A stretch of 64,000 bases of DNA from Hwanghaeella grinnelliae (GTDB lineage Bacteria; Pseudomonadota; Alphaproteobacteria; UBA8366; Aestuariispiraceae), in contig NZ_SADE01000004.1 in assembly GCF_004005845.1 (NCBI RefSeq), forward strand, positions 558,001 through 622,000, read 5' to 3'. The notes beneath the pieces are model-generated. The model was not told the DNA's origin. It was given only the letters and a program-made list of their open reading frames with translations, and did not search any database. Shown one piece after another: positions 1 to 64,000 of the stretch. A program made the position numbers and the translations under genes. Each line of letters opens with the position of its first letter. The stretch's first letter is position 1.

Positions 1-2
1 GG

Positions 3-1421
3 CTGCAGTTCGACATCAAGCGGGACGGGGCCGCGGCAAGGTGTGACCTGATCGTCGACTTGTCGGGCGGCGCGCCGCTTTTCCCGTCCCATGAACGCCG
101 CGACGGCTATTTCAAGCTGGACCCGGAAGACCGACCCGGGCTGTACAAGGTGTTGTTCGACATCGCCGATATGGTGGGCGAGTTCGAAAAGCCGAGATAT
201 GTGGATTTCCAGGATGCCCTATGCGCCCATTCGCGTAGCCGGGTTACGGGATGCACCCGCTGCCTCGATGTCTGCCCGGCCTCTGCCATCAAGCCGGACG
301 GCGACCATGTCACCATCGATCCCTATCTGTGCGGCGGCTGCGGCGCGTGTAACAGCGTCTGCCCGACCGGCGCGGCAGGTTATGCGGCTCCCTCGACGGA
401 AGCCCTGTTGCGGCGTGTGCGGACCCTGTTGTCCAGCTACGCGCAGGCGGGCGGCAAGGGCGCGGTTCTGCTGGTTCACGATCCTCGGCACGGGCCAGCG
501 GCGATCGAAGCGATGGCGCGCTACGGGCGCGGTTTGCCGGCCGATGTTTTGCCTTTCGAAGTTAACGAAATCACGCAGGTCGGACTCGATTTCCTGCTTC
601 CCGCCTTGGCCTATGGCGCCGACGGCATCGTCATCATGGGACCGACCGCAAAGCGGTCTGAAATCGACGGGCTTGCGGGGCAGGTCGCCATGGCGGAAGC
701 GGTCGCGACCGGCCTTGGCTATGACAGTGGATTGGTGTCGCTTGTTCTGGAGGACGACCCCCAACCGGTCGAAGACCTATTATATGCCATGCCTGCCGTA
801 GCGTCGGATCGGGCCGCAGCATCCTTCAACCCACAGGCACAAAAGCGCACCAATATCCGTTCCGCCTCGACGCATCTGCATGCCCATGCGCCAGCGCCGG
901 TCGACAATATCCGGCTGCCGGCGGGCGCCCCGTTCGGCGCGGTTCGTGTCGATACCGACGGCTGCACGCTGTGCCTTTCCTGCGTCAGTTCCTGTCCCAC
1001 CGGCGCGCTGACGGACAACCCCGACAAGCCCCAACTCGGGTTCCAGGAATCCGCCTGTATTCAGTGCGGGTTGTGCAAAAGCACCTGTCCCGAGAAGGTC
1101 ATCACCCTTGAGCCGCGGTTCAATTTCGCCGCGAACGCGGTCGAGCGGCACGTGGTGTATGAGGAAGAACCGTTCGAATGCGTTTCCTGCGGCAAGCCAT
1201 TCGCGTCCAAGAGCACGATCGAGAAGATGGTGAAAACCTTGGCCGAGAAGCACTGGATGTTCCAAGGGGCGGCCGCCGAAAAGCTGAAAATGTGCGAGGA
1301 TTGCCGCGTGCAGGCCCAGTTCAACGAACCCGGTGGGCCGATGAAACTGGGTGAGCGCCCGACGCCGCGCACGACGGAGGACTATCTCCGCGAGCGCGAG
1401 GAAGAAAACGGTAAAAACTAG
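3..1421 (+). CDS. 4Fe-4S ferredoxin-type protein, 5' end outside window
   Basis: The reading frame is open from the left edge, so the true start lies upstream and only the C-terminal part (about 472 residues) is visible. Four cysteine clusters of ferredoxin type can be read: CTRCLDVCP, CGGCGACNSVCP, CTLCLSCVSSCP and CIQCGLCKSTCP, consistent with two 2[4Fe-4S] modules separated by about 200 residues. Near the C-terminus, CVSCGKPF and CEDCR add four cysteines that could bind a further metal. Such polyferredoxins occur beside formate dehydrogenase genes in alpha- and betaproteobacteria, so an electron-transfer or FDH-maturation role is inferred. It ends 4 bases before the convergent ABC transporter operon. 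The family call is firm; the exact partner is not. Confidence 0.85.
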   Translation: MQFDIKRDGAAARCDLIVDLSGGAPLFPSHERRDGYFKLDPEDRPGLYKVLFDIADMVGEFEKPRYVDFQDALCAHSRSRVTGCTRCLDVCPASAIKPDGDHVTIDPYLCGGCGACNSVCPTGAAGYAAPSTEALLRRVRTLLSSYAQAGGKGAVLLVHDPRHGPAAIEAMARYGRGLPADVLPFEVNEITQVGLDFLLPALAYGADGIVIMGPTAKRSEIDGLAGQVAMAEAVATGLGYDSGLVSLVLEDDPQPVEDLLYAMPAVASDRAAASFNPQAQKRTNIRSASTHLHAHAPAPVDNIRLPAGAPFGAVRVDTDGCTLCLSCVSSCPTGALTDNPDKPQLGFQESACIQCGLCKSTCPEKVITLEPRFNFAANAVERHVVYEEEPFECVSCGKPFASKSTIEKMVKTLAEKHWMFQGAAAEKLKMCEDCRVQAQFNEPGGPMKLGERPTPRTTEDYLREREEENGKN

Positions 1422-1425
1422 GCCG

Positions 1426-2190
1426 TTAGGCGCAGGGCCTTAGCGGCGTAATGCTCAGGAACCCGGCGTGCGTTCGCGCGACGGAAGCCTCGACACCGTA
1501 GACATCGCGCAGCCTCTCCTCCGTCAGGACATCGCCCGCCGGGCCGCTGGCCACGACCGTTCCCCCAGACAGGCAGATGATTTCCTGCGCGAATTGCGCC
1601 GCCAGGGACAGGTCGTGCATGGCGGCGATGGCGACCACGCCCCGTTCACGCGCATGGTCGCGAACGGCGTTCAAGACGACCAACTGATGCCGCAGGTCCA
1701 GGGCCGCCGTCGGTTCGTCCAGCAGCAGGACGTCGGGGTCGCGGAACAGGGCCTGTGCCAAGAAGACCAATTGCTTCTGACCGCCGCTCAAGGCGTCCAG
1801 TGATCGGCTTTCAAGATGCCCGATACCGAAGCGGTTCAGCAGCGCCAGGGCCTCGGTAGGAAGATGGGCCGGTACGGAAAGACCGAGCGAACGCAGCCTG
1901 CCGAGCAGAACGACCTCCAGCACCGTCAGGGAGGAAGCCCCCCCGACATCCTGCGGCATGTAGGAAACGGTCTTGCTGCGCTGGCGTTGCGGGATTTCCA
2001 GTCCGCAAAGGGCAATGCTGCCGGTTGCCGGGATCAATCCGGCGATGGCCTTCAAGAAGGTCGACTTGCCGGTACCGTTCGGACCGATCAGCACGGTCAA
2101 TCCGCCGGGCCTCGCGCAGGCCGACGCGCCGGCGATGATCGTGGTTGGGCCGTATCCTGCCGTTAGGGATTGTATATTGAGTGTCACCAT
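1426..2190 (-). CDS. ABC transporter ATP-binding protein, FecE/BtuD type
   Basis: Cytoplasmic ATPase of a FecBCD-type importer, 254 residues, the normal family length. Walker A is GPNGTGKS (about residues 36-43), the Q-loop is MPQD (about 78), the signature LSGGQ lies at about 134-138, Walker B is VLLLDEP (about 154-160), and the H-loop is in AAMHDLS. It overlaps the upstream permease gene by 7 bases, so the two are translationally coupled as the last genes of a minus-strand operon (DUF2946, binding protein, permease, ATPase). The family usually moves ferric siderophores, haem, cobalamin or, in the MolBC-A group, molybdate/tungstate. The substrate cannot be read from the ATPase. Confidence 0.93.
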   Translation of the reverse strand: MVTLNIQSLTAGYGPTTIIAGASACARPGGLTVLIGPNGTGKSTFLKAIAGLIPATGSIALCGLEIPQRQRSKTVSYMPQDVGGASSLTVLEVVLLGRLRSLGLSVPAHLPTEALALLNRFGIGHLESRSLDALSGGQKQLVFLAQALFRDPDVLLLDEPTAALDLRHQLVVLNAVRDHARERGVVAIAAMHDLSLAAQFAQEIICLSGGTVVASGPAGDVLTEERLRDVYGVEASVARTHAGFLSITPLRPCA

Positions 2191-3278
2191 AACCTCCGTC
2201 GGCGGTCCAGGATCAGGAAATACAGGAAAGGCACGCCGATCACCGCCGTTACGATACCGATGGGAACGACGGTGCCGGGAGACAGGATTTTGGAAACGAT
2301 GGAAGATCCGACCATGATGATCGCGCCCATCGCCGCTGCCATTGGAACCAGAATGCGTTGATCCTCCCCGACCAGCATGCGCGCAATATGCGGCGCGACC
2401 AGGCCCACGAAACCGATCGTGCCAACGAAAGAAACGGCACCGGCGGTCAGCAGGGCAACCACCGCGAAGACCCGCATGCGCAGGTGGCGGACATCGACCC
2501 CTATGGCGGAAGCACGGTCATCCCCCAGACGCAGCGCGGTCAGACGCCAGAAATCGGGCACCAGCGCGACGGCGCCAAACAGAACGATCACGGCGGTGAT
2601 GCCGACATTCGACCAATTCGCCTTCAACAGGGACCCGAACAGCCAGAAGACGATCTGCTGCAACACTTCGGGGGAGGCGAGGTACTGCACCATCGATTGC
2701 AGCGACTGAAATAGGAACATCGTCGCGATCCCGGCCAGAACCATGACTTCCGCGCTCATCCCGCGGATGCGGGAAAACCCGAACACCGTGACAGCGGCCA
2801 AGGCGGCCATCACGAAGGCCGCTACCGGAATGGTCAGGTGCGGTAGCATCGGCAGGCTGACGCCCAGCAGAATAACCGCCGCCGCCCCGAAACCCGCGGC
2901 CGCCGAAAATCCCAGGGTGAAGGGACTGGCCAGGGGATTGCCCAGGATCGTCTGCATATGGGTACCCGCGATCCCCAATCCCGCGCCAACAAGGATGGCC
3001 ATGCAAGTCATCGGCAGGCGAATGGCGTAAACGATGGCTTGTGTCGTCTTGTCCGCCGTTTGCGGGGCGAAAATGGTATTCAGAACTTCGCCCACCCCCA
3101 GAAAGGCGGGGCCGATCAGGATGTCCGCCAGGGACAAGACCGCCAACGCGCCAAGCGCGACGGCCAGGATACCCATACGACGGGCGATAAGCCGGCCATA
3201 GCTTCCGGACGGTGACGGCCCGACTGTTGAAGAATGGGACGCCCGGTCAAGGGCGCCCCGTTCTGTTGCCGTGCTCAT
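2184..3278 (-). CDS. FecCD-family ABC transporter permease
   Basis: Inner-membrane permease of 364 residues with about ten hydrophobic segments after a roughly 30-residue polar N-terminus. FecCD/BtuC hallmarks are visible: the GAGLGIAGTHMQTILGNPL stretch near residue 97, and GFVGLVAPHIARMLVG near residue 290, which carries the ATPase-coupling helix. Its start codon overlaps the stop of the binding-protein gene as ATGA, and its own stop overlaps the ATPase start by 7 bases. It works as a homodimer with the ATPase encoded just downstream. Permease sequence alone does not fix the cargo. Confidence 0.93.
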   Translation of the reverse strand: MSTATERGALDRASHSSTVGPSPSGSYGRLIARRMGILAVALGALAVLSLADILIGPAFLGVGEVLNTIFAPQTADKTTQAIVYAIRLPMTCMAILVGAGLGIAGTHMQTILGNPLASPFTLGFSAAAGFGAAAVILLGVSLPMLPHLTIPVAAFVMAALAAVTVFGFSRIRGMSAEVMVLAGIATMFLFQSLQSMVQYLASPEVLQQIVFWLFGSLLKANWSNVGITAVIVLFGAVALVPDFWRLTALRLGDDRASAIGVDVRHLRMRVFAVVALLTAGAVSFVGTIGFVGLVAPHIARMLVGEDQRILVPMAAAMGAIIMVGSSIVSKILSPGTVVPIGIVTAVIGVPFLYFLILDRRRRLW

Positions 3279-4381
3279 CGTGGAAGCTGCGTCATGTAAG
3301 TGCCGTCCGCCGGGATCGGCAGATAGGTCGCGAAGAAGCGCTTCAACGTTTCCTGCGGGTCCACATCCGCGAAGGCGTCCGGATGCAAAACCTTGGCGAC
3401 ATACTGCAGGAAGGCGTAGTCGTAGAGCGTCCGGGCGCCGCCGTGGTAAAGGGCATAGACATCGCCGGTCTCTACTGCGGCCAGGCCGGACCAGCCGACA
3501 CGCTGGGTGAACGGGCGCATCCTTTCATAGGTGAATGACGCGTCGACGCCGGGTCCCATGACGATCGCGCGGTCGCGGCCCGCCCAACCGGATCCGCCAA
3601 AGAAGATCACCTGCGGGTTCTTGCCCAGGACGTATTCCGGGCTGAGTGGCCCCCAATTGGAGACCTGGCCCAGCGCGATATTGTCGCCCCCGGCCATGGC
3701 GATGACGCCGCCCCACATCTTTTCCCCATAGCTGTTACCCATGGTATCGGGATCCTTGTTCCCGATTTCGACATAGACCCGCTTGATGGGTTCCTTGGAA
3801 GATGCGACGCGGGCGCGAACATCGGCAACCGCCGCCTCATACTCCTCGGCCAGTTGCGTGGCGCGCGCTTCGCTATCCATCACCTTGCCGATGATATGCG
3901 TGGAAGAGACGTGTTTCTCGACCGTCTGGGCGTTGTAATCGACGACGACGACAGGAATGCCGGCGGCCTCGAACTTTGACGCGGCATCGCCCATCATTTT
4001 GAACTGCCAGGCGGCCAGAATGGCGACATCCGGCTTGGTGGCGACGGCAGTCTCGATGGAGAAAGTGCCCGCCTCGAACTCCCCGATATCGGTCAGTTCC
4101 AGAATGCGGGGTATGGTCTTGGAATAGGCTTTCCATTGCAGGTTCCGCCAGCCTTCCCAGGTATCCTTGGAAATGGCGACGACCCGCTCATACGCATCCG
4201 GGCCGACGATGGCCAGAAAGTCCTCGAAATAAAAGCCCAACAACACGCGTTCGACACGGTCGGGCACCTCGACCTCCCGTCCCAAAACGTCGGTTACGGT
4301 CTCGGCTTGGGCCTTGGTGGTGACAAGCATGGTTATGGCGATCGCCGCCGCGGCGATGCCGTGCACAAGTTTGTACGACAT
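3275..4381 (-). CDS. Periplasmic substrate-binding protein, FecB/BtuF type
   Basis: Solute-binding protein of a type II ABC importer, about 368 residues. The ATG at 4381 is preferred because AAAAAGGA lies about 7 bases upstream and a clean Sec signal peptide follows (MSYKLVHGIAAAAIAITML, cleavage after AQA); an upstream in-frame start would add 13 unlikely residues. The mature protein begins with the family motif VTDVLGREVEVPDRVERV. Metal-chelate and molybdate (MolB-like) binders share this fold. The FDH and tungstate-transport setting makes molybdate/tungstate or iron plausible cargos, but that is inference. Confidence 0.88.
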   Translation of the reverse strand: MSYKLVHGIAAAAIAITMLVTTKAQAETVTDVLGREVEVPDRVERVLLGFYFEDFLAIVGPDAYERVVAISKDTWEGWRNLQWKAYSKTIPRILELTDIGEFEAGTFSIETAVATKPDVAILAAWQFKMMGDAASKFEAAGIPVVVVDYNAQTVEKHVSSTHIIGKVMDSEARATQLAEEYEAAVADVRARVASSKEPIKRVYVEIGNKDPDTMGNSYGEKMWGGVIAMAGGDNIALGQVSNWGPLSPEYVLGKNPQVIFFGGSGWAGRDRAIVMGPGVDASFTYERMRPFTQRVGWSGLAAVETGDVYALYHGGARTLYDYAFLQYVAKVLHPDAFADVDPQETLKRFFATYLPIPADGTYMTQLPR

Positions 4382-4456
4382 AAATAAGTCCTTTTTGAAC
4401 AAGCATATTGGGTCCGCCAAAGGGATGGGCGGACAGCTATTTCAGGGCAGTGCTGT

Positions 4457-4858
4457 TCAAGCGGGAGGGGCGCGGCTCAGGAAACCGGTTTGGATGCCGC
4501 TATTGGGAGCCGTGCGAAGGGATGCCAGACGATATTTGAACTGGGTCGCGTGGCATACCGCTGTGGCGGCCATGTCCGGCAAGGGTGGGGCGGTGAGCGA
4601 GCCGAAGGACTGGCACCATTCGCAATGGGATGGGGCGGATTTTCCACCGCCCTGCGGCGCATCCGCATCCAGGGTGGTCGTTCCATCCGGGGAGCAGATC
4701 GCGACCTGTTGCAGGCCAAGGGCTTTCCAACCCAGGTTATCGGTACCCGGGTCGGAAGTCGGCGGCGCGGCAACCGCGCCGGTCATGGCCAATTGGATCA
4801 GCAGCCAGATGACTGCCGGCACCACTGCCAGACCGCGAATTTGCCGAAGCCGTCTCAT
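4457..4858 (-). CDS. DUF2946-like secreted protein
   Basis: Small exported protein (about 133 residues from the ATG at 4858; an ATG at 4879 would add seven). An N-terminal hydrophobic signal follows MRRLRQIR. The central part has the DUF2946 pattern of an AICSPDGT segment and an HCEWC motif about 30 residues later, a small His/Cys cluster that could bind metal. DUF2946 genes commonly sit next to metal-receptor or metal-transport genes; here it lies 75 bases upstream of the FecB-type binding protein in the same direction, probably as first gene of that operon. A metal-related role is inferred; no biochemical function is known to me. Confidence 0.65.
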   Translation of the reverse strand: MRRLRQIRGLAVVPAVIWLLIQLAMTGAVAAPPTSDPGTDNLGWKALGLQQVAICSPDGTTTLDADAPQGGGKSAPSHCEWCQSFGSLTAPPLPDMAATAVCHATQFKYRLASLRTAPNSGIQTGFLSRAPPA

Positions 4859-5140
4859 GAAAACCGGACCATCCCCCATATCGACCGTTTAGGCCAATCG
4901 AATGCCGGTTTACATCAGTTCTACCCGGTTAGGCCATAGGGAAGCGCGCCAGTGAAACGCGGTAAATTGGCGCGGTAGACTGTCCGGCGGGGACTGTTTT
5001 CGTGTTCACGCCGACAAATCCGGCACTTGCGCATCTGGCATGCCGGTCGCGAATGACATATCTGTTTCATGTAACATCATCGAACCGGGCGGGGGCCAGC
5101 AACCATGGCCGTCACCGAAAGTAGAAACGAATAGAAGCCG

Positions 5141-5800
5141 ATGAACACCGTTCCGCAGTACATCTTCAAAGCGTCGGACAAGCCGTCTTTGCCGACGATC
5201 CAAGTGCCCCTGGTCGTGGCGACGGATGAAACGGTCACGGGGTACGGCAAGCTTGTCGACGACCCAGGCCTGTTCGATATCGAAATTACCCGCTGGCCTG
5301 CCCAGGGGTGGCGGCCCGTCGACGAGGATTCGGGGGACGAGGGCGGCACGGTCGAAGGTATCTTTACCTGCGAATGGGAAGGCGACGTACTGTTCGGGCG
5401 GAATGAAGCCGTCCACGGATATTACGTGTTGGGGTGGAGCCGAGACCCGCAGGAGGCATCGGAAAGCTCAAGAACCGTGCCGCGCGACCAAGTTTTGCTA
5501 TGGCATATGAATTATCACCCGGATGGCGGCCAATTGTTCTATCCGCTGGAAAACAAACCCTTCGTCGTGCCGGTTGCCATGCCCGGCGACGACCTGAAGC
5601 CGGAAGACGTCATCGCGCTGTGGTGCGACGGAAGCAAGGGCCTCTATATCCACCCGAACATTTGGCATGAAGGCATCTTCAGCGCGGCGCCCAGCTTCCG
5701 CTTTCTAGACCGCCAGGGCGCGGTGCATGCCCGGGTCAGCTGCAATCTGGGCGATGAATTCGGCCACTACCTTTCCGTCCCGCTGGTGCGGGAAGCGTGA
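5141..5800 (+). CDS. Ureidoglycolate lyase-family (AllA-like) protein
   Basis: Cupin-fold protein of 219 residues resembling ureidoglycolate lyase, which splits ureidoglycolate into glyoxylate and urea in purine/allantoin breakdown. The C-terminal half carries the family-like stretch HMNYHPDGGQLFYPLE, then PFVVPVAMPGDD and IHPNIWHEGIF. It is somewhat longer than E. coli AllA (about 160 residues), with an N-terminal extension of unknown role. No other purine-degradation gene is visible nearby, so the in vivo substrate is uncertain. The Shine-Dalgarno sequence is weak. The gene is divergent from the DUF2946/FecBCD operon. Confidence 0.75.
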   Translation: MNTVPQYIFKASDKPSLPTIQVPLVVATDETVTGYGKLVDDPGLFDIEITRWPAQGWRPVDEDSGDEGGTVEGIFTCEWEGDVLFGRNEAVHGYYVLGWSRDPQEASESSRTVPRDQVLLWHMNYHPDGGQLFYPLENKPFVVPVAMPGDDLKPEDVIALWCDGSKGLYIHPNIWHEGIFSAAPSFRFLDRQGAVHARVSCNLGDEFGHYLSVPLVREA

Positions 5801-5878
5801 TCAGGAAAGAGTGATCGCGGGCAGGCTTGAGCCTGATATCGCGCACGCCGTACTCTTCAATCACTGGGGGATACGGCT

Positions 5879-6262
5879 ATGACCTATGACGAATACAACG
5901 CGTTCTGCGGCAGCCTGCCGGCGACCACCTATGTTTGCCAGTGGGGCGGGTCGCATGTCTGGAAGGTCGGCGGCAAGGTCTTCGCCATCGGCGGCTGGAA
6001 GAAGGACGGGGAGGTGGGCATCACCTTCAAAACCTCCGACCTCTCCTACGAAATCCTGAAGGAACAGCCGGGCCTCCGCCCCGCGCCCTATCTGGCGTCA
6101 CGCGGCATGAAGTGGATTCAACACTACGCCGAACCCGGCCTCGACGACGACGGCTTGAAACAATACCTCACCGAAAGCCATCGGATCGTGGCACTGGGGC
6201 TGTCGAAGAAGAAACGCAAAGAACTGGGGCTCGAAGACAGGCTTGATGCCGAAATTCGATAA
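5879..6262 (+). CDS. MmcQ/YjbR family protein
   Basis: Cytoplasmic protein of 127 residues with the MmcQ/YjbR (CyaY-like fold) layout: an N-terminal helix (MTYDEYNAFCGSLPATT), the VWKVGGKVFAIGGW beta-hairpin, an ITFKTSDLSYEIL segment and a C-terminal WIQHYAEPGLDDDGLKQYL helix. The ATG follows GGGGGATACGGCT, a good ribosome site. Members are often annotated as DNA-binding, but a conserved physiological role is not established. It follows the AllA-like gene after 78 bases and converges with doxX; a functional link to either is not evident. Confidence 0.85.
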   Translation: MTYDEYNAFCGSLPATTYVCQWGGSHVWKVGGKVFAIGGWKKDGEVGITFKTSDLSYEILKEQPGLRPAPYLASRGMKWIQHYAEPGLDDDGLKQYLTESHRIVALGLSKKKRKELGLEDRLDAEIR

Positions 6263-6332
6263 CCCCAGTCCCATAGCTTCAGTCCGAAACCTCCAGGTCT
6301 AACGCGCCAACCGGTGGTCTATATGCAAAGGT

Positions 6333-6809
6333 CTAGATTTCCCGGCCTATTTTTCGATCAAGGGAAAAGGCGCCGCCGCCTTTAACAGCGAAGAACAAGG
6401 CGGCTATTCCCCATAAAAGCGGGTATTCAAATCCCTTTGCTGGCCAAAAGAAGCCGTTTGCCGCATGGAACTGGACGGCGGCGGCCATGAATATTGCGAC
6501 CGCGACGGATACCGGCCGGGTCAACAGTCCCAAAACCAGACAAATGCCCCCGACAAATTCGATTATACCGACCAAAAGGGCCATCAATTCAGGCGCGGGA
6601 TAGCCCACGGACCCGAAGAAATTGGCGGTGCCCTCAAGCCCGCCACCCCCGAACGCACCAAACAATTTTTGCGCGCCATGCGGAATCAACAAGGCACCGG
6701 TCGCGACCCGCAGAGCGAGCCAGGCGAGTTTATCCAAAGATGAGTAAAGCGGCGCCAGCGCTGGTATCACCAGCTTAGAATTCGCCCCCGTTTCGGCATC
6801 AACAGCCAT
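6333..6809 (-). CDS. DoxX family membrane protein
   Basis: Integral membrane protein of 158 residues with four predicted hydrophobic helices and the DoxX-like features RVATGALLIPHGAQKLFG, LLVGIIEFVGGICLVLGLLTRP and PLLWGIAALFFAVKGGG. The ATG at 6809 is preferred over one 21 bases upstream because GGGAGG lies 5-6 bases before it. DoxX proteins are linked to quinone- or thiol-dependent redox processes and are often inducible by electrophiles. A 20-base perfect inverted repeat lies 57-76 bases upstream of the start and probably controls it. Monocistronic, convergent with the MmcQ/YjbR gene. Confidence 0.88.
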   Translation of the reverse strand: MAVDAETGANSKLVIPALAPLYSSLDKLAWLALRVATGALLIPHGAQKLFGAFGGGGLEGTANFFGSVGYPAPELMALLVGIIEFVGGICLVLGLLTRPVSVAVAIFMAAAVQFHAANGFFWPAKGFEYPLLWGIAALFFAVKGGGAFSLDRKIGREI

Positions 6810-6865
6810 TTCAACCTCCCAACGGTTCATTGATCATCTGGCTCTTCCGGCCAGCAAAAGTCACA

Positions 6866-6885
6866 TTAGTTTCATTTGAAACTAA
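6866..6885. promoter_or_regulatory. Perfect inverted repeat, probable operator of doxX
   Basis: TTAGTTTCA-TT-TGAAACTAA: two 9-base arms, exact, with a 2-base centre. Size and symmetry fit a dimeric winged-helix repressor site (MarR/HxlR-like). It sits upstream of doxX, and no regulator gene is adjacent, so the repressor would be encoded elsewhere. Confidence 0.65.
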
Positions 6886-7181
6886 GTCAACGGTATTGGG
6901 GGAGGGGTATCCTGACCCGCTTTTGGGTGTCGGTAGTGGTTCGCTGCCTTCGCAAGCATTCGGCAAAGGTGCTCACGACCGTGCTCATGATCTCTATCTT
7001 GCCCGTCGAAGGCGGCAGCGCGCCGTGTCTTGTACCCAATCTCGCCCACGTTACGGCAACAAACACGATCGGTCCTTTTTCAGCCGGGATCGGGATAGGC
7101 TGTCCCTCGGCAAGGGCTGGCCTGCGGACAATTGTTTCAATGGTTGTTGTACCTGTTTGGCGGTGGAACCGGTCCGACCTC
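6886..7181. other. Noncoding gap between doxX promoter and DUF6494 gene
   Basis: No open frame here shows a recognisable start or domain. It holds the region downstream of the DUF6494 operon and upstream of doxX. I see no convincing terminator or other motif. Confidence 0.5.
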
Positions 7182-7385
7182 TCACTCGATCTCGATCTCA
7201 CCGTCGATGGTGATGTCGAGTTCGACGCCGTCTACCGTCAGGCTGACCTGGGCTTTCAGCGGGCCGCTGCCCAGCGTTCCGGCATCGGCGGCGGCGCGCA
7301 CCGCGGTTTCGATTTCCCGTTGCGAGGTCACGCCGACCTTCTTCAGGAATTTCCGGATCGACATGTTGAAGGCTTCTTCGTTCAT
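7182..7385 (-). CDS. DUF6494 family small protein
   Basis: A 67-residue protein starting MNEEAFNMSIRKFLKKVG, with GGGAGGAAGCAGA directly before the ATG at 7385, which excludes the longer frame running upstream through the neighbouring gene. The sequence is an N-terminal helix followed by alternating hydrophobic strands ending GVELDITIDGEIEIE, matching my recollection of DUF6494. It is the last gene of a four-gene minus-strand operon (biotin/lipoate ligase-like, DUF6505, DUF6352, DUF6494), 29 bases after DUF6352. Function unknown; the set appears to accompany formate dehydrogenase clusters. Confidence 0.8.
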   Translation of the reverse strand: MNEEAFNMSIRKFLKKVGVTSQREIETAVRAAADAGTLGSGPLKAQVSLTVDGVELDITIDGEIEIE

Positions 7386-7414
7386 TCTGCTTCCTCCCGT
7401 AAAGACAATTGCAA

Positions 7415-8428
7415 TCAGGCCGACCGCTTCAGCGGCAGGTTCACCAACAGGTTCTGCGGTTTCATCTGCACCCGGTCGGTCTCGTCCATGGCCAAGGCCA
7501 GGTAGACCGGCTTGCCGGCAACATCGTCCAGCACCAGCGCCTGGTCCTTGATTTCCAGCCGGAACAGGCTGAGCAGCCGGGACATCTGGTCCTCGCTCAC
7601 ATCCTCGCCTTGGTAGAGTGTGTTCAGAATAGCGGTCGCGGTGCTGTCCAGGCCGATATGCCAGCGCCATTTCTCGTCGCTGATCGATTGCACCGGATGG
7701 ATGCGTGTCTCCATGCCCAGGAAATGGCCGATCCAGACCTCCATGGCGCGGCACAGCGCGTCCAGGCCCGGGCGCGGGAAGGTGATGTCCAGCACCGTGT
7801 CGAACCGGTCCGAGCGGTCCCAGTACAGATCCGCATTGTCTTCCGTCAGCACGTCCAGCGTGACTTCCCGCATGGTCGCCTGGCCTTCCATCAGCAGGCG
7901 CCCCAGATCGCCGAATCCGCCGGTCTGGGAATACATTTCCACCGTGTCTTCGTCGGCCAGCATGATGGCGCCGTCCTCGATGGTCGTGCGCTGGGAACGG
8001 AAGAACAGTTCCCCGGCGCGGGCCTGTAGCGGGTTCGCCACGCCGTCCAGCACGTTACGCGTCAAGGCATGGGCCATCTGATCGATGAACAAAGGCGGGA
8101 TCGCGACTCGTCCGCTGCGGAACAGGCCCAGGTAAAAATCCTCCAGCGTGCCCGCCGTCTTCAAATCCCGCAGGAAACCGCTTAGGACGCGGAAATTGTC
8201 CGCCGCGTCCTTGTCCGCGAAAGCATCCAGGCGGGCCGGGTCCGGCTCGGCGGTCGGGTTTTCAAACATTGCCGCATGCAGCGCGCGTTCCGCATCGCAG
8301 GATTCCTCAACGGGCGCGACCTCCGGCCGGCGCCAGAAGGCGCGGCAGTATTCGTCGGTCACCGCAAGGCGTCCCTCCGCATTGCGCTCCAATATGTGGA
8401 AGCCGCTCGTGCGCCAAAAATCCATCAT
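7415..8428 (-). CDS. DUF6352 family protein
   Basis: Soluble protein of 337 residues with no signal peptide or membrane segment. It starts MMDFWRTSGFHILERNAEGR and contains TDEYCRAFWRRPE, PVEESC and IPPLFIDQMAHALTRNVL, consistent with DUF6352. The early WxxSGxHxL-type start and the acidic middle suggest a protein-interaction role, but no catalytic motif can be named. It begins 2 bases after the DUF6505 stop, so the two are almost certainly co-translated. Its presence within an FDH/tungstate region suggests a maturation or cofactor-handling job; that is inference from neighbourhood. Confidence 0.78.
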   Translation of the reverse strand: MMDFWRTSGFHILERNAEGRLAVTDEYCRAFWRRPEVAPVEESCDAERALHAAMFENPTAEPDPARLDAFADKDAADNFRVLSGFLRDLKTAGTLEDFYLGLFRSGRVAIPPLFIDQMAHALTRNVLDGVANPLQARAGELFFRSQRTTIEDGAIMLADEDTVEMYSQTGGFGDLGRLLMEGQATMREVTLDVLTEDNADLYWDRSDRFDTVLDITFPRPGLDALCRAMEVWIGHFLGMETRIHPVQSISDEKWRWHIGLDSTATAILNTLYQGEDVSEDQMSRLLSLFRLEIKDQALVLDDVAGKPVYLALAMDETDRVQMKPQNLLVNLPLKRSA

Positions 8429-8430
8429 GC

Positions 8431-8976
8431 TTACGCTTTGTCCTCATCATCGTGATTGTCGTCCGGAACCAGCGTCCAGATCTTGGTGTGGTCCAGTTTG
8501 TCCGGCCGGGCGGCGGTACGGAATCGCTCGATGATCTGGCCGTCCTCGATTTCCCGTTCCACCATCAGCAGGCGTCCGGCGGCATGGCCTTCGCACAGTT
8601 CCTCCGCGAAGTCGATTTCCAGTTCCGCGGCCTGGCGGGCAGCTTCTTCCGAAGGCGCGCCATAGGCGTCGACTAGATGTTGAGTTAATTGCGCCACGGC
8701 CTGGGCGCGTTCCGCCGCCGTGACCGACGCGACGACGGCCAGGGTCGAGCGCCCGAAACTGCCCAGCCCCAGGAAACCCTGCCCGAAGGCAAGGCGCTGT
8801 TTCGCGGGCATCGCCTCCGGATCGGCGCCAACGAATTCGAATCCGCCGGGGATCGCCCATTCACCGGCAGGCGCCGGATGCTCGAAGGCATGGGTGTCGG
8901 ATTCGTCCAGCCGGATGGTCTTCGGCAGTTTCACGGCGGGTTCGGGCGCGGCGTGGGTATCAGCATTCATTGTCAT
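8431..8976 (-). CDS. DUF6505 family protein
   Basis: Cytoplasmic protein of about 181 residues (ATG at 8976; a GTG at 8979 and a second ATG at 8970 are alternatives). Recognised from LPKTIRLDESDTHAFE, GEWAIPGGFEF and FGQGFLGLGSFGRSTL, the pattern of DUF6505, with a charged C-terminus. It starts immediately after the ligase-like gene's stop at 8980 and ends 2 bases before DUF6352, the middle of a tight operon. No active-site residues can be named and the function is unknown. Confidence 0.75.
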   Translation of the reverse strand: MTMNADTHAAPEPAVKLPKTIRLDESDTHAFEHPAPAGEWAIPGGFEFVGADPEAMPAKQRLAFGQGFLGLGSFGRSTLAVVASVTAAERAQAVAQLTQHLVDAYGAPSEEAARQAAELEIDFAEELCEGHAAGRLLMVEREIEDGQIIERFRTAARPDKLDHTKIWTLVPDDNHDDEDKA

Positions 8977-8979
8977 CAC

Positions 8980-9768
8980 CTATTCCGCCACCCAACTTGG
9001 GCCGTGCAAAAGCCAACGCAAGGGGGCTTGCCGTTTCTTGCCGTCGCGGCTGACCATCAAGCCGCCCTGTTCGTCGAGGCCCAGCAGGCGGCCCTTGATC
9101 GACCCGCCCGGCAGTTTGAACGCGATTTTCTCCTGATATCCGTCGGCCCGACCGTCCCAGGCGTTGCGAATGGGATCGAAGCCGTCCGCTTCCCATTTCG
9201 ACACCCAGTTCAGGAAATGCCGTGCGATGCTCTCGACGATCAAGGTCGGTGCGATATCGACGCAGCCTTCATGCATCAGCGATGTGCGCTCAATCGGTTT
9301 GCCGGGAATGTCGTCGGTCGGCTCCCCCAAGACGTCCAAGCTGACACGCAGGATCATCCAGTCGGGGACGGGGTCGCTTTTCGCGGAGTCCGGACCCAAT
9401 CCTTCCGGCAAGGTCACCCTCAGGCCGCCGGCCAGCGCGCCGTTGATCATGATCCTGTCCGGCCAGCCGAAGGTGACCGCGATTTGCGGCGGGATGATGG
9501 CGCCCAAGGCGTCGGTGATAGCGACCATCATCACGTGAACGACCTTCAGCGCATCCATCAACGGGCGGTCCGGGCCGAGGATGAAGGCGGCATCGGCGAT
9601 ATCCACCCGGTCGGCGACCACGACGGTGCCTGTCGCATCTTCCCCGCGCGCAATTGTCGCCAATGCGACGTCCAGCGGCGACTCGGACGGGCCGGACAGC
9701 ATCGGTGTGAAAATAGGGGGCAGGGCGGGTAACTGGCCCGTGCCCGGCATTGTCGGGTTGTCTGTCAT
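8980..9768 (-). CDS. Biotin/lipoate-protein ligase-like protein (DUF4444 C-terminus)
   Basis: About 262 residues from the ATG at 9768, chosen because homology-like sequence begins there and the upstream extension is basic and low in family features. The N-terminal two thirds resemble the biotin/lipoate A/B ligase fold (SPLDVALATIARGEDATGTV, then VTFGWPDRIMINGALAGGLRV). The C-terminal part (QEKIAFKLPGGSIKGRLLGL to the RWLLHGPSW end) fits DUF4444. The usual biotin-ligase GRGRxG motif is not seen, so true ligase activity is doubtful. It heads the operon with DUF6505, DUF6352 and DUF6494 and is divergent from the HTH regulator. Confidence 0.75.
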   Translation of the reverse strand: MTDNPTMPGTGQLPALPPIFTPMLSGPSESPLDVALATIARGEDATGTVVVADRVDIADAAFILGPDRPLMDALKVVHVMMVAITDALGAIIPPQIAVTFGWPDRIMINGALAGGLRVTLPEGLGPDSAKSDPVPDWMILRVSLDVLGEPTDDIPGKPIERTSLMHEGCVDIAPTLIVESIARHFLNWVSKWEADGFDPIRNAWDGRADGYQEKIAFKLPGGSIKGRLLGLDEQGGLMVSRDGKKRQAPLRWLLHGPSWVAE

Positions 9769-9910
9769 TCGATTGGAAAATCTCCCCGTACCCGATATCT
9801 GAAACCGGCTTCTTGTTGTGAAGTGGAAAATAGCCTTTGTTTCGGAGAAGACAATTCGGATAGCGACCGGCCATGAGTTTGGCGGGGTGATCGGCGGGCG
9901 GATCGGGTAA

Positions 9911-10846
9911 ATGACGGATTTTGAAGAAGGGGCCGATGCCCTGATGACGACGGCGGAGGTGGCCGCCTTGCTGCGCGTCAAGGAGCGGAAGATTTACGAA
10001 CTGGTGTCTGAGAACCAGATTCCGCATACGAAAGTGACAGGCAAGCTGCTGTTCCCCAAGGCGCTGGTGCGCGATTGGATCAAGTCCGGAACATCGACGG
10101 CGGGTGCCCGGTCCCATGTGGACAGGCCCTTGGTGGCGGCGGGCAGCCATGACCCCTTGTTGGACTGGGCCTTGGCGGAATCCGGCTGCGGCATCGGCCC
10201 GATGTTCGACGGGTCGCTGGACGGGTTTGCCCGGTTCCGGCGCGGGGAGGCTCTGTTCGCCGGAATCCACGTGCCGGACCCGACCGGAACGACGCATAAT
10301 TTTCACTTGCTGGACAAAGCGCGGGAGGAGGACCTCTCCCTGGTTTTGGTCACCTGGGCGGTTCGCCGGCAGGGCCTGATGTTCCGGCCGAGGGAAGGCC
10401 TGCCGCCGGGCGGCGGGGATCCCTTGTCCGGGCTGGCTGGGTCCGGATTGCGGGTTCAGCGCCGCCAGGATACGGCGGGCAGCCGGGTTCTTCTCGAAGG
10501 GTTGTTGGAACGCCACGCGGCAGCGCAAGGCGGAATCGATGCGGTGAACTGGTCCGAAACAGCGGCCCGGACGGAAACGGAAGCCGCGCTGGCGGTTCTG
10601 GAAGGGGCGGCGGACGCGACCTTCGGGATAGAGACGGTCGCGAAGCGTTTCAAACTGACCTTCGTGCCCGTGGCGACCGAGCGCTATGACATCTTGATCG
10701 CTCAGAACGACTTCTTCGCATCCGCCTTTCAGAAACTGTTGGTCTTCGCCCGCTGCGCAGCGTTTGCGGAAAAGGCAGCCGCGCTCGGGGGCTATGACAT
10801 CGCTCTACTAGGGACCACGCCAGACCGAACTGCGTCATTTAGCTAA
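9911..10846 (+). CDS. HTH (excisionase/MerR-type) regulator with binding-protein-like domain
   Basis: A 311-residue one-component regulator. Residues about 10-60 form an excisionase-type winged HTH (MTTAEVAALLRVKERKIYEL, then a segment ending LVRDWI). The rest resembles a periplasmic-binding-protein-like type II domain (PF12727 type), ending FFASAFQKLLVFA, as found in molybdate/tungstate-sensing regulators. It lies convergent to and beside tupA, so it is the natural candidate to sense tungstate or molybdate and control tupBCA and perhaps the divergent ligase/DUF operon. The start ATG lacks a strong Shine-Dalgarno sequence; an ATG about 11 codons in is an alternative. Confidence 0.78.
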   Translation: MTDFEEGADALMTTAEVAALLRVKERKIYELVSENQIPHTKVTGKLLFPKALVRDWIKSGTSTAGARSHVDRPLVAAGSHDPLLDWALAESGCGIGPMFDGSLDGFARFRRGEALFAGIHVPDPTGTTHNFHLLDKAREEDLSLVLVTWAVRRQGLMFRPREGLPPGGGDPLSGLAGSGLRVQRRQDTAGSRVLLEGLLERHAAAQGGIDAVNWSETAARTETEAALAVLEGAADATFGIETVAKRFKLTFVPVATERYDILIAQNDFFASAFQKLLVFARCAAFAEKAAALGGYDIALLGTTPDRTASFS

Positions 10847-10850
10847 ATAG

Positions 10851-10884
10851 AAAACGGGCGCCGGTTTCACCCAACGCCCGCTTT
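10851..10884. terminator. Bidirectional hairpin between regulator and tupA
   Basis: AAA and CGGGCG pair with CGCCCG and TTT around one mismatch, giving a GC stem flanked by A and T runs, so it can stop transcripts from both convergent genes. Nearby are a 12-base palindrome (ATTTAGCTAAAT, 10837-10848), a second AGCTAAAT copy at 10895, and a small AGCAGA/TCTGCT hairpin at 10912-10927. Confidence 0.6.
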
Positions 10885-10935
10885 AAAGATATTCAGCTAA
10901 ATCAGTTTTCTAGCAGAGATATCTGCTGGAAAGAA

Positions 10936-11775
10936 TTAGCTTCCGGCTTTATCCGCATTCGGGAAGAACAGCTGCTTGCCGTCCACCATATAAGCGCCGA
11001 TTGCCTCTTGCCCGGCGGGCGAGAGCATCCAGTCGATGAAGACCTGGCTTTCCTTCACCTTCACATGCGGGTGCTTTTCCGGGTTCACGGCGATGATGCC
11101 GTACTGATTGAACATGGCGGCATCGCCTTCGACGGCGATTTGATAGTCGCCCTTGTTGCCGAATTTGATCCAGGTGGCGCGGTCGGTCATCACATAGGCC
11201 CCCATGCCGATGCCCGTATTCAACGTCGCCCCCATGCCGGATCCGGTTTCCCGATACCAGCCACCGGCCGGTTCGACACCGGCGGCCTTCCACAAGCTGC
11301 GTTCCTTTTTATGGGTTCCGGAATCGTCGCCGCGGGAAGCGAAGGGCGCTTCCGACGCGGCGATCTTTTTCATCGCCGCTTTCACCTCGCTCATGCCGGC
11401 AACCCCGGCGGGATCGTCCGCGGGGCCGACAATGACGAAGTCGTTATACATAAGGTCGGACCGTTTCACGCCGAAGCCGTCGGCAACGAACTTTTCCTCG
11501 GCGCTCTTGGCATGAACCAGCAACACGTCGCCATCGCCGTTGCGGGCGTTCTTGATCGCCTGGCCGGTGCCGACCGCGACGACGCGGACCTCGATGCCTT
11601 TCTCCTTCTGGAAGATCGGCAGCAGATAGTCGTAAAGGCCGGAATTCAGGGTCGAGGTCGTGGATTGCACCGTGATGAACGGCATATCCGCGGCGACGGC
11701 TTGGCCCAGGGTCACTGCCGCGGCGCCGGCAAAGGCGGCGGCGAGGACAAATCTGCGGGTGAAGGTTCTGTTCAT
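10936..11775 (-). CDS. tupA: Tungstate ABC transporter substrate-binding protein TupA
   Basis: Periplasmic tungstate-binding protein, 279 residues from the ATG at 11775 (GGGAG 8 bases upstream; a GTG at 11784 is also possible). A Sec or possibly Tat-like signal (RRFVLAAAFAGAAAVTLGQAVA) precedes the mature start. TupA hallmarks are the VQSTTSTLNSGLYDYLLP anion-binding start, the SRGDDSGTHKKERSLW loop and GMGATLNTG. It lies 31 bases downstream of tupC as the last gene of a tupB-tupC-tupA operon. Tungstate import fits the formate dehydrogenase encoded 6 kb away, which needs a W- or Mo-bis-pterin cofactor. Confidence 0.9.
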   Translation of the reverse strand: MNRTFTRRFVLAAAFAGAAAVTLGQAVAADMPFITVQSTTSTLNSGLYDYLLPIFQKEKGIEVRVVAVGTGQAIKNARNGDGDVLLVHAKSAEEKFVADGFGVKRSDLMYNDFVIVGPADDPAGVAGMSEVKAAMKKIAASEAPFASRGDDSGTHKKERSLWKAAGVEPAGGWYRETGSGMGATLNTGIGMGAYVMTDRATWIKFGNKGDYQIAVEGDAAMFNQYGIIAVNPEKHPHVKVKESQVFIDWMLSPAGQEAIGAYMVDGKQLFFPNADKAGS

Positions 11776-11806
11776 GTTTCTCACTCCCGTGTTTTCGTTG
11801 AAAGGA

Positions 11807-12640
11807 TCAGATGACGAGTTGGCCGCTCAGATAGGCGCGGGCCTCTTCCGATTGCGGCTGGGTAAAAAAGGTCTCAGCCGGTGTGAACTCCGCGATCCGA
11901 CCTTGCGACACAAAGACCACCTCGTCGGCGATCCGTTTCGCTTGGCCCATGTCATGGGTCACCATGACGATTTTTGTGCCGCGTTCGTGGCTGCTTTGGA
12001 TCAACCCTTCGATGGCATGCGTCGCCTGTGGGTCCAGGCTGGCGGTCGGCTCGTCAAGCAACAGCATTTCCGGAGATGCGGCTAAGGCCCGTACTGTGGC
12101 CAGCCGCTGTTGCTCACCGCCGGAAAGGGACCGGGCCGGCTGGTCTCGCCGATCCTGGAGATTTCCCAGCGTGAGCAGTTCTTCGAGCCGGGCGGCGCGT
12201 TCGGCGCGCGGTACCCGCAGCACACGCAGAGCATGGGTCAAGTTCGCCGCGACGGACCGGCGCAGCAGCACCGGGCGCTGCAAGACGATCGAAACCGGGG
12301 GCGCGCCAGACGGCATGCCGCCCGTCGCGCTCCCCGGCGTACCCCCCTGGGTACCTTGTCTGGAATTCCAATCCCGTCGCCAGGTAAGCTTCCCGCGGGT
12401 CGGGCTTATCAATCCCTGCATCAGGCGCAGCAGCAGGCTCTTGCCGGCGCCGTTCGGGCCCATGATGACGGTGCGGTTGCCTGGGCCGATGGTCAGCGAA
12501 ACATCGTGCAGCAGATCAGCTCCATTGACCCCGAAGCAGACGTTTTCCAGTGATACCGGCAGCAAGGGCGTCGGGGCAGTTCGGTCGGACTGCCCGATCC
12601 CGGCAAAGCCTTGTTGCGTGCTCATCGTGTCCTCAGACAT
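11807..12640 (-). CDS. tupC: Tungstate ABC transporter ATP-binding protein TupC
   Basis: ATPase of the tungstate importer, 277 residues. Walker A is GPNGAGKS, the signature LSGGEQQR, Walker B LLLDEPTASLD, and the H-loop VMVTHD. An insertion between the Walker A region and the Q-loop (around WNSRQGTQGGTPGSATGG) is Gly/Pro/Ser-rich and unusual for the family; it may be a flexible linker. The ATG at 12640 overlaps tupB by 8 bases; a second ATG at 12625 has GAGGA just upstream and may be the true start. There is no TOBE domain, as expected for TupC. Confidence 0.88.
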   Translation of the reverse strand: MSEDTMSTQQGFAGIGQSDRTAPTPLLPVSLENVCFGVNGADLLHDVSLTIGPGNRTVIMGPNGAGKSLLLRLMQGLISPTRGKLTWRRDWNSRQGTQGGTPGSATGGMPSGAPPVSIVLQRPVLLRRSVAANLTHALRVLRVPRAERAARLEELLTLGNLQDRRDQPARSLSGGEQQRLATVRALAASPEMLLLDEPTASLDPQATHAIEGLIQSSHERGTKIVMVTHDMGQAKRIADEVVFVSQGRIAEFTPAETFFTQPQSEEARAYLSGQLVI

Positions 12641-13340
12641 AGGCCAACCGCTTGGCGCTGCCGCGCAGGCTCATAACCGCCGCGTTGATCAGCAGGGACA
12701 GGGATATCAGCACCAGCCCCAGCCCCAAGGCCAACGACAGGTTCCCGCGCGACGTCTCCAGCGCGATGGTCGTGGTCATGACCCGTGTCACATGGTTGAT
12801 ATTGCCGCCGACGATCAGCACCGCGCCAACCTCTGCCGCGGCCCGTCCGAAACCCGCCAAGGCCCCGGTGATCAGGGAGTAGCGTGCGTCCCAGAGCAAG
12901 CTGGGAACGGCGCGGGCGCCGAATAGGCCCATGCTGCGGAACTGTTCGTCATATTCCTGATAAAGGTCCTCGACCACCTGCCGGGTCATAGCCGTGACGA
13001 TCGGGGTCACCAATACGGCCTGCGCGATGATCATCGCGGTCGGTGTATAGAGCAGGGCGAGCGGGCCGAGCGGTCCGGACCGGGACAGCAGCAGATAAAG
13101 AAACAGGCCGGCGACCACCGGCGGCAATCCCATGAAGGCGTTCACGATGACGACGATGACGGTTCGGCCGGGGAAGCGCGCCACGGCGAGGAAGGCACCG
13201 AAGGGGAAACCGATCAGGCAGCCGATGAAGACCGCACTTAAAGTGACGCGCAGGGATAGGAAGACGATCTCAGTCAGGTCCGAATCGAAGGTCAGCAGCA
13301 AACGACCTGCTTCCCAGAAGGCGGACTGAAGTTCCTGCAC
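12633..13340 (-). CDS. tupB: Tungstate ABC transporter permease TupB
   Basis: Inner-membrane permease of 235 residues starting at a GTG. Several hydrophobic helices are visible, and the coupling motif EYDEQFRSMGLFGARAV followed by LITGALAGFGRAAAEVGAV is typical of TupB/ModB-like permeases. It is the first gene of the operon; an AT-rich region upstream (13341-13683) separates it from the divergent VPLPA-CTERM gene and must hold its promoter. Confidence 0.9.
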   Translation of the reverse strand: MQELQSAFWEAGRLLLTFDSDLTEIVFLSLRVTLSAVFIGCLIGFPFGAFLAVARFPGRTVIVVIVNAFMGLPPVVAGLFLYLLLSRSGPLGPLALLYTPTAMIIAQAVLVTPIVTAMTRQVVEDLYQEYDEQFRSMGLFGARAVPSLLWDARYSLITGALAGFGRAAAEVGAVLIVGGNINHVTRVMTTTIALETSRGNLSLALGLGLVLISLSLLINAAVMSLRGSAKRLAYV

Positions 13341-13683
13341 GCGGCGATGTCTCCCACCCGGACTATGTACTATGTGATGAATTATGTTTTTTTATGTTGT
13401 TTTCTTCGACGTTTTATCAGTTTCACTTGCTTGGTCAAGGGATCTGCGGGTTTGGCTGGTTTTGTCGGATTTGAAAGCGTTGCTCGAAGATTGGCTAACG
13501 CGTGCCGTTCGTTGACGATTCCCAGGATTTGGCTGGCGCTGTGAACGTCTGTTGACGATGTCCGGTGGTCAAGCGCGTGGAATACACGTTACGGTTTGGT
13601 GCTCATTCTCTTATATGACCGGCATGAGTGGCAGGCGATTTCTGGATGGGCGCTTGAACGCCTTGATGAAAAGGGAGATTGGC
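13341..13683. other. Divergent intergenic region, tupB / VPLPA-CTERM gene
   Basis: AT-richer stretch (for example around 13365-13430) between divergently transcribed genes. It must carry the tupBCA promoter and that of the plus-strand gene. I could not pick reliable -35/-10 boxes or a ModE-like operator. A frame opening at 13552 runs into the next gene but has no signal-peptide-like start until 13684. Confidence 0.5.
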
Positions 13684-14304
13684 ATGTTGAAGAGTGCAAT
13701 TGCCGGGTTGGCGATGACCGGGTTGGCGATAACCGGGTTAGGTGCGGGCACGGCGGAGGCCGCCACGGTCGGTTTTGGCGATACTGAATTGTTCGGTGTC
13801 AGCAGCTATAGCGAGGGCGGGTTCACTTTTGAACGTTTTAGCGGAGACCAGATCGTCAAGGCCCCTAATGACCCCAACAATACCGGCAATTTCAATGGCT
13901 TCGATTCAGTCCTTCTCGAACTGGATATCGAACAGGGGGCAGCGGAAACGCGCATCACCTTCAATGGAGGGGCCGCTTTTTCATTCCTTTCCGTTCTTGC
14001 CAGCCAATCCCAGGCATTGAACCCTCTCATCTTTACCGGGGTTTTTGCAGATACGACGACGATTGTATCGGAAGTTTTCGCTTCCAACGCGCCTCTCGTC
14101 CCAGCCGCAACCCTGAATTTTACGGGGTTCACGAATATCGTTGAACTTCGGGTGGCAACCAACGGCAATACTTTCGGCCTTTTCGACAATTTTGTTTTTG
14201 AAGAGGGTGTCCAGGCAGTTCCCGTGCCGATGGCGCTTCCTCTTCTAGCGTCGGCCTTGGCGGGCCTCGGCCTGTTCGGTTTTCGAAAACGCCGACGCGC
14301 GTAA
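13684..14304 (+). CDS. VPLPA-CTERM sorting-domain secreted protein
   Basis: Exported protein of 206 residues. The ATG at 13684 is preceded by AGGGAG and followed by a signal peptide (MLKSAIAGLAMTGLAITG, cleavage after AEA). The mature part is beta-rich and Asn/Phe/Ser-rich with no enzymatic motif. The C-terminus is a tripartite sorting signal: a VPVPMALP motif, a hydrophobic helix (LLASALAGLGLFGF) and a basic tail RKRRRA. That is the class processed by the XrtD-type exosortase encoded at 25.6 kb. It sits alone between the tungstate importer and DUF3305, an odd location for an exosortase substrate. Confidence 0.82.
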   Translation: MLKSAIAGLAMTGLAITGLGAGTAEAATVGFGDTELFGVSSYSEGGFTFERFSGDQIVKAPNDPNNTGNFNGFDSVLLELDIEQGAAETRITFNGGAAFSFLSVLASQSQALNPLIFTGVFADTTTIVSEVFASNAPLVPAATLNFTGFTNIVELRVATNGNTFGLFDNFVFEEGVQAVPVPMALPLLASALAGLGLFGFRKRRRA

Positions 14305-14332
14305 CCGACCAATCTGGAAGATGGTGCAAGCG

Positions 14333-14360
14333 AAGTCCCTGCCTTCAGGTGGGGATTTTT
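14333..14360 (+). terminator. Probable terminator after VPLPA-CTERM gene
   Basis: AAGTCCC pairs with GGGATTT (one G-T wobble) around a roughly 12-base loop, and the helix runs into a T run. Moderate stem; it lies 29 bases after the stop codon. Confidence 0.4.
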
Positions 14361-14818
14361 CGTTGCGATGGATGGAAATCAGAGAATGCGGGACGCAGAC
14401 TAATTCCGTGCGGTTGGCATGGCCTGTCCAAGAAAGATAGCGGCGCAGCATTTTATGTTTGTTGCCTAGGGCCCTCGAGCACTGATCGCGCCGGTTGCCG
14501 GATCGATGGGGTCTACGCTTCTTGGACCTTTTCTACGTGGATTCGGTCATTCACTCTTGGGGACGAATGTTGGGGGCATGGGATCGTCGGGTTTGCCGCT
14601 CCGTTTTCGCCGTCGGATATGTGATTTCTGTTGAAATTTGTCTTTATTTTCGATCTCCCGACCATTCATCCGCCGACTCGAAAAAATATGCTGCTACATA
14701 GGGTTAGACCCCTCGACGAAGCCCGGCCCGGTGCTATGTTGATTGGGTAAGGCCATCCGCGAAGAGATGTGTTTTACCGCGTCGGTGTGTGACTGGCGCA
14801 AGGGTTGGGAGAGTAGAC
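14361..14818. other. Noncoding region upstream of the DUF3305 gene
   Basis: About 460 bases with no supported gene. It must contain the promoter for the DUF3305/DUF3306/TorD/FDH genes. I looked for FNR-type (TTGAT-N4-ATCAA) and sigma-54 boxes and found no good match. Confidence 0.5.
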
Positions 14819-15412
14819 GTGTCCGAACTGAATTCGGGGGCGAATCCAGGTTCAGAACTGAAAGACGAGCTTCCTGTGGGAATCGTCGCGGAAAAGCGGC
14901 GGATCGATCACCCATGGCAGGAGTTCAAGTGGTTGCCTGTCGCGGTTGTTCCGGGCGCCGGGCCGAATGACGGCTGGCTGAAGACTGGGGGCGGCGATGG
15001 GTACGAGCAATTTCTTATCGGGACTCTGACGGTCGAGGTCTTCCGGAAAGAGACGGAGGCCTACAAAGCCAACTTGTCCGGCACCCGCCCCAGCGTCTAT
15101 GTGGTGCTGCGCACCGCGGAAGATCCTGACGATCCGGAAATCCGCGCCGTCTTCGCCACGGTGTCCCCTTATGAAGCGCAGGATTATCTGGATACGGGCG
15201 AAGACATCGTCGAGCCGGTCCCATTGCCCGAAAGTATGGCGGCTTGGCTGCAGGCCTTCATTGACCGGCACCATGTCGACGAACCGTTCAAGAAGAGAAA
15301 GCGTAAGGATTTCAAAGACGAAGAGCCTAAATTTGGTAAGGTTCTTCATCCCAGTGAGCAGCGCTTTTACAAGACCGGCGCACGCGATCTGTTGGGCGAG
15401 GGGGGCGAATGA
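14819..15412 (+). CDS. DUF3305 domain protein, FDH-associated
   Basis: Cytoplasmic protein of 197 residues. The GTG at 14819 is chosen because GGGAG stands 7 bases upstream. DUF3305 features are PVGIVAEKRRIDHPWQEFKW, a beta-rich middle with YVVLRTAEDPDDPEIRAVFA, SPYEAQDYLDTGED and a lysine-rich C-terminus. The gene overlaps DUF3306 by 4 bases (ATGA). The DUF3305-DUF3306 pair precedes TorD and formate dehydrogenase genes in many proteobacteria, so an assembly or maturation role is inferred; no activity is established. Confidence 0.88.
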   Translation: MSELNSGANPGSELKDELPVGIVAEKRRIDHPWQEFKWLPVAVVPGAGPNDGWLKTGGGDGYEQFLIGTLTVEVFRKETEAYKANLSGTRPSVYVVLRTAEDPDDPEIRAVFATVSPYEAQDYLDTGEDIVEPVPLPESMAAWLQAFIDRHHVDEPFKKRKRKDFKDEEPKFGKVLHPSEQRFYKTGARDLLGEGGE

Positions 15413-16161
15413 GCGATAGCGGTTCCCGTCTCTCACGTTGGTCGCAGATGAAGTCGGAAGCGCGGCGTCAGAGCCGTGTGCGCTTCTCGGTGCCGGAGGA
15501 GGAAGTCGCCGCGCCTGTTGCCGCAACCGAGAATGCTGGTGAAACGGCAGATGAATGTGCGCCGTTGGATATCGAAGAAGCGGTGCTGTCTGTCGAACCC
15601 AGCAATGTCGCCGAGGCAAGCCAAGATCCGCGCGATGATGCCCCGGATTTGCCCGATATCGAGGATTTGGATGGGGCTTCCGACTATTCCGCCTTCATGT
15701 CGGACAAGGTCTCCGACACGGTGCGGAACATGGCCCTTCGGAAATTATGGCGCACGGATTCGGTCTTCGCCAATCTCGACGGTCTGATCGACTATGGGGA
15801 AGACTTCACGGATGCGGCGACCGTGGTCGAAGGGATGAAGTCGGTCTATACGGTTGGGCGCGGCATGGTCGACTACGAAGCCGAGGATGCCGCCAAGCTT
15901 GCGGCGCAAGAAGCGGAGGCAGCTGAGGCGCAATTGTCGGGCGGCGCCGGAGAGGCTCCGGCGGATACTGAAAATGACAATCTTGATGGTGCGGACGAAA
16001 GTGACGTCGTGCGTCGGGATGTCGCGGAGGATGGTGAGCGTGAGGCTCTCGATTCTAACATTGAACATCAGAGTGATTACATAATTAACTCTAATCAAAA
16101 GAAAATAGAGAGTTCTGATGGCGCAATCGTTGACCCGGAGAAGCGGGAGGCGAGTGTTTGA
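15409..16161 (+). CDS. DUF3306 domain protein, FDH-associated
   Basis: 250-residue acidic protein, overlapping the DUF3305 stop by 4 bases. The conserved DUF3306 core is an RLSRWSQMKSEARR N-terminus, then SDKVSDTVRNMALRKLWRTD and FANLDGLIDYGEDF near residues 95-130. The last 90 residues are Glu/Ala/Asp-rich and probably disordered. No membrane segment. With DUF3305 it is probably an accessory factor for assembling the FDH encoded downstream. A 117-base gap with no visible feature separates it from the TorD-like gene. Confidence 0.87.
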   Translation: MSDSGSRLSRWSQMKSEARRQSRVRFSVPEEEVAAPVAATENAGETADECAPLDIEEAVLSVEPSNVAEASQDPRDDAPDLPDIEDLDGASDYSAFMSDKVSDTVRNMALRKLWRTDSVFANLDGLIDYGEDFTDAATVVEGMKSVYTVGRGMVDYEAEDAAKLAAQEAEAAEAQLSGGAGEAPADTENDNLDGADESDVVRRDVAEDGEREALDSNIEHQSDYIINSNQKKIESSDGAIVDPEKREASV

Positions 16162-16278
16162 TTGGTAAGAGTTTCGCCGCATGGGCGCGCGCTAAGAATT
16201 GTTGCCGGCGCATGGAGAAGTTTAGTAGACCTTAGAACGATTCAAGGATAGTCTGAGGCAAAGGTAATATAAGATTGG

Positions 16279-16980
16279 ATGGATTCGTATGCCTGTATTC
16301 GTTTGGACGGCGGAGCGGGTAACGGAAAACCAGCCAAGGTGCAGGGTAGGGAAGGAACTTTGGTGCCAGAGTCTGTTGCAGCGGCCGTGAATGATATTGC
16401 TCCGGAAGATCGGGGACGGGCGATACTATACTCATTCCTCGCCAAGGTTCTCTATGCCGCACCAAAGCAGGACATCACCGAAACAGCCCAATATTATGCC
16501 AGCGACGATTCTGAATTAGGACGTTCTTTCAAAGAGTTCTTGTCTGCTTTCAAGGGTTCGGATGAGGCTGTCGTCGGGCGAGAATATCATGATCTTTTCA
16601 TCGGCGTCGGGCGTGGTGAACTGCTGCCATTCGGCAGTTATTACCTGACCGGATTTCTGAACGAAAAACCGTTGGCAGAGCTTCGCGCCGACCTCAACGA
16701 GTTGGGGTTCGAGCGCGCGATGGGCGTCAGCGAGCCCGAGGATCATATCGCAACCCTTTGCGATGTGATGAGCCAACTCGTCGTCGGCACCGCGGATGGC
16801 GAATTCACGCTTTTCGATCAAGACAGGTTTTTCGCCGCCCATCTGAAGCCTTGGGCGGGCAAGTTTTTCGCCGACCTTCAATCGGCGAAGAAGGCCGATC
16901 TGTACCGAACCATCGGTCGGATCGGTGAAGTGTTCATGACGATTGAGGAGGACGGGTTCTCGATGATCGCGCGGGCCTGA
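16279..16980 (+). CDS. TorD/DmsD-family chaperone
   Basis: All-helical cytoplasmic chaperone of 233 residues that would bind the Tat signal or apo-form of the molybdo/tungsto-enzyme before export. Family signature: EYHDLFIGVGRGELLPFGSY, followed by YYLTGFLNEKPLAELR and the EPEDHIATLCDVMSQLV helix. The first 35 residues are not typical, so translation may begin at a later start. It stands directly before the Tat peptide and fdh alpha genes, the expected position for a dedicated FDH chaperone. Confidence 0.88.
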   Translation: MDSYACIRLDGGAGNGKPAKVQGREGTLVPESVAAAVNDIAPEDRGRAILYSFLAKVLYAAPKQDITETAQYYASDDSELGRSFKEFLSAFKGSDEAVVGREYHDLFIGVGRGELLPFGSYYLTGFLNEKPLAELRADLNELGFERAMGVSEPEDHIATLCDVMSQLVVGTADGEFTLFDQDRFFAAHLKPWAGKFFADLQSAKKADLYRTIGRIGEVFMTIEEDGFSMIARA

Positions 16981-17099
16981 AGGTCCGGCGGTCAATGGAA
17001 AGTCCCGGTCGCAGCGGCCGTCATGAAATTCACCGCCGGATTGGCAGGTTGCTCCGATAGGAGGAACGCCGGGCCGGCACATTTGGGAGACTTTTGAAC

Positions 17100-17294
17100 A
17101 TGGCAACGCAAAGCAAGGAAGAAGTCAGCCGTCGCGCTTTCTTCGGGGCGGCCGGTAAGGGCGCCGCGATTGGATTGGGCACGGTCGTGGCTGCGGCCAG
17201 CGGTGCGCAGGCGGCCGAGGTGGAAGCACCCGGCGGTCAGCACTATCGCGCAACCGACCACGTGAAGACTTATTACAATTCGGCCAAGTTCTAA
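17100..17294 (+). CDS. Small Tat-signal protein of FDH region (TIGR02811 type)
   Basis: 64-residue peptide, ATG at 17100 with GGGAG 10 bases upstream. It contains a twin-arginine signal (SRRAFFGAAGKGAAIGLG) and a short mature tail ending TDHVKTYYNSAKF. Such mini-proteins occur immediately upstream of formate dehydrogenase alpha genes; they are thought to assist FDH maturation or targeting, though the mechanism is not known to me. Two small GNRA-like hairpins lie between it and fdhA. Confidence 0.85.
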   Translation: MATQSKEEVSRRAFFGAAGKGAAIGLGTVVAAASGAQAAEVEAPGGQHYRATDHVKTYYNSAKF

Positions 17295-17352
17295 CGTGTC
17301 CCGGCGCGCAGACGGATGCACAGCATCCGCGGCGCCGACGATAACGAAAGAA

Positions 17353-17408
17353 CCTGGGAAACAGGGATAGCAAAATCCGGCAAGCTTTTGAAATAACCTG
17401 GAAACAGG
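17353..17408 (+). repeat. Two CCTG-(G)GAAA-CAGG mini-hairpins upstream of fdhA
   Basis: At 17353-17365 (CCTGGGAAACAGG) and 17397-17408 (CCTGGAAACAGG), about 44 bases apart, in the 160-base leader before the fdh alpha start. Each can fold into a 4-bp stem with a GAAA-type loop. They may be RNA structures or duplicated short motifs. Confidence 0.5.
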
Positions 17409-17454
17409 CTTTTAAAATCAAGATCGGATTGCTCAATCAGAAGGATAGAAGGGT

Positions 17455-20331
17455 ATGCTTCGCAAAAAGACAAACGGGGTTGCATTCGGCCCCCGGGCGT
17501 CGCTAGCCGCCGGCTCAGGCCGCGGCGAAGTCGTCGATAGACGGACGTTCCTGACCCGCTCCGGCCTTGTGGCCGGAACCGCCGCCGCCGTAGCGGCCGC
17601 ACCGGCAGGTCTCGTCACTCGGAAGGCTCGCGCGCAATCGGCAGGCGCCAGCCGCACGATCCAGACAGTGAAGAGCGTGTGTACGCACTGCTCCGTCGGC
17701 TGCACGGTGATCGCGGAAGTGGATAACGGCGCTTGGATCGGGCAGGAGCCCGGTTTCGACAGTCCGTTCAACCTGGGTGCCCATTGCGCCAAAGGGGCCT
17801 CGGTCCGTGAACACGCCCATGGTGAACGCCGCCTGAAATACCCGACGAAACTCGTCGACGGGAAATGGACGCGCGTTTCCTGGGAAGATGCGATCAACGA
17901 GATCGGCGACAAAATGTTGGAGATCCGCGAGCAGTCGGGACCGGATTCGGTCTACTGGCTGGGATCGGCGAAGCATAGCAACGAACAGGCCTATCTGTTC
18001 CGGAAGTTCTACGCTTTCTGGGGCACCAACAACGGTGACCATCAGGCGCGTATCTGTCATTCGACCACGGTTGCGGGTGTTGCGAACACCTGGGGCTACG
18101 GCGCGATGACGAACTCTTACAACGATATCCACAATTCCCGCGCCATCTTCATCATCGGCGGGAACCCGGCCGAGGCCCATCCGGTCTCGCTGCTCCACGT
18201 TCTGAAGGCGAAGGAACAGAACAACGCGCCGCTCATCGTCTGCGACCCGCGCTTCACGCGCACGGCCGCTCATGCCGATGAATATGTCCGGTTCCGTCCG
18301 GGCTCCGACGTTGCGCTGATCTGGGGCCTTCTCTGGCACATTTTCGACAATGGCTGGGAAGACAAGGAATTCATTCGCCAGCGTGTCTGGGGCATGGATC
18401 AGATCAAGGAAGAAGTGAAGCGTTGGACGCCGGAAGAGACCGAGCGCGTCACGGGCGTCCCCGGCTCGCAGCTGAAGCGGGTCGCGCGCACCATGGCGAA
18501 CAACCGTCCGGGTACCGTGATTTGGTGCATGGGCGGTACGCAGCACACCAACGGTAACAACAACACCCGCGCTTACTGCATCCTGCAATTGGCTTTGGGC
18601 AACATGGGTGTTTCCGGCGGCGGCACGAATATTTTCCGCGGCCATGACAACGTTCAGGGCGCCACCGACCTCGGCGTGCTCTGCCATACCCTGCCGGGTT
18701 ACTACGGCATCAAGACCGGCTCATGGAAACATTGGTCGCGTGTCTGGGATGTCGATTACGACTACATGCTCGGCCGGTTTGCCTCAAAGGACCTGATGGA
18801 GACCGCCGGCATGCCGGTGTCTCGCTGGATCGACGGCGTGCTGGAGGCGAAAGACAGCCTGCAGCAGCCCGACAATCTGCGGGCCATGGTGTTCTGGGGT
18901 CACGCGCCGAACTCTCAGACCCGTCTGAAGGAAATGAAGACGGCGATGGAGAAACTGGACCTGCTGGTGGTCGTCGATCCATATCCGACGGTCAGCGCGG
19001 TGCTGAGCGACCGGAAGGACGGTGTCTATCTGCTGCCGGCCGCGACGCAGTTCGAGACCTATGGGTCCGTCACCGCGTCCAACCGGTCCCTGCAATGGCG
19101 TGACAAGGTGTTCGATCCACTGTTCGAATCGCTGCCCGACCACACCATCATGTACAAATTCGCCAAGAAGTTCGGATTCGCGGACGAGATGTTCAAAAAC
19201 ATCTCGGTCGAAAATGACGAACCGAATGTCGAAGAGACCCTGTTGGAAATCAACAAGGGCATGTGGACCATCGGCTATACCGGCCAGACGCCGGAACGGC
19301 TGAAGAAGCACATGGCGAACCAGTACACCTTCGACAAGACCACGCTGCAGGCAGTCGGCGGGCCGTGCGACGGTGAGTATTACGGGTTGCCTTGGCCTTG
19401 CTGGGGAACGGCGGAAATGGGGCATCCCGGAACGCCGAACCTGTACGATCCGTCCAAGCCGGTGGCTGAAGGCGGTTTGACCTTCCGCGCCCGGTTCGGT
19501 GTGGAACGCGATGGGGACAATCTGCTTGCAGAGGGTTCCTATTCCGTCGGATCGGAAATCAAGGACGGGTATCCTGAGTTCACGATGGCCATGCTGACCA
19601 AGCTCGGCTGGGACGGTGATCTGACGGCGGACGAAAAGGCCGCCATCGATGCCGTCGCGGGCGAGAAGACGAACTGGAAGACCGACCTGTCCGGCGGTAT
19701 CCAGCGCGTCGCCATCAAGCATGGTTGTGCGCCCTTCGGAAACGCCAAGGCCCGTTGCGTGGTGTGGAACTTCCCGGATCCGGTGCCGACGCATCGCGAA
19801 CCGCTCTACACGTCGCGGCGCGATCTTGTCGCCGATTACCCGACCTACGAGGACCGCGTGATGTATCGTCTGCCGACGATGTTCGCGTCGATCCAGAAGA
19901 AGGATTTCTCACAGGACTTCCCGACGATCCTCACCTCCGGCCGTCTGGTCGAATACGAGGGCGGCGGGGACGAAACCCGCTCCAACCCGTGGCTTGCGGA
20001 GTTGCAGCAGGACATGTTCGTCGAGATCAATCCGCGCGACGCCAACAATCTCGGCATCCGGGACAAAGACATGGTGTGGGTCCACGGGCCGGAAGGCGCC
20101 AAGGTCAAGGTGATGGCGATGGTCACCGAACGGGTCGGTTCAGGTGTTGCCTTTATGCCCTTCCATTTCGGTGGGCATTTCGAGGGCAAGGACCTGCGCG
20201 ACAAGTACCCGGAAGGGGCTGACCCATACGTCCTTGGGGAATCAACAAACACGGCACAAACATACGGCTATGACTCGGTGACCAATATGCAGGAAACCAA
20301 AGCCACCCTGTGCCGCATCGAACGCGCGTGA
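17455..20331 (+). CDS. fdhA: Formate dehydrogenase catalytic (alpha) subunit, Cys type
   Basis: 958-residue periplasmic Mo/W-bis-pterin enzyme oxidising formate to CO2. A twin-arginine signal sits at about 29-35 (DRRTFLTRS). The [4Fe-4S] site uses Cys76, Cys79, Cys83 and Cys111 (CTHCSVGC ... HCAKG). The active site is ARICHSTT: Cys201 with His202, where selenoenzymes have Sec, so no SECIS is needed. Pterin-binding stretches include IIGGNPAEAHPV and IWCMGGTQHTNGNNN; the C-terminal molybdopterin-binding domain runs from about residue 815. Length matches FdnG/Fdh-N-like enzymes. It lies 11 bases before the beta subunit. Confidence 0.96.
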   Translation: MLRKKTNGVAFGPRASLAAGSGRGEVVDRRTFLTRSGLVAGTAAAVAAAPAGLVTRKARAQSAGASRTIQTVKSVCTHCSVGCTVIAEVDNGAWIGQEPGFDSPFNLGAHCAKGASVREHAHGERRLKYPTKLVDGKWTRVSWEDAINEIGDKMLEIREQSGPDSVYWLGSAKHSNEQAYLFRKFYAFWGTNNGDHQARICHSTTVAGVANTWGYGAMTNSYNDIHNSRAIFIIGGNPAEAHPVSLLHVLKAKEQNNAPLIVCDPRFTRTAAHADEYVRFRPGSDVALIWGLLWHIFDNGWEDKEFIRQRVWGMDQIKEEVKRWTPEETERVTGVPGSQLKRVARTMANNRPGTVIWCMGGTQHTNGNNNTRAYCILQLALGNMGVSGGGTNIFRGHDNVQGATDLGVLCHTLPGYYGIKTGSWKHWSRVWDVDYDYMLGRFASKDLMETAGMPVSRWIDGVLEAKDSLQQPDNLRAMVFWGHAPNSQTRLKEMKTAMEKLDLLVVVDPYPTVSAVLSDRKDGVYLLPAATQFETYGSVTASNRSLQWRDKVFDPLFESLPDHTIMYKFAKKFGFADEMFKNISVENDEPNVEETLLEINKGMWTIGYTGQTPERLKKHMANQYTFDKTTLQAVGGPCDGEYYGLPWPCWGTAEMGHPGTPNLYDPSKPVAEGGLTFRARFGVERDGDNLLAEGSYSVGSEIKDGYPEFTMAMLTKLGWDGDLTADEKAAIDAVAGEKTNWKTDLSGGIQRVAIKHGCAPFGNAKARCVVWNFPDPVPTHREPLYTSRRDLVADYPTYEDRVMYRLPTMFASIQKKDFSQDFPTILTSGRLVEYEGGGDETRSNPWLAELQQDMFVEINPRDANNLGIRDKDMVWVHGPEGAKVKVMAMVTERVGSGVAFMPFHFGGHFEGKDLRDKYPEGADPYVLGESTNTAQTYGYDSVTNMQETKATLCRIERA

Positions 20332-20342
20332 GGAGACGATAA

Positions 20343-20939
20343 ATGGCTAGAATGAAGTTCCTCTGCGACGCCGAGCGCTGCATCGAATGCAACGCCTGCG
20401 TCACGGCGTGTAAGAACGAGCATGAAGTGCCCTGGGGCATCAACCGGCGGCGGGTCGTGACCATCAACGATGGCAAGCCCGGCGAACGGTCGATCTCGGT
20501 GGCCTGCATGCATTGCTCTGATGCGCCTTGCATGGCCGTTTGCCCGGTCGACTGTTTCTATCAAACCGATGACGGCGTGGTCCTTCACTCCAAGGACCTC
20601 TGCATCGGCTGCGGCTATTGCTTCTACGCGTGCCCGTTCGGCGCGCCGCAATATCCGCAGGCGGGCAATTTCGGAAGCCGCGGCAAGATGGACAAATGCA
20701 CCTTCTGCAACGGCGGTCCGGAAGAAGACATGTCGGAAGCCGAATTCCAGAAATACGGCCGCAATCGCCTGGCTGAGGGCAAGCTTCCGCTTTGCGCGGA
20801 AATGTGCTCGACCAAGGCATTGCTCGCGGGTGACGGGGACGTTGTTTCCGGCATTTACCGCGAACGCGTCGTCGCCCGCGGCTTCGGCAGCGGCGCCTGG
20901 GGTTGGGGCACGGCCTATGATCAGAAGGGCGGGTCGTAA
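20343..20939 (+). CDS. fdh3B: Formate dehydrogenase iron-sulfur (beta) subunit
   Basis: 198-residue electron-transfer subunit carrying four [4Fe-4S] clusters. Cysteine sets: CIECNACVTACKNEH, CMHCSDAPCMAVCP, CIGCGYCFYACPFG and the CTFC/CAEMC pair. No membrane anchor, consistent with the Fdh3B type, in which the gamma subunit supplies the anchor. It is co-transcribed with the alpha gene (11-base gap, AGGAG site). It would pass electrons from the alpha-subunit cluster to the haem b of the gamma subunit. Confidence 0.95.
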   Translation: MARMKFLCDAERCIECNACVTACKNEHEVPWGINRRRVVTINDGKPGERSISVACMHCSDAPCMAVCPVDCFYQTDDGVVLHSKDLCIGCGYCFYACPFGAPQYPQAGNFGSRGKMDKCTFCNGGPEEDMSEAEFQKYGRNRLAEGKLPLCAEMCSTKALLAGDGDVVSGIYRERVVARGFGSGAWGWGTAYDQKGGS

Positions 20940-21126
20940 CCCATCTTTCGAGGTTGTGTGACAGTTGATGGGGGAGGCGACCGTGCTGGGCAGGGTCGCC
21001 TCTCTTGTCGATTGCCCCGCTGGATGTCGAATCCAATGGAATGTCTACCCATGTGGAATGTCCGATAAACCAGGCCATTGATAAGCCCGCGAAGCCTTGG
21101 CGCCTGTCGGACCTTCGGAGGAAAAG

Positions 21127-22287
21127 ATGAAACGGTCGATGATTGCTACGAGAAGACTGAGCGGCTTGATCGCGTCCATGGTGGTGGCCGCGGTATTGTT
21201 GATGCTGGCACAGCCGGTTATGGCGCAAAACTCATCATCCGTCCGGCCGCCCGAGAGCGCTGTCGGCGGGGCCGTTCCCGGCAATACGCTCGGTACCGAA
21301 AGCGATGCCGATCAGTGGCGCGCCATTGAATCGGGCGCGGCGGGAACAACCAGCGCCGGCGGTTTCAACGCCAATGTGCTGATCCAGAATCCGGTCCTGA
21401 CCGCTGGCGCCAATGCGGGGACTATCGGCCGAACAGTCAGTTCCGGCATGCGTTGGTTGGAAGTCCGCAATGGGCCGTTGCAGAAATATGGCAGCTATGG
21501 CCTCGGCGCGATTATCGTGGTCCTCGTGTTGTTTTTCGCAATCCGGGGACGGGTCAGGATTGAGCACGGCGCGGCGGGCCGGACGATCGAGCGCTTCAAA
21601 CTGATCGAACGGATCGGCCATTGGCTGACGGCGGTTTCCTTCGTGCTGCTTGGTCTGACCGGTTTGTGGCTGCTCTACGGCAAGACCATTCTCATCCCCT
21701 ATATCGGCCACGAGGCCTACGCGTCGATCGCCTATGTCGGCAAGCATATCCACCATTATTTCGGCTTTGCTTTCATGGTTGGGCTGGTGCTGATCTTCGT
21801 GATGTGGGTCCGTCACAACATTCCGAACATGATCGACGTAAAATGGGCTGCGAAGGGCGGCGGCGTTCTGGTAAAGGGCGTTCATCCGCCGGCGGAGAAG
21901 TTCAATGGCGGACAGAAGGTCATTTTCTGGGCGACGATTCTGGGGGGCGTGTCCCTGTCGCTGTCCGGTCTTGCCTTGATGTTCCCGGGTGAACTGCCTG
22001 CAATGTTCGCCAAGACCTTCGCGCTTATCAATATGCTGGGTTTCTCGCTACCGACGGAGCTCTCCCCGGTTCAGGAACTGCAATTGTCCCAATTGTGGCA
22101 TTCGATCGTGGCGCTGATCATGATCGTCATCATCATCGCGCATATCTATATCGGCACCATCGGGATGGAAGGTGCGTTCGATGCTATGGGAACGGGCGAT
22201 GTCGATGTGAACTGGGCCAAGGAGCATCACAGCCTTTGGGTCGAGGAAGTCGAACGGAAACAGGCAAGGAAAATGCCCGCGGAATAG
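21127..22287 (+). CDS. fdhC: Formate dehydrogenase cytochrome b (gamma) subunit
   Basis: 386-residue membrane subunit. The ATG at 21127 has GGAGG 6 bases upstream; a signal peptide (LIASMVVAAVLLMLAQPVMA) is followed by a roughly 80-residue periplasmic segment and five or so hydrophobic segments. Likely haem b ligand histidines lie in the helices: IERIGHWLTAV, GKHIHHYFGFAF and LWHSIVALIM. It would carry electrons from formate to the quinone pool or to periplasmic cytochromes. The long N-terminal periplasmic extension is typical of the FdoI/Fdh3C-like branch with a signal sequence. A 187-base gap separates it from the beta gene. Confidence 0.92.
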   Translation: MKRSMIATRRLSGLIASMVVAAVLLMLAQPVMAQNSSSVRPPESAVGGAVPGNTLGTESDADQWRAIESGAAGTTSAGGFNANVLIQNPVLTAGANAGTIGRTVSSGMRWLEVRNGPLQKYGSYGLGAIIVVLVLFFAIRGRVRIEHGAAGRTIERFKLIERIGHWLTAVSFVLLGLTGLWLLYGKTILIPYIGHEAYASIAYVGKHIHHYFGFAFMVGLVLIFVMWVRHNIPNMIDVKWAAKGGGVLVKGVHPPAEKFNGGQKVIFWATILGGVSLSLSGLALMFPGELPAMFAKTFALINMLGFSLPTELSPVQELQLSQLWHSIVALIMIVIIIAHIYIGTIGMEGAFDAMGTGDVDVNWAKEHHSLWVEEVERKQARKMPAE

Positions 22288-22311
22288 GCGGTGCGTCGGG
22301 CGTTTGACTGA

Positions 22312-23688
22312 ATGCTTGGTATGGATCGCAAACAGACGATGGCCAGTGCGCTCTTAAGGGGCGCGCTGGCCCTCTTTGTTTCTGCCCCTATGCTGATCGC
22401 TTCGGGCGGTCCGGGGCATGCGGACCTTGTCGCCCATACGGCGCCGGTCCGTGACATCGTCATATCCAAGGACGGGCATCGTGCCTTGACGACCGGGTTC
22501 GATGACCTTGTCATCCTTTGGGATCTTGAGACGAGCGAGCCCAAGTTGGAATTCGTCGGGCATGAGGCCGCGGTCAATGCGGCGGCCTTCCTGGACGATG
22601 GTCGGATCGCATCCGTCGGCGATGACGGCACGTTGCGGGTTTGGGACGCGAAAACCGGCAAACCGCTTCTCAATATCCAAGCGCATTCAAAGAAGTCCGT
22701 TTCTGTGGCGGTATCGCCGGATGGCCGCTTCATCGCAACCGGGGCGTGGGACAGGCTGGCCAAAGTTTGGGACGCCACCACGGGTGAGGCGGTTCGGGTG
22801 TTCGATGGCCACCGGGCGAGTATTAATGTCGTCGCCTTCACAGGGGACGGAAAGTACGTTCTATCGGGGGGCTATGGCGGGTATGTCTGGCTTTGGCCCG
22901 TCGATCCGCAAGGCGGCGAGGCACGCCTTATCGCTTCCACCGGCTTCCCAGTGAACGACATGGCGGTCAGTGGGGATGGAAAAGTCCTGGTGGTGGGCGC
23001 GGCGGATGGGATGGTGCGGACATTCAGCCTGCCCGACGGCAAGGAACTTCATGAGTATAGCGGCCATAAAGGCGCCGTGCTCGCCGTTGCAGTCAATGGG
23101 GATGGAGGGGTAATCGCATCCGGTGCGACCGATGGATATTTGCTGCTGTGGGATGGCGGCGAGCAACCCAAGGAACGCTTGCCGGTCGAGTATTATCGCG
23201 CGGTCTGGTCGATCGCTTTCACGCCGGAGGCCGATGCAGTCTATGCGGCCGGGGTCGACAGTGTCGCCCGGGGCTGGACCGTGGCTACCGGCGAACCTGT
23301 GGGCGGCGCGACGACACCGTTCCAACCCATCGAACGGGTCGATGCAGCCTTGCAGAATTCGGACGATATCGTCGAGCGCGGCAGTTTTCATTTCCGGAAA
23401 TGCGCCGTCTGCCATTCGCTTTCCGATGACGGACGGCATCGCGCCGGGCCGACCTTGGAGGGTATTTTCGGTCGCAAGGTCGGTACACATCCGGGCTATG
23501 ACTATTCGGCGGCGCTGACGAATTCGGATATCGTTTGGACGCCTGAAACCCTGTCGCGTTTGTTCGAAATCGGCCCGGACGTCATGCTCCCCGGGACCAA
23601 GATGCCGCTCCAGAAACTGCCGAACCAGGAAGACCGCGACGCTTTGGTCGAATTCTTGAAGGCAAAGACCCAGGGAGGATCGGATTGA
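22312..23688 (+). CDS. WD40-repeat/cytochrome c fusion protein
   Basis: 458-residue periplasmic protein. A signal peptide covers about residues 1-37 (ALALFVSAPMLIASGGPGHA). About seven WD40 blades follow to about residue 330 (for example DLVILWDLET, GTLRVWDAKTG, DGYLLLWDGG). The C-terminus is a class I cytochrome c domain with haem motif CAVCH (364-368) and a PGTKM axial-Met segment. The beta-propeller probably docks the protein to a partner such as FDH. It starts 24 bases after the gamma subunit and overlaps the protease start by 1 base, so it belongs to the FDH operon. Confidence 0.92.
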   Translation: MLGMDRKQTMASALLRGALALFVSAPMLIASGGPGHADLVAHTAPVRDIVISKDGHRALTTGFDDLVILWDLETSEPKLEFVGHEAAVNAAAFLDDGRIASVGDDGTLRVWDAKTGKPLLNIQAHSKKSVSVAVSPDGRFIATGAWDRLAKVWDATTGEAVRVFDGHRASINVVAFTGDGKYVLSGGYGGYVWLWPVDPQGGEARLIASTGFPVNDMAVSGDGKVLVVGAADGMVRTFSLPDGKELHEYSGHKGAVLAVAVNGDGGVIASGATDGYLLLWDGGEQPKERLPVEYYRAVWSIAFTPEADAVYAAGVDSVARGWTVATGEPVGGATTPFQPIERVDAALQNSDDIVERGSFHFRKCAVCHSLSDDGRHRAGPTLEGIFGRKVGTHPGYDYSAALTNSDIVWTPETLSRLFEIGPDVMLPGTKMPLQKLPNQEDRDALVEFLKAKTQGGSD

Positions 23689-24683
23689 TGGGGCGTCGCA
23701 CCATCCATGTCGTATCCGTATTCCTGCTGTTTGCCGTCTTCGCTATCGGACCTGCTGCCGGTCCTGTTTACGCGGCCGACCGGGTGGCGGTTATCGGCAA
23801 GGCGCTGCAATCGGTCGTCAGCGTATTGCCGCTTTGGCCGGGGCAACCCCAAGGCGGCGGTGCGGATATTCCCGCGGGGGCTGCGCCGGAAGGAACGGGC
23901 GTGGTTTTGGACGGGGCGGGGCATATCGCGACGGCCTTGCATGTTGTCGAACGGTCACTGTCGGTATCGGTGCGTTTGCCGGATGGCCGGATCTTGCCGG
24001 CGGCCCTGATTGCCGGTGATTTGGCGACGGATATAGCGGTTTTGAAGATCAACGCGGTCCTGCCTGCCTTCGAGGAAGCGGGCCAAGCCCAGGTCGGACA
24101 GTCCGTTTGCGCGATTGGCAATGCGTTTGGATTCGATCTTTCCGTAACATGCGGCATCGTCTCCGCCACCCGGCGCACGGGCATGGGATTCAATGCGATA
24201 GAGGACTTCGTCCAGACAGATGCCGCCATGAATCCGGGATCGAGCGGCGGGGCCTTGATCGACGACGAAGGGCGGCTTGTCGGGATGCTGTCCGCGATCA
24301 TCACGAAAGAGTCCGACGCGGATGCGGGTTTCAACCTGGCGGTCTCGCAGGGCTTGCTGCGGCGAGTGACGGGGGACCTTATTGCCGCGGGTAAGGTGGA
24401 CCGCAGCATCAGTGGGATCGGTTTCGCCGGTCTTTCCTTCAAGCAGCGTGCAGACGGGACCGGTGTCCTGGTTCGGACGATCCGGGCGGGCGGTGCAGGC
24501 GATGCCGCCGGACTGCGACAGGGCGATATCGTGCAATGGATAGATGGTCGCCGGATCGATCGTCCGACCGACGCGATGACCGCGCTGTATCTTCGACGCC
24601 CGGGTGAGGCGGCCGAGATCGCCTTCAAGCGCCAGGGAAATGAAATGTCGACGCGGTTGGTCTTGAATGGATTGACCCAATAA
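23688..24683 (+). CDS. HtrA/DegP-like periplasmic serine protease with PDZ domain
   Basis: 331 residues; the ATG at 23688 overlaps the preceding stop (TGATG) and follows GGGAGG. Signal peptide to about residue 30. The trypsin-like triad is complete: His85 (TALHVVE), Asp115 (ATDIAVLK) and Ser186 (NPGSSGGAL). One PDZ domain follows (GVLVRTIRAGGAGDAAGLRQ, about residues 260-330). Most likely a quality-control or processing protease in the periplasm. Translational coupling to a WD40-cytochrome c and a second cytochrome c ties it to FDH electron-carrier biogenesis, which is inference. Confidence 0.92.
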   Translation: MGRRTIHVVSVFLLFAVFAIGPAAGPVYAADRVAVIGKALQSVVSVLPLWPGQPQGGGADIPAGAAPEGTGVVLDGAGHIATALHVVERSLSVSVRLPDGRILPAALIAGDLATDIAVLKINAVLPAFEEAGQAQVGQSVCAIGNAFGFDLSVTCGIVSATRRTGMGFNAIEDFVQTDAAMNPGSSGGALIDDEGRLVGMLSAIITKESDADAGFNLAVSQGLLRRVTGDLIAAGKVDRSISGIGFAGLSFKQRADGTGVLVRTIRAGGAGDAAGLRQGDIVQWIDGRRIDRPTDAMTALYLRRPGEAAEIAFKRQGNEMSTRLVLNGLTQ

Positions 24684-24709
24684 GAAACGCGCCGTCAGGA
24701 GGAAAGGCG

Positions 24710-25084
24710 ATGCGACGAATTTTAGCGGTTCTGTGCGGGCTTGCCTTCATCTTCTGGTTGCCGGCAGGGAATGCCCCTGCAAGCGACCTGAATGCGGCAG
24801 GGAAAAGGGTGGCGGAGGAACATTGTTCCAGGTGCCATGTCGTCGGAGAGGCCAACCGGATGGGTGGAATCGGGTCGACACCGAGTTTTGCGCTGTTGCG
24901 GCGGATGCGGGACTGGGAAGAACGGTATTCGTCCTTCTTCGCGCGGAATCCTCACCCATCCGTCATTACGGTGAATGGGCTATCCGAAGCCCGCACATTG
25001 CCGCCGAACGCAGTCCCGATCACCCTGACGGAACAGCAGGTGGACGCATTAATGATCTATGTTCGGAACATGAAGGTCGAATAG
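24710..25084 (+). CDS. Small monohaem cytochrome c
   Basis: 124-residue periplasmic cytochrome with a signal peptide (VLCGLAFIFWLPAGNAPA) and one haem c motif CSRCH near residue 41. The distal region ALMIYVRNMKVE could supply the axial Met (YVRNM). Good ribosome site (CAGGAGG). It starts 26 bases after the protease as the last gene of the FDH supercluster and is convergent with a tiny membrane ORF. Probably an electron acceptor for formate oxidation. Confidence 0.88.
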   Translation: MRRILAVLCGLAFIFWLPAGNAPASDLNAAGKRVAEEHCSRCHVVGEANRMGGIGSTPSFALLRRMRDWEERYSSFFARNPHPSVITVNGLSEARTLPPNAVPITLTEQQVDALMIYVRNMKVE

Positions 25085-25126
25085 GACGCTGGATGGCCAA
25101 TAGCCTGTCCGGGGCGCGTGTGGTGG

Positions 25127-25228
25127 TTACCCAGCGAAGGCTTCGCCAAGGGCGAAGACCGCAACAATGGCCAAGAAAAACAGGATCAAGGCGATTTTCT
25201 TGTTCTTGGAACCCGGCTGATCACTCAT
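25127..25228 (-). CDS. Candidate 33-residue single-helix membrane protein
   Basis: A short frame reading MSDQPGSKNKKIALIL and continuing as FFLAIVAVFALGEAFAG to a stop: a polar lysine-bearing N-terminus and one clean transmembrane helix. The ATG at 25228 has AGGAAAGGG about 8 bases upstream. The composition (charged start, uninterrupted hydrophobic stretch) is unlike random GC-rich frames. It is convergent with the cytochrome c gene. Small single-TM proteins of this kind often modulate respiratory or transport complexes, but no homologue is known to me and the role is open. Confidence 0.5.
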   Translation of the reverse strand: MSDQPGSKNKKIALILFFLAIVAVFALGEAFAG

Positions 25229-25572
25229 GCGCTGGACCCTTTCCTAATATTAAGCCCTTATTCAACCGATCAGAAACAGTCATTCCCATAGCTTGTCAAT
25301 GCGGCGCGCAATATCTGAATAAAAGCGGGTGGACTGTGATTTGCATCATAAACGGACGTTAACCTTAGTGCGAAAAAGTGTTTGCGGGGGCGGTCGACCG
25401 ATGCGTCATTTGTGACGTACTGTCGGCGTGTGACGGTTCCAGGCATATTAGCCGCAAGGAAACGTTAGCGTGAGTTTCGTTTTTGGACGAAACATGTAAT
25501 TGTCCGCCGCGCCCACACCGGCTTGCCGGCGGTTAGAATAAGATATCAGGGTTTTGAGGAAGTATTACAAAC
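25229..25572. other. Noncoding region upstream of the exosortase gene
   Basis: Contains a CGTCA-TTTG-TGACG inverted repeat (25404-25417) followed closely by a second TGTGACG at about 25430. A similar TTGTGACG occurs at about 34447 upstream of a VPLPA-CTERM gene. No gene is seen. The promoter for xrtD must lie here, but boxes are not convincing. Confidence 0.45.
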
Positions 25573-27174
25573 GTGTCTTCCACCTCGTCTCATAGCCGGG
25601 TTAGTGCCGGTTCGCTATTCGGGCAATACAACGGAACGCTGCTGTTTCTTTTCAGTTTCGCAATGGCTATTCCGGTTTTTTGGTTTGGTCTCGTCTCCCT
25701 TAAGGAGGCGTGGTCGGTCCCTGAATACAGTCACGGGCCCCTGATCCCGATTGTTTCGGCTTATCTCTTCCTGCGGGAAATGAAGTTCGTTCCCCCGACG
25801 GACCGGCCGGTTACGGACCGTTGGCCTGGCTTTTGGGTCATGATGGTCGCGCTGATGATTTCCACCATTGGGAACGTCGCGCGCATTCCGGATATCGTCA
25901 CCTATGGGATGATCGTGTGGCTTTGGGGGCTGGTGCTGCTCAGCTTCGGGGCGCATCGCGGGATCGTCCTTTGGACCGGCGTGCTGCATTTGATCTACAT
26001 GTTGCCGCTGCCGAACTTCATCTACTGGCATCTGTCGACCCAACTTCAGTTCGTATCCTCCGAAATCGGTGTTGCGCTTGTCCGCTCCTTTAGCATTCCG
26101 GTGTTCCTTGATGGGAACGTGATCGACCTGGGCGTATACAAATTGCAGGTGGCCGAGGCCTGTAGCGGTCTGCGCTACCTCTTTCCCGTGCTCAGTTTCA
26201 GCTACATTTTCGCTATCCTTTACCAAGGACCGCGTTGGCATAAGGTCGTCCTGCTGGTGACGGCGGCGCCGCTGACGGTTTTGATGAACAGTTTCCGGAT
26301 CGGGGTGATCGGCGTCTTGGTGAATGCCTATGGCATCGAACAGGCGGAAGGTTTCCTTCATGCCTTCGAGGGCTGGGTCATTTTCGGCGCCTGTGTCGGT
26401 ATTCTGTTTGTTCTGGCAATCCTTATGCAGCGGTTGACCCCGAATCCGATGCCGCTGGCAGATACGATCGACTTGGATTTCAGCAAGCTGCAGACCGAAT
26501 TCGCCCGTATTCTCGATCATGTTCCGTCCCGGGCCATGATCGCGCTGGCTGTGGTGATGACCGTGCTGACAGCGGTTATGTACGGCGTTCCCCAGCGGGA
26601 ATATGTGGAGGCGCCGAGGGAAGATTTTTCCTTCTATCCGCTGTCCTATGAAGGTTGGGAAGGTCGCCGGCAATATTTGGACCCGGTGATCGAGGGTGTG
26701 TTGGGCGCCGACGACTATCTGTCGACCAATTTTGCACATCCGGAAGAAGCAGCGCCGGTGGATCTTTTCATCGCCTTCTACAAGAAATTGACGGAAGGAA
26801 GCGGCGTCCACTCACCGGAGGTTTGCATTCCGTCGGGTGGATGGGAAATGTCCCGGATCCAAGAACGGACGATCAATTTGTCGATCGACGGCCAGCCGCA
26901 AGACCTGCTCGTCAACCGGGCGATCATTCAGAAGGGATTGAGCCGGCAGTTGGTCTATTACTGGTTCGACCAGCGCGGGCGAAACCTGACGGGCGATTAC
27001 GAGGCGAAGGCCTACGCGATCTGGGATGCCGCGGTGCGTCGGCGTACTGATGGTAGTCTTGTTCGGGTGATCACGACGATCCGGCAGGGAGAGCCGGAAG
27101 CCGCGGCGGATGAGCGCCTGAAGCATTTCCTGAACGACAGTGTCGGGAAACTGCCGCGTTTCATTCCAAACTGA
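25573..27174 (+). CDS. xrtD: Exosortase-EpsI fusion, XrtD type (VPLPA-CTERM specific)
   Basis: 533 residues. The first 290 are a polytopic exosortase with the cysteine-protease-like triad Cys197 (EACSGLRYL), Arg242 (NSFRIGVIG) and His263 (FLHAFEGW). After a final TM helix (about 318-340) comes a periplasmic EpsI domain (residues about 350-530; YEGWEGRRQYLDP, EVCIPSGGWEM). The fused architecture is that of exosortase D, which processes VPLPA-CTERM proteins; four such proteins occur in this window. It starts at a GTG preceded by GAGGAAG. It would cleave the C-terminal signal at the inner membrane during export of glycosylated or EPS-associated proteins. Confidence 0.92.
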   Translation: MSSTSSHSRVSAGSLFGQYNGTLLFLFSFAMAIPVFWFGLVSLKEAWSVPEYSHGPLIPIVSAYLFLREMKFVPPTDRPVTDRWPGFWVMMVALMISTIGNVARIPDIVTYGMIVWLWGLVLLSFGAHRGIVLWTGVLHLIYMLPLPNFIYWHLSTQLQFVSSEIGVALVRSFSIPVFLDGNVIDLGVYKLQVAEACSGLRYLFPVLSFSYIFAILYQGPRWHKVVLLVTAAPLTVLMNSFRIGVIGVLVNAYGIEQAEGFLHAFEGWVIFGACVGILFVLAILMQRLTPNPMPLADTIDLDFSKLQTEFARILDHVPSRAMIALAVVMTVLTAVMYGVPQREYVEAPREDFSFYPLSYEGWEGRRQYLDPVIEGVLGADDYLSTNFAHPEEAAPVDLFIAFYKKLTEGSGVHSPEVCIPSGGWEMSRIQERTINLSIDGQPQDLLVNRAIIQKGLSRQLVYYWFDQRGRNLTGDYEAKAYAIWDAAVRRRTDGSLVRVITTIRQGEPEAAADERLKHFLNDSVGKLPRFIPN

Positions 27175-27204
27175 TTTAAGGGGCCCCTACAAACGGTTCC
27201 GGTT

Positions 27205-28131
27205 TCACCGGTTCCATTGGGGCGCCTTCAATTCCTCCTCCGACAGGCGGCTCAGCGTCACCATGAAGGCGGCGCGGAAACTTCGGATCGCGATCAGGCA
27301 GCGGGCCGCTTTCACCTTGTTGCGCAGGCCGGGCACGCGGTCGCTGGTCGCGATTTTCAGAATATGCACGAAGCCTGAAGCAAAGACCGCGAAGGCGCGG
27401 GCATACCACGCCAAAAGGCTCTTTCCGGCATTTCGGTGATCTTCGAAGTCATGCAGGGTGTGGCGGCGCCATTTCTGCTGCATTTCCGAGAATTCCTTGC
27501 GCGCGGGGTGGTAAACCCGCATTGGCGAGCAATAGAGTGTTCGGACGCCCAGATTGTGTGCCCGTCGTCCCCAGTCGCGGTCTTCCGCGACATTGATTCC
27601 GGCAAACGGTCCGACCTTGTCATAGGTCGCCCGTTTCATCGCCAAATTCCCGGTGCCGGTGAAGTTCTGCTTCTTGATATAATTGTCCATCCGATAGGCG
27701 AAAACGGATTCATAGGCTTCAAGGTCGGTCCAGTTGTCCGGGTCCTCAATGCCGATCCTGACGTCGCCACCGATGGCGCAGTCCGGATTTTCCCTTAGTT
27801 TGGCGATCGCGGCCATCAGCCAATCCGGGGCGGCGAGGCAATCTGAATCGATGAAAGCGAGGAAATCGTGCGCTGCGTTTCGGACGCCCAGGTTTCTTGC
27901 CAAACCGGGGCCCGGTTCGGACTCATGCAGGACGGTAATGTCCGTGATGCTCTTCAGGTGTTCCAGCGCTTCGGGACGGGACCCATTGTCGACAACGATG
28001 ATCTGCATCTTGTCTCGTGGATAGGTCTGTTCCCGCAGGGCCTGCAGCGATTTTTCCAGCCATCCTATTTGGTTCAAATGGGGAAGGATGACCGAAACAG
28101 CCGGCAAATCGTCTTTCGCGTCCGAAGTCAT
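27205..28131 (-). CDS. Glycosyltransferase family 2
   Basis: 308 residues from the ATG at 28131 (GGGGGA upstream). The GT-A fold starts with VSVILPHLNQIGWLEKSLQ; nucleotide-sugar features are VVDNGSRPEAL and the DSD metal site in AFIDSDC (about residue 100). The DRDWGRRAHNLG segment resembles the [ED]DxDxxxR-type acceptor-region motif. The C-terminal 60 residues hold a hydrophobic membrane-associated segment (AWYARAFAVFASGFVHIL). It is convergent with xrtD (30 bases apart) and divergent from the priming transferase. The sugar is unknown. Confidence 0.9.
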   Translation of the reverse strand: MTSDAKDDLPAVSVILPHLNQIGWLEKSLQALREQTYPRDKMQIIVVDNGSRPEALEHLKSITDITVLHESEPGPGLARNLGVRNAAHDFLAFIDSDCLAAPDWLMAAIAKLRENPDCAIGGDVRIGIEDPDNWTDLEAYESVFAYRMDNYIKKQNFTGTGNLAMKRATYDKVGPFAGINVAEDRDWGRRAHNLGVRTLYCSPMRVYHPARKEFSEMQQKWRRHTLHDFEDHRNAGKSLLAWYARAFAVFASGFVHILKIATSDRVPGLRNKVKAARCLIAIRSFRAAFMVTLSRLSEEELKAPQWNR

Positions 28132-28445
28132 ACAAGTTCCCCCATCCGTTTTCCCAGCGATCGTATCCGCACGGGCACATCGAGTGTGATGCCGCGCATA
28201 TCGCCATGGCCCGAATTGGTGTTGGCTAGGGGAAGACATACACAGGAATGGGAAATACGGGCAAGTCTGGGCCGGTCGAATTACAGCACGAACACATGAT
28301 GCTGTAGTAGAATTAGGTGAAAGCGCTAAGTTAAACTACGGGACAGTGTAATAGTTTCATGATCCGGCACGTAGTTGATTGCGGAGCAAATCGAAAGGGA
28401 ATACTGTCCGCCGGTTCCCGCAAGGACCCAAATACCCAATAGCCG
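28132..28445. other. Divergent intergenic region before the priming transferase
   Basis: Must contain promoters for the minus-strand GT2 and the plus-strand EPS genes. It carries GGCA-N6-TGATTGC at 28366-28382, also present at 35592-35608 upstream of a VPLPA-CTERM gene, 64 and 74 bases before the respective starts. No gene. Confidence 0.45.
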
Positions 28446-29900
28446 ATGACAGAGAACGCCAACCCATCCGCGGACTACCATCCCGCCATTCGCAGGGCTT
28501 CCAGCTACCCCATATCTTCGGCCGTCGTGTCTGGGATTTTCGTATTTCTGGATGGCCTGTGGTTCCTCATGTCCGGCGCAGCTGTGTACAGCTATTACAT
28601 CGGTGGAAACCTGTGGTCGGCTGACCTTTACCCGGCCGCGGTTTGCTTTGTCTGGCTGGTAGCGCTTTTCCTATTCAGATACAGCGGCTTATACCGTTTC
28701 AACGCGGTTATGGCGCCGTTCGGCAATTTGGCGCAGATCGTCGTTTCCTGCGCGACGGCTTTCCTGTTCCTGATGGCGGTTTTCTTCTCACTCAAAGTTT
28801 CGGGTGAGATCAGCCGGGTCTGGACCTTTAGCTACGCGACCACAGCGCTCACCGGGATTTTCGTTACCCGGGTTATCGGGTATTTCGTTATCAGCCATCT
28901 GGCGAATATCGGTGTCTTCGCGCGCAATGTCCTGATCGTCGGCGGTGGCAGACAAGCCGAACGCCTGTTGGAACAGTTGGAAAAGGAAAAACCCCGTTTC
29001 AACAATGTGATCGGTGTCTTCGATGACCGCCATGCCCGGATCGGCCCAAGCGTCGCTGGTGTGCCGGTCCTAGGCAATTTGAGCGAAATGATGCGGTATG
29101 TGCGCGCCAATCGCGTCGACGACATCATTGTGACCCTGCCCTGGAACGCCGACGAACGATTGCTTTCGATCATCAGCCGTTTGCGCGAACTGCCTGCGAA
29201 TATCCATTTGGGGTCCGATCTGGTCGGCTTCCGCTTCCCCTATCGGCCATCGCCCAACCATTTCATCGGTATCCCGATGATGCAGGTGGTAAAGACGCCG
29301 CTATCGGGGTGGAACATCGTCGTCAAATGGCTGGAAGACCGCGTGCTGAGCGCTTTATTGATTGTACTGTTCGCCCCCATCTTGGCCGCTGTCGCCTTGG
29401 CGATCCGTCTGGAGAGTCCGGGCCCGGTAATTTTCCGGCAGAAGCGGTACGGCTATAACAACGAAGTCTTCCACATCTATAAGTTCCGCTCGATGTATCA
29501 CGGCGAAGTGCCGGTGAAGACCGTTCAGGCGACCAAGGATGACCCTCGCATCACGCGGGTCGGCCGTTTCATCCGCCGAACCAGCCTCGATGAGCTGCCG
29601 CAGCTTTTCAACGTCCTCTTCGGGGACATGTCCCTGGTGGGTCCCCGGCCGCATGCCGTGGATCACAACGAAGAATACGGCGCGATCATCAAAGGCTATT
29701 TCGGTCGTCACAGGGTGAAACCGGGAATCACGGGGTGGGCCCAGGTCAATGGGCTTCGCGGCGAAACCGACACGCTTGAGAAGATGGAAGCGCGCGTCCG
29801 CTACGACACCTACTACGCTGAGAATTGGTCGCTTCTCTTCGACCTTCAGATCCTCGCGAGAACGGCCGTGGTCGGATTCGTGAACAAGAACGCCTATTAA
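28446..29900 (+). CDS. Undecaprenyl-phosphate sugar-1-phosphate transferase (WcaJ/ExoY family)
   Basis: 484-residue polyprenol-phosphate hexose-1-phosphate transferase that starts the EPS repeat unit on undecaprenyl phosphate. Four N-terminal TM helices, a Rossmann-like soluble part ([20 protein letters not shown], about 160-290), a re-entrant helix, then the catalytic bacterial sugar-transferase domain: [35 protein letters not shown] and [13 protein letters not shown]. Family members mainly transfer glucose-1-P. Followed 65 bases later by rmlC, so probably in the same transcript as the rhamnose genes. Confidence 0.93.
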
Positions 29901-29965
29901 TCTGCCATCAAAGGGAAGGCCGGACCGATCGGTTCCGGGCCACTCCCGAATTACGGACCAGCCGC

Positions 29966-30535
29966 ATGATCGTTACGGAAACCAACATCCCGGAAGTGAA
30001 ACTGATCGCCGCGAAGAAATTCGGGGACGAACGTGGTTTCTTTTCCGAGACATTCAATCTGGAACGGTATCGCGACGCCGGCATTTCCATGGACTGCGTC
30101 CAGGACAATCACTCCATGTCCGGCCCGGTCGGCACGGTTCGGGGACTGCATTTCCAAATACCGCCGAAAGCGCAGGCGAAACTGGTTCGGGTGGTGCGCG
30201 GTTCCGTCCTCGACGTGGCGGTGGATATTCGCAAAGGCTCGCCCACTTATGGTCAGCATGTCGCGGCCGTGATCAGCGCGAAGGACTGGAACCAGCTGTA
30301 TATCCCGAAAGGGTTCGCCCACGGTTTCTGTACTTTGGAGCCGGATACGGAATTCCTGTACAAGGTAGACGACTACTATTCGCCGGAACACGAGAAGGGC
30401 ATTCAATGGGACGATCCCGACCTTGGCATCGCCTGGCCCGTCGAAGGCGACAAGGCGTTGTTGAGCGCTAAGGACACCGGGAATCCCGGTTTCGCGGATC
30501 TTCCGGACTATTTCATTTACGGCAAAGAGGGCTAA
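29966..30535 (+). CDS. rmlC: dTDP-4-dehydrorhamnose 3,5-epimerase
   Basis: 189-residue cupin enzyme; ATG at 29966 ([12 protein letters not shown]), the standard start for the family. Key features: [30 protein letters not shown] with catalytic His in RGLHFQ, and [17 protein letters not shown] with the conserved Tyr. It epimerises dTDP-4-keto-6-deoxyglucose at C3 and C5. Four bases separate it from rmlB. Third enzyme of dTDP-L-rhamnose synthesis; all four are present here in the order C, B, D, A. Confidence 0.95.
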
Positions 30536-30539
30536 GCCT

Positions 30540-31613
30540 GTGACCGAAACCATATTCGTTACCGGCGGCGCGGGTTTCATCGGGTCCGCTGTGGTCCGTC
30601 AATTGATCGAAACGACGCCCCACAATGTGGTCAATGTCGACAAGCTGACCTATGCGGCAAACCTGTCATCCCTGGTACCTGCATCGGACAGTGACCGCTA
30701 CACGCTGGAACAGGTGGATATCTGCGACGCACCGGCCGTGAACGCGCTGTTCGCGAAGTACAAGCCGACCAAGGTGATGCACCTTGCCGCTGAATCCCAT
30801 GTGGACCGATCCATCGACGGCCCGGCTGAATTCATTCAGACCAATATCAACGGAACCTTCGTTCTGCTGGAAGCGGCGCTGAGTTATTGGCGCGGTTTGG
30901 ACGACGGCGCCAAGGAAGCGTTCCGCTTCCTGCATGTCTCCACCGACGAAGTCTATGGGTCGCTGGGCGCTGAAGGTTATTTCCACGAGGAACATCAGTA
31001 TCAGCCAAATTCACCCTATTCGGCCAGCAAGGCGGCATCGGACCATCTGGTACGTGCCTGGCACGAAACGTTCGGCCTGCCGACCGTAATCACCAATTGC
31101 ACCAACAATTACGGCCCCTACCAGTTCCCCGAAAAGCTGATCCCCGTCGTGATCCTGAAGATCCTGAACGGCGAGCAGATCCCGGTTTACGGCAAGGGTG
31201 AGAACATCCGCGACTGGCTCTATGTCGAAGATCACGCGCGTGCCCTGTGGCAGGTGATCAACGAGGGGCGCCTGGGTGAGACCTATTGCATCGGCGGACA
31301 ATGCGAGATGCAGAATATCGACGTCGTCCGTTCGCTCTGCGAATTGATGGATGAATTGGCGCCGGATCCGGCACGCGGCAAGGCGACCGACCTGATTTCC
31401 TTCGTCACCGACCGCCCAGGGCACGATCAGCGCTATGCGATGGATATCGGCAAGATCAACCGTGAGCTCGGTTGGTCCCCGGTCGAGACCTTCGAGACCG
31501 GATTGCGCCAGACAGTCGCCTGGTATCTTGAGAATAAGGACTGGTGGCAGGCGATCCTCGACAGCCGTTATGCGGGCGAGCGTTTGGGAACCGGCGAGAA
31601 GAAAGCCGGTTAA
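30540..31613 (+). CDS. rmlB: dTDP-glucose 4,6-dehydratase
   Basis: 357-residue SDR enzyme. NAD site [14 protein letters not shown] at the N-terminus; catalytic STDEVYG (Asp-Glu pair) and [15 protein letters not shown] (YxxxK). GTG start at 30540, 4 bases after rmlC. It makes dTDP-4-keto-6-deoxy-D-glucose, the branch intermediate for rhamnose. Full family length, no abnormal features. Confidence 0.96.
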
Positions 31614-31640
31614 GGCCATTGGGCTGATTGGGGCAAAGAC

Positions 31641-32537
31641 GTGCGTATTCTTCTTTTCGGGCCGAACGGCCAAGTCGGCAGTGAGTTGCGGTCGCTCCCC
31701 TGGGGGGATGGGCTCGAGCTTATTCCTGTTGGGCGTAACGATGCGGACCTGTCGGCGGATGACGCCGCTGCAGCAGCCATCCACCGTGAAAAACCGGACC
31801 TTGTCGTCAATGCCGCCGCGTACACGGCTGTGGACAAGGCCGAGAGTGAGCCGGACCTGGCGAAAGCAGTGAATGCCGACGCGCCAGGTGGCATGGCCCG
31901 GGCCTGTGCCGATCTCGGCATCCCATTCATCCATATTTCCACCGATTTCGTCTTCGACGGAACAAAGTCGCAGCCCTATGACGAAGAGGATCCGACCGGG
32001 CCCGTTTCGGTCTATGGGCAGTCGAAACTGGAAGGCGAAGAAGCGGTCAGGGCCGCACATGCGGATCACTTGATCCTGCGGACCGCCTGGGTGTTTTCGC
32101 CTTATGGCAACAATTTCCTGAAAACCATGCTGCGGCTGGGCGCCGAACGCGATGAGCTGGGGATCGTTGACGACCAGCGGGGCTGCCCGACCTCGGCCGC
32201 CGGGATCGCATGCGCGATCCGCATCGTCATCGATCGCTTGAAGGCCGGCGAGCCGATGCAGCCCGGCACCTATCACTATTGCGGAGATGAACCGGTCACC
32301 TGGTTCGGTTTTGCCAGTGCCATTTTCGAGGCGGCCGCGGGCCGCTTACCGGGTGGGGTCAAGGTCAAGCCGATTGGGACGTCGGATTATCCGACGCCGG
32401 CGCGCAGACCGGCGAATTCGGTCATGTCTTGCGCAAAGATACGGGCTGTATACGGTATCGAACCGGATGATTGGCGCCGTGAAGTATCCAGGATCGTCGA
32501 CCGATTGTTGAGTGAATCGTCGAAAACAGGGGAGTAG
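31641..32537 (+). CDS. rmlD: dTDP-4-dehydrorhamnose reductase
   Basis: 298-residue NADPH-dependent SDR enzyme. GTG start at 31641. Motifs: [12 protein letters not shown] (cofactor loop), [23 protein letters not shown], and YGQSKLEGE (YxxxK). It performs the last reduction to dTDP-L-rhamnose. Four bases before rmlA. Confidence 0.95.
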
Positions 32538-32541
32538 GACT

Positions 32542-33414
32542 GTGAAGGGCATTATTTTGGCTGGCGGAAGCGGGACCCGCCTCTATCCGGCGACGCATGT
32601 CGTCAGCAAACAGTTGCTGCCGATCTACGACAAGCCGTTGATCTACTATCCCCTCAGCAGCCTGATGCTCGCCGGGATCCGGGACGTGTTGATCATCACG
32701 CGTCCTGAAGAAGTTCATCATTTCGAACGGGTGCTGGGGGACGGCGCGCAATGGGGCATGAACATCCAATACGCAGTTCAGCCAGAACCGAAGGGAATCG
32801 CGCAGGCCTTCCTGATCGGGAAGGAGTTCATTGACGGCAGCCCGACCACCCTGGTCTTGGGGGACAACATTTTCTATGGCCACGGCATCCCCGATACTCT
32901 CTACAGAATGACGCAGTCGAAGAAGGGTGCCACGGTCCTGGCCTATTGGGTGAGCGATCCGGAACGCTACGGGGTGCTGGAATTCAATGAAGCGGGCAAG
33001 CCGGTGGGAATTCAGGAAAAGCCGGACCCGGCGCCGTCGAATTGGGCCGTCACGGGCTATTACTGCTACGATGAACGGGTGGTGGACATCGCTGAGAACC
33101 TGAAACCCTCCGCGCGTGGCGAACTGGAAATTACGGACGTCAACGCCTGGTACCTGGAGAACGGCGATCTGGCGGTTGAAAAACTCGGCCGTGGTTACGC
33201 ATGGTTCGATACCGGAACCCATCAATCCATGTTGGACGCCTGCAACTTCGTTGCCCTTCTTGAGGCACGTCAGGGCATGAAACTCGCCTGTTTGGAAGAG
33301 ATTGCGTACCACATGGGCTATATCGGATTGGACAAGCTTCATGAGCATGCTGAGGCTCTGAAAAAGTCCAGTTACGGCCAGTATTTGCTGTCAGTCTGCA
33401 ACGGGCAGCGCTGA
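32542..33414 (+). CDS. rmlA: Glucose-1-phosphate thymidylyltransferase
   Basis: 290 residues, the usual RmlA length, from the GTG at 32542 (GGGGAG upstream). Nucleotide-binding loop [20 protein letters not shown] with the catalytic Arg/Lys; sugar-binding EKPD region ([19 protein letters not shown]). It makes dTDP-glucose, the first step. It closes the rml operon; a 13-bp hairpin follows at 33443-33474. Confidence 0.96.
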
Positions 33415-33442
33415 ACGATAAACGTCAATATCATCCAATTAT

Positions 33443-33474
33443 CAACGCCGGTTCACCTTCTTGAACCGGCGTTG
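33443..33474 (+). terminator. Strong hairpin after rmlA
   Basis: A perfect 13-base inverted repeat (CAACGCCGGTTCA / TGAACCGGCGTTG, 6-base loop) 28 bases after the rmlA stop. Only a short T-rich tail follows, so it may be a terminator or an RNA-stabilising element that limits read-through into the VPLPA-CTERM gene. Confidence 0.65.
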
Positions 33475-33582
33475 TCGTTTGGGGCGCCGCACTGTGATGG
33501 CCGTCAACTTCGGCAGACGCTCCAACAGGATACTCCATCACCACGCGCTGCAGATCGCGGCGCGGGACAGATGGAGAGATAT

Positions 33583-33930
33583 ATGTTTTCGGGGGTACGG
33601 CGTTTTGCTTTGGTTCTTGCAGCTGTGTTGCTGGTCGCCTCGTTGAATGCACAATCGAGTGTCGCAGCCGATGCAGGCGGCCTGGAAGCGACGGCCGCGA
33701 CCGGGGCGACCCGGACCAGTATCGCCGAAAGTGCGCCATCCCCGGCGCAGCCGGTGAATTTAACCCTCGATCAATCCAGTCCTGCCGTGTTGAGCGATCC
33801 GGAAGGGCCGGCCGATGGGGTTGAGGAAAACTTCATTCTTCCAGTGCCGCTGCCGCCCGCTCTGCTCTGCCTGTTGACGGCTTTTGCAGGGATTGCCTTG
33901 CTGGGGCGTCGCCGCGCCGGCATTTCCTGA
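33583..33930 (+). CDS. Minimal VPLPA-CTERM protein
   Basis: 115 residues from the ATG at 33583 (GGAGAG upstream; an ATG at 33571 is an alternative). Signal peptide FALVLAAVLLVASLNAQSSVA, then only about 65 mature residues of Ala/Thr/Ser/Pro-rich, probably disordered sequence. The C-terminal sorting signal is VPLPPALLC, a hydrophobic helix, and GRRRAG. There is essentially no folded domain between the two targeting signals. A likely XrtD substrate. It is followed 19 bases later by a classical terminator, so it is monocistronic. The cargo domain is too simple to assign. Confidence 0.75.
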   Translation: MFSGVRRFALVLAAVLLVASLNAQSSVAADAGGLEATAATGATRTSIAESAPSPAQPVNLTLDQSSPAVLSDPEGPADGVEENFILPVPLPPALLCLLTAFAGIALLGRRRAGIS

Positions 33931-33949
33931 TAGAGCATTCGTGACCTTC

Positions 33950-33976
33950 CAGCCGCCCAAAAGGCTGATTTTTTTA
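33950..33976 (+). terminator. Rho-independent terminator
   Basis: CAGCC pairs with GGCTG around an 8-base loop and is followed by a run of T. Directly after the minimal VPLPA-CTERM gene. Confidence 0.75.
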
Positions 33977-34579
33977 TCGGCGACCATTAGACATGGTGGT
34001 TGGGAACGAGCCGGTCTTGCACTCTGTTAAATAGCGTTCTCTTTGTTTTGCAATTGCGCGTTTCCCTTCCTTTGGTTTCCCTGACACGCGGTCCTAGGCC
34101 CGGCTGCCTCGATCGTTGAGCCTTCGCGGCGTTTTCTCGAATGGTTGCCGCGCGCAGGTTGCGCATAGTTCATCGATAAAAATATGCGTCCGAAAATTCA
34201 TGCGACGGTTTGTCGGCGTGGAATAATTCCCCGCGACTTTGGTCGTTGATCCAATGTTAACCGCCTTGTTCGGATGGCCTATCTGAAAAAGAGTGGGGGT
34301 GGATAAAATACAATGAAAAGCAGTAAAAAGAGCTCAGTATGTTTCTTTCCTCAATCGGGCGCGGGCGCTTGGAAGCTCCCGAAACAACGGAGTTTTTTGT
34401 GCGAAAGTTGAAAGTAATATCAACGGCTGTTGTCAATATGATGAGTTTGTGACGAAACAGGTAGATTATCAACGGTAGTTCAACATATGCCGCTGGCTGT
34501 TGATTGACTCCTTATCCGCCTATGCTACACCCGGTGCGTCGTTGAGGTTTCACTTCATGCACTCCAAGGGGGTCCAATA
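33977..34579. other. Long AT-richer leader/promoter region of VPLPA-CTERM gene
   Basis: About 600 bases with no supported gene and lower GC than the neighbouring coding sequence. Contains TTGTGACG at about 34447 and TGATTGA about 79 bases before the start. It is probably the promoter and regulatory region of the strongly bounded VPLPA-CTERM gene downstream. Confidence 0.5.
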
Positions 34580-35170
34580 ATGTTTGATACGCTTAAGAAT
34601 TCCATCGGTGCCGTGGCGCTTGCCGCGCTGATGGTGGTTGGGGCTGCGTCCAGCGCCAGCGCCGCTGTCGTCAATATCAATCCGGGTGACAGCAACATCC
34701 TTGCTCTGGATACGATCTATAAGACTGGTGATCAGGATAAGCTGGGCGGACAGGCGTTCTCTGACGTCTATAACTTCTTCCTTCCCGATCTCGGCGAAGC
34801 CAATGGCAAGAGCTCGGTCTTCTATTCGTACGACGTCACGTTCCCGATCCCGTCTGGCGCTGCTGCCGGCCAGGGCATCCGGGACCTGACCTTCACGATC
34901 TTTGACGTCACGAATGGCAACACGTTGTCTGATGTCACGCTGACGGATGCGAACGGTTTCGCTCTTCCGGGTTTCGAAGGTGGCTTCAACTTCGTTGGTA
35001 CGTGGCCGGCGCCGATCGACCTGACCCTGACGATTTCCGGTACGGCTCTGGCGATCGACGGTTCCTATTCGGCGACGCTTCGCCCGATTCCGTTGCCGGC
35101 TCCGCTGGTGCTGTTCGTCAGTGCTCTTGTCGGGTTGGGCTTCCTCGGCCGTCGTCGGTTGAATGCCTAA
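34580..35170 (+). CDS. VPLPA-CTERM protein, paralogue 1
   Basis: 196-residue secreted protein. Good ribosome site AAGGGGG 8 bases before the ATG. Signal peptide (AVALAALMVVGAASSASA); mature core beginning AVVNINPGDSNIL with a beta-sandwich-like pattern (YDVTFPIPSGAAAGQGI, GFNFVGTWPAPIDL). The C-terminus is IPLPAPLVLF, a hydrophobic helix, and GRRRLNA. It aligns end to end with the next gene's product. Each gene stands alone with its own strong terminator, which suggests independently controlled, abundant products. A cell-surface or EPS-matrix structural role is inferred; the family of the core is unknown to me. Confidence 0.85.
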   Translation: MFDTLKNSIGAVALAALMVVGAASSASAAVVNINPGDSNILALDTIYKTGDQDKLGGQAFSDVYNFFLPDLGEANGKSSVFYSYDVTFPIPSGAAAGQGIRDLTFTIFDVTNGNTLSDVTLTDANGFALPGFEGGFNFVGTWPAPIDLTLTISGTALAIDGSYSATLRPIPLPAPLVLFVSALVGLGFLGRRRLNA

Positions 35171-35244
35171 CACTACATATGGGGCTAGCTTGATGCTTCG
35201 ATGAGGCCCCATAAAGCATCTGGTTAGTAGCTAGAGTGTTCGAG

Positions 35245-35277
35245 GAAATGAGGGGGAGACCCCTCATTTCTTTTTTT
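35245..35277 (+). terminator. Strong rho-independent terminator
   Basis: An 11-bp perfect stem (GAAATGAGGGG / CCCCTCATTTC) with a GAGA loop, followed by TTTTTTTGTTTT. Ends the paralogue-1 transcript, 74 bases after the stop. Confidence 0.9.
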
Positions 35278-35681
35278 GTTTTGGGGCAGAAGGTCCTGAG
35301 GACATGCCGGATAGGGCGTGTGATGTGTTGCGCTGCCGCCTGAGTGGCGGCCTTACAGCCGCTCTCAACGAGGGGATTTCAGCAGTTAGCTGATGCCGCT
35401 GTGTTCCGCGCCGCAATCTCTCTATTTAGACCAATTTTGCTGCCTGGCTGACCCTTTTGCAGTGCAGTTTTTCATAATACTTTAATATATAAACTCAACA
35501 CGTTACCGTTGGGTGCAATGCAACAAATACTGCCAAAAACTCCCGATTCATGTACGATCATGCACATATGTGAATGGTTGTTATAATTTAAGGCAAATCA
35601 CTGATTGCTCCCGATCCAAGCCGGCCCTATGACTCTTTTGTCGTCGAATTCAACTCTATTAGTTTCCCAGAGAGGGCCAGT
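35278..35681. other. Promoter region of VPLPA-CTERM paralogue 2
   Basis: About 400 bases, AT-rich near 35460-35600, with no gene. It holds the extended -10 box and the GGCA-N6-TGATTGC motif described separately. Confidence 0.5.
35579..35587 (+). promoter_or_regulatory. Extended -10 promoter element (TGTTATAAT)
   Basis: TG-T-TATAAT is a consensus extended -10 box about 95 bases before the start of paralogue 2. No good -35 box is spaced from it, which is usual for extended -10 promoters. The motif at 35592-35608 begins 5 bases downstream, around the expected transcription start. Confidence 0.45.
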
Positions 35682-36269
35682 ATGTTTCGTTTTTTGAAGA
35701 ATGGGTTGGCGGTTGCTGCCGTCGCCTTGATAAGCCTTGGTGCACTGCACGATGCCGATGCGGCCGTCGTCAATATGGACCCAGGTGACAGCAACATCAT
35801 CGTCAATGACGTTTTTTATCGGACCCAGACCGAAGAAAAACAGGCCAATGAAAGTTTCAGCGATGATTACCATTTCTTCTTGCCGGATCTGAACGGCGTG
35901 AATGGATTGACGAGCGTCAGCTACTCTTATGACGTGAGCTTCCCCATTCCGGTTGGTGCCGCTGCTGGTCTTGGCATTAGAAACCTGACGTTCACGCTGA
36001 CCGACCTGACCAACTCCGAGACGCTCTCGGTGGTTAATCTTACGGACAGCAACGGCTTCGTGATGGCAGGGTTTGAGTCCGGCTTCAATTTTACCGGCAC
36101 ATGGGGCGCGTCGATTGACTTGCTGTTGACTGTCACTGGGCAGGCGCTGTCGAATGGCGGATCCTACAATGCTTCGCTTGCCGCTGTACCGGTTCCGCCC
36201 GCGCTGATGCTCTTTGTTGGTGCTCTTGCTGGTATTGGTTTCCTGGGCCGCCGGCGCTTGGGGGCCTAA
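35682..36269 (+). CDS. VPLPA-CTERM protein, paralogue 2
   Basis: 195-residue secreted protein, clearly homologous to the previous gene over its whole length (shared AVVN-PGDSNI start, FFLPDL, SYSYDVSFPIP / FYSYDVTFPIP, GIGFLGRRRLGA / GLGFLGRRRLNA). Signal peptide MFRFLKNGLAVAAVALISLG to about residue 27; C-terminal VPVPPALMLF sorting motif. The duplication is old enough for the mature cores to differ substantially while the core motifs and the sorting signal remain. Preceded by an extended -10 element and followed by an 11-bp terminator. Probable XrtD substrate; the core family is unknown. Confidence 0.85.
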   Translation: MFRFLKNGLAVAAVALISLGALHDADAAVVNMDPGDSNIIVNDVFYRTQTEEKQANESFSDDYHFFLPDLNGVNGLTSVSYSYDVSFPIPVGAAAGLGIRNLTFTLTDLTNSETLSVVNLTDSNGFVMAGFESGFNFTGTWGASIDLLLTVTGQALSNGGSYNASLAAVPVPPALMLFVGALAGIGFLGRRRLGA

Positions 36270-36323
36270 CGGGTACAGTCGGATCAACGGTTGACGTTTT
36301 TCCGAAGGTTTCGAATGCACTTG

Positions 36324-36356
36324 AACGAGGGATACCCTGGTATCCCTCGTTTTTTC
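36324..36356 (+). terminator. Strong rho-independent terminator
   Basis: CGAGGGATACC pairs perfectly with GGTATCCCTCG over 11 bp, with a tiny CT loop, flanking AA/TT pairs and a six-T tail. It ends the paralogue-2 transcript 55 bases after its stop. Confidence 0.9.
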
Positions 36357-36818
36357 TTGCTGATCGTGTTCTCCCCAATCCAGCACTCGTCTCATGAGCC
36401 GACGGTGACTGGTTTCTAGGAACCGGGGAGGGGTATCTGAGCATTGCTTGGGTGCATGCCGGAAATAGCTAGGTGTTTTCGACTGCGGGTTGCCCGCCTC
36501 CGAGGCGACAGCCTACGGCGACTGTTGCACGTACCGGCGATTTTCTTGACCAATCTGGGCGGTTTTCGCAGATTTCGGCAGGGAATAAGTAAGCAGGTAA
36601 TAATAGTTGGTTACGTATTTTTAACCCTATTGAGTTTTCTTGGGTGTTCACACGCTGTTACCTTGTTTTGGTCATGGATCAATTGTGTGGCGAGAGCGTT
36701 CAGGACCCGATTAGGCTTGGAAATAGGTTCTTTTTATTGAGAATGCATGGTAATACGTGATCGCTTAGTTGGATCACTCTTGCCTTTCCAAACAACAATC
36801 ATCGATGGAGTAGTCCCA
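36357..36818. other. Noncoding region before the EPS export operon
   Basis: About 460 bases. An open frame at 36444-36740 exists but shows no convincing start, domain or codon bias, so I treat the region as noncoding. It should contain the promoter for the wza/wzc-like operon. Confidence 0.45.
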
Positions 36819-37391
36819 GTGTCGAGGGTTTCTGTTCTTTTTGCGGCGATGGCCACGGTCATGGTCCTGTTTTCGACTCAGGTGCGGGCCGAGGACGCGG
36901 ACGCGACCGGTTACAAGCTGCTACCGGGCGACCTGCTATCCGTCTCTGTCTGGCGGGAAGAGATCCTGGACCGCGAGTTGAGTGTCCTCCCGGATGGCAA
37001 TATTACGTTTCCGCTCGCTGGACGCGTTAACGTTGCGGGATTGACGACGCCGCAAGTGGAAAAAGTACTGTCTGAAAGGCTTGGGCAATATTTGGCCGAA
37101 CCAGTTGTCACCGTGTCGGTAAGTGCCGTTAGCGGGAACAAGGTGTACGTTGTTGGCAAGGTTACTCAGCCTGGTGCGTACATCATGACGACGCCGACAA
37201 CGATTTCTCAGATTCTCAGCGTGGTAGGCGCATTCGACCGATTTGCGGAACTTGACGAAATCAAGGTGCTCCGCGGTGCCGGTGAAAATGCTGAGTATAT
37301 TTCATTCAGCTATGACGATCTTGTTGACGGATCGAATGCCAAGAAAGCCACCATGCTTTTGGAAGCAGGAGACGTTGTTATTATACCGTGA
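36819..37391 (+). CDS. Polysaccharide export protein (Wza/ExoF-like)
   Basis: 190 residues from the GTG at 36819 (GGAG 9 bases upstream; an upstream ATG at 36747 is possible). Signal peptide ends near VRAED. Family motif YKLLPGDLLSVSVWREE, the polysaccharide-export beta domain, then an SLBB-type domain (KVYVVGKVTQPGAYIM). It lacks a lipobox cysteine, unlike E. coli Wza, so it is a periplasmic member of the family. It is the first gene of the export operon, with the outer-membrane barrel, Wzc-like and CpsD-like genes behind it. Confidence 0.9.
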   Translation: MSRVSVLFAAMATVMVLFSTQVRAEDADATGYKLLPGDLLSVSVWREEILDRELSVLPDGNITFPLAGRVNVAGLTTPQVEKVLSERLGQYLAEPVVTVSVSAVSGNKVYVVGKVTQPGAYIMTTPTTISQILSVVGAFDRFAELDEIKVLRGAGENAEYISFSYDDLVDGSNAKKATMLLEAGDVVIIP

Positions 37392-37443
37392 CTTGGCTTG
37401 CGGGGGTTTGCTGCCCAAACGCGATCTATTTGGTTGTAGGAAT

Positions 37444-38679
37444 ATGAACACTCCGCGTGTCCGGACTCTAGTCCTCGCGACTTCTGTTGCTTGTTTGGCT
37501 TCTGCAGCCGGTGTGTCGCCTGTTCATGCCTACGATTTGAACTCGACTGCGCGCGTGACGGCAAGCGGATCGTATGAAACCAATCCGAATTTGGTTCAAA
37601 GCAACCAGCGACATCTGTTCGAGAAGCGGCTGGCGCCCGGCTGGTCCGGTGTTTTGGATGGCGAAACCTATGGATTGGCCGCCGATTTCGGGACTTCGTT
37701 CGTCCGGACGAGCGATGAGACGATTTCACCGGACTCCTTGCGGTATGACACAAGCTTGGCGGGGAACTTGGATTTCGAACGCGCCAGAACGTCGGGTGGA
37801 TTCGACTACTCGCGCAGGGCGTTCAACAATACCGAATTCAATGACAACGAATTGACGACGGATGAGACGGATGCGTCGGTTAGCAACGCCGTGACTGTTG
37901 ATGACGCATCCTTGGCAACGCGTTTTGAGTATGACGCGACCGAGCTTTTGCAGGTTTTCGTCGATAATAACTATCGTCTTGTCAGTTTTACGGGTGGGAA
38001 CTCTACGAGTTTCACGAGCAATACCGTGACGCTTGGCAGTCGCTACGAAATGAGTGATTACCTGTCGATATCGCCCGAGTTCGAATACCGAATCTTCGAA
38101 CCGGACGATTCGGATTCCCAGAATACGTACGAGGCTAGACTTCGGGGGAACTACCAGGCGAGTGACGTTACGCAGTACAACGTTGCGATTGGTATGATCC
38201 GGACGAAACAGGAAACAAATGTGAGCCTCGATGCGACTTACATCCAGCAGCTTGACGACGTTCTGCTGCAGGTAACAGCGTCAAGGTCCCTAAGTCCTAG
38301 TGACGACGGTGAGTTGCGCGACAGCAAACGGCTCTCGGCTCAGGTAAGCAAACCGCTTTCTGACGTAACCACGATTGGTGCAGATGCGCAGTTCAGGTTG
38401 AACGATGAGGTTGAGGCTCGTCGCGGGGGCTTTAACCTGACCCACGAATTGTCCGATGCGCTGGTTGTCGGGTTCAATCTGAATGTTATTGAAACGATTC
38501 CGGATAACGGCTCTTCAACCATGCAATACCGGGCGGACCCATTCTTGAATTGGCTTGTTCATGAGAATGTAAATGCGCGCGTGTCATATCGTGAGCTCTG
38601 GCAGGAGACCGGAAGTTCAGGATCGGTTAACACCCGCCGTATTAGTCTGGCGGTAACCTATACGCACCCCTTCTACTGA
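37444..38679 (+). CDS. Outer-membrane beta-barrel protein, EPS-export associated
   Basis: 411 residues; ATG at 37444, signal peptide (LVLATSVACLASAAGVSPVHA). The mature sequence is rich in alternating amphipathic strands (GVLDGETYGLAADFGTSF, ASLATRFEYDATELL) and ends with aromatic YTHPFY, an outer-membrane barrel signature with C-terminal aromatic. Proteins at this position in exosortase/EPS loci are annotated as PEP-CTERM-associated outer-membrane proteins (TIGR03016-like). It probably provides the outer-membrane pore for polysaccharide together with the Wza-like protein. No enzyme motif. Confidence 0.8.
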   Translation: MNTPRVRTLVLATSVACLASAAGVSPVHAYDLNSTARVTASGSYETNPNLVQSNQRHLFEKRLAPGWSGVLDGETYGLAADFGTSFVRTSDETISPDSLRYDTSLAGNLDFERARTSGGFDYSRRAFNNTEFNDNELTTDETDASVSNAVTVDDASLATRFEYDATELLQVFVDNNYRLVSFTGGNSTSFTSNTVTLGSRYEMSDYLSISPEFEYRIFEPDDSDSQNTYEARLRGNYQASDVTQYNVAIGMIRTKQETNVSLDATYIQQLDDVLLQVTASRSLSPSDDGELRDSKRLSAQVSKPLSDVTTIGADAQFRLNDEVEARRGGFNLTHELSDALVVGFNLNVIETIPDNGSSTMQYRADPFLNWLVHENVNARVSYRELWQETGSSGSVNTRRISLAVTYTHPFY

Positions 38680-38748
38680 CCCACGCGTTGGTATGGGGCG
38701 GCAGGCAATAGCTAGAACGTCTTTACGACGAAGAGCAGGTATTTTCAT

Positions 38749-40554
38749 ATGGAAACTGAATTTCGCCTCGGCGACTACATTAAGATACTGAAGAAGCGGT
38801 ACTTGTTCTTGATCGTGCCGATCGTTGTCCTGTTCGGGGCAAGCGCAGGCGTGGCCGTAATGTTGCCGCCACTGTATGAATCGAAGGGGATCATCCTCAT
38901 CGAATCCCCGCAAATCTCGAAAGAAATTGTTGCCGGAGCGGTCGATAGCGCAGCGCGCGAACGGATTGCTGTCATCGAACAGCGCGTCATGACCCGAACG
39001 AACCTCATCAGGATTGCGAACGAGTTCGGAGTGTTCGGAAATTCTGAAAAAAAGCCGTCTTCAACGGACATCGTCGCAGCCATGAGGAGCGGCGCAACTG
39101 TCGAATTCGTCAGTGCCGGCGCCAGCCGAAGGTCGCAGACGACAATCGCGTTCACCGTGTCTTTCGAACACCGCTCACCGCAAATTGCCGCACGCGTTGC
39201 GAACGAAATCGTTACGCTGTTCATGGATGAGAACGTAAAGACGCGCACGAAGATCGCTACGGAAACGACCGACTTTTTGAACCAGGAAGCGCAAAAGCTT
39301 GAAGACGTCCTGGCGGAAATTGAAGGTAAGATCGCGACCTATAAACAGGAAAATTCCAATTCGTTGCCGGAGAATCTCGACATTCGAATGGCGATGCGTG
39401 AGCGCGCCGAGGCGCAAATTCGCGAAACAAGTAGAGAAATCAAGGCGCATGAAGAGGAACTGAGGTTCCTTGATATTCAACTTTCGAGTCTGAAAACCAG
39501 TTTAGGACAAGTCAACTCGGCCGTATCCAATGCTTCGTCGGCATCCGGTGGATCTGCAACTTCGGTCGACACGACAAACCCGGAATTAGAGAAACTTCGT
39601 ACCCAATACGAACTTGCCAAGTCCAAGTACGCCCCGGCTCATCCTGACCTGAAACGCTTGGCGCGTGAGGTTGAAAGTCTGGAGGATCAGTTAATCGCGG
39701 AAGGCGGGGCCCAAGGGATTGGTGTGCAGATTTCCCGTTTGGAGACCAAGAAAGACGAAGCGATTGCTGCCGGCAAAACAGCTGAGGCAGACAGTGCGTC
39801 CGACGAGATTGCCAAACTCTACGAACAGCTCCAGGCCGGTGCAGTTGACACCAACCGCAGCAACCTGTTGGACCAAAAGGTAGCGCAACAAAAGTCGGCA
39901 TTCGAAGCGCAGCGCGCGCAAGCCAAGGCGCAAATCGAGCTTAATATCGCTAATGTCGAGACCAAGATAGCGGTCACGAATGAACGCATTGCCTCCCTGC
40001 GCGATCAGCAGAACGAGCTTGCTGAGCGCTTGGAGGAGATCGAGAAAGCCATTTTGCAAACGCCGCTCGCAGACCGCGCTTTGAAGACTTTGAATCGCGA
40101 CTATGCAAATGCGCAGCAGAAATATAACGAGGTTCGTGCCAAAGCGATGGAAGCTCAGATCGCTGAGAACGTCGAGGAGGCCAGCAAAGCCGAGCGCTTT
40201 GTCCTGGTGGAACCGCCGACGTTGCCCGATGAGCCCATTAAGCCGAACCGGCCGCAGATTATTCTGCTTGGATTGGCCCTCTCCATCGGGACCGGTGTCG
40301 CCTCGGTGTTCGGTGTTGAGTTCATTGATGGCAGCATCCGCGGTACGGCCGGTGTCATCGCGGTGACGAATATGGCGCCGATCGCGACTATTCCCTACAT
40401 TCTGACGTCAAATGAGTATCTCAAGCGGCGAAGAAGGCGAATAGGCCTTCTGATCGGGGCGGTATTGGCTGGTATGATAGGGCTTGCCGGCATTCATTTT
40501 GTATACAAACCCTTGGATCAGATATTCTACAAAGTCGTTGATCGACTTAATTAG
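38749..40554 (+). CDS. Polysaccharide chain-length/co-polymerase protein (GumC/Wzc-like, no kinase)
   Basis: 601 residues. Wzz domain with N-terminal TM (RYLFLIVPIVVLFGASAGVAV, about 18-38), a long coiled-coil region (about 170-460), the GNVR-type proline motif PTLPDEPIKPNRPQ and further TM helices at about 503-525 and 562-585. No Walker A, so the kinase part is separate (the CpsD-like gene 2 kb downstream). Controls EPS chain length and export between the inner membrane and the Wza-like channel. Length is normal for the two-component GumC/ExoP-N type. Confidence 0.92.
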   Translation: METEFRLGDYIKILKKRYLFLIVPIVVLFGASAGVAVMLPPLYESKGIILIESPQISKEIVAGAVDSAARERIAVIEQRVMTRTNLIRIANEFGVFGNSEKKPSSTDIVAAMRSGATVEFVSAGASRRSQTTIAFTVSFEHRSPQIAARVANEIVTLFMDENVKTRTKIATETTDFLNQEAQKLEDVLAEIEGKIATYKQENSNSLPENLDIRMAMRERAEAQIRETSREIKAHEEELRFLDIQLSSLKTSLGQVNSAVSNASSASGGSATSVDTTNPELEKLRTQYELAKSKYAPAHPDLKRLAREVESLEDQLIAEGGAQGIGVQISRLETKKDEAIAAGKTAEADSASDEIAKLYEQLQAGAVDTNRSNLLDQKVAQQKSAFEAQRAQAKAQIELNIANVETKIAVTNERIASLRDQQNELAERLEEIEKAILQTPLADRALKTLNRDYANAQQKYNEVRAKAMEAQIAENVEEASKAERFVLVEPPTLPDEPIKPNRPQIILLGLALSIGTGVASVFGVEFIDGSIRGTAGVIAVTNMAPIATIPYILTSNEYLKRRRRRIGLLIGAVLAGMIGLAGIHFVYKPLDQIFYKVVDRLN

Positions 40555-40584
40555 ATACCGCCTCAGGGGGGCTGGAGAGGGTCG

Positions 40585-41361
40585 GTGGAAAAAATACGCG
40601 AGGCATTGGCCAAGGCGCGCATGGACAAATCGTTCCGCGACCAGCATCCCGTTGCTGACGAGGAAAGAACCGCGGCCGATGGGGCAGGAACGGAGTTCGG
40701 GACGACATTAGGCCAGCAGGATGCGCCCTATATTGGGCAATCGCCGATGAACGATCTGCCCGAGGAGCCGGCATCACCGAAAGTGTTGCCAGCAGACAAG
40801 GCGGAGTCGTTATCGACCTCGACCGAAGGGCCTGGAACTGCACTAACGAAAGACGCAAGTTCCAGTATTACCGGCGAAGCACATGATGATGTCCCGGTTC
40901 AGTCGGTAGAGACAAATGCTCAGGCTGTAGCGCCCGTCACTGCCGATAAAGTCGAAGGCGGATATCAATCCAAAACGGCTTCCGTGCCGGAGGAGGGGGC
41001 AGTACCGAACCCTCCACTGTTGGATGTTGACGAAAGTGCGTTAGAGGAAGGTGCAGGTCGCGAAGAGAGCAGGGCGCAACGGGACGATGACGCACCGGCC
41101 TTGGTGCAGAAAAGAACTTGGTCCCGTCGGGACACCAGACGTCTTCTTGCAGCGGTATTCCTCGGTGCCTTGCTCATTGTTTGGGGCGTGCACAAGTTTT
41201 ACTACCCGTTGAACTCGTACTTTGATGGGGTTACGGAGATTGTTGATCAGTACCGAGCTTGGCTTTCCGCGGCGGTCGACCCTTACATTGAACAGGCGTT
41301 GGATGGGTTGGCGGATGCCTGGATGAGCGCATTGGAGACTGTTCGAGAATTGATTAAATGA
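40585..41361 (+). CDS. Membrane protein sharing N-terminal motif with the EPS kinase-like ATPase
   Basis: 258 residues from a GTG at 40585, beginning MEKIREALAKARMDK, closely like MERIKEAVMRARAKR at the start of the CpsD-like ATPase 0.9 kb downstream. The middle 150 residues are acidic and low complexity, probably disordered. A basic stretch (KRTWSRRDTRRLL) precedes one TM helix (AAVFLGALLIVWGVH, about 192-206) and a roughly 50-residue amphipathic C-terminus. No enzymatic domain. It lies between the chain-length protein and the ATPase in the same direction, so it may bridge or recruit them. No name known. Confidence 0.75.
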   Translation: MEKIREALAKARMDKSFRDQHPVADEERTAADGAGTEFGTTLGQQDAPYIGQSPMNDLPEEPASPKVLPADKAESLSTSTEGPGTALTKDASSSITGEAHDDVPVQSVETNAQAVAPVTADKVEGGYQSKTASVPEEGAVPNPPLLDVDESALEEGAGREESRAQRDDDAPALVQKRTWSRRDTRRLLAAVFLGALLIVWGVHKFYYPLNSYFDGVTEIVDQYRAWLSAAVDPYIEQALDGLADAWMSALETVRELIK

Positions 41362-41485
41362 CTTCGGGTACAGCCAACATGGCACTGTCCGTCGGCTGTT
41401 CAGGCACGGCACGTAGACGTGTCAGGCCTATTTGATTGGCGGAAATTGGGCGGCTGGCTGCGGCGTAATTATGTGAGGAATTACA

Positions 41486-42433
41486 GTGGAACGTATCAAG
41501 GAAGCGGTGATGCGCGCACGTGCGAAGCGCGCCGAAACAGAAGGAGACGCTGATGCGACAGCTGGGGACGGTCAAAACGCGTCTCAGGCCATAGGCGCGG
41601 CGACATCCGAAAACCATGCTCCATTGGCCATTCCTGCCTCAGGACAGGCTGCAGCCAACGGCGTGGCGCAAGATATTGTGACTGCCGGAAGCGTTCCCGC
41701 GGAGGCAGGAAGCGGGGTAGACAACGCAGTTTCCACGATCAAGTACAAGCAGACGCGGGTGGTTAGTCTGAACCCGCAACATCTCGAAAAAAACAGGATC
41801 ATCTCGTTCAGCAAGACCGACGCGCGAACGGTCAGTTTCGACCGGCTTAGAACGCAGGTTTTGCGGACGATGCGCGACTACGGATGGCGAACGCTCGCCG
41901 TGACGTCCCCGACGCCCCATTGCGGTAAGACGACCGTCGCCTTGAACCTTGCCTTGAGTATTGCGCACCAAACTGAACAGACGGTTGTCCTGGCCGACTT
42001 CGATTTGCGGGATCCGCAGGTCGCGCCCTATCTTGGCCTTCCAGAGTCTCCGTCCTTGGTGGATTACCTCAATGGCGATATTCCGCTCTCCGAGGTTTTT
42101 GTGAACCCAGGAATTCCGCGTCTTACGATACTGCCGAACCACAAAGCTATTTTGAACTCGGCGGAAACGCTGATGGCAAAGAAGATGACGGACCTCGTTT
42201 CCGATGTCAGGAACAGGTACGAGTCCCGAATGGTGATTTTCGATCTTCCACCTTTGCTCACCACGGATGATGCTCTTGCATTCCTGCCGCAAGCAGATTG
42301 TGTATTGCTGGTTCTGGCCAACGGTGAAACGACCAAGTCGCAAATTCGGGAAGCGATGATGTTGCTCCAGGGCAACGAGGTTCTCGGCACTGTGCTGAAC
42401 AAGGCCGACGAAATGCGCGGTTCCGCCGGCTAG
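41486..42433 (+). CDS. CpsD/ExoP-like P-loop ATPase (EPS kinase family)
   Basis: 315-residue cytoplasmic ATPase; GTG start with GAGGA 7 bases upstream. The Walker A region is TSPTPHCGKTT (Lys148), with His-Cys where most members have Gly-Glu; Walker A' is LADFDLRDP and Walker B MVIFDLPPLL. The first 100 residues are linker plus the MERIKEAVMRAR motif. The C-terminus (DEMRGSAG) has no tyrosine cluster, so classical autophosphorylation as in CpsD/Wzc may be absent. Expected to regulate the Wzc-like membrane protein upstream. Confidence 0.85.
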   Translation: MERIKEAVMRARAKRAETEGDADATAGDGQNASQAIGAATSENHAPLAIPASGQAAANGVAQDIVTAGSVPAEAGSGVDNAVSTIKYKQTRVVSLNPQHLEKNRIISFSKTDARTVSFDRLRTQVLRTMRDYGWRTLAVTSPTPHCGKTTVALNLALSIAHQTEQTVVLADFDLRDPQVAPYLGLPESPSLVDYLNGDIPLSEVFVNPGIPRLTILPNHKAILNSAETLMAKKMTDLVSDVRNRYESRMVIFDLPPLLTTDDALAFLPQADCVLLVLANGETTKSQIREAMMLLQGNEVLGTVLNKADEMRGSAG

Positions 42434-42784
42434 TCCTCCACTCTCGGATGGTTTGTCCAAGCGCGGCTTCGCTACAGCCGTTTGCTTTTCTTGGCTTCAA
42501 TGCGCCGTATTAGGCGGCAGAGAATTATCCGTTCCGTTTCCGTTTCTTTGATAGGTTGTATTTGCACGTGTTCGACCTCCGGACAGCGGGTGGGGAACCT
42601 GTGGGAGGGGCGTGTTTGCAAATTGTCCCTAACCTTGCAGTCTAATGTCTGGTAATACTTAAATTAGTTGAATTTTTAAGCGTTTTTACAGGTCAAGATT
42701 TGCCAGCTTTTTTAGCTACTTAACAAACTGCAATAAAAGCCACGTAAATCCCGAACGATAACCGATGACCACGGAGAAAGTGTC
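42434..42784. other. AT-rich promoter region of the beta-helix protein
   Basis: About 350 bases, AT-rich from about 42650 to 42770. No gene seen. A TTG start with GGAGA upstream opens the next gene at 42785. Promoter boxes were not identified with confidence. Confidence 0.45.
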
Positions 42785-45595
42785 TTGCAAAGGTTCGCCA
42801 ACGCACTGACGGGCAAGCGGCCTTGCCGATCCATCATTGCGGGTCTTGCAACACTTTTTTTGTTGGAGGTTATTGTGACAAACGAGGTATTTTCCGCGAA
42901 TAGCGAAATTGATTTACTTAAAGAGAGCTGGGATATATTCCAGAGTGATAGTCAAAGTGATTCATTGATTAATAATAGTTTGCAGTTCTCGACCGAGGGC
43001 TTGGCGAATTTAAGCGGTCTGGCGACCAGCAGCGTTTCAATTGTCGAGGAGGGACCGGTGACCATAGTTGTGTCAACGAGCGACGAACTCGACGCTGCGG
43101 TTAAGCAACTTGCCAAGACGGGTGGGGAAATTGTCCTCAACCCGGGTGAATACGGTCACCTTTCGGTGCGGTACACAAACCCGGAATCGCCGATTGAATT
43201 TCGGTCGGCTGATCCCGAGAACCCTGCTCAAATTGGCAGCCTTGGCGTTAAGGATAGTTCGAGCCTGGTCTTCGACGGCCTTGATCTGGGCCGGGCGCTC
43301 GGACCGAACGAACCGACCTATATCCGCCTGATCAATGTTACCGGGGCAAAAGACGTCACGTTTATCAATAATGATATCCACGGCAGCGTCGACGGCGATT
43401 CCAGCAACGATGGTTACGGTCTTTCCGTTACCAGCAGTGAAGGGATTGTCGTTGCCAACAACGAGTTCCACGACTTGGCGCGTGGCGCATTGTTCGGTCT
43501 GTCGAGTGATTTGACCATCCAAGACAACTTCATCCACGACATCCGCACCGACGGTCTTGATTTCGCCGGTGTGCACGACGTGCTGATCGAAGGGAACTAT
43601 CTGACGAAGTTTTCCCCGACGGGCGGCGACCATGCGGACTTCATTCAGTTCTGGACGACCGGAGCCGGTAACTCGAGCGACGTGACAATCCGCAACAACG
43701 CCCTGATCGAAGGAAACGATAGCGTCGTCCAGGGTATCTTCATCGAGAATGATATTGAGGGGAATACGTTCTCCAACTTCAATATCGAGGGGAACATCTA
43801 CTACGGTTCCTCGTCCCACGGCATTGTCATTGATGACATGCAGGGCGGTTCGATCATCAACAATACCGTTCTGGCGACACCGACCAGCAACAATGAACCG
43901 ACCATTCGGTTGGCCGGCTCGACGAACAATGTGGTCGTGACCAACAACGTGGCGACAAACATTGGCGGCGACTCGAAGGCAAGTGTGTTCGAGAACAATG
44001 TGATTGCGGAATATGACAATCCAAGTTCTCCGACGCATATCGAGAACCTCTTTGTGAACCCGACTGCTGGCGACGATGCGTCGGTTGCCGATCTTGTTCC
44101 GCGGCAGGACGGTCTTCTCACGGAAATGGGCGTTGGTGCGCTTGTCGACTCCGTCGTCGATGTCGCAATCCTTACGGAGCAGCGGCACGGCACCTCCGAG
44201 TCTTTGATCGTCGACTTCTCCGCGGCTGACTATGCCGACGATCTCGGCGGCAACGTTACCTACCGCTGGACGTTAAGCGACGGAACCGTGTTGAACGGTG
44301 AAGATGTTCAGCATGAATTCAAGACGGGCGGCAGCCACCATGTGGTTCTGTCGGTGTTGAATGCAGAAGGTGAAGTTCTGCGGACCACCGATAAGACTAT
44401 CGAACTGGTCAATCCAATTCTCGTCTCCCTCGACTTCGAGGGTGATGTGGAGGATGCGAACAACAAAGATAGCAACAATCATTGGATTGGTGCGGAAACC
44501 TATGCGGATGGCAGTTCAGGGCAGGGGGCTGTGTTCGACGAGGACACCCCTTCCAAGATCGTAATTCCGGATAGCCCGAGCTTGCGCGGCATGTCGGAAC
44601 TGACCGTTCAGTTCGACATGATGATGGGTGATCATGATTACTCAGAATCCGGAAGTACCCAGCGTGTTGTCTGGTCACATCTGAATTACGGCGTTGAAAT
44701 CGTTAACCCGCACACCGTCAAGTTCTACCTGTGGCTGGAAGATGGCGGTCTGCAAAAGATGACGGTTAACACCAGTTCCATGCAGGACGGCGAGTTCCAT
44801 CAGCTGACGATGACCTATAGCGACGAAGTCGGTTCGCTCGTCGGATATATCGATGGGGAAGAATTGGGGCGTCTCGATGGTTTGTCGGGCAATGTTGCCG
44901 ACAATCCGCGAGGGGTGGTCCTGGGAAGCGGTCCTCATCGTGACGCCTTCGACGGGGCTTTGGACAATGTTCTGATTTCCCAATCCTTCACCCAACCGGG
45001 CGAAGAAACGGATTCGTCTGCTCCGTCGTTCCAAGAAAAGTTCGACGGTCAAGACAGCGGTTCGTTGCTGATCGAAGACAAGACCGATGTGGCTACCTTC
45101 ACGGATGCCGGGCTCCACGGTACCGTGCAGGATGACGACCAGATCAGTGTTTTCCTTGACTTGAAATCTTCCGGTGACCTGAGCGGCAGCCAGCGTGTTC
45201 TTTGGAACCATATGGAATATGGTATCAGCATCGAATACGGGGCCTTGGTCTTCACGATGTTCGATGAAGGGGAAGGCATGCACCGCGCTTTCGTCCGTGG
45301 GCTCGATCTCGACGATGGCGACTGGCACCAGGTCGGCTTTACCTTCAATGAAGAGACCGATGAGTTCACGGGCTACTTTGATGGGGAAGCCGTTACGGAA
45401 ATGGATGGCCTCGACCTGGAACTGGATGGCAAATCCTTCTGGGGCGTGACAGTGGGCGGCACCCCGTGGGGTCGTACATTCGAAGGTGAAGTCGATAACC
45501 TGTACGCATATGCCAATGTCATTGACCCGGCGATAACTGCTGAGGAAAGCAATTCGGACTTTGGGTCCTTTGCTACCGATGAGTTGTTTGCTTAA
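42785..45595 (+). CDS. Large secreted beta-helix / LamG-domain protein
   Basis: 936 residues starting at a TTG. The N-terminus has a signal-like hydrophobic stretch (LATLFLLEVIVTNEVFSA). Residues about 100-420 form a right-handed parallel beta-helix rich in NN, DG and NV turns (FINNDIHGSVDGD, IQDNFIHDIRTDGL, IEGNYLTKF). About 470-550 is a PKD-like fold (YRWTLSDGTVLNGEDVQHEF). Two LamG/concanavalin-like domains end the protein (IVIPDSPSLRGMSELTVQFD near 600, and a second near 770-930). The beta-helix could be a polysaccharide lyase or epimerase fold and the LamG parts glycan binders. No VPLPA signal. Monocistronic, ending in a strong terminator. Confidence 0.82.
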   Translation: MQRFANALTGKRPCRSIIAGLATLFLLEVIVTNEVFSANSEIDLLKESWDIFQSDSQSDSLINNSLQFSTEGLANLSGLATSSVSIVEEGPVTIVVSTSDELDAAVKQLAKTGGEIVLNPGEYGHLSVRYTNPESPIEFRSADPENPAQIGSLGVKDSSSLVFDGLDLGRALGPNEPTYIRLINVTGAKDVTFINNDIHGSVDGDSSNDGYGLSVTSSEGIVVANNEFHDLARGALFGLSSDLTIQDNFIHDIRTDGLDFAGVHDVLIEGNYLTKFSPTGGDHADFIQFWTTGAGNSSDVTIRNNALIEGNDSVVQGIFIENDIEGNTFSNFNIEGNIYYGSSSHGIVIDDMQGGSIINNTVLATPTSNNEPTIRLAGSTNNVVVTNNVATNIGGDSKASVFENNVIAEYDNPSSPTHIENLFVNPTAGDDASVADLVPRQDGLLTEMGVGALVDSVVDVAILTEQRHGTSESLIVDFSAADYADDLGGNVTYRWTLSDGTVLNGEDVQHEFKTGGSHHVVLSVLNAEGEVLRTTDKTIELVNPILVSLDFEGDVEDANNKDSNNHWIGAETYADGSSGQGAVFDEDTPSKIVIPDSPSLRGMSELTVQFDMMMGDHDYSESGSTQRVVWSHLNYGVEIVNPHTVKFYLWLEDGGLQKMTVNTSSMQDGEFHQLTMTYSDEVGSLVGYIDGEELGRLDGLSGNVADNPRGVVLGSGPHRDAFDGALDNVLISQSFTQPGEETDSSAPSFQEKFDGQDSGSLLIEDKTDVATFTDAGLHGTVQDDDQISVFLDLKSSGDLSGSQRVLWNHMEYGISIEYGALVFTMFDEGEGMHRAFVRGLDLDDGDWHQVGFTFNEETDEFTGYFDGEAVTEMDGLDLELDGKSFWGVTVGGTPWGRTFEGEVDNLYAYANVIDPAITAEESNSDFGSFATDELFA

Positions 45596-45626
45596 GGACG
45601 TTTCCGCTAAGTCTTTTTGGTAAAGT

Positions 45627-45660
45627 AATAAGGCAACCTGAAAAGGTTGCCTTATTCTTT
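45627..45660. terminator. Bidirectional terminator between convergent genes
   Basis: A 12-bp stem AATAAGGCAACC / GGTTGCCTTATT with a 6-base loop, then CTTTTTT on the plus strand. It serves both the beta-helix gene and the minus-strand FrhB-like gene. Confidence 0.85.
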
Positions 45661-45685
45661 TTAAAATCACTTTTGAAAGGGCCGC

Positions 45686-46945
45686 CTAGCTTTCGCTAGG
45701 CTCTATGCGCTTTGTAAGGCCCTTTTTGAAGACGCGTTTTACGGTGCCTGAGAAGGATCGGATTTTTGCAATCAAGGAGAGTTCACTGAACCAGAACCTT
45801 GCCAACCCAAATCCGCTGTAAACCGGCGTAGCCGCGCCGAACAATTTAAGTGTTATGAGCCTGGCCCAAAGTGCGCCCCTGGTTTCAAGCAGGTTCGGTT
45901 GAGAACGCGGAAGCAGGTCCGGATCTTCCGTTTCCAACACGATATAGCCGGCAGCCGCCGCCTTCTTGATTGTTTCCAGACCTCGTTGCGTCCTGGCGAC
46001 GATCAGCGATTTTCCTGGCTCGCCTGGTTGTACCGGGCGGTACCAGGGGTCACCGACAGCGATATCGGCGAACTCACCTGTATGGTCCGGGCAGATGTAG
46101 CAGCGCCATTGCCGGTATTGCTGCAGAAACCCCCAAGACTCGGCATATGTCATCTCTGACTTTTCGGTCTTCCCGTCATCCTTCTTGTAGACAAGCGACC
46201 AGAGACCCGGCCAGCCGTTGCCGCGGTAGCGCAAAGACTGGATGCTCGATGAGCTCTTCGCTCCGCGGCGTTTGGCCAGTTCAAGGTTGCCGGCGGTCGA
46301 AGGTACCCCCGCACAAAAGAATGCGATGGTTATGCCGATTTTACCGTCGAGGTCCGGCCGATTTTTGCGCGCCTTGTACGCGCCCGCTACGTCACAAGGT
46401 TTGCCGACGAACACGCTGGGTGTCGGTTGGTCCAACACGTCCGTCAGGCCCTCACAAGGACTGGACGGGGCGTATCGTGAACCAGTCGCCCGGAGCAGGT
46501 CTTCACGCGAACGACTCATGACTGTCTTGTTTAGGTATGGGGCGGAGGGATCCGCGGCCGTATGGACGACCTGGCCGTTGCCCTCCTGTTCCAAACAAAA
46601 CAGGGACAACGCAGTCGCGGCGCCGCCGCTTGAAGCCGACAGGCGGATTTCATCGTCGGCGGAATAGCCTTCCCAGACCGCTAATACCGGTCCCCAGCCG
46701 CTGACCAATTCTTGGCGCAGGTTAGGGGTGTTCGGATCGAATGTATGTTTCAGGCCTATGCCTGGACAGACAGACAGACCTTCGCCGGTTTCCGGTGCTG
46801 GGTCGCTTTTCAAGAAGGGGCGTTTTCCGATCTGGGGCGCATCGGCCATGCGAAATCGCTCAGGTTCCGCAAAAGCACAGGCACCGCATCCAGCACAGAG
46901 CTGGCGTGCAACGACATCGTCGATAGATTTGATAGTATTCGCCAT
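45686..46945 (-). CDS. Coenzyme F420 hydrogenase/dehydrogenase beta-subunit family protein
   Basis: 419 residues. FrhB-family N-terminus with CAGCGAC (iron-sulfur type) and a later CYICPDHTGEFADIAVGD segment; middle ASSGGAATALSLFCLEQ and VFVGKPCDVAGAYKARK. In EPS loci this family is paired with pyruvyltransferases and may reduce or modify the glycan or a lipid-linked sugar; in bacteria lacking F420 it probably uses flavin. It starts 13 bases after the pyruvyltransferase gene, so the two form a minus-strand operon. The substrate is unknown. Confidence 0.88.
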   Translation of the reverse strand: MANTIKSIDDVVARQLCAGCGACAFAEPERFRMADAPQIGKRPFLKSDPAPETGEGLSVCPGIGLKHTFDPNTPNLRQELVSGWGPVLAVWEGYSADDEIRLSASSGGAATALSLFCLEQEGNGQVVHTAADPSAPYLNKTVMSRSREDLLRATGSRYAPSSPCEGLTDVLDQPTPSVFVGKPCDVAGAYKARKNRPDLDGKIGITIAFFCAGVPSTAGNLELAKRRGAKSSSSIQSLRYRGNGWPGLWSLVYKKDDGKTEKSEMTYAESWGFLQQYRQWRCYICPDHTGEFADIAVGDPWYRPVQPGEPGKSLIVARTQRGLETIKKAAAAGYIVLETEDPDLLPRSQPNLLETRGALWARLITLKLFGAATPVYSGFGLARFWFSELSLIAKIRSFSGTVKRVFKKGLTKRIEPSES

Positions 46946-46958
46946 TTATGTCGGTACC

Positions 46959-48263
46959 TCAGCCGTGACCGCGTTTGGCGTCACCGGACGCATTTCGGAT
47001 ACGGGCGGCAATCATGTCCATTTGTTGCTGTGCCTTTGCCAGAACGCTCGGCAGCTTGTCTGACAAAGACTCTTTCGCCGCGATCCGGGTCGTAAAGGAG
47101 TTCAACAATTCCTCGACGATGTCGTCCGTATTCATCAAGCGCGGGTCCAGCGCGTGGGATTCCTGCCCGCAACTCGCGAAGACACCATTGGCTTTGTCGC
47201 TATAGACAATACTGGCCGTGGCGACGCCACTGGACAGAGAGGCTATGGTCGAATGCATTCTGGTCCCGCAGAACCACTCCATCTTTGAAATGACCCACTT
47301 CGCCTGGCTCTGATCTAGGTTCATGGGGGAAACGACGATCCTGTCCCGGTAGACCTCCGGCAGGGCGCGCGAAAGGGCCTCGCAAGCCTCACCATCGGAC
47401 TCGTAATTTCCGAATGGCTGCATCACATGGGGAACCAAGACCAATTTGTGCTGCGTCGTCTCAAGCAATTTGGTGGCGAACCTGACCAAGGCGGTTTCAT
47501 AGTCCGCACGGAACCCATAATGGTCCTTAGCTTTGACAGGATCCAGATAGATCAACCCACTGACATTTATGCCAGCCATGGGCTCTCCGTCGCGAATCCA
47601 CGTCTTCAACGGCTCGGGCAATTGCTCGTGGGCATCGCTTGGCGCCAAACCGAATGCAACGTCGACACCGCAGAGATGATTGTCCGGATTGAATTCCGTC
47701 CCCAACAGATCCTTGAGTATCTCAAAACTGTTTTCATCGCGCGCCCAACACATTTCAGCCCTTTTGACAGCATTGGCCGCCGTATCTCGAATACCAGGGT
47801 TTTTGTAAGGGCCATAGGTTTGCGGCGGTAGTATCAATGGAATGCCAAGCATGTGGGCGATTTGCATCGGGCGGACGATAGCCGAAAAGCGGGCGGGGCC
47901 ATAGATGTCGCTGAAACTGTCGCCGCCTGAGATATTAAGGATGGCGTCGCAAGACTGCAGGTCTTTTAAAATTGGATGCACCGTTACGAACGGGCCGCCG
48001 ACTTTTGCGCAGGTTGCCATCGTTCCGAGGTTTTCCGGCAGATAATAACGGTTGCCCACGCGTGCGCCGGCCAGCGCGACATCAATGCTCTGATTATTAC
48101 CGATCCCGATCGTCGATTGGCGCGACCCCAGTTTGTTGTCGAACACCAGAAAACTGGGCGTCGGCAGGCGGGAGGAAAGGCCATCAAGCATCGACGCCAA
48201 AAGGGCGGAAACACCAAGATTCATAGTATCCGGAGCGGCCCCGAAGATAGCGATCCGTGTCAT
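46959..48263 (-). CDS. Polysaccharide pyruvyl transferase family protein
   Basis: 434 residues with the CsaB/WcaK-like fold: MTRIAIFGAAPDTMNLGVSA, SGGDSFSDIYG, LILPPQTYGPYKN, and the conserved arginine/histidine part FCGTRMHSTIASLSSG near the C-terminus. It adds ketal pyruvate from PEP to a sugar of the repeat unit, giving an acidic EPS. First gene of a minus-strand pair with the FrhB-like protein. It starts at 48263, 394 bases from the divergent glycosyltransferase. Confidence 0.9.
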   Translation of the reverse strand: MTRIAIFGAAPDTMNLGVSALLASMLDGLSSRLPTPSFLVFDNKLGSRQSTIGIGNNQSIDVALAGARVGNRYYLPENLGTMATCAKVGGPFVTVHPILKDLQSCDAILNISGGDSFSDIYGPARFSAIVRPMQIAHMLGIPLILPPQTYGPYKNPGIRDTAANAVKRAEMCWARDENSFEILKDLLGTEFNPDNHLCGVDVAFGLAPSDAHEQLPEPLKTWIRDGEPMAGINVSGLIYLDPVKAKDHYGFRADYETALVRFATKLLETTQHKLVLVPHVMQPFGNYESDGEACEALSRALPEVYRDRIVVSPMNLDQSQAKWVISKMEWFCGTRMHSTIASLSSGVATASIVYSDKANGVFASCGQESHALDPRLMNTDDIVEELLNSFTTRIAAKESLSDKLPSVLAKAQQQMDMIAARIRNASGDAKRGHG

Positions 48264-48657
48264 TTCACTGGGTTCCTATTGAACGATCAAGAAGCCGGAC
48301 CCGACAGGTCAGGGGAGCAATTCCCCGTCGTTGGTGCGACGAACAAGGCCGGGATGCAATTGTGTTTATTCATCGATTGCCGCAAATTGTCGGTTGGGTG
48401 AAAATACCATCTTGCACAGGCAGCCGAAATCCCGTCGGCACCATGCGCCGCAAGATAGCGTCCGCCGATCTATTAACGCAACTGGCGTGGTGATGAGGTG
48501 ACGACCTTGACCTTTCCCGGCCAACCTTCGGGAGCTTTCCTGTTTGAATAGTCTAGCCTTTTGCCCGGCGGCTAACGTATGAAGAGTGACGACGAGCCTT
48601 TAACGTTTCACGGCAAGGACCCGGCTGGCAATCTTGCCGTCTAGAGCGACATTTCTC
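48264..48657. other. Divergent intergenic region, pyruvyltransferase / GT2
   Basis: About 390 bases between divergent genes; should hold promoters for both. I see no reliable boxes, hairpins or small gene. Confidence 0.45.
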
Positions 48658-49683
48658 ATGAATAACCAACAGAAGACTTTCGGCGTCGTAATCGTCACGT
48701 ACCGTTCCGGTGATGTCATCGAAGCGTGCTTGTCGAGTTTGATGAAAATGACCCATCAGCCGATCCGCGTGTTGGTTTGTGACAACGCTTCACCGGACGA
48801 CACGGTCGATATCGTCCGGCGCTGGGCGGAAACGACCGGGACGTCGCTTGCTGAGTATCAGTCATCCGGATCCGAAGGCCTGTCCTATTCCGACCTCCGG
48901 GACGTGACGATAATCAATACCGGCGGGAACCTTGGATATGCGGGCGGGGTCAATGCAGGCCTTAAAATACTGCACCGTATTCCTGAAATCGACTTGTTCT
49001 GGGTCCTGAACCCGGATGCCGAGCCTGAACCGGACACCGCATCCGCGTTCGCCGAGCATGCCGCGGAGTTTGGTGAATTCGGACTGATGGGCGGTCGGAT
49101 TTTATATAGCGAGGAACTCGGGCGCATCCAATCCGACGGGGGAAGGGTCAATCCCTGGACCGGCCAATGCCGGAACCTGAACCAAGGCCTACTGCCGGAT
49201 GCGGCGTCTTTTCCGCGCAATGAAACACTGGACTTCATTTCCGGGGCCAATGTGGTCGCGTCCAGGCGGTTCCTGGACAGTGTCGGATTGATGAAAGAAG
49301 ACTATTTTCTTTATTATGAGGAGGTTGACTGGGCCCAACGGCGTGGCGAGTTGAAGTTGACGGTCGCGCCAAAGGCGGTGGTTCATCATATTGGCGGAAC
49401 AGCCATCGGCAGCGGCGCCGTTGGCCGGCTTGCGTCGCCGTTCGCCACTTACTTCAATTTTCGCAATCGCATGCGTTTCGTGCGCCGGTTCCACCCTTGG
49501 TCATTACCTACTGCCGGCACATTTGCGGCTTTGAAAATAGGCCAATTGCTGTTAGCACGCGCGTATCCGGAGGCCTATGCCGCCCTACGGGGCACATTGC
49601 AGCTTTCTCCGCCATCTGGGGTTGCTAAAATACTGCCCCAGGATGCCCGTGAACTCGCGTTCGGGCGTGCCGGACGAAACTAA
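48658..49683 (+). CDS. Glycosyltransferase family 2, rhamnosyltransferase-like
   Basis: 341 residues from the ATG at 48658 (a TTG at 48634 is an alternative; the ribosome site is weak). GT-A fold: VVIVTYRSGDVIEACLSSL, CDNASPDDTVDIV, metal-binding region LNPDAEPEPDT, then GLMKEDYFLYYEEVDWAQR (general-base ED-type motif). C-terminal half contains the GGTAIGSGA and YFNFRNRMRFVRRF segments common in the WcaA/RfbF-like rhamnosyltransferase branch. Given rmlABCD in the locus, L-rhamnose is the expected donor sugar (inference). Confidence 0.88.
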   Translation: MNNQQKTFGVVIVTYRSGDVIEACLSSLMKMTHQPIRVLVCDNASPDDTVDIVRRWAETTGTSLAEYQSSGSEGLSYSDLRDVTIINTGGNLGYAGGVNAGLKILHRIPEIDLFWVLNPDAEPEPDTASAFAEHAAEFGEFGLMGGRILYSEELGRIQSDGGRVNPWTGQCRNLNQGLLPDAASFPRNETLDFISGANVVASRRFLDSVGLMKEDYFLYYEEVDWAQRRGELKLTVAPKAVVHHIGGTAIGSGAVGRLASPFATYFNFRNRMRFVRRFHPWSLPTAGTFAALKIGQLLLARAYPEAYAALRGTLQLSPPSGVAKILPQDARELAFGRAGRN

Positions 49684-49899
49684 AATTCCGCACTATTGTT
49701 GTGGCGATTAGTCCGAAAGGGTAAGTTCTTCGGTCATGTGAATTGGGAAAAAGATCTGATTTCATGGAAAATAATACCTTGGACAGCACTATTTGATCAT
49801 TGTAGTAACTTGGCTAAGATCTCTCGGATTGCGCCTTATTTCCGCATGGGTGCGAGAGTAATATGGTATTTCTATTCTTTGTTGACCTATGGAGCCGTT

Positions 49900-52353
49900 A
49901 TGATTGCGTGCCGTAAAGATCTTTTGCTTGGATTGGCTACCTCCCTGCGGACTGTTTTTTTTGTGTGTGTGACAACGCTGCTGCTCGCAACAGCGTGTGA
50001 TTCACCGGAAGAACGGCTCGTAGACCATGTCAAGAATGGCCAGGAACTGCTTGAGCAAAGGAGCTTTGACAAAGCGTCGCTCGAATTCCGCAATGCTCTG
50101 CAGATTAACAGCGATCACATTCCCGCCCTTTACGGACTATCGCAGATTGAAGAGCGGCGTGCGAATTGGCGGGCCGTTCGGAATCTTCTGGAAAAGATAA
50201 TCGATCTGGATCCGAACCACCTTGAGGCGACGGTGCGCCTGGGTCGGATGATGCTGTTGGGCGGACAGATCGACAGGGCACTCGAACTCAGCAACAAGGC
50301 TTCGGAAATCGACCCGGAGTCGATTGATGCACTGACCTTTAAAGCCGCGCTTTTGCTGAACTTGGATGATCCTCAAGGTGCGCTGGCGGCGGCGAATAAG
50401 GCGCTGCAAAAGGACCCAGGGAACGTTGATGCGCTTTCCGTTCTGGCGGCCGAGCGTATGGCGGCGGGCGAGATGCGGGAGGCGATTGCGCTTCTCGATA
50501 CCGGAATCAAGCAGGACGAGCGCAATGTCGCGCTACAGTTGATCAAAATCCGCGCGCTTGCGTCGCTCGATGCGATCGACGAAGTGGAAACGGTCCTGAA
50601 GCGTTTGATTGATCTCTATCCGGATACGGACGCGTTCAAGACCAGTCTCGTTAACTTGTACATGCGTCAGGAACGCCTGGATGACGCCGAAGCCATCCTG
50701 CGGGAAAAGGCAGATGCAAATCCCGGCGACATTGAACCTGCGCTGAACGTCGTTCGGTTCCTGAACACAGTTCGCGGACCTGACAGCGCGATTGTCGAAT
50801 TGAGGCGCCTGATCGACCAAGGCGATGCAAACGTTTCCCAGTATCGTATGGCCTTGGCCCAACTCTACTTCACTCAGCAGGACAGCGACAAAGCCACACA
50901 GGTTCTGGACGAATTGTTGGCTTCTGAAGCGAGTGCTGAAGACAAGCTGACAGCCAAGAACCAAATGGCTGAAATGGCGCGCTTGGCCGGCGATTTCGAC
51001 CGCGCGAAGGCGATATTGGCGGAAATCCTGGGCGAAGACTCAAAGAATGCGGCTGCGCTGATGACCCGGGGGGCGATACGGAATGTCGAGCAGCAATACG
51101 ACGATGCGATCATCGATCTCAGAACCGTTCTTCGGGATGAACCGGATTCGCTGAGGGCCCTGGTTTTGCTGGGAACCGCCTATGAGGGGAATGGAGCCCC
51201 GGAATTGGCCGATGACCAGTATACGCGGGCGTTCCAAGTCGCTGAAGGAGCGGCATCCATCGGTTTGCCTTTTGCTAATTTCTTGGCCCGCCGCGGTGAT
51301 CTGAACCGCGCCGATGAAGTCTTGTCCCGTGTTGTCCAGGTCGAGCCAAACAATGTCACTGCGCATCGGGCCTTGGCACAAATTCGTATCAACCTGCGTG
51401 ACTGGGCGGGTGCCGAACAAGTTGCCGAACGCCTGCGAGAGCTTCAGGACGAAGACAGCGTCATCAATCGGATCAAGGGAATTGCCCTCCAGGGTCAGCA
51501 GAAGTTTGACCAAAGCGTTCGGGCTTTCGAACAGTCGCAACAGGCCGCGCCGGATGCCTTCCGTCCGATGGCTTCGTTGGTCGATGCGTATTACCGCAGC
51601 GGCGAGCCGGAGAAGGCTGAGGCGTTCCTGAAGTCAGTATTGGAAACCAGTTCTGACAACGTTTTCGCACATGTCCTCCTGGGACAACTCTATTCCGAAC
51701 TCGACCGGAAAGAGGATGCGGAGCAGGTATTGCTCGAAGCGGTTGAAAGCAATCCCAAGTCAGCGGTTGCCTACACTGCATTGTCCCGCTTTAAGTCGCT
51801 GCAAGGTGACCGTGACGGGGCATTGGCGGTGCTTGATCAAGGCCTGGCGGAAATTCCAGGGGATGCGACGCTTGGCTTGCTCAAGGCCGGGATATTCGAG
51901 CGGGAAAACAAACCTGAATTGGCGATGCGCCAGTACAAGGAGATGTACGAGGCAAATGTTGATTCGCCGCTCGTTGCGAACAACTACGCATCCACATTGC
52001 TTTCCTTGCAGGGCAGGTCCGCGGCGAAGGAAGTGTTGGAGGTAATGCAACCGTTCATGAATGCCAGTGTTCCGCAGTTCAAGGACACGATTGGCTGGGC
52101 GTATTTCCTAGATGGGCAGAATGAGAAGGCTCTTGCCTATCTGCGGGATTCCGCTGAGCAACTGCCCAATCTGGCGGAAGTCAGGTTCCATTTGGGACAG
52201 GCATACCGGGCTGCGGGCAATGTCAGCGCGGCGATCGCGGAATTTGAGAAGGTTGTCGAAATTTCCGAGCAAACACCGTTCCCCCAGATAGACGAGGTCA
52301 AATTGGCCCTGGAGGAACTCAAAAAGAAGGTTGGAACCTTCAGCGGCGACTGA
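49900..52353 (+). CDS. prsT: PrsT-type TPR-repeat lipoprotein of exosortase/EPS system
   Basis: 817 residues from the ATG at 49900 (GGAG 6 bases upstream; the frame upstream is unlikely coding). Signal peptide with lipobox-like LLLATACDSP, giving an outer-membrane-anchored lipoprotein. The rest is almost all tetratricopeptide repeats (about 18-20 units, for example AEELLEQ-type helices and repeated A-x-x-Y/F...P patterns) ending near FSGD. Matches the PEP-CTERM-system TPR lipoprotein (TIGR02917). It probably scaffolds EPS assembly in the periplasm. The gene lies 216 bases after the GT2 and 94 before the AAA ATPase. Confidence 0.88.
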   Translation: MIACRKDLLLGLATSLRTVFFVCVTTLLLATACDSPEERLVDHVKNGQELLEQRSFDKASLEFRNALQINSDHIPALYGLSQIEERRANWRAVRNLLEKIIDLDPNHLEATVRLGRMMLLGGQIDRALELSNKASEIDPESIDALTFKAALLLNLDDPQGALAAANKALQKDPGNVDALSVLAAERMAAGEMREAIALLDTGIKQDERNVALQLIKIRALASLDAIDEVETVLKRLIDLYPDTDAFKTSLVNLYMRQERLDDAEAILREKADANPGDIEPALNVVRFLNTVRGPDSAIVELRRLIDQGDANVSQYRMALAQLYFTQQDSDKATQVLDELLASEASAEDKLTAKNQMAEMARLAGDFDRAKAILAEILGEDSKNAAALMTRGAIRNVEQQYDDAIIDLRTVLRDEPDSLRALVLLGTAYEGNGAPELADDQYTRAFQVAEGAASIGLPFANFLARRGDLNRADEVLSRVVQVEPNNVTAHRALAQIRINLRDWAGAEQVAERLRELQDEDSVINRIKGIALQGQQKFDQSVRAFEQSQQAAPDAFRPMASLVDAYYRSGEPEKAEAFLKSVLETSSDNVFAHVLLGQLYSELDRKEDAEQVLLEAVESNPKSAVAYTALSRFKSLQGDRDGALAVLDQGLAEIPGDATLGLLKAGIFERENKPELAMRQYKEMYEANVDSPLVANNYASTLLSLQGRSAAKEVLEVMQPFMNASVPQFKDTIGWAYFLDGQNEKALAYLRDSAEQLPNLAEVRFHLGQAYRAAGNVSAAIAEFEKVVEISEQTPFPQIDEVKLALEELKKKVGTFSGD

Positions 52354-52447
52354 CCAGGACGCATTTGAGATACAGTCGCTCCAAATCTATTTGAGAGGCC
52401 GCGTTTCGCATTGTATTCAGAGTATTCGGTAAGATTGGGTATCGCGA

Positions 52448-53344
52448 ATGTATGAAGCATTCTTTGGCTTGAAGGAGAAACCGTTCTCTATTCAGCCTGA
52501 TCCAGACTATATGTTCTGGAGCAAAGCACATTCGCTTGCTTTCGCCATGATCGAATACGGGATCATGAACCGTGCCGGCTTTACCGTGATCACCGGTGAA
52601 ATCGGTAGCGGCAAGACGACCCTGATCAGGCACCTGCTGAATAACTTGGGTGAAGAAGTTACCGTTGGCCTGGTCTCGAATGCGTATGAGAACCGCGGTG
52701 AACTCCTGCATTGGGTGCTGATGGCTTTCGGCAAACCCTATGAAGACAAGCCCGTGGTCGCCTTACATGCTCAATTCACTGAATTCTTGATCGAAGAATA
52801 TGCGGCCGGTCGCCGCACGATCCTAATTGTCGATGAAGCCCAGAACCTTGGGCCGCAGACCTTGGAAGAGCTTCGGATGCTCTCCAACATCAATGCGGAC
52901 AAGGACCAGTTGCTGCAGGTGATCCTGGTTGGGCAGCCGCAGTTGAAGCAGCTATTGCAGAGCCCCGAACTCGTACAATTCGCTCAGCGCATCGCGTCGG
53001 ATTTTCATCTTCGACCGTTCAATGTCGAGGAGACCGGGGACTATATCAATCACCGTCTGAAGCTTGGCGGCGCAACACGCGAAATCTTCACTAAAGCGGC
53101 GCGCGAACGGGTCGCCAAGGCCACGGATGGCATCCCACGTCTTATCAATGTCATCTGCGATACGGCGCTCGTGTATGGATTTTCCAGCGGTGTCGATACG
53201 ATTGACGTCGATATCATCGAGGAAATTATCCGTGACAAGGCGGAACACGGGATATTCGCCTATGACAAACCCCCTCGCGCTGAACAGGAACCCGACCAGA
53301 AATCGGTGTATTGGCGCCAGCACAAGGTTATCTCTATAGAATAG
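52448..53344 (+). CDS. Exosortase-system-associated AAA ATPase (ExeA/TIGR03015 type)
   Basis: 298-residue cytoplasmic AAA+ ATPase. N-terminal MYEAFFGLKEKPFSIQPDP is the ExeA-family opening; Walker A ITGEIGSGKTTL, Walker B TILIVDEAQNL, and arginine-containing sensor region FAQRIASDFHLRPF. The C-terminal helical lid contains TDGIPRLINVICDTALVYGF. Homologues accompany exosortase/EPS loci; a role in polymer assembly or regulation is inferred. It ends at the possible start of the next gene (TAG-TG overlap). Confidence 0.9.
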   Translation: MYEAFFGLKEKPFSIQPDPDYMFWSKAHSLAFAMIEYGIMNRAGFTVITGEIGSGKTTLIRHLLNNLGEEVTVGLVSNAYENRGELLHWVLMAFGKPYEDKPVVALHAQFTEFLIEEYAAGRRTILIVDEAQNLGPQTLEELRMLSNINADKDQLLQVILVGQPQLKQLLQSPELVQFAQRIASDFHLRPFNVEETGDYINHRLKLGGATREIFTKAARERVAKATDGIPRLINVICDTALVYGFSSGVDTIDVDIIEEIIRDKAEHGIFAYDKPPRAEQEPDQKSVYWRQHKVISIE

Positions 53345-53424
53345 TGTGCTCCCGCGGAAAGCTGGAGGAGGGAACCGAAATAAGTTCCTCCACGGCGGGG
53401 GATGGAACTTTGGGGGAAGATATC

Positions 53425-55155
53425 TTGCCATTCGCGAGCATGCAGACCATTGGAGAGAGCTGGCGCTGTCGGACCGGTATAGCGCCAAGCCTCAAGTGGT
53501 TTCTGCGCGCTGTCTCAGCAGTGGGTGTTGTCGCAATCTTGGCCGCGCCGGTGGCGAATGCGCAAAACTCTTCTCCCTCGGTCAGTGTTTTCGACATGCC
53601 GCGCGCTCAACAAGCACAATTGGCGTTGGCCAGCCTTCTTCGATCCGGGGAATTCGACAAAGCAGAACTGGCCGCGCGGAAAATTCTGAGCCGTTTCCCC
53701 ACCCTGCCGTTCCCGAATTTTGTCGCTGCTTTCACCTCCGCTCGAAAGGGTGATGGGGCAGCCGCTTTAACAAGCCTTGAGACGGCGGCTGACAACGGAT
53801 TTCAGGATTTGACCGCATTGGAGCAAAATGCGGCCTTTGATATTATTCGCGCAGACCCAAGATTCGTGGCTTTGCTCGAACGAGCCAAAACAAAGCCGCC
53901 GGCGACCTCAAACATCAATTCTGAAATTGAACCAGCCCCCATTCAGGGTGGGGTCGGCATGGTCACGGACAAAAATACGGCCTGGGATCCGCGGCTTAAC
54001 CTGCTGAAAGCCAGTTTTGCATTTGGGTCGAAATTGTTCGCGTCACGGATCGTCGATGCCGGCAAAAACGATCCCGCAGGCCGTTTGTTGAACGACCTAT
54101 ACCGTGCTGGCGAAGCCGCTGGAAACATCGGCGACCTGTATGACAATCGCGATCGTGACCATTCGCAAGTGGCGATGAAACGCGTTCCGCAGGTCAGCTA
54201 TGTTGAATATGGCAACAAGGCCAAGCAGGCCGGTTTGGATTTCGGGTTCAACAGCACGATCTTTTTCAATGCGCCGACATACGGAAATTCTTCGGTCGGC
54301 GTGAAAGGATTGTACAGCGTGGCCCGCTTTGCCCTGGGCAATGCGCGGGAGGCCGGCATTCTCTATCTTCAGTATCGTTCCAATCACCTCTACATTTATC
54401 CGTCGGTAAGGGACCATGCGCCGTTCAAGGTCGACCGGTTCCCGGCGAATATCCCTTACTACTTGGTCAGCCGCGGCAAATCCGGTTCAGATTGGCCCTT
54501 CATGCTGGCGGTGGCCAATATAATGGCGGCCTTCAAACCCGAGGTTAAGAAGCATCTGGTCGAAAACAATTTGCTGATGCCGACGGTGCAAATGGTTTTT
54601 CGGCGTGGGCAGGACATTGTCGCGAAGCCTTCCGATTATCTTTTGCCGACGGCCCACCCAACCGTATTCGACGGCAAGCAGATTAATCGTGAGAAAATGG
54701 TCCGTCTGGCCAATTCGCTACAGATCGGCGACATCCCACCGATGGTTGTTCTAAAGGTCTTGCAGGAAAGTGACGTCTCAGCGCCGGCGGGTAGGGGGAA
54801 CAGCAAGGGGGTGGTCTTCGATACGCCAAGTGCCATTGCCCGCGCTGTCACGACTGCAGGAGAGCCTAAAAGTTTGACGGTGAGCGTAGAAGAAACCGCT
54901 GGTGTATCCGATGGGGGGCTGACGTTTCATTGGGTTGTCTTGGAAGGGGACCCGGCGAAAGTAAAGATCGCGCCTAGAAATGCCGCAGGGACGACTGTCG
55001 AGATTACAGCTTCGTGGCAAGGACGGCACGACTCTACAGCGACACCGGGGATTAAGAGCGACCGGATCGATATCGGCGTGTTCGCGCAGCGTGGGAACCA
55101 TTTCTCCGCACCCGCGATTATTTCCGTTGCGAATATTAAAAATGATGACGATTGA
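53425..55155 (+). CDS. Secreted TPR-like/Ig-like protein of EPS locus, unknown
   Basis: About 576 residues from the TTG at 53425 (GGGGGAAG 5-6 bases upstream); alternatives are the ATG at 53440, which has a poorer site, and earlier starts overlapping the ATPase. A signal peptide (LRAVSAVGVVAILAAPVANA) precedes a helical TPR-like region about residues 50-160 (AQLALASLLRSGEFDKAELAARK). The middle has a VQMVFRRGQDIVAKPSDYLLPTAHPTVFD stretch typical of LysM-free surface proteins; the end is an Ig/PKD-like beta domain (LTVSVEETAGVSDGGLTFHW). No catalytic motif. It sits between the AAA ATPase and the polymerase, so an EPS role is likely but unspecified. Confidence 0.7.
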   Translation: MPFASMQTIGESWRCRTGIAPSLKWFLRAVSAVGVVAILAAPVANAQNSSPSVSVFDMPRAQQAQLALASLLRSGEFDKAELAARKILSRFPTLPFPNFVAAFTSARKGDGAAALTSLETAADNGFQDLTALEQNAAFDIIRADPRFVALLERAKTKPPATSNINSEIEPAPIQGGVGMVTDKNTAWDPRLNLLKASFAFGSKLFASRIVDAGKNDPAGRLLNDLYRAGEAAGNIGDLYDNRDRDHSQVAMKRVPQVSYVEYGNKAKQAGLDFGFNSTIFFNAPTYGNSSVGVKGLYSVARFALGNAREAGILYLQYRSNHLYIYPSVRDHAPFKVDRFPANIPYYLVSRGKSGSDWPFMLAVANIMAAFKPEVKKHLVENNLLMPTVQMVFRRGQDIVAKPSDYLLPTAHPTVFDGKQINREKMVRLANSLQIGDIPPMVVLKVLQESDVSAPAGRGNSKGVVFDTPSAIARAVTTAGEPKSLTVSVEETAGVSDGGLTFHWVVLEGDPAKVKIAPRNAAGTTVEITASWQGRHDSTATPGIKSDRIDIGVFAQRGNHFSAPAIISVANIKNDDD

Positions 55156-55241
55156 AATCCCGCCGCGTCAAACAGGCGATCGATTTGGCGATCTTCCCTG
55201 TCAGCTCGGTTGCGGCGTAGTCGCGGGCCCTGGAACGCAGT

Positions 55242-56744
55242 ATGGCGCATAGAACCGAAATGAATGACGGTACAGAAAAACGGGTGCCTGACAGACCGCG
55301 TCCCCCGGCATTCCTGCCGCCGAACGATAAAGCCAAGGATTCGAAGGCGGCGAAGGCCTCCATTCTAATTCCTATCTTCATCCTTCTGCTGATTATTCCT
55401 GTCGCCCCTCGCGTGGGGACTTTTCGTGTATCCCCGTATTTGATCGTGCTCGTGCTTTTGTTCTTCCCGTGTTTCTTCAAATGGGTTTCGGGCAAAGCCG
55501 GAAAGATGAATGTTGTCGACTTCATGATCGTTGGGACGACGATTTGGCAGTCTTTGGCAATGATCGTCAGTGCCGGCTTCGGCATGGTGATTGAACCGGT
55601 CGGAATTATTTTTCTGCAAGTGATGGGGGCATATCTCATCGGCCGAACGATGGTTCGCAACGCAGACGCTTTCATTACCGTGGTAAAGGCGCATTTGGGC
55701 GCAGTCGCTATCATGCTGCCTTTTGCGGTTATGGAAACTTTAACGGCCCGGCCGTTCTTCGTAATGCTGTTTCAGCCAACGGGCGTTGCGTTCTTCAACG
55801 TGCCGAAGCCACCGAGACTTGGTTTGGATCAAGTCCAAGGCGGGTTTGAGCATCCCATCCTCTATGGCGTGTTTTGCGCCTCGGGTTTCGCGCTTGTCTT
55901 TTTCGGCCTAAAGCACTGGAAAACAATTTATCGGTTGGGCGCGATCGGTGTGATCGGGCTATCCACCTTCGTATCCCTATCAACCGGTGCTTTGCTCGTC
56001 CTGACAACGCAAATGGGGCTTATTTCGTGGGGGTGGTTGTTTCGCAAAAATCCGTCGCGGTGGAAGATCCTCGGCTTTCTCACGGCTTCCGGTTATATCA
56101 TCATCGACATGCTGTCCAACCGGACGCCCTTCCATGTTTTCGTCGATTATATGACGTTCAACCAAGGCAACGCGTATAACAGAATTCAGATTTGGCAATT
56201 CGGTACGGCGGAAGTTGCGAGGCATCCGATATTCGGGCTTGGGCTGTATTCCGGAAATTGGGTCCGCGCTTGGTATATGAGTGCCAGCATGGACAACTTC
56301 TGGCTGGTGATCGCGGTACGTTACGGTCTGCCTGCATTGATTTTCCTCATCGGCGCACTGGTATTCCTGTTGTTCAAGGCAGGGGCCCGACGGGAGCTTA
56401 GCGAACGCGTAACGAATATACGGTTGGGGGTCGCAATCTCGCTCGTCGGGATATTCTTCGGCATCAGCAGCGTGCATTTGTGGAACGCGTCATTTGTTTG
56501 GTTCATGTTCCTGATCGGCAGCAGCGTTTGGTTGCTCGAAGAGGGCAAAAGTGCAAAACAGGTGAAAATTGAAGAGCGGCTTCGCGCAGAAGAAGAGAGC
56601 CAACAGAATAGAAGAAAAAAGGCCGGTCCCGCTGGTAAGGCCGGTCCCCCTGGTAAGGCCGGTCCCCCTGGTAAGGCAGGACCTGCAAAACAACGGCCGG
56701 GCCAGTCTGGTGATATGGTGCCCCAGCCGCCTTTCCGCCGATGA
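55242..56744 (+). CDS. O-antigen ligase/polymerase-like membrane protein with collagen-like tail
   Basis: 500 residues, about 10-11 TM helices. The conserved large periplasmic loop with GGFEHPILYGVF and FLSTGALLVLTTQMGL resembles the O-antigen ligase/Wzy family, so it may polymerise or ligate EPS repeat units. The C-terminus (about residues 455-480) is a collagen-like run of Gly-X-Y triplets (KAGPAGKAGPPGKAGPPG) encoded by three near-perfect 18-base repeats, followed by a basic tail ending PQPPFRR. Such a tail is unusual for the family. It lies 86 bases after the previous gene and just before a GT2. Confidence 0.85.
   Translation: MAHRTEMNDGTEKRVPDRPRPPAFLPPNDKAKDSKAAKASILIPIFILLLIIPVAPRVGTFRVSPYLIVLVLLFFPCFFKWVSGKAGKMNVVDFMIVGTTIWQSLAMIVSAGFGMVIEPVGIIFLQVMGAYLIGRTMVRNADAFITVVKAHLGAVAIMLPFAVMETLTARPFFVMLFQPTGVAFFNVPKPPRLGLDQVQGGFEHPILYGVFCASGFALVFFGLKHWKTIYRLGAIGVIGLSTFVSLSTGALLVLTTQMGLISWGWLFRKNPSRWKILGFLTASGYIIIDMLSNRTPFHVFVDYMTFNQGNAYNRIQIWQFGTAEVARHPIFGLGLYSGNWVRAWYMSASMDNFWLVIAVRYGLPALIFLIGALVFLLFKAGARRELSERVTNIRLGVAISLVGIFFGISSVHLWNASFVWFMFLIGSSVWLLEEGKSAKQVKIEERLRAEEESQQNRRKKAGPAGKAGPPGKAGPPGKAGPAKQRPGQSGDMVPQPPFRR
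56621..56690 (+). repeat. 18-base tandem repeat encoding collagen-like triplets
   Basis: Three consecutive units GGCCGGTCCCCCTGGTAA (first copy with CGC for CCC) at 56621, 56639 and 56657, then a degenerate fourth. Each unit encodes two triplets of the AGPPGK type. Copy number may vary between strains. Confidence 0.85.
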
Positions 56745-56771
56745 TCGATTTTGGACAATGGGTGTCGCGCT

Positions 56772-57671
56772 ATGACGACTGATGACCTGGTTTCTGTAAT
56801 CATCCCTGTCTTCAACCGCGAGAAAACAATCAGGGCTGCGGTCGACAGCGTGCTATTGCAGAGCCACGGCAACATTGAAGTTCTCGTCGTAGACGATTGT
56901 TCCAGCGACCGAACGCGTGAAGTTGTTGAGGCCATTCCCGACAAGCGCGTCCGTTTGATACCACGGGAAAAAAACGGCGGCGCCGGGGCGGCGCGGAATG
57001 CGGGCATCGCAGCCGCCAAAGGGGACTACATCGCGTTCCAGGACAGCGACGACCTTTGGCTTCCGGGCAAGTTGGAAAGGCAGATCGAGGTCTTCAAGGA
57101 AGCGCCGGATAAAGTCGGCGTCGTCTTCGGCGGCAAGATCCTGTATGGCCGCGATTCTCAACACAATTACGGAATGGGCAAAGTCGCCTATGCGCCGCCG
57201 CCCGTCACGACGGAACTGTATTCCTTCCCCCGGTATGCGGATTTGTTGATCAACAATCGGGTGAGTATGCAAACCGCCATGTTCAAACGGTCGAAGATTA
57301 ACCTGGAATATTGGTTCGACCCCCGACTGCGGTTTGATGAGGATTGGGAATTCACGACCCGCCTGGCGCGGGGGACCACCATTATGGAAGTGCTTGAACC
57401 CTATGTCGTGGCTTTCATTTCCGACGATAGTATTTCGGTCCACCGTAAACCACGGTTCTCGCGGGCGACGCTGGCCGTGCTCAGAAATCACCGTTCGGAA
57501 CTCGCTGGGTTGACGCAACAGTCGGCCTTGCTTCGCTATCGCCTTGGCGCATCGCTGCAACGCTCAGGGCGTCCCCGGCTGGGACGGCGTTTCATCTTCC
57601 AGGCATGCCTGTTATCGCCGTTTCAGCCCAAGTGGTGGGCAAAGTACCTTATTTCGTTTGGCGTGCGGTAA
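56772..57671 (+). CDS. Glycosyltransferase family 2
   Basis: 299 residues from the ATG at 56772 (a TTG at 56751 is an alternative). VSVIIPVFNREKTIRAAVDS, VVDDCSSDRTREV and the metal-binding DSDD (IAFQDSDDLWLPGKLERQ) define GT-A/GT2. Later RFDEDWEFTTRLARG supplies the catalytic ED region. It follows the polymerase gene after 27 bases and is probably in the same operon. Linkage specificity is unknown. Confidence 0.9.
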   Translation: MTTDDLVSVIIPVFNREKTIRAAVDSVLLQSHGNIEVLVVDDCSSDRTREVVEAIPDKRVRLIPREKNGGAGAARNAGIAAAKGDYIAFQDSDDLWLPGKLERQIEVFKEAPDKVGVVFGGKILYGRDSQHNYGMGKVAYAPPPVTTELYSFPRYADLLINNRVSMQTAMFKRSKINLEYWFDPRLRFDEDWEFTTRLARGTTIMEVLEPYVVAFISDDSISVHRKPRFSRATLAVLRNHRSELAGLTQQSALLRYRLGASLQRSGRPRLGRRFIFQACLLSPFQPKWWAKYLISFGVR

Positions 57672-57674
57672 TTG

Positions 57675-59480
57675 TCATGCATCCCGCCTGGCGAGGTCAG
57701 GTCTTCTAAATCGCAAAAACAGAATACCCAGCGCCAGTATGATGGCAGCAAGACCGCCAACTGCTGATCCAATCCGTTCGGCCTTGGACGTGCGCATTTT
57801 CAGCGTGTATTCGCCGCTACCCTTCGGCAAGTCGACGGAAAGAAGTCCAGTTGCCCGGTCCGGATAGGTCGCCAATCGGGTGTCATCGGCGGACGAGGTG
57901 AATTCCCAGAGCGGGAAGTAGGATTGTTTCAGCACCAGGGTTACCGGAGCAGTCAAGCGGGCTGATACGGACAGCCGGTCCGGCCATTCGGGTGTTACGG
58001 TTAGGTCCTCGACGGCATCAAGAGGCCTGTTTGTCAGTCGCTCCGGCAAATTGGCGAGTTGTTCTGTATAAGCGAGGTAAGCCCGGTGGAAGTTCCCGTC
58101 GTTGGCGTCAAGGTGCTGCCGCATCGACGCGCTGTTCCGCACACTCGGAAGAACATATTCCGGCGCCTGAACGCAGCAGGATGTAAACTCTGCTTCCCGC
58201 CAGTCCATCAATTCCGGCTTGGTCTTTTGGACGACAAACCAGCTCATACCGGCCGCATAGACCGCAAGCACGGCAAAAAAGCCCACAAGTATCCTGTCCG
58301 CAGCCACAAGGCGGGTAACGAAGCGCGCGCGGTTGAGCGCAAGGACCCCGATAGTTGCTGTTAGGAAATCTATGCAGGATCCGAGGCGCCAGGGGAATTG
58401 GACCTTCCGAAAAAACTCCATGTTCTCCCATATCCAGGTTGTCAGTTCGGTCAGAAATATCAGACAGGGAAGAAGAGCCCATAATGCGGAGATCGAAACG
58501 CGCTCGGACGTCAGGAACGGGCGTCTTGCCTCTGCCGATGGCCTTGGGAAGCGAAGTCCAAAATGAAGCGCAAGGGCCAGGGCGCAGGGAAGAAGAATGA
58601 ATACGGTGACCATCGTAGCAAAAGGGGTAAAAAACAGACCGTCTGGCAGCAGCCAAGTTTCAGGCAGAAAATGTTCTCCTTCGGACCAGGCATCTTTGTG
58701 CAAATGCTTCCGAAGCAGGATGGCGGGAATTACATAGGGGCTTGCCAGTAGAACACCGCCGATACCGATAAAGGCCAAGCGCAGCATAGCTTTCAGGATA
58801 GATGCGCGGAAAAAGGATGCCGTATAGGCCACCATTGGCAGCACGGCTAAAAGCGCGCTGGGCAAATGCGAGTAAACCAACGCGGTATAACCGAGGAGAG
58901 CGGCGAGGGTGCAGCGGCCTTTTCCCTGATTATTCTGAATACCCCAGAAGATCAGAGGCAGCCAAACATAGGCCATACATTCGCCGATCGCATTGCGAAG
59001 TTGCAGGTCGACAAAGTGATAAGGCAGCAGCATATAGGCGATGGCCCCAAGGACTGCCAAGCGTCTTTCGACCCACGCGCCAATCCAGATGTAGAAAGTC
59101 GCTGCGGAAAGAACCAGGATGACGCTATGTGTCAGCAGCAACCCGGTGTCGGCGTCTTCTGAGAACGACAAGACGGACAGCAGACTGTTCAGATAGAAGG
59201 GCAGGGGGGCGTAAAAATAGAAAATCGGTCCGCCCAATTTGTCCGGAAACGCGTAGAGCCAGCGCGGATACAATGTGTCGAGAGACAATTGGTCGCTGAA
59301 CGCATGCGCCCAGGGCACATTGTATTGGGCACTGTGGCCGTTGGGATAGCCGTAGTAGATCTGCGGGATAAGCGCGATGACAACAAATGTCGTTATAATT
59401 GCAACACAGAGCGCAGCGCTGCGGGCGCGCCGTATCGCGTGGGACCAGGGGACATGGAGAGACGGGCGGGTGTCTTCCAT
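57675..59480 (-). CDS. GT-C-like multi-spanning membrane protein (PTPS-related domain)
   Basis: 601 residues with about 11-12 TM helices and a C-terminal periplasmic beta domain (RLSVSARLTAPVTLVLKQSYFPLWEF). The N-terminal loop has PRWLYAFPDKLGGPIFYFYAPLP (a PRW...P...YAP pattern typical of the YfhO / 6-pyruvoyl-tetrahydropterin-synthase-related family PF10131), and the HFVDLQLRNAIGECMAYVWLPLIF helix follows. Such proteins are GT-C glycosyltransferase-like and use polyprenyl-linked sugars. It is convergent with the GT2 gene (3-base gap). Sugar and acceptor unknown. Confidence 0.75.
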   Translation of the reverse strand: MEDTRPSLHVPWSHAIRRARSAALCVAIITTFVVIALIPQIYYGYPNGHSAQYNVPWAHAFSDQLSLDTLYPRWLYAFPDKLGGPIFYFYAPLPFYLNSLLSVLSFSEDADTGLLLTHSVILVLSAATFYIWIGAWVERRLAVLGAIAYMLLPYHFVDLQLRNAIGECMAYVWLPLIFWGIQNNQGKGRCTLAALLGYTALVYSHLPSALLAVLPMVAYTASFFRASILKAMLRLAFIGIGGVLLASPYVIPAILLRKHLHKDAWSEGEHFLPETWLLPDGLFFTPFATMVTVFILLPCALALALHFGLRFPRPSAEARRPFLTSERVSISALWALLPCLIFLTELTTWIWENMEFFRKVQFPWRLGSCIDFLTATIGVLALNRARFVTRLVAADRILVGFFAVLAVYAAGMSWFVVQKTKPELMDWREAEFTSCCVQAPEYVLPSVRNSASMRQHLDANDGNFHRAYLAYTEQLANLPERLTNRPLDAVEDLTVTPEWPDRLSVSARLTAPVTLVLKQSYFPLWEFTSSADDTRLATYPDRATGLLSVDLPKGSGEYTLKMRTSKAERIGSAVGGLAAIILALGILFLRFRRPDLARRDA

Positions 59481-59843
59481 GCGGATGGGTCAGACTGCGC
59501 AATAGATGGATAATGCGTACAAGCTGAAGCCCCGATTCACAGAATATTTTGTAAAGTTTCCTCGTCCCTGAGATTTTCGAACAGCCACACAAACTGTTCA
59601 TTGAGCGACAGTTTGCCAGATACGGGCCGTATTATTGCGTGATATGCCCAAATACAGTTGGCATCGCACAACACTAGTCTTCAACCGTAGGCTAGCAGCG
59701 ACGTTTCTTCAGTTCAATAAAAAGAAGTATATTGTTTGTATATAACAACTTGATGATGCAATTGAGTTTTACTCGCGCAATTGCGGCAGCCGGGAAGCGG
59801 ATTGAAAAGCGAATGATACTAAGCGGGAAGGGGGAAAGCCCTG
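59481..59843. other. Noncoding region between minus-strand genes
   Basis: About 360 bases, AT-rich near 59690-59780. It is the region upstream of the GT-C gene and downstream of gtrA. No gene is recognised; a GGGGAA/TTCCCC inverted pair (59831-59852) runs across the gtrA stop but lacks a T tail. Confidence 0.45.
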
Positions 59844-60263
59844 CTATTCCCCAACTCGGCTTGGATCGAATTTGAATACTTTCGACGCAAACGTGTAGTT
59901 CCACACAAAAACGACAATTATCGACAAGGCTTTTGCAATCATCACATGCACGAAGGGCGAGAGCGAATAAATGAGTAGGGTTGAGAGCATGAGCCCACAT
60001 GCGCAAACCAGGAAGAACTTTACGAAATAACTAAAATCCCCATCGATGCGTTTGGATGTGGCAAAGGTCCATCTTTTATTGAGATTGTAACTGACCAACA
60101 CGGCTGTGCAGAATGCTATGGTGTTTGATACCAATGCGTTGGGCAAAACGTAATTGTAGAAAACATAAAACACTCCAAAATCCAAAACCGTGTTAAGGGC
60201 ACCTACACAGGCGAAACGAAACATGGGGACTAAGTGTTTTGCCTTTCTGATTGAATCAATCAT
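59844..60263 (-). CDS. GtrA family membrane protein
   Basis: 139 residues, four TM helices and very little loop, the standard GtrA layout (FRFACVGALNTVLDFGVFYVF, NLNKRWTFATSKRIDGDFSY, VVFVWNYTFASKVF). The NKRWTF segment is a family hallmark. GtrA proteins are thought to flip or help move polyprenyl-phosphate-linked sugars (e.g. glucose) across the inner membrane. It is divergent from a GtrB-like transferase 75 bases away, the natural functional partner. Confidence 0.9.
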   Translation of the reverse strand: MIDSIRKAKHLVPMFRFACVGALNTVLDFGVFYVFYNYVLPNALVSNTIAFCTAVLVSYNLNKRWTFATSKRIDGDFSYFVKFFLVCACGLMLSTLLIYSLSPFVHVMIAKALSIIVVFVWNYTFASKVFKFDPSRVGE

Positions 60264-60338
60264 CGTTCGCTTTTACTTTTCTTTAGTTGTAATGCCATTG
60301 ACAAACCGATTAATGCTTGTTCGGGGTGAGTTGATATA

Positions 60339-61295
60339 ATGAAAACTATTTCGATCGTTGTTCCAATGTACAACGAGGCAGAAGTATTGCCGAAAATGTA
60401 CTCGGAACTGACGGCAACAATCAACGCACTGGACTACGGTTTTGAAATCGTCCTTGTGAATGACGGTAGCCGTGACGACACAGTCCAAGAAGCCCTGAAA
60501 CTGGTTGAAAAAGACGAACGCGTACTTCTAGTGGACCTTAGCCGCAACTTCGGTAAGGAAATTGCGCTCACCGCTGGTTTGGACAAGGCGTCGGGCGATG
60601 CGGTCATTCCGATGGACGCTGACCTGCAAGACCCCCCTACGCTCATCCCGGATTTGGTCAAGAAATGGGAAGAGGGGTACCAGGTCGTTAACGCCAAGCG
60701 GATTTCCCGCGACGCCGACAGTTTTATGAAGCGCACCTCGGCAGCGATTTTCTATAGGCTTTTTAGAAAGTTGAGCGGAAAAACGGAGATCCCGGAGAAT
60801 GTCGGTGACTTCCGTTTGCTTGACCGCCAGGCGCTCGATTCTTTGCTGAGCATGCGGGAACACCACCGTTTCATGAAAGGCTTGTTCGCTTATGTCGGAT
60901 ATCGGCAGGCGACTGTCGAATACGAAAGGCCGATCCGAGCGGCGGGCGAAACGAAGTTCAATTATTGGAAACTGTGGAACTTCTCCTTGGAAGGGATCAC
61001 TTCGTTCTCCATCGCACCGTTGAAAGTTTCCACATATTTGGGAGTGGCGTCGGCGGCATTCGCTTTTCTGTACGGCATCTACATTTTTGTAAGAACGGTT
61101 TTGATCGGGGAGGACGTCCCCGGTTTTCCGACAATCGTTGTTCTTGTGACCTTCCTTGGCGGTGTGCAGCTGTTCTTCCTTGGCGTATTCGGGGAGTATA
61201 TGGGAAGAATGTTCAACGAAGTGAAAAACAGGCCGCTGTACTTTGTGGCGCGGGAATATAGGCAAACCAAGAATGACAATGGCGACAAAGAATGA
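60339..61295 (+). CDS. Polyprenyl-phosphate glycosyltransferase, GtrB/DPM1-like GT2
   Basis: 318 residues. GT2 domain MKTISIVVPMYNEAEVLPKMY, VNDGSRDDT, GLDKASGDAVIPMDADLQDPP (DAD metal site) and AGETKFNYWKLWNF; then two TM helices (about 235-255 and 265-290). Domain order and DLQDP match dolichol/undecaprenyl-phosphate sugar synthases such as GtrB and ArnC. It would load a sugar onto undecaprenyl phosphate for the GtrA/GT-C proteins. Its end overlaps the start region of the next GT-C gene. Confidence 0.92.
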   Translation: MKTISIVVPMYNEAEVLPKMYSELTATINALDYGFEIVLVNDGSRDDTVQEALKLVEKDERVLLVDLSRNFGKEIALTAGLDKASGDAVIPMDADLQDPPTLIPDLVKKWEEGYQVVNAKRISRDADSFMKRTSAAIFYRLFRKLSGKTEIPENVGDFRLLDRQALDSLLSMREHHRFMKGLFAYVGYRQATVEYERPIRAAGETKFNYWKLWNFSLEGITSFSIAPLKVSTYLGVASAAFAFLYGIYIFVRTVLIGEDVPGFPTIVVLVTFLGGVQLFFLGVFGEYMGRMFNEVKNRPLYFVAREYRQTKNDNGDKE

Positions 61296-62817
61296 CCAAC
61301 GGTTTTGGCTTGCCGCCGGGTTAGCTGTTGTCCTTCTTTCGTTAGTTCCAAAACTCTACGCGACATTTTCGGCGCCGCTCTGGTTGGATGAGGCCTATAC
61401 GGTCTGGTTTTCAAACCAGACATTTGTGGATTTATGGACTTGGGTTCCGACCTTTGAATCCCATCCGCCACTCTATTACAGCTTCATGAAAATGCTCACG
61501 ATCCTTCCATTTTCGGAAGGGATTGTGTTCAGGCTCGCCTCTCTTGTTTGCAACATGGTCACTATTGTTGCGGCGGCGGTCTTGGTCAGAAAAATCGGCA
61601 TCCAAGAGAATGCCGAGCATCGGTTCCATGTTTTCTTTGTTGTATTGTTCGTAAGTTTGCACCCGGAGCTGACGTGGTACGCAAGCGAGGCGAGGCCCTA
61701 TGCCTATGAAATCATGATGATTTCGTTGTGCATGCTCTCTGCCTATGACATTGGAAACGCCCCGGAAAATGCCGGCTTCGGTAAATGGCTGCAGTTTTCT
61801 GTCTTAGTCGCCCTGTTGAACTACGCACATTACTCCGCCCCGCTGTTTGGGCTGTCGTTCTACATTTATCTTTTTGCCTGCAATCTCGCGCGTGGCGGGA
61901 ACGTCAAGGCGTTTGGGATGCTCATTGCGTCTGGTGTACTCGTTACGATTCTGTGCGCTCCAATGCTCTATTTCGTGGCCAAACAGGTAATGAATTGGAG
62001 CGGTGGCAGCTGGGTGGAAGAGTCGTCCATGCGGTACGTCATCACCAAAGTCTATACGATCGGAAAGCTTGGCTATTTCAATCAGGTGCTGTTGGAAAGG
62101 GGATGGACCCTTTTATGCTATGCCGCGATTGTCATCGTCTATCTGAAGAACATTAGGGCATTGGGCAGTGCATTGGCGCTGTGTTTGCTATTGATCGCAC
62201 TGGCGCCGACGGCAATGTATCTTGTGACACTCTTGGGACCGAACATCTTTCTGCCAAGATTGATTGTGCCACTGGCCTTGCCGTTTGGTGTACTAATCGC
62301 CGTTGCGCTCGTCAAAGTGCGCAACAGATACATCGTCACGGTTTTATGTTGTGTCACAGCCGCTTCATTCGCTTTCCAGACCTACACTATGATGACCGAA
62401 AAACCGAAGGGCGGGTATTTGCGGGCATTTTCTGTCGCCCTCCAGGAAGAGTATCAGCCGGACGATCTACTGCTGTTCTTGCCGAATTCCCTGGAACTCC
62501 CCCTGTCCTTGGAATTGGAAGGCCTGAAAAACGTGCCGCTAGACAGGGTAGCTTTGCCCCATGTCTATCCTGCGATCGGTGTGTCGGATTTTTATCCCGC
62601 AGGCACGCCGTCAGTACCCGGACTGACTGAAGCAGACGCGGACTTGATCAAGGCCAAGATCGGGTCGCGGAACCGGGTTCTCGTCTTGACGCGTATTGAG
62701 GAATTGTTCGATCCGTCTTCCGTCCTACGGCGGACTTTGGCGGAAATGGGTTTCCGGTCCGTGCGGTCGATGGGCGAGGACATCAGGCCGCTCTACTTTG
62801 ATGTTTATGAGCGATGA
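61273..62817 (+). CDS. GT-C family (ArnT/PMT-like) glycosyltransferase
   Basis: About 514 residues from the ATG at 61273 (MTMATKND; a second ATG at 61279), overlapping the GtrB-like gene by 23 bases. About 10 TM helices; the first periplasmic loop has LWLDEAYTVWF with the conserved acidic pair, and ESHPPLYYSFMK, the pattern of PMT_2 (PF13231) transferases. C-terminal soluble domain of about 110 residues. It would transfer the undecaprenyl-linked sugar made by the preceding GtrB-like enzyme. Acceptor unknown. Confidence 0.88.
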   Translation: MTMATKNDQRFWLAAGLAVVLLSLVPKLYATFSAPLWLDEAYTVWFSNQTFVDLWTWVPTFESHPPLYYSFMKMLTILPFSEGIVFRLASLVCNMVTIVAAAVLVRKIGIQENAEHRFHVFFVVLFVSLHPELTWYASEARPYAYEIMMISLCMLSAYDIGNAPENAGFGKWLQFSVLVALLNYAHYSAPLFGLSFYIYLFACNLARGGNVKAFGMLIASGVLVTILCAPMLYFVAKQVMNWSGGSWVEESSMRYVITKVYTIGKLGYFNQVLLERGWTLLCYAAIVIVYLKNIRALGSALALCLLLIALAPTAMYLVTLLGPNIFLPRLIVPLALPFGVLIAVALVKVRNRYIVTVLCCVTAASFAFQTYTMMTEKPKGGYLRAFSVALQEEYQPDDLLLFLPNSLELPLSLELEGLKNVPLDRVALPHVYPAIGVSDFYPAGTPSVPGLTEADADLIKAKIGSRNRVLVLTRIEELFDPSSVLRRTLAEMGFRSVRSMGEDIRPLYFDVYER

Positions 62818-62836
62818 GGTCGCGGCAGCAGCAGGT

Positions 62837-63811
62837 CTATCCGGACCGTTTGAATTTGTCCCGCTGTTTGAAAACCAAGCGATATCCGTAGGTTCCCAGC
62901 ACCAAGGCGGCTAATACTTTGATGGAGGAAGTCAGCCGGTTGGGGTGGTATTTCAAGGATGCAAACAGGCTTTTGATCCAGTTTTTGCTGCCGGACAGTC
63001 TCTCCAGGTAGGATTTCTCGAACAGAACGCCGCTGAAGCTTTTCCCGATCACATCCCGTTGCGACGGCGTCAGGTCCATCGCGAGCAATTCCATCAGGCT
63101 CTGCTCAATATAGGAAAGGGCCTTCAGCCGGTTTTCGTCGTATAGATTGATCAGGGCGTCCTGATCACCGGCAAGCCGACGGACTTGGGCAAGGACATCC
63201 CCGGTGAAAACCCATGCGCCCTTGATCGCCAGTTTCGAAAAGAGCGATGTGTCTTCATGAACCGGCATGTCTTCGGAGAAGCCGCCAAGGGCCAAGGTCT
63301 CTTCTATCCTGACCGCAGTGACGCTTGGGAATATGCCCGGCAGGATCAGGCCGACTGCATCCGGTATTTGGGTGCCTGAAGCCTCGTCGAAGGACAGGTT
63401 GCGAAGTTCGAACAGACGCTTCGAATACCCGTCGCCGGTCAACCGCATGTCACCGGTATGGGCGACCGTATTTTGCCCGGCAACGGCAAGGTCCCGGTGC
63501 AGGGAAGCCATTCGGCCCGGCAGCCACAAATCATCAGAATCCAGGAATGCGGCCCAGCTGCTATCGGCCAGCTTGATCCCGGCGTTCCGCGCCGCCGCCA
63601 CACCCGCATTCTTTTGGCGGAGGACCTTGATTCGGTCGCCATAGGCCGCAAGCACCGTCGCCGTATCATCGGTGGACCCGTCATCGACGATGATGACTTC
63701 GTCTGCGGGCGGGTCCTGGTTCAAGACGCTGTCGATCGCATCCCCCACGCAATGGGCGCGGTTATAGGTCGGAATGATAACCGCGACAGTGACTCCGCTC
63801 TCAGGCTGCAT
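62837..63811 (-). CDS. Glycosyltransferase family 2
   Basis: 324 residues. VAVIIPTYNRAHCVGDAIDS, IIVDDGSTDDTA, DSDD metal site (FLDSDDLWLPGRM) and VHEDTSLFSKLAIKG (ED-type catalytic part). The C-terminal 60 residues are basic and end near a hydrophobic stretch (VLAALVLGTYGY). It shares its DDLWLPG block with the GT2 at 56772, so the two are paralogous. It lies downstream of a partial membrane-protein gene in the same direction. Confidence 0.9.
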   Translation of the reverse strand: MQPESGVTVAVIIPTYNRAHCVGDAIDSVLNQDPPADEVIIVDDGSTDDTATVLAAYGDRIKVLRQKNAGVAAARNAGIKLADSSWAAFLDSDDLWLPGRMASLHRDLAVAGQNTVAHTGDMRLTGDGYSKRLFELRNLSFDEASGTQIPDAVGLILPGIFPSVTAVRIEETLALGGFSEDMPVHEDTSLFSKLAIKGAWVFTGDVLAQVRRLAGDQDALINLYDENRLKALSYIEQSLMELLAMDLTPSQRDVIGKSFSGVLFEKSYLERLSGSKNWIKSLFASLKYHPNRLTSSIKVLAALVLGTYGYRLVFKQRDKFKRSG

Positions 63812-63865
63812 GTTTCGGTGTTCTCTTGGAGTTAGTCGTTGAACGTAAACTATTGGGAAGACGCA

Positions 63866-64000
63866 TCAGTCCACCGGCCATCCCAGTTTACGGTAGATTG
63901 TTGCAACTTTTGTAACAAGGCGTCCATGGGAGCCGATTTTCTCCAGCACGATGTGGACGCCGACAAAACCGGTCGCAAACCCCAGGACCAGGGACAGGAT
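63866..64000 (-). CDS. C-terminal end of a membrane protein, cut by window edge
   Basis: The last 44 codons of a minus-strand frame: LSLVLGFATGFVGVHIVLEK, then IGSHGRLVTKVATIYRKLGW, PVD and stop (63866-63868). One hydrophobic helix followed by a basic amphipathic tail resembles the ends of polytopic polysaccharide proteins (flippase or polymerase), but too little is seen to name it. It lies 54 bases upstream of the GT2 gene. Confidence 0.5.
   Translation of the reverse strand: MLSLVLGFATGFVGVHIVLEKIGSHGRLVTKVATIYRKLGWPVD

Follow-up and report, generated by a model that had tools for sequence, protein, structure and literature searches.

Four adjacent genes of Hwanghaeella grinnelliae, located in a 64,000-nucleotide stretch of DNA that was analysed as a whole (the window), probably encode unstudied helpers in the building of one particular formate-oxidising enzyme. 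We lean towards the view that they constitute a dedicated accessory module for one type of formate dehydrogenase (FDH), which acts in the assembly of the enzyme before its export. This view is based on what was observed of the identity and order of the genes, their co-occurrence with FDH, the loss of ligase motifs in one of the proteins and the Mrp genes found as neighbours.

All four genes lie on the minus strand. The first in the direction of reading (8980..9768) encodes a pseudo-biotin-ligase of the BPL_LplA_LipB_2 family (PF16917, 178.5 bits against a gathering cut-off of 27 in Pfam), an assignment that also draws on a solved relative, 3bfm, and on aligning the protein with canonical BirA proteins, among them the copy encoded in the same genome. 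It is followed by a DUF6505 protein of about 180 amino acids (PF20115, 180.8 bits; 8431..8979) and a DUF6352 protein of 337 amino acids (PF19879, 270.4 bits; 7415..8428), for both of which AlphaFold2 models were available, and by a DUF6494 protein of 67 amino acids (PF20104, 98.8 bits; 7182..7385), identified by Pfam and alignment. All four scores were far over the respective gathering scores. The start of the DUF6505 gene is a GTG, with an ATG at 8976 or 8970 also possible. The intervals between the genes are 0, 2 and 29 bases. An earlier note on this DNA, which had described the genes as tightly packed, gave nearly the same range, -1 to 29 bases.

The surroundings of the module agreed with the metal importers, sensor and FDH genes listed in the same note. 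On one side there is a FecCD-type importer (1426-4420) and a gene for a multi-4Fe-4S protein of the FDH cluster (1..1421, plus strand, with its frame open past the left end of the window), both recognised by Pfam; a gene for a DoxX protein was also matched on this side. On the other side, Pfam identified a regulator with HTH and PBP_like domains (9911..10846, plus strand), a possible oxyanion sensor, and a tungstate-type ABC importer, TupA, TupC and TupB (10936..13340, minus strand); TupA scored 221.7 bits in NCBIfam, under the cut-off of 400 bits. Relatives of the regulator were found near the module in five other loci (L036, L038, L046, L117 and L119), and the annotation of plasmid pB of Sinorhizobium meliloti places an HTH regulator in the matching position.

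Further along, all on the plus strand, are the FDH-cluster genes for DUF3305 and DUF3306 proteins (14789..16161, Pfam), for a TorD/NarJ-type chaperone (16279..16980, Pfam; 50.5 bits for TorD in NCBIfam, under the cut-off), and for FdhA, the 4Fe-4S protein FdhB and FdhC of the cytochrome b561 type (17455..22287, Pfam and sequence). Between torD and fdhA there is a frame for a small protein with an RRAFF Tat-like start (17094..17294, ATG at 17100), which has annotated counterparts in the plasmid clusters of S. meliloti pB and Sagittula. The N-terminus of FdhA contains an RRTFL Tat-like motif, which we take to be an export signal, and Cys201, followed by His, is presumably the active-site candidate. 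The nearest solved relative of FdhA was 9vap_A, named FdhA (1419.7 bits), and the FdhB homologue in a like setting is annotated as 'FDH3 subunit beta' on two plasmids, S. meliloti pB and that of Sagittula. As a part of our preferred reading, and held with the same moderate confidence, the FDH of the window would be of the fdh3 type, i.e. a periplasmic, Tat-exported, tungsten- or molybdenum-dependent FdhABC enzyme. According to PMC4464133, DUF3305/DUF3306 proteins and a Tat-signal protein accompany fdhGHI operons.

The arrangement is conserved in other genomes. We searched 129 loci, and two or more of the four genes were found together in 50 of them. In each of these 50 loci all members of the set lie on one strand. 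Wherever the pseudo-ligase, DUF6505 and DUF6352 occur, they keep this order, and DUF6494 is either the first or the last gene of the module. With strand and order conserved in this way, the four-gene set noticed earlier is a real grouping that goes beyond chance. A DUF3305 gene in the same orientation lies no more than 70 bases beyond the DUF6352 domain, and leads on to the FDH genes, in 6 of 29 loci from a class-wide sample and in 6 of the 80 best DUF6352 loci (both described below); in one more of the 29 the distance was 390 bases. A search for fusions revealed no open reading frame carrying two of the nine families searched.

On the S. meliloti plasmid pB, which is typed as conjugative, the genes for the pseudo-ligase, DUF6505, DUF6352, DUF3305, DUF3306, TorD and FDH are co-directional, and DUF6494, an ABC importer, the HTH regulator, MoeA-like genes, mobA and fdhD are nearby; a plasmid of Sagittula sp. 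P11 carries a comparable cluster that lacks DUF6352. A 4Fe-4S protein was a frequent neighbour of the module loci. Such proximity would also suit a module that, together with the multi-4Fe-4S protein, works in the electron transfer or coupling of FDH and not in its assembly. We regard this as decidedly unlikely, since none of the four proteins has a recognisable redox-cofactor domain and since cofactor genes (MoeA-like, MobA, FdhD, TorD) abound in the annotated cluster of Sinorhizobium.

The association with FDH was also seen genome by genome. In a sample of 240 genomes spread over the class, FdhA was counted at E <= 1e-180 and was present in 36. DUF6352 was found in 31 genomes, 30 of which also had FdhA, while only 6 of the 209 genomes without DUF6352 encoded FdhA (Fisher p 4e-31, a value that ignores the relatedness of the genomes). 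FdhA accompanied the pseudo-ligase in 24 of 25 genomes and DUF6505 in 22 of the 24 with a match above the cut-off, a count that leaves out two weaker matches (G091 and G202). DUF6494 was present in 39 genomes, 25 with FdhA and 14 without. The survey suggested in the earlier note, of whether the DUFs are just as frequent in the absence of FDH as in its presence, thus came out in favour of the FDH link, strongly for the pseudo-ligase, DUF6352 and DUF6505, and more weakly for DUF6494. FdhD, used as a control, was found in 125 of the 240 genomes. Among the 91 genomes with FdhD and without this FdhA, DUF6352 was present in one, DUF6505 together with the pseudo-ligase in one, and DUF6494 in 13. This rarity indicates that the pseudo-ligase, DUF6505 and DUF6352 follow one type of FDH and not FDHs generally; the distribution of DUF6494 is broader.

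The only genome of the class sample with DUF6352 and without FdhA (G007) is an assembly of 810 contigs, with TupA and a WD40 gene beside DUF6352. Among the listings, which gave family labels for only part of the 240 genomes, nine families (f1, f16, f36, f52, f68, f71, f94, f107 and f128) vary in the presence of DUF6352, and FdhA varies identically in all nine; in two more families (f76 and f125) FdhA varies while DUF6352 is absent throughout. All four genes occurred together in only 9 of the 36 FdhA genomes, and none of the four was found in one of them.

We also examined whether the link depends on the genes being neighbours. An FDH-cluster marker was present in 16 of the 29 DUF6352 loci refetched from the class sample. 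A scan of named genomes for DUF6352 returned at least 578 loci, of which the best 80 were analysed with six markers (the pseudo-ligase, DUF6505, DUF6494, FdhA, DUF3305 and the 4Fe-4S protein). An FDH-cluster marker was seen in 23 of these 80 loci, another module gene in 27, and both in 22; in 52 none of the six markers was seen, many of these loci being cut by contig ends. One locus counted as marker-free (L185) has an FdhB-like match. Genomes with such an orphan DUF6352 encoded FdhA in 42 of 50 cases (of the 52), and the eight that showed no FdhA are all titled as MAGs. Where the full 10 kb could be seen on each side, with no module or FDH marker in it, FdhA was encoded elsewhere in 18 of 19 genomes. 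The DUF6352-FdhA link therefore holds without synteny, with the note that this test and the class sample overlap, at least five genomes looking shared by their identical FdhA coordinates (G028, G051, G128, G200 and G226). Read by eye, the orphan DUF6352 genes lie in housekeeping surroundings, such as nrdJ and accC, or elsewhere accA and tilS. Together with the patchy combinations of the module genes, this could be taken to mean that unrelated genes sit beside FDH by chance as hitch-hikers, an explanation that we consider highly improbable given that, from genome to genome, even the orphan DUF6352 goes along with FdhA.

A sample of 200 genomes from the phylum, which overlaps the class sample, gave a similar result in one direction: FdhA was present in all nine genomes with DUF6352. 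In the other direction, DUF6352 was absent from 13 of the 22 FdhA genomes. Seven of these 13 have the pseudo-ligase and DUF6505, four belonging to family f23 and three to family f179, which is outside the class; in the latter three FdhA is 78-79% identical, and the pseudo-ligase and DUF6505 genes are 5-7 kb off on the same contig. The remaining six have none of the three genes compared here, DUF6352, DUF6505 and the pseudo-ligase; one of them is G387, and the other five (f175 and f177) are outside the class and encode an FdhA that is 65-69% identical. The ligase matches in these exceptions amounted to 25 bits in two of the f175/f177 genomes and 32.7 bits in G387. The occurrence of FdhA without the three module genes indicates that some lineages produce the enzyme in their absence. 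This points to a helper role and speaks against a chemical step that is indispensable.

The sequence of the pseudo-ligase itself bears on such a step. We aligned 20 family members, including that of the window, with 13 canonical BirA proteins, one of them encoded separately in the genome of the window. In all 20 pseudo-ligases a gap of 15 columns replaces the GRGRxG biotin/ATP loop of BirA, and none has KWPN at the position of the KWPND lysine, the window protein having GWPDR. An ORF with the canonical GRGRxG was found in 13 of the 14 BirA candidates examined. Thus, the earlier note was right that the motif is absent, and the catalytic lysine is absent as well. Most of the rest of the protein could be aligned to BirA; the WP strand is conserved, and BPL_C is matched weakly, under the Pfam cut-off. 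Because the loop and the lysine are lost, transfer of biotin or lipoate by the standard mechanism appears unlikely. The solved relative 3bfm (E 5.9e-51, profile positions 1-217) was deposited as a biotin protein ligase-like protein of unknown function, and a literature search on it gave no relevant paper.

Matches to PF16917 below about 109 bits were left out of the pseudo-ligase counts. Four low-scoring candidates (L251-L254) were inspected, and all turned out to be canonical BirA; one at 114.7 bits (G087, L249) was dropped for the same reason, and one at 109.9 bits (G233), in which the motif is absent, was kept. The loss of the motif was seen in 22 of the 25 class-sample genomes counted, the other three (G022, G096 and G071) being counted on score alone.

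The earlier note had proposed a so far unrecognised covalent reaction for FDH, such as a lipoyl-type or metal-pterin modification, catalysed by the ligase-like protein together with its partners. Membership in PF16917, the linkage to FDH and the strongly conserved polar residues of DUF6352 agree with this idea, and yet we find it very unlikely: the two ligase motifs are missing throughout the family, no biotinyl or lipoyl acceptor domain appears among the Pfam matches of the cluster proteins, and FdhA occurs without the three module genes in the five genomes from outside the class.

The AlphaFold2 models were of good quality for DUF6352 (pLDDT 91, pTM 0.89) and DUF6505 (pLDDT 87.5, pTM 0.79), and a Foldseek search of the PDB with both returned nothing at E <= 0.001. 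The best VIA-align Z scores were 4.7 for DUF6352 (47 residues, rmsd 2.3) and 3.2 for DUF6505 (67 residues, rmsd 4.0). In the absence of a convincing structural match, we took no function from structure. Searching PDB sequences with the DUF6352, DUF6505 and DUF6494 profiles gave nothing under E 0.07, and a weak match of DUF6505 to DUF7715 (1.4e-4, under the cut-off) led nowhere. Many polar residues are invariant in the DUF6352 alignment, and there is a KPQN close to the C-terminus, which suggests a putative conserved binding or active site. DUF6494 was found near a gene read by eye as sdhB, a part of another Fe-S enzyme, in five of the 14 loci printed (L257, L259, L261, L271 and L280).

In Pfam, the four proteins gave no match to a DNA-binding, redox-cofactor, P-loop NTPase, TorD/NarJ, FdhD or FdhE family, and the DUF6352 and DUF6505 alignments likewise gave no TorD/NarJ, FdhD or FdhE membership. 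The missing DNA-binding domain speaks against the possibility that the module is regulatory or sensing, with the pseudo-ligase retaining a ligand-binding role, like the BirA repressor, and tuning the expression of FDH or of tungstate uptake. The adjoining HTH and PBP_like regulator and TupABC, and the relationship of the pseudo-ligase to BirA, fit this possibility. We consider it unlikely, as the biotin/ATP loop is deleted and DUF6352 can lack FDH genes within 10 kb. No obvious hydrophobic N-terminus was noticed by eye in any of the four proteins, and they are accordingly presumed to be cytoplasmic.

The neighbours of the pseudo-ligase provide a hint about the step that the module serves. Six clusters have a gene for an Mrp-type Fe-S carrier next to the pseudo-ligase (L034, L035, L197-L199 and that of Sagittula). 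In Sagittula, and in L197-L199 from genomes with FdhA and without DUF6352, the genes run DUF6494, Mrp, pseudo-ligase, DUF6505. A divergent DUF6352 had been expected in the gap of L197-L199, and the gene there proved to be Mrp. In L034 and L035, Mrp precedes the pseudo-ligase and no FDH gene is in the stretch. Across the 129 loci Mrp was present in only seven, adjoining the pseudo-ligase in five. The Sagittula protein has the NUBPL iron-transfer NTPase and FeS_assembly_P domains in Pfam.

Returning to an accessory module for FDH, we suppose that it would act in the cytoplasm before export, most likely in assembly and quality control on apo-FdhA/FdhB. The pseudo-ligase may be a catalytically dead relative of BirA that acts as a binding scaffold in a complex with DUF6505 and DUF6352, its presumed partners. 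The step served would most likely be Fe-S cluster loading, possibly together with the bis-MGD cofactor; Fe-S loading is favoured by the presence, in some clusters, of an Mrp/NBP35 carrier gene that separates DUF6494 from the pseudo-ligase. A more specific scheme, which we offer tentatively and with some doubt, is that the loop-stripped ligase scaffold, with DUF6352, DUF6505 and DUF6494, hands Fe-S from Mrp and/or the W/Mo cofactor to FDH prior to the Tat step, DUF6494 being a small, perhaps Fe-S-linked protein. If true, such a hand-over system would differ from the NarJ/TorD, FdhD and FdhE types of maturation machine.

FDHs of this kind are of interest for CO2 reduction, and incomplete knowledge of the helpers makes active W/Mo FDH difficult to produce. 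A defined set of genes that follows one FDH type across genomes is a short list for deletion or co-expression. It also indicates what three families of unknown function, and the protein of the solved structure 3bfm, probably do. Our literature search found no paper naming DUF6352, DUF6505 or DUF6494.

Among known systems, the pseudo-ligase resembles BirA-type biotin protein ligases over most of its length, including the WP strand, and differs from them in the gap at GRGRxG and the lost lysine. The four proteins are unlike the Mrp/NBP35 Fe-S carriers in matching no P-loop NTPase family, although an Mrp gene adjoins the module in some lineages. In PMC13197769, tungsten cofactor assembly is defined for another FDH, Methylorubrum FDH1, which is of a different type from that of the window; a term search of the main text did not find 'biotin', 'lipoate' or 'unknown function'. 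What the window locus shares with the MoeA1-MobB-MobA-FdhD pathway described there, which has a moeA1-mobB-tupBCA cluster in Methylorubrum, is an apparent dedication to the maturation of a tungsten FDH. Finally, the module differs from the TorD/NarJ, FdhD and FdhE maturation proteins in having no Pfam match to them and in being distributed more narrowly than FdhD; however, it is like them in being tied genetically to one cognate enzyme (more weakly for DUF6494), and it shares its cluster with a TorD-type gene.

Around orphan DUF6352 genes, meaning the 52 loci without the six module and FDH markers among the best 80 of at least 578 DUF6352 loci, shared neighbours included cluster 12, read by eye as accA, in 15 of the 52 loci (L148, L156, L186 and others), and cluster 37, read by eye as accC, in nine (L129, L131, L190 and others). 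Both are genes of acetyl-CoA carboxylase, which is the usual substrate system of BirA, so that finding them paired with a relative of BirA may or may not be due to chance.

At L257, L259, L261, L271 and L280, in genomes both with and without this FDH, DUF6494 has a neighbour that looks by eye like sdhB, the gene for the Fe-S subunit of succinate dehydrogenase, hinting at a broader Fe-S role of DUF6494.

After fdhC come two genes (22312-24683), one for a WD40-repeat protein and one for a trypsin-like/PDZ protein, and relatives of one or both adjoin this FDH at many loci; the pair lies outside the four-gene module. Elsewhere in the window, the DoxX protein (6333-6830) gave a weak, sub-cut-off match to the HvfX copper-RiPP maturation family, and an EpsH-type exosortase with a DUF3485 domain (25573-27174) has no relation to the FDH-module finding.

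The small ORF between torD and fdhA (17094-17294), which has a Tat-like RRAFF start, has equivalents annotated at the same position in S. meliloti pB and Sagittula. In the protein encoded at 9911-10846, an HTH domain is joined to a PBP_like domain, and the protein may be a sensor of molybdate or tungstate, since MoeA on S. meliloti pB likewise carries a fused PBP_like domain.
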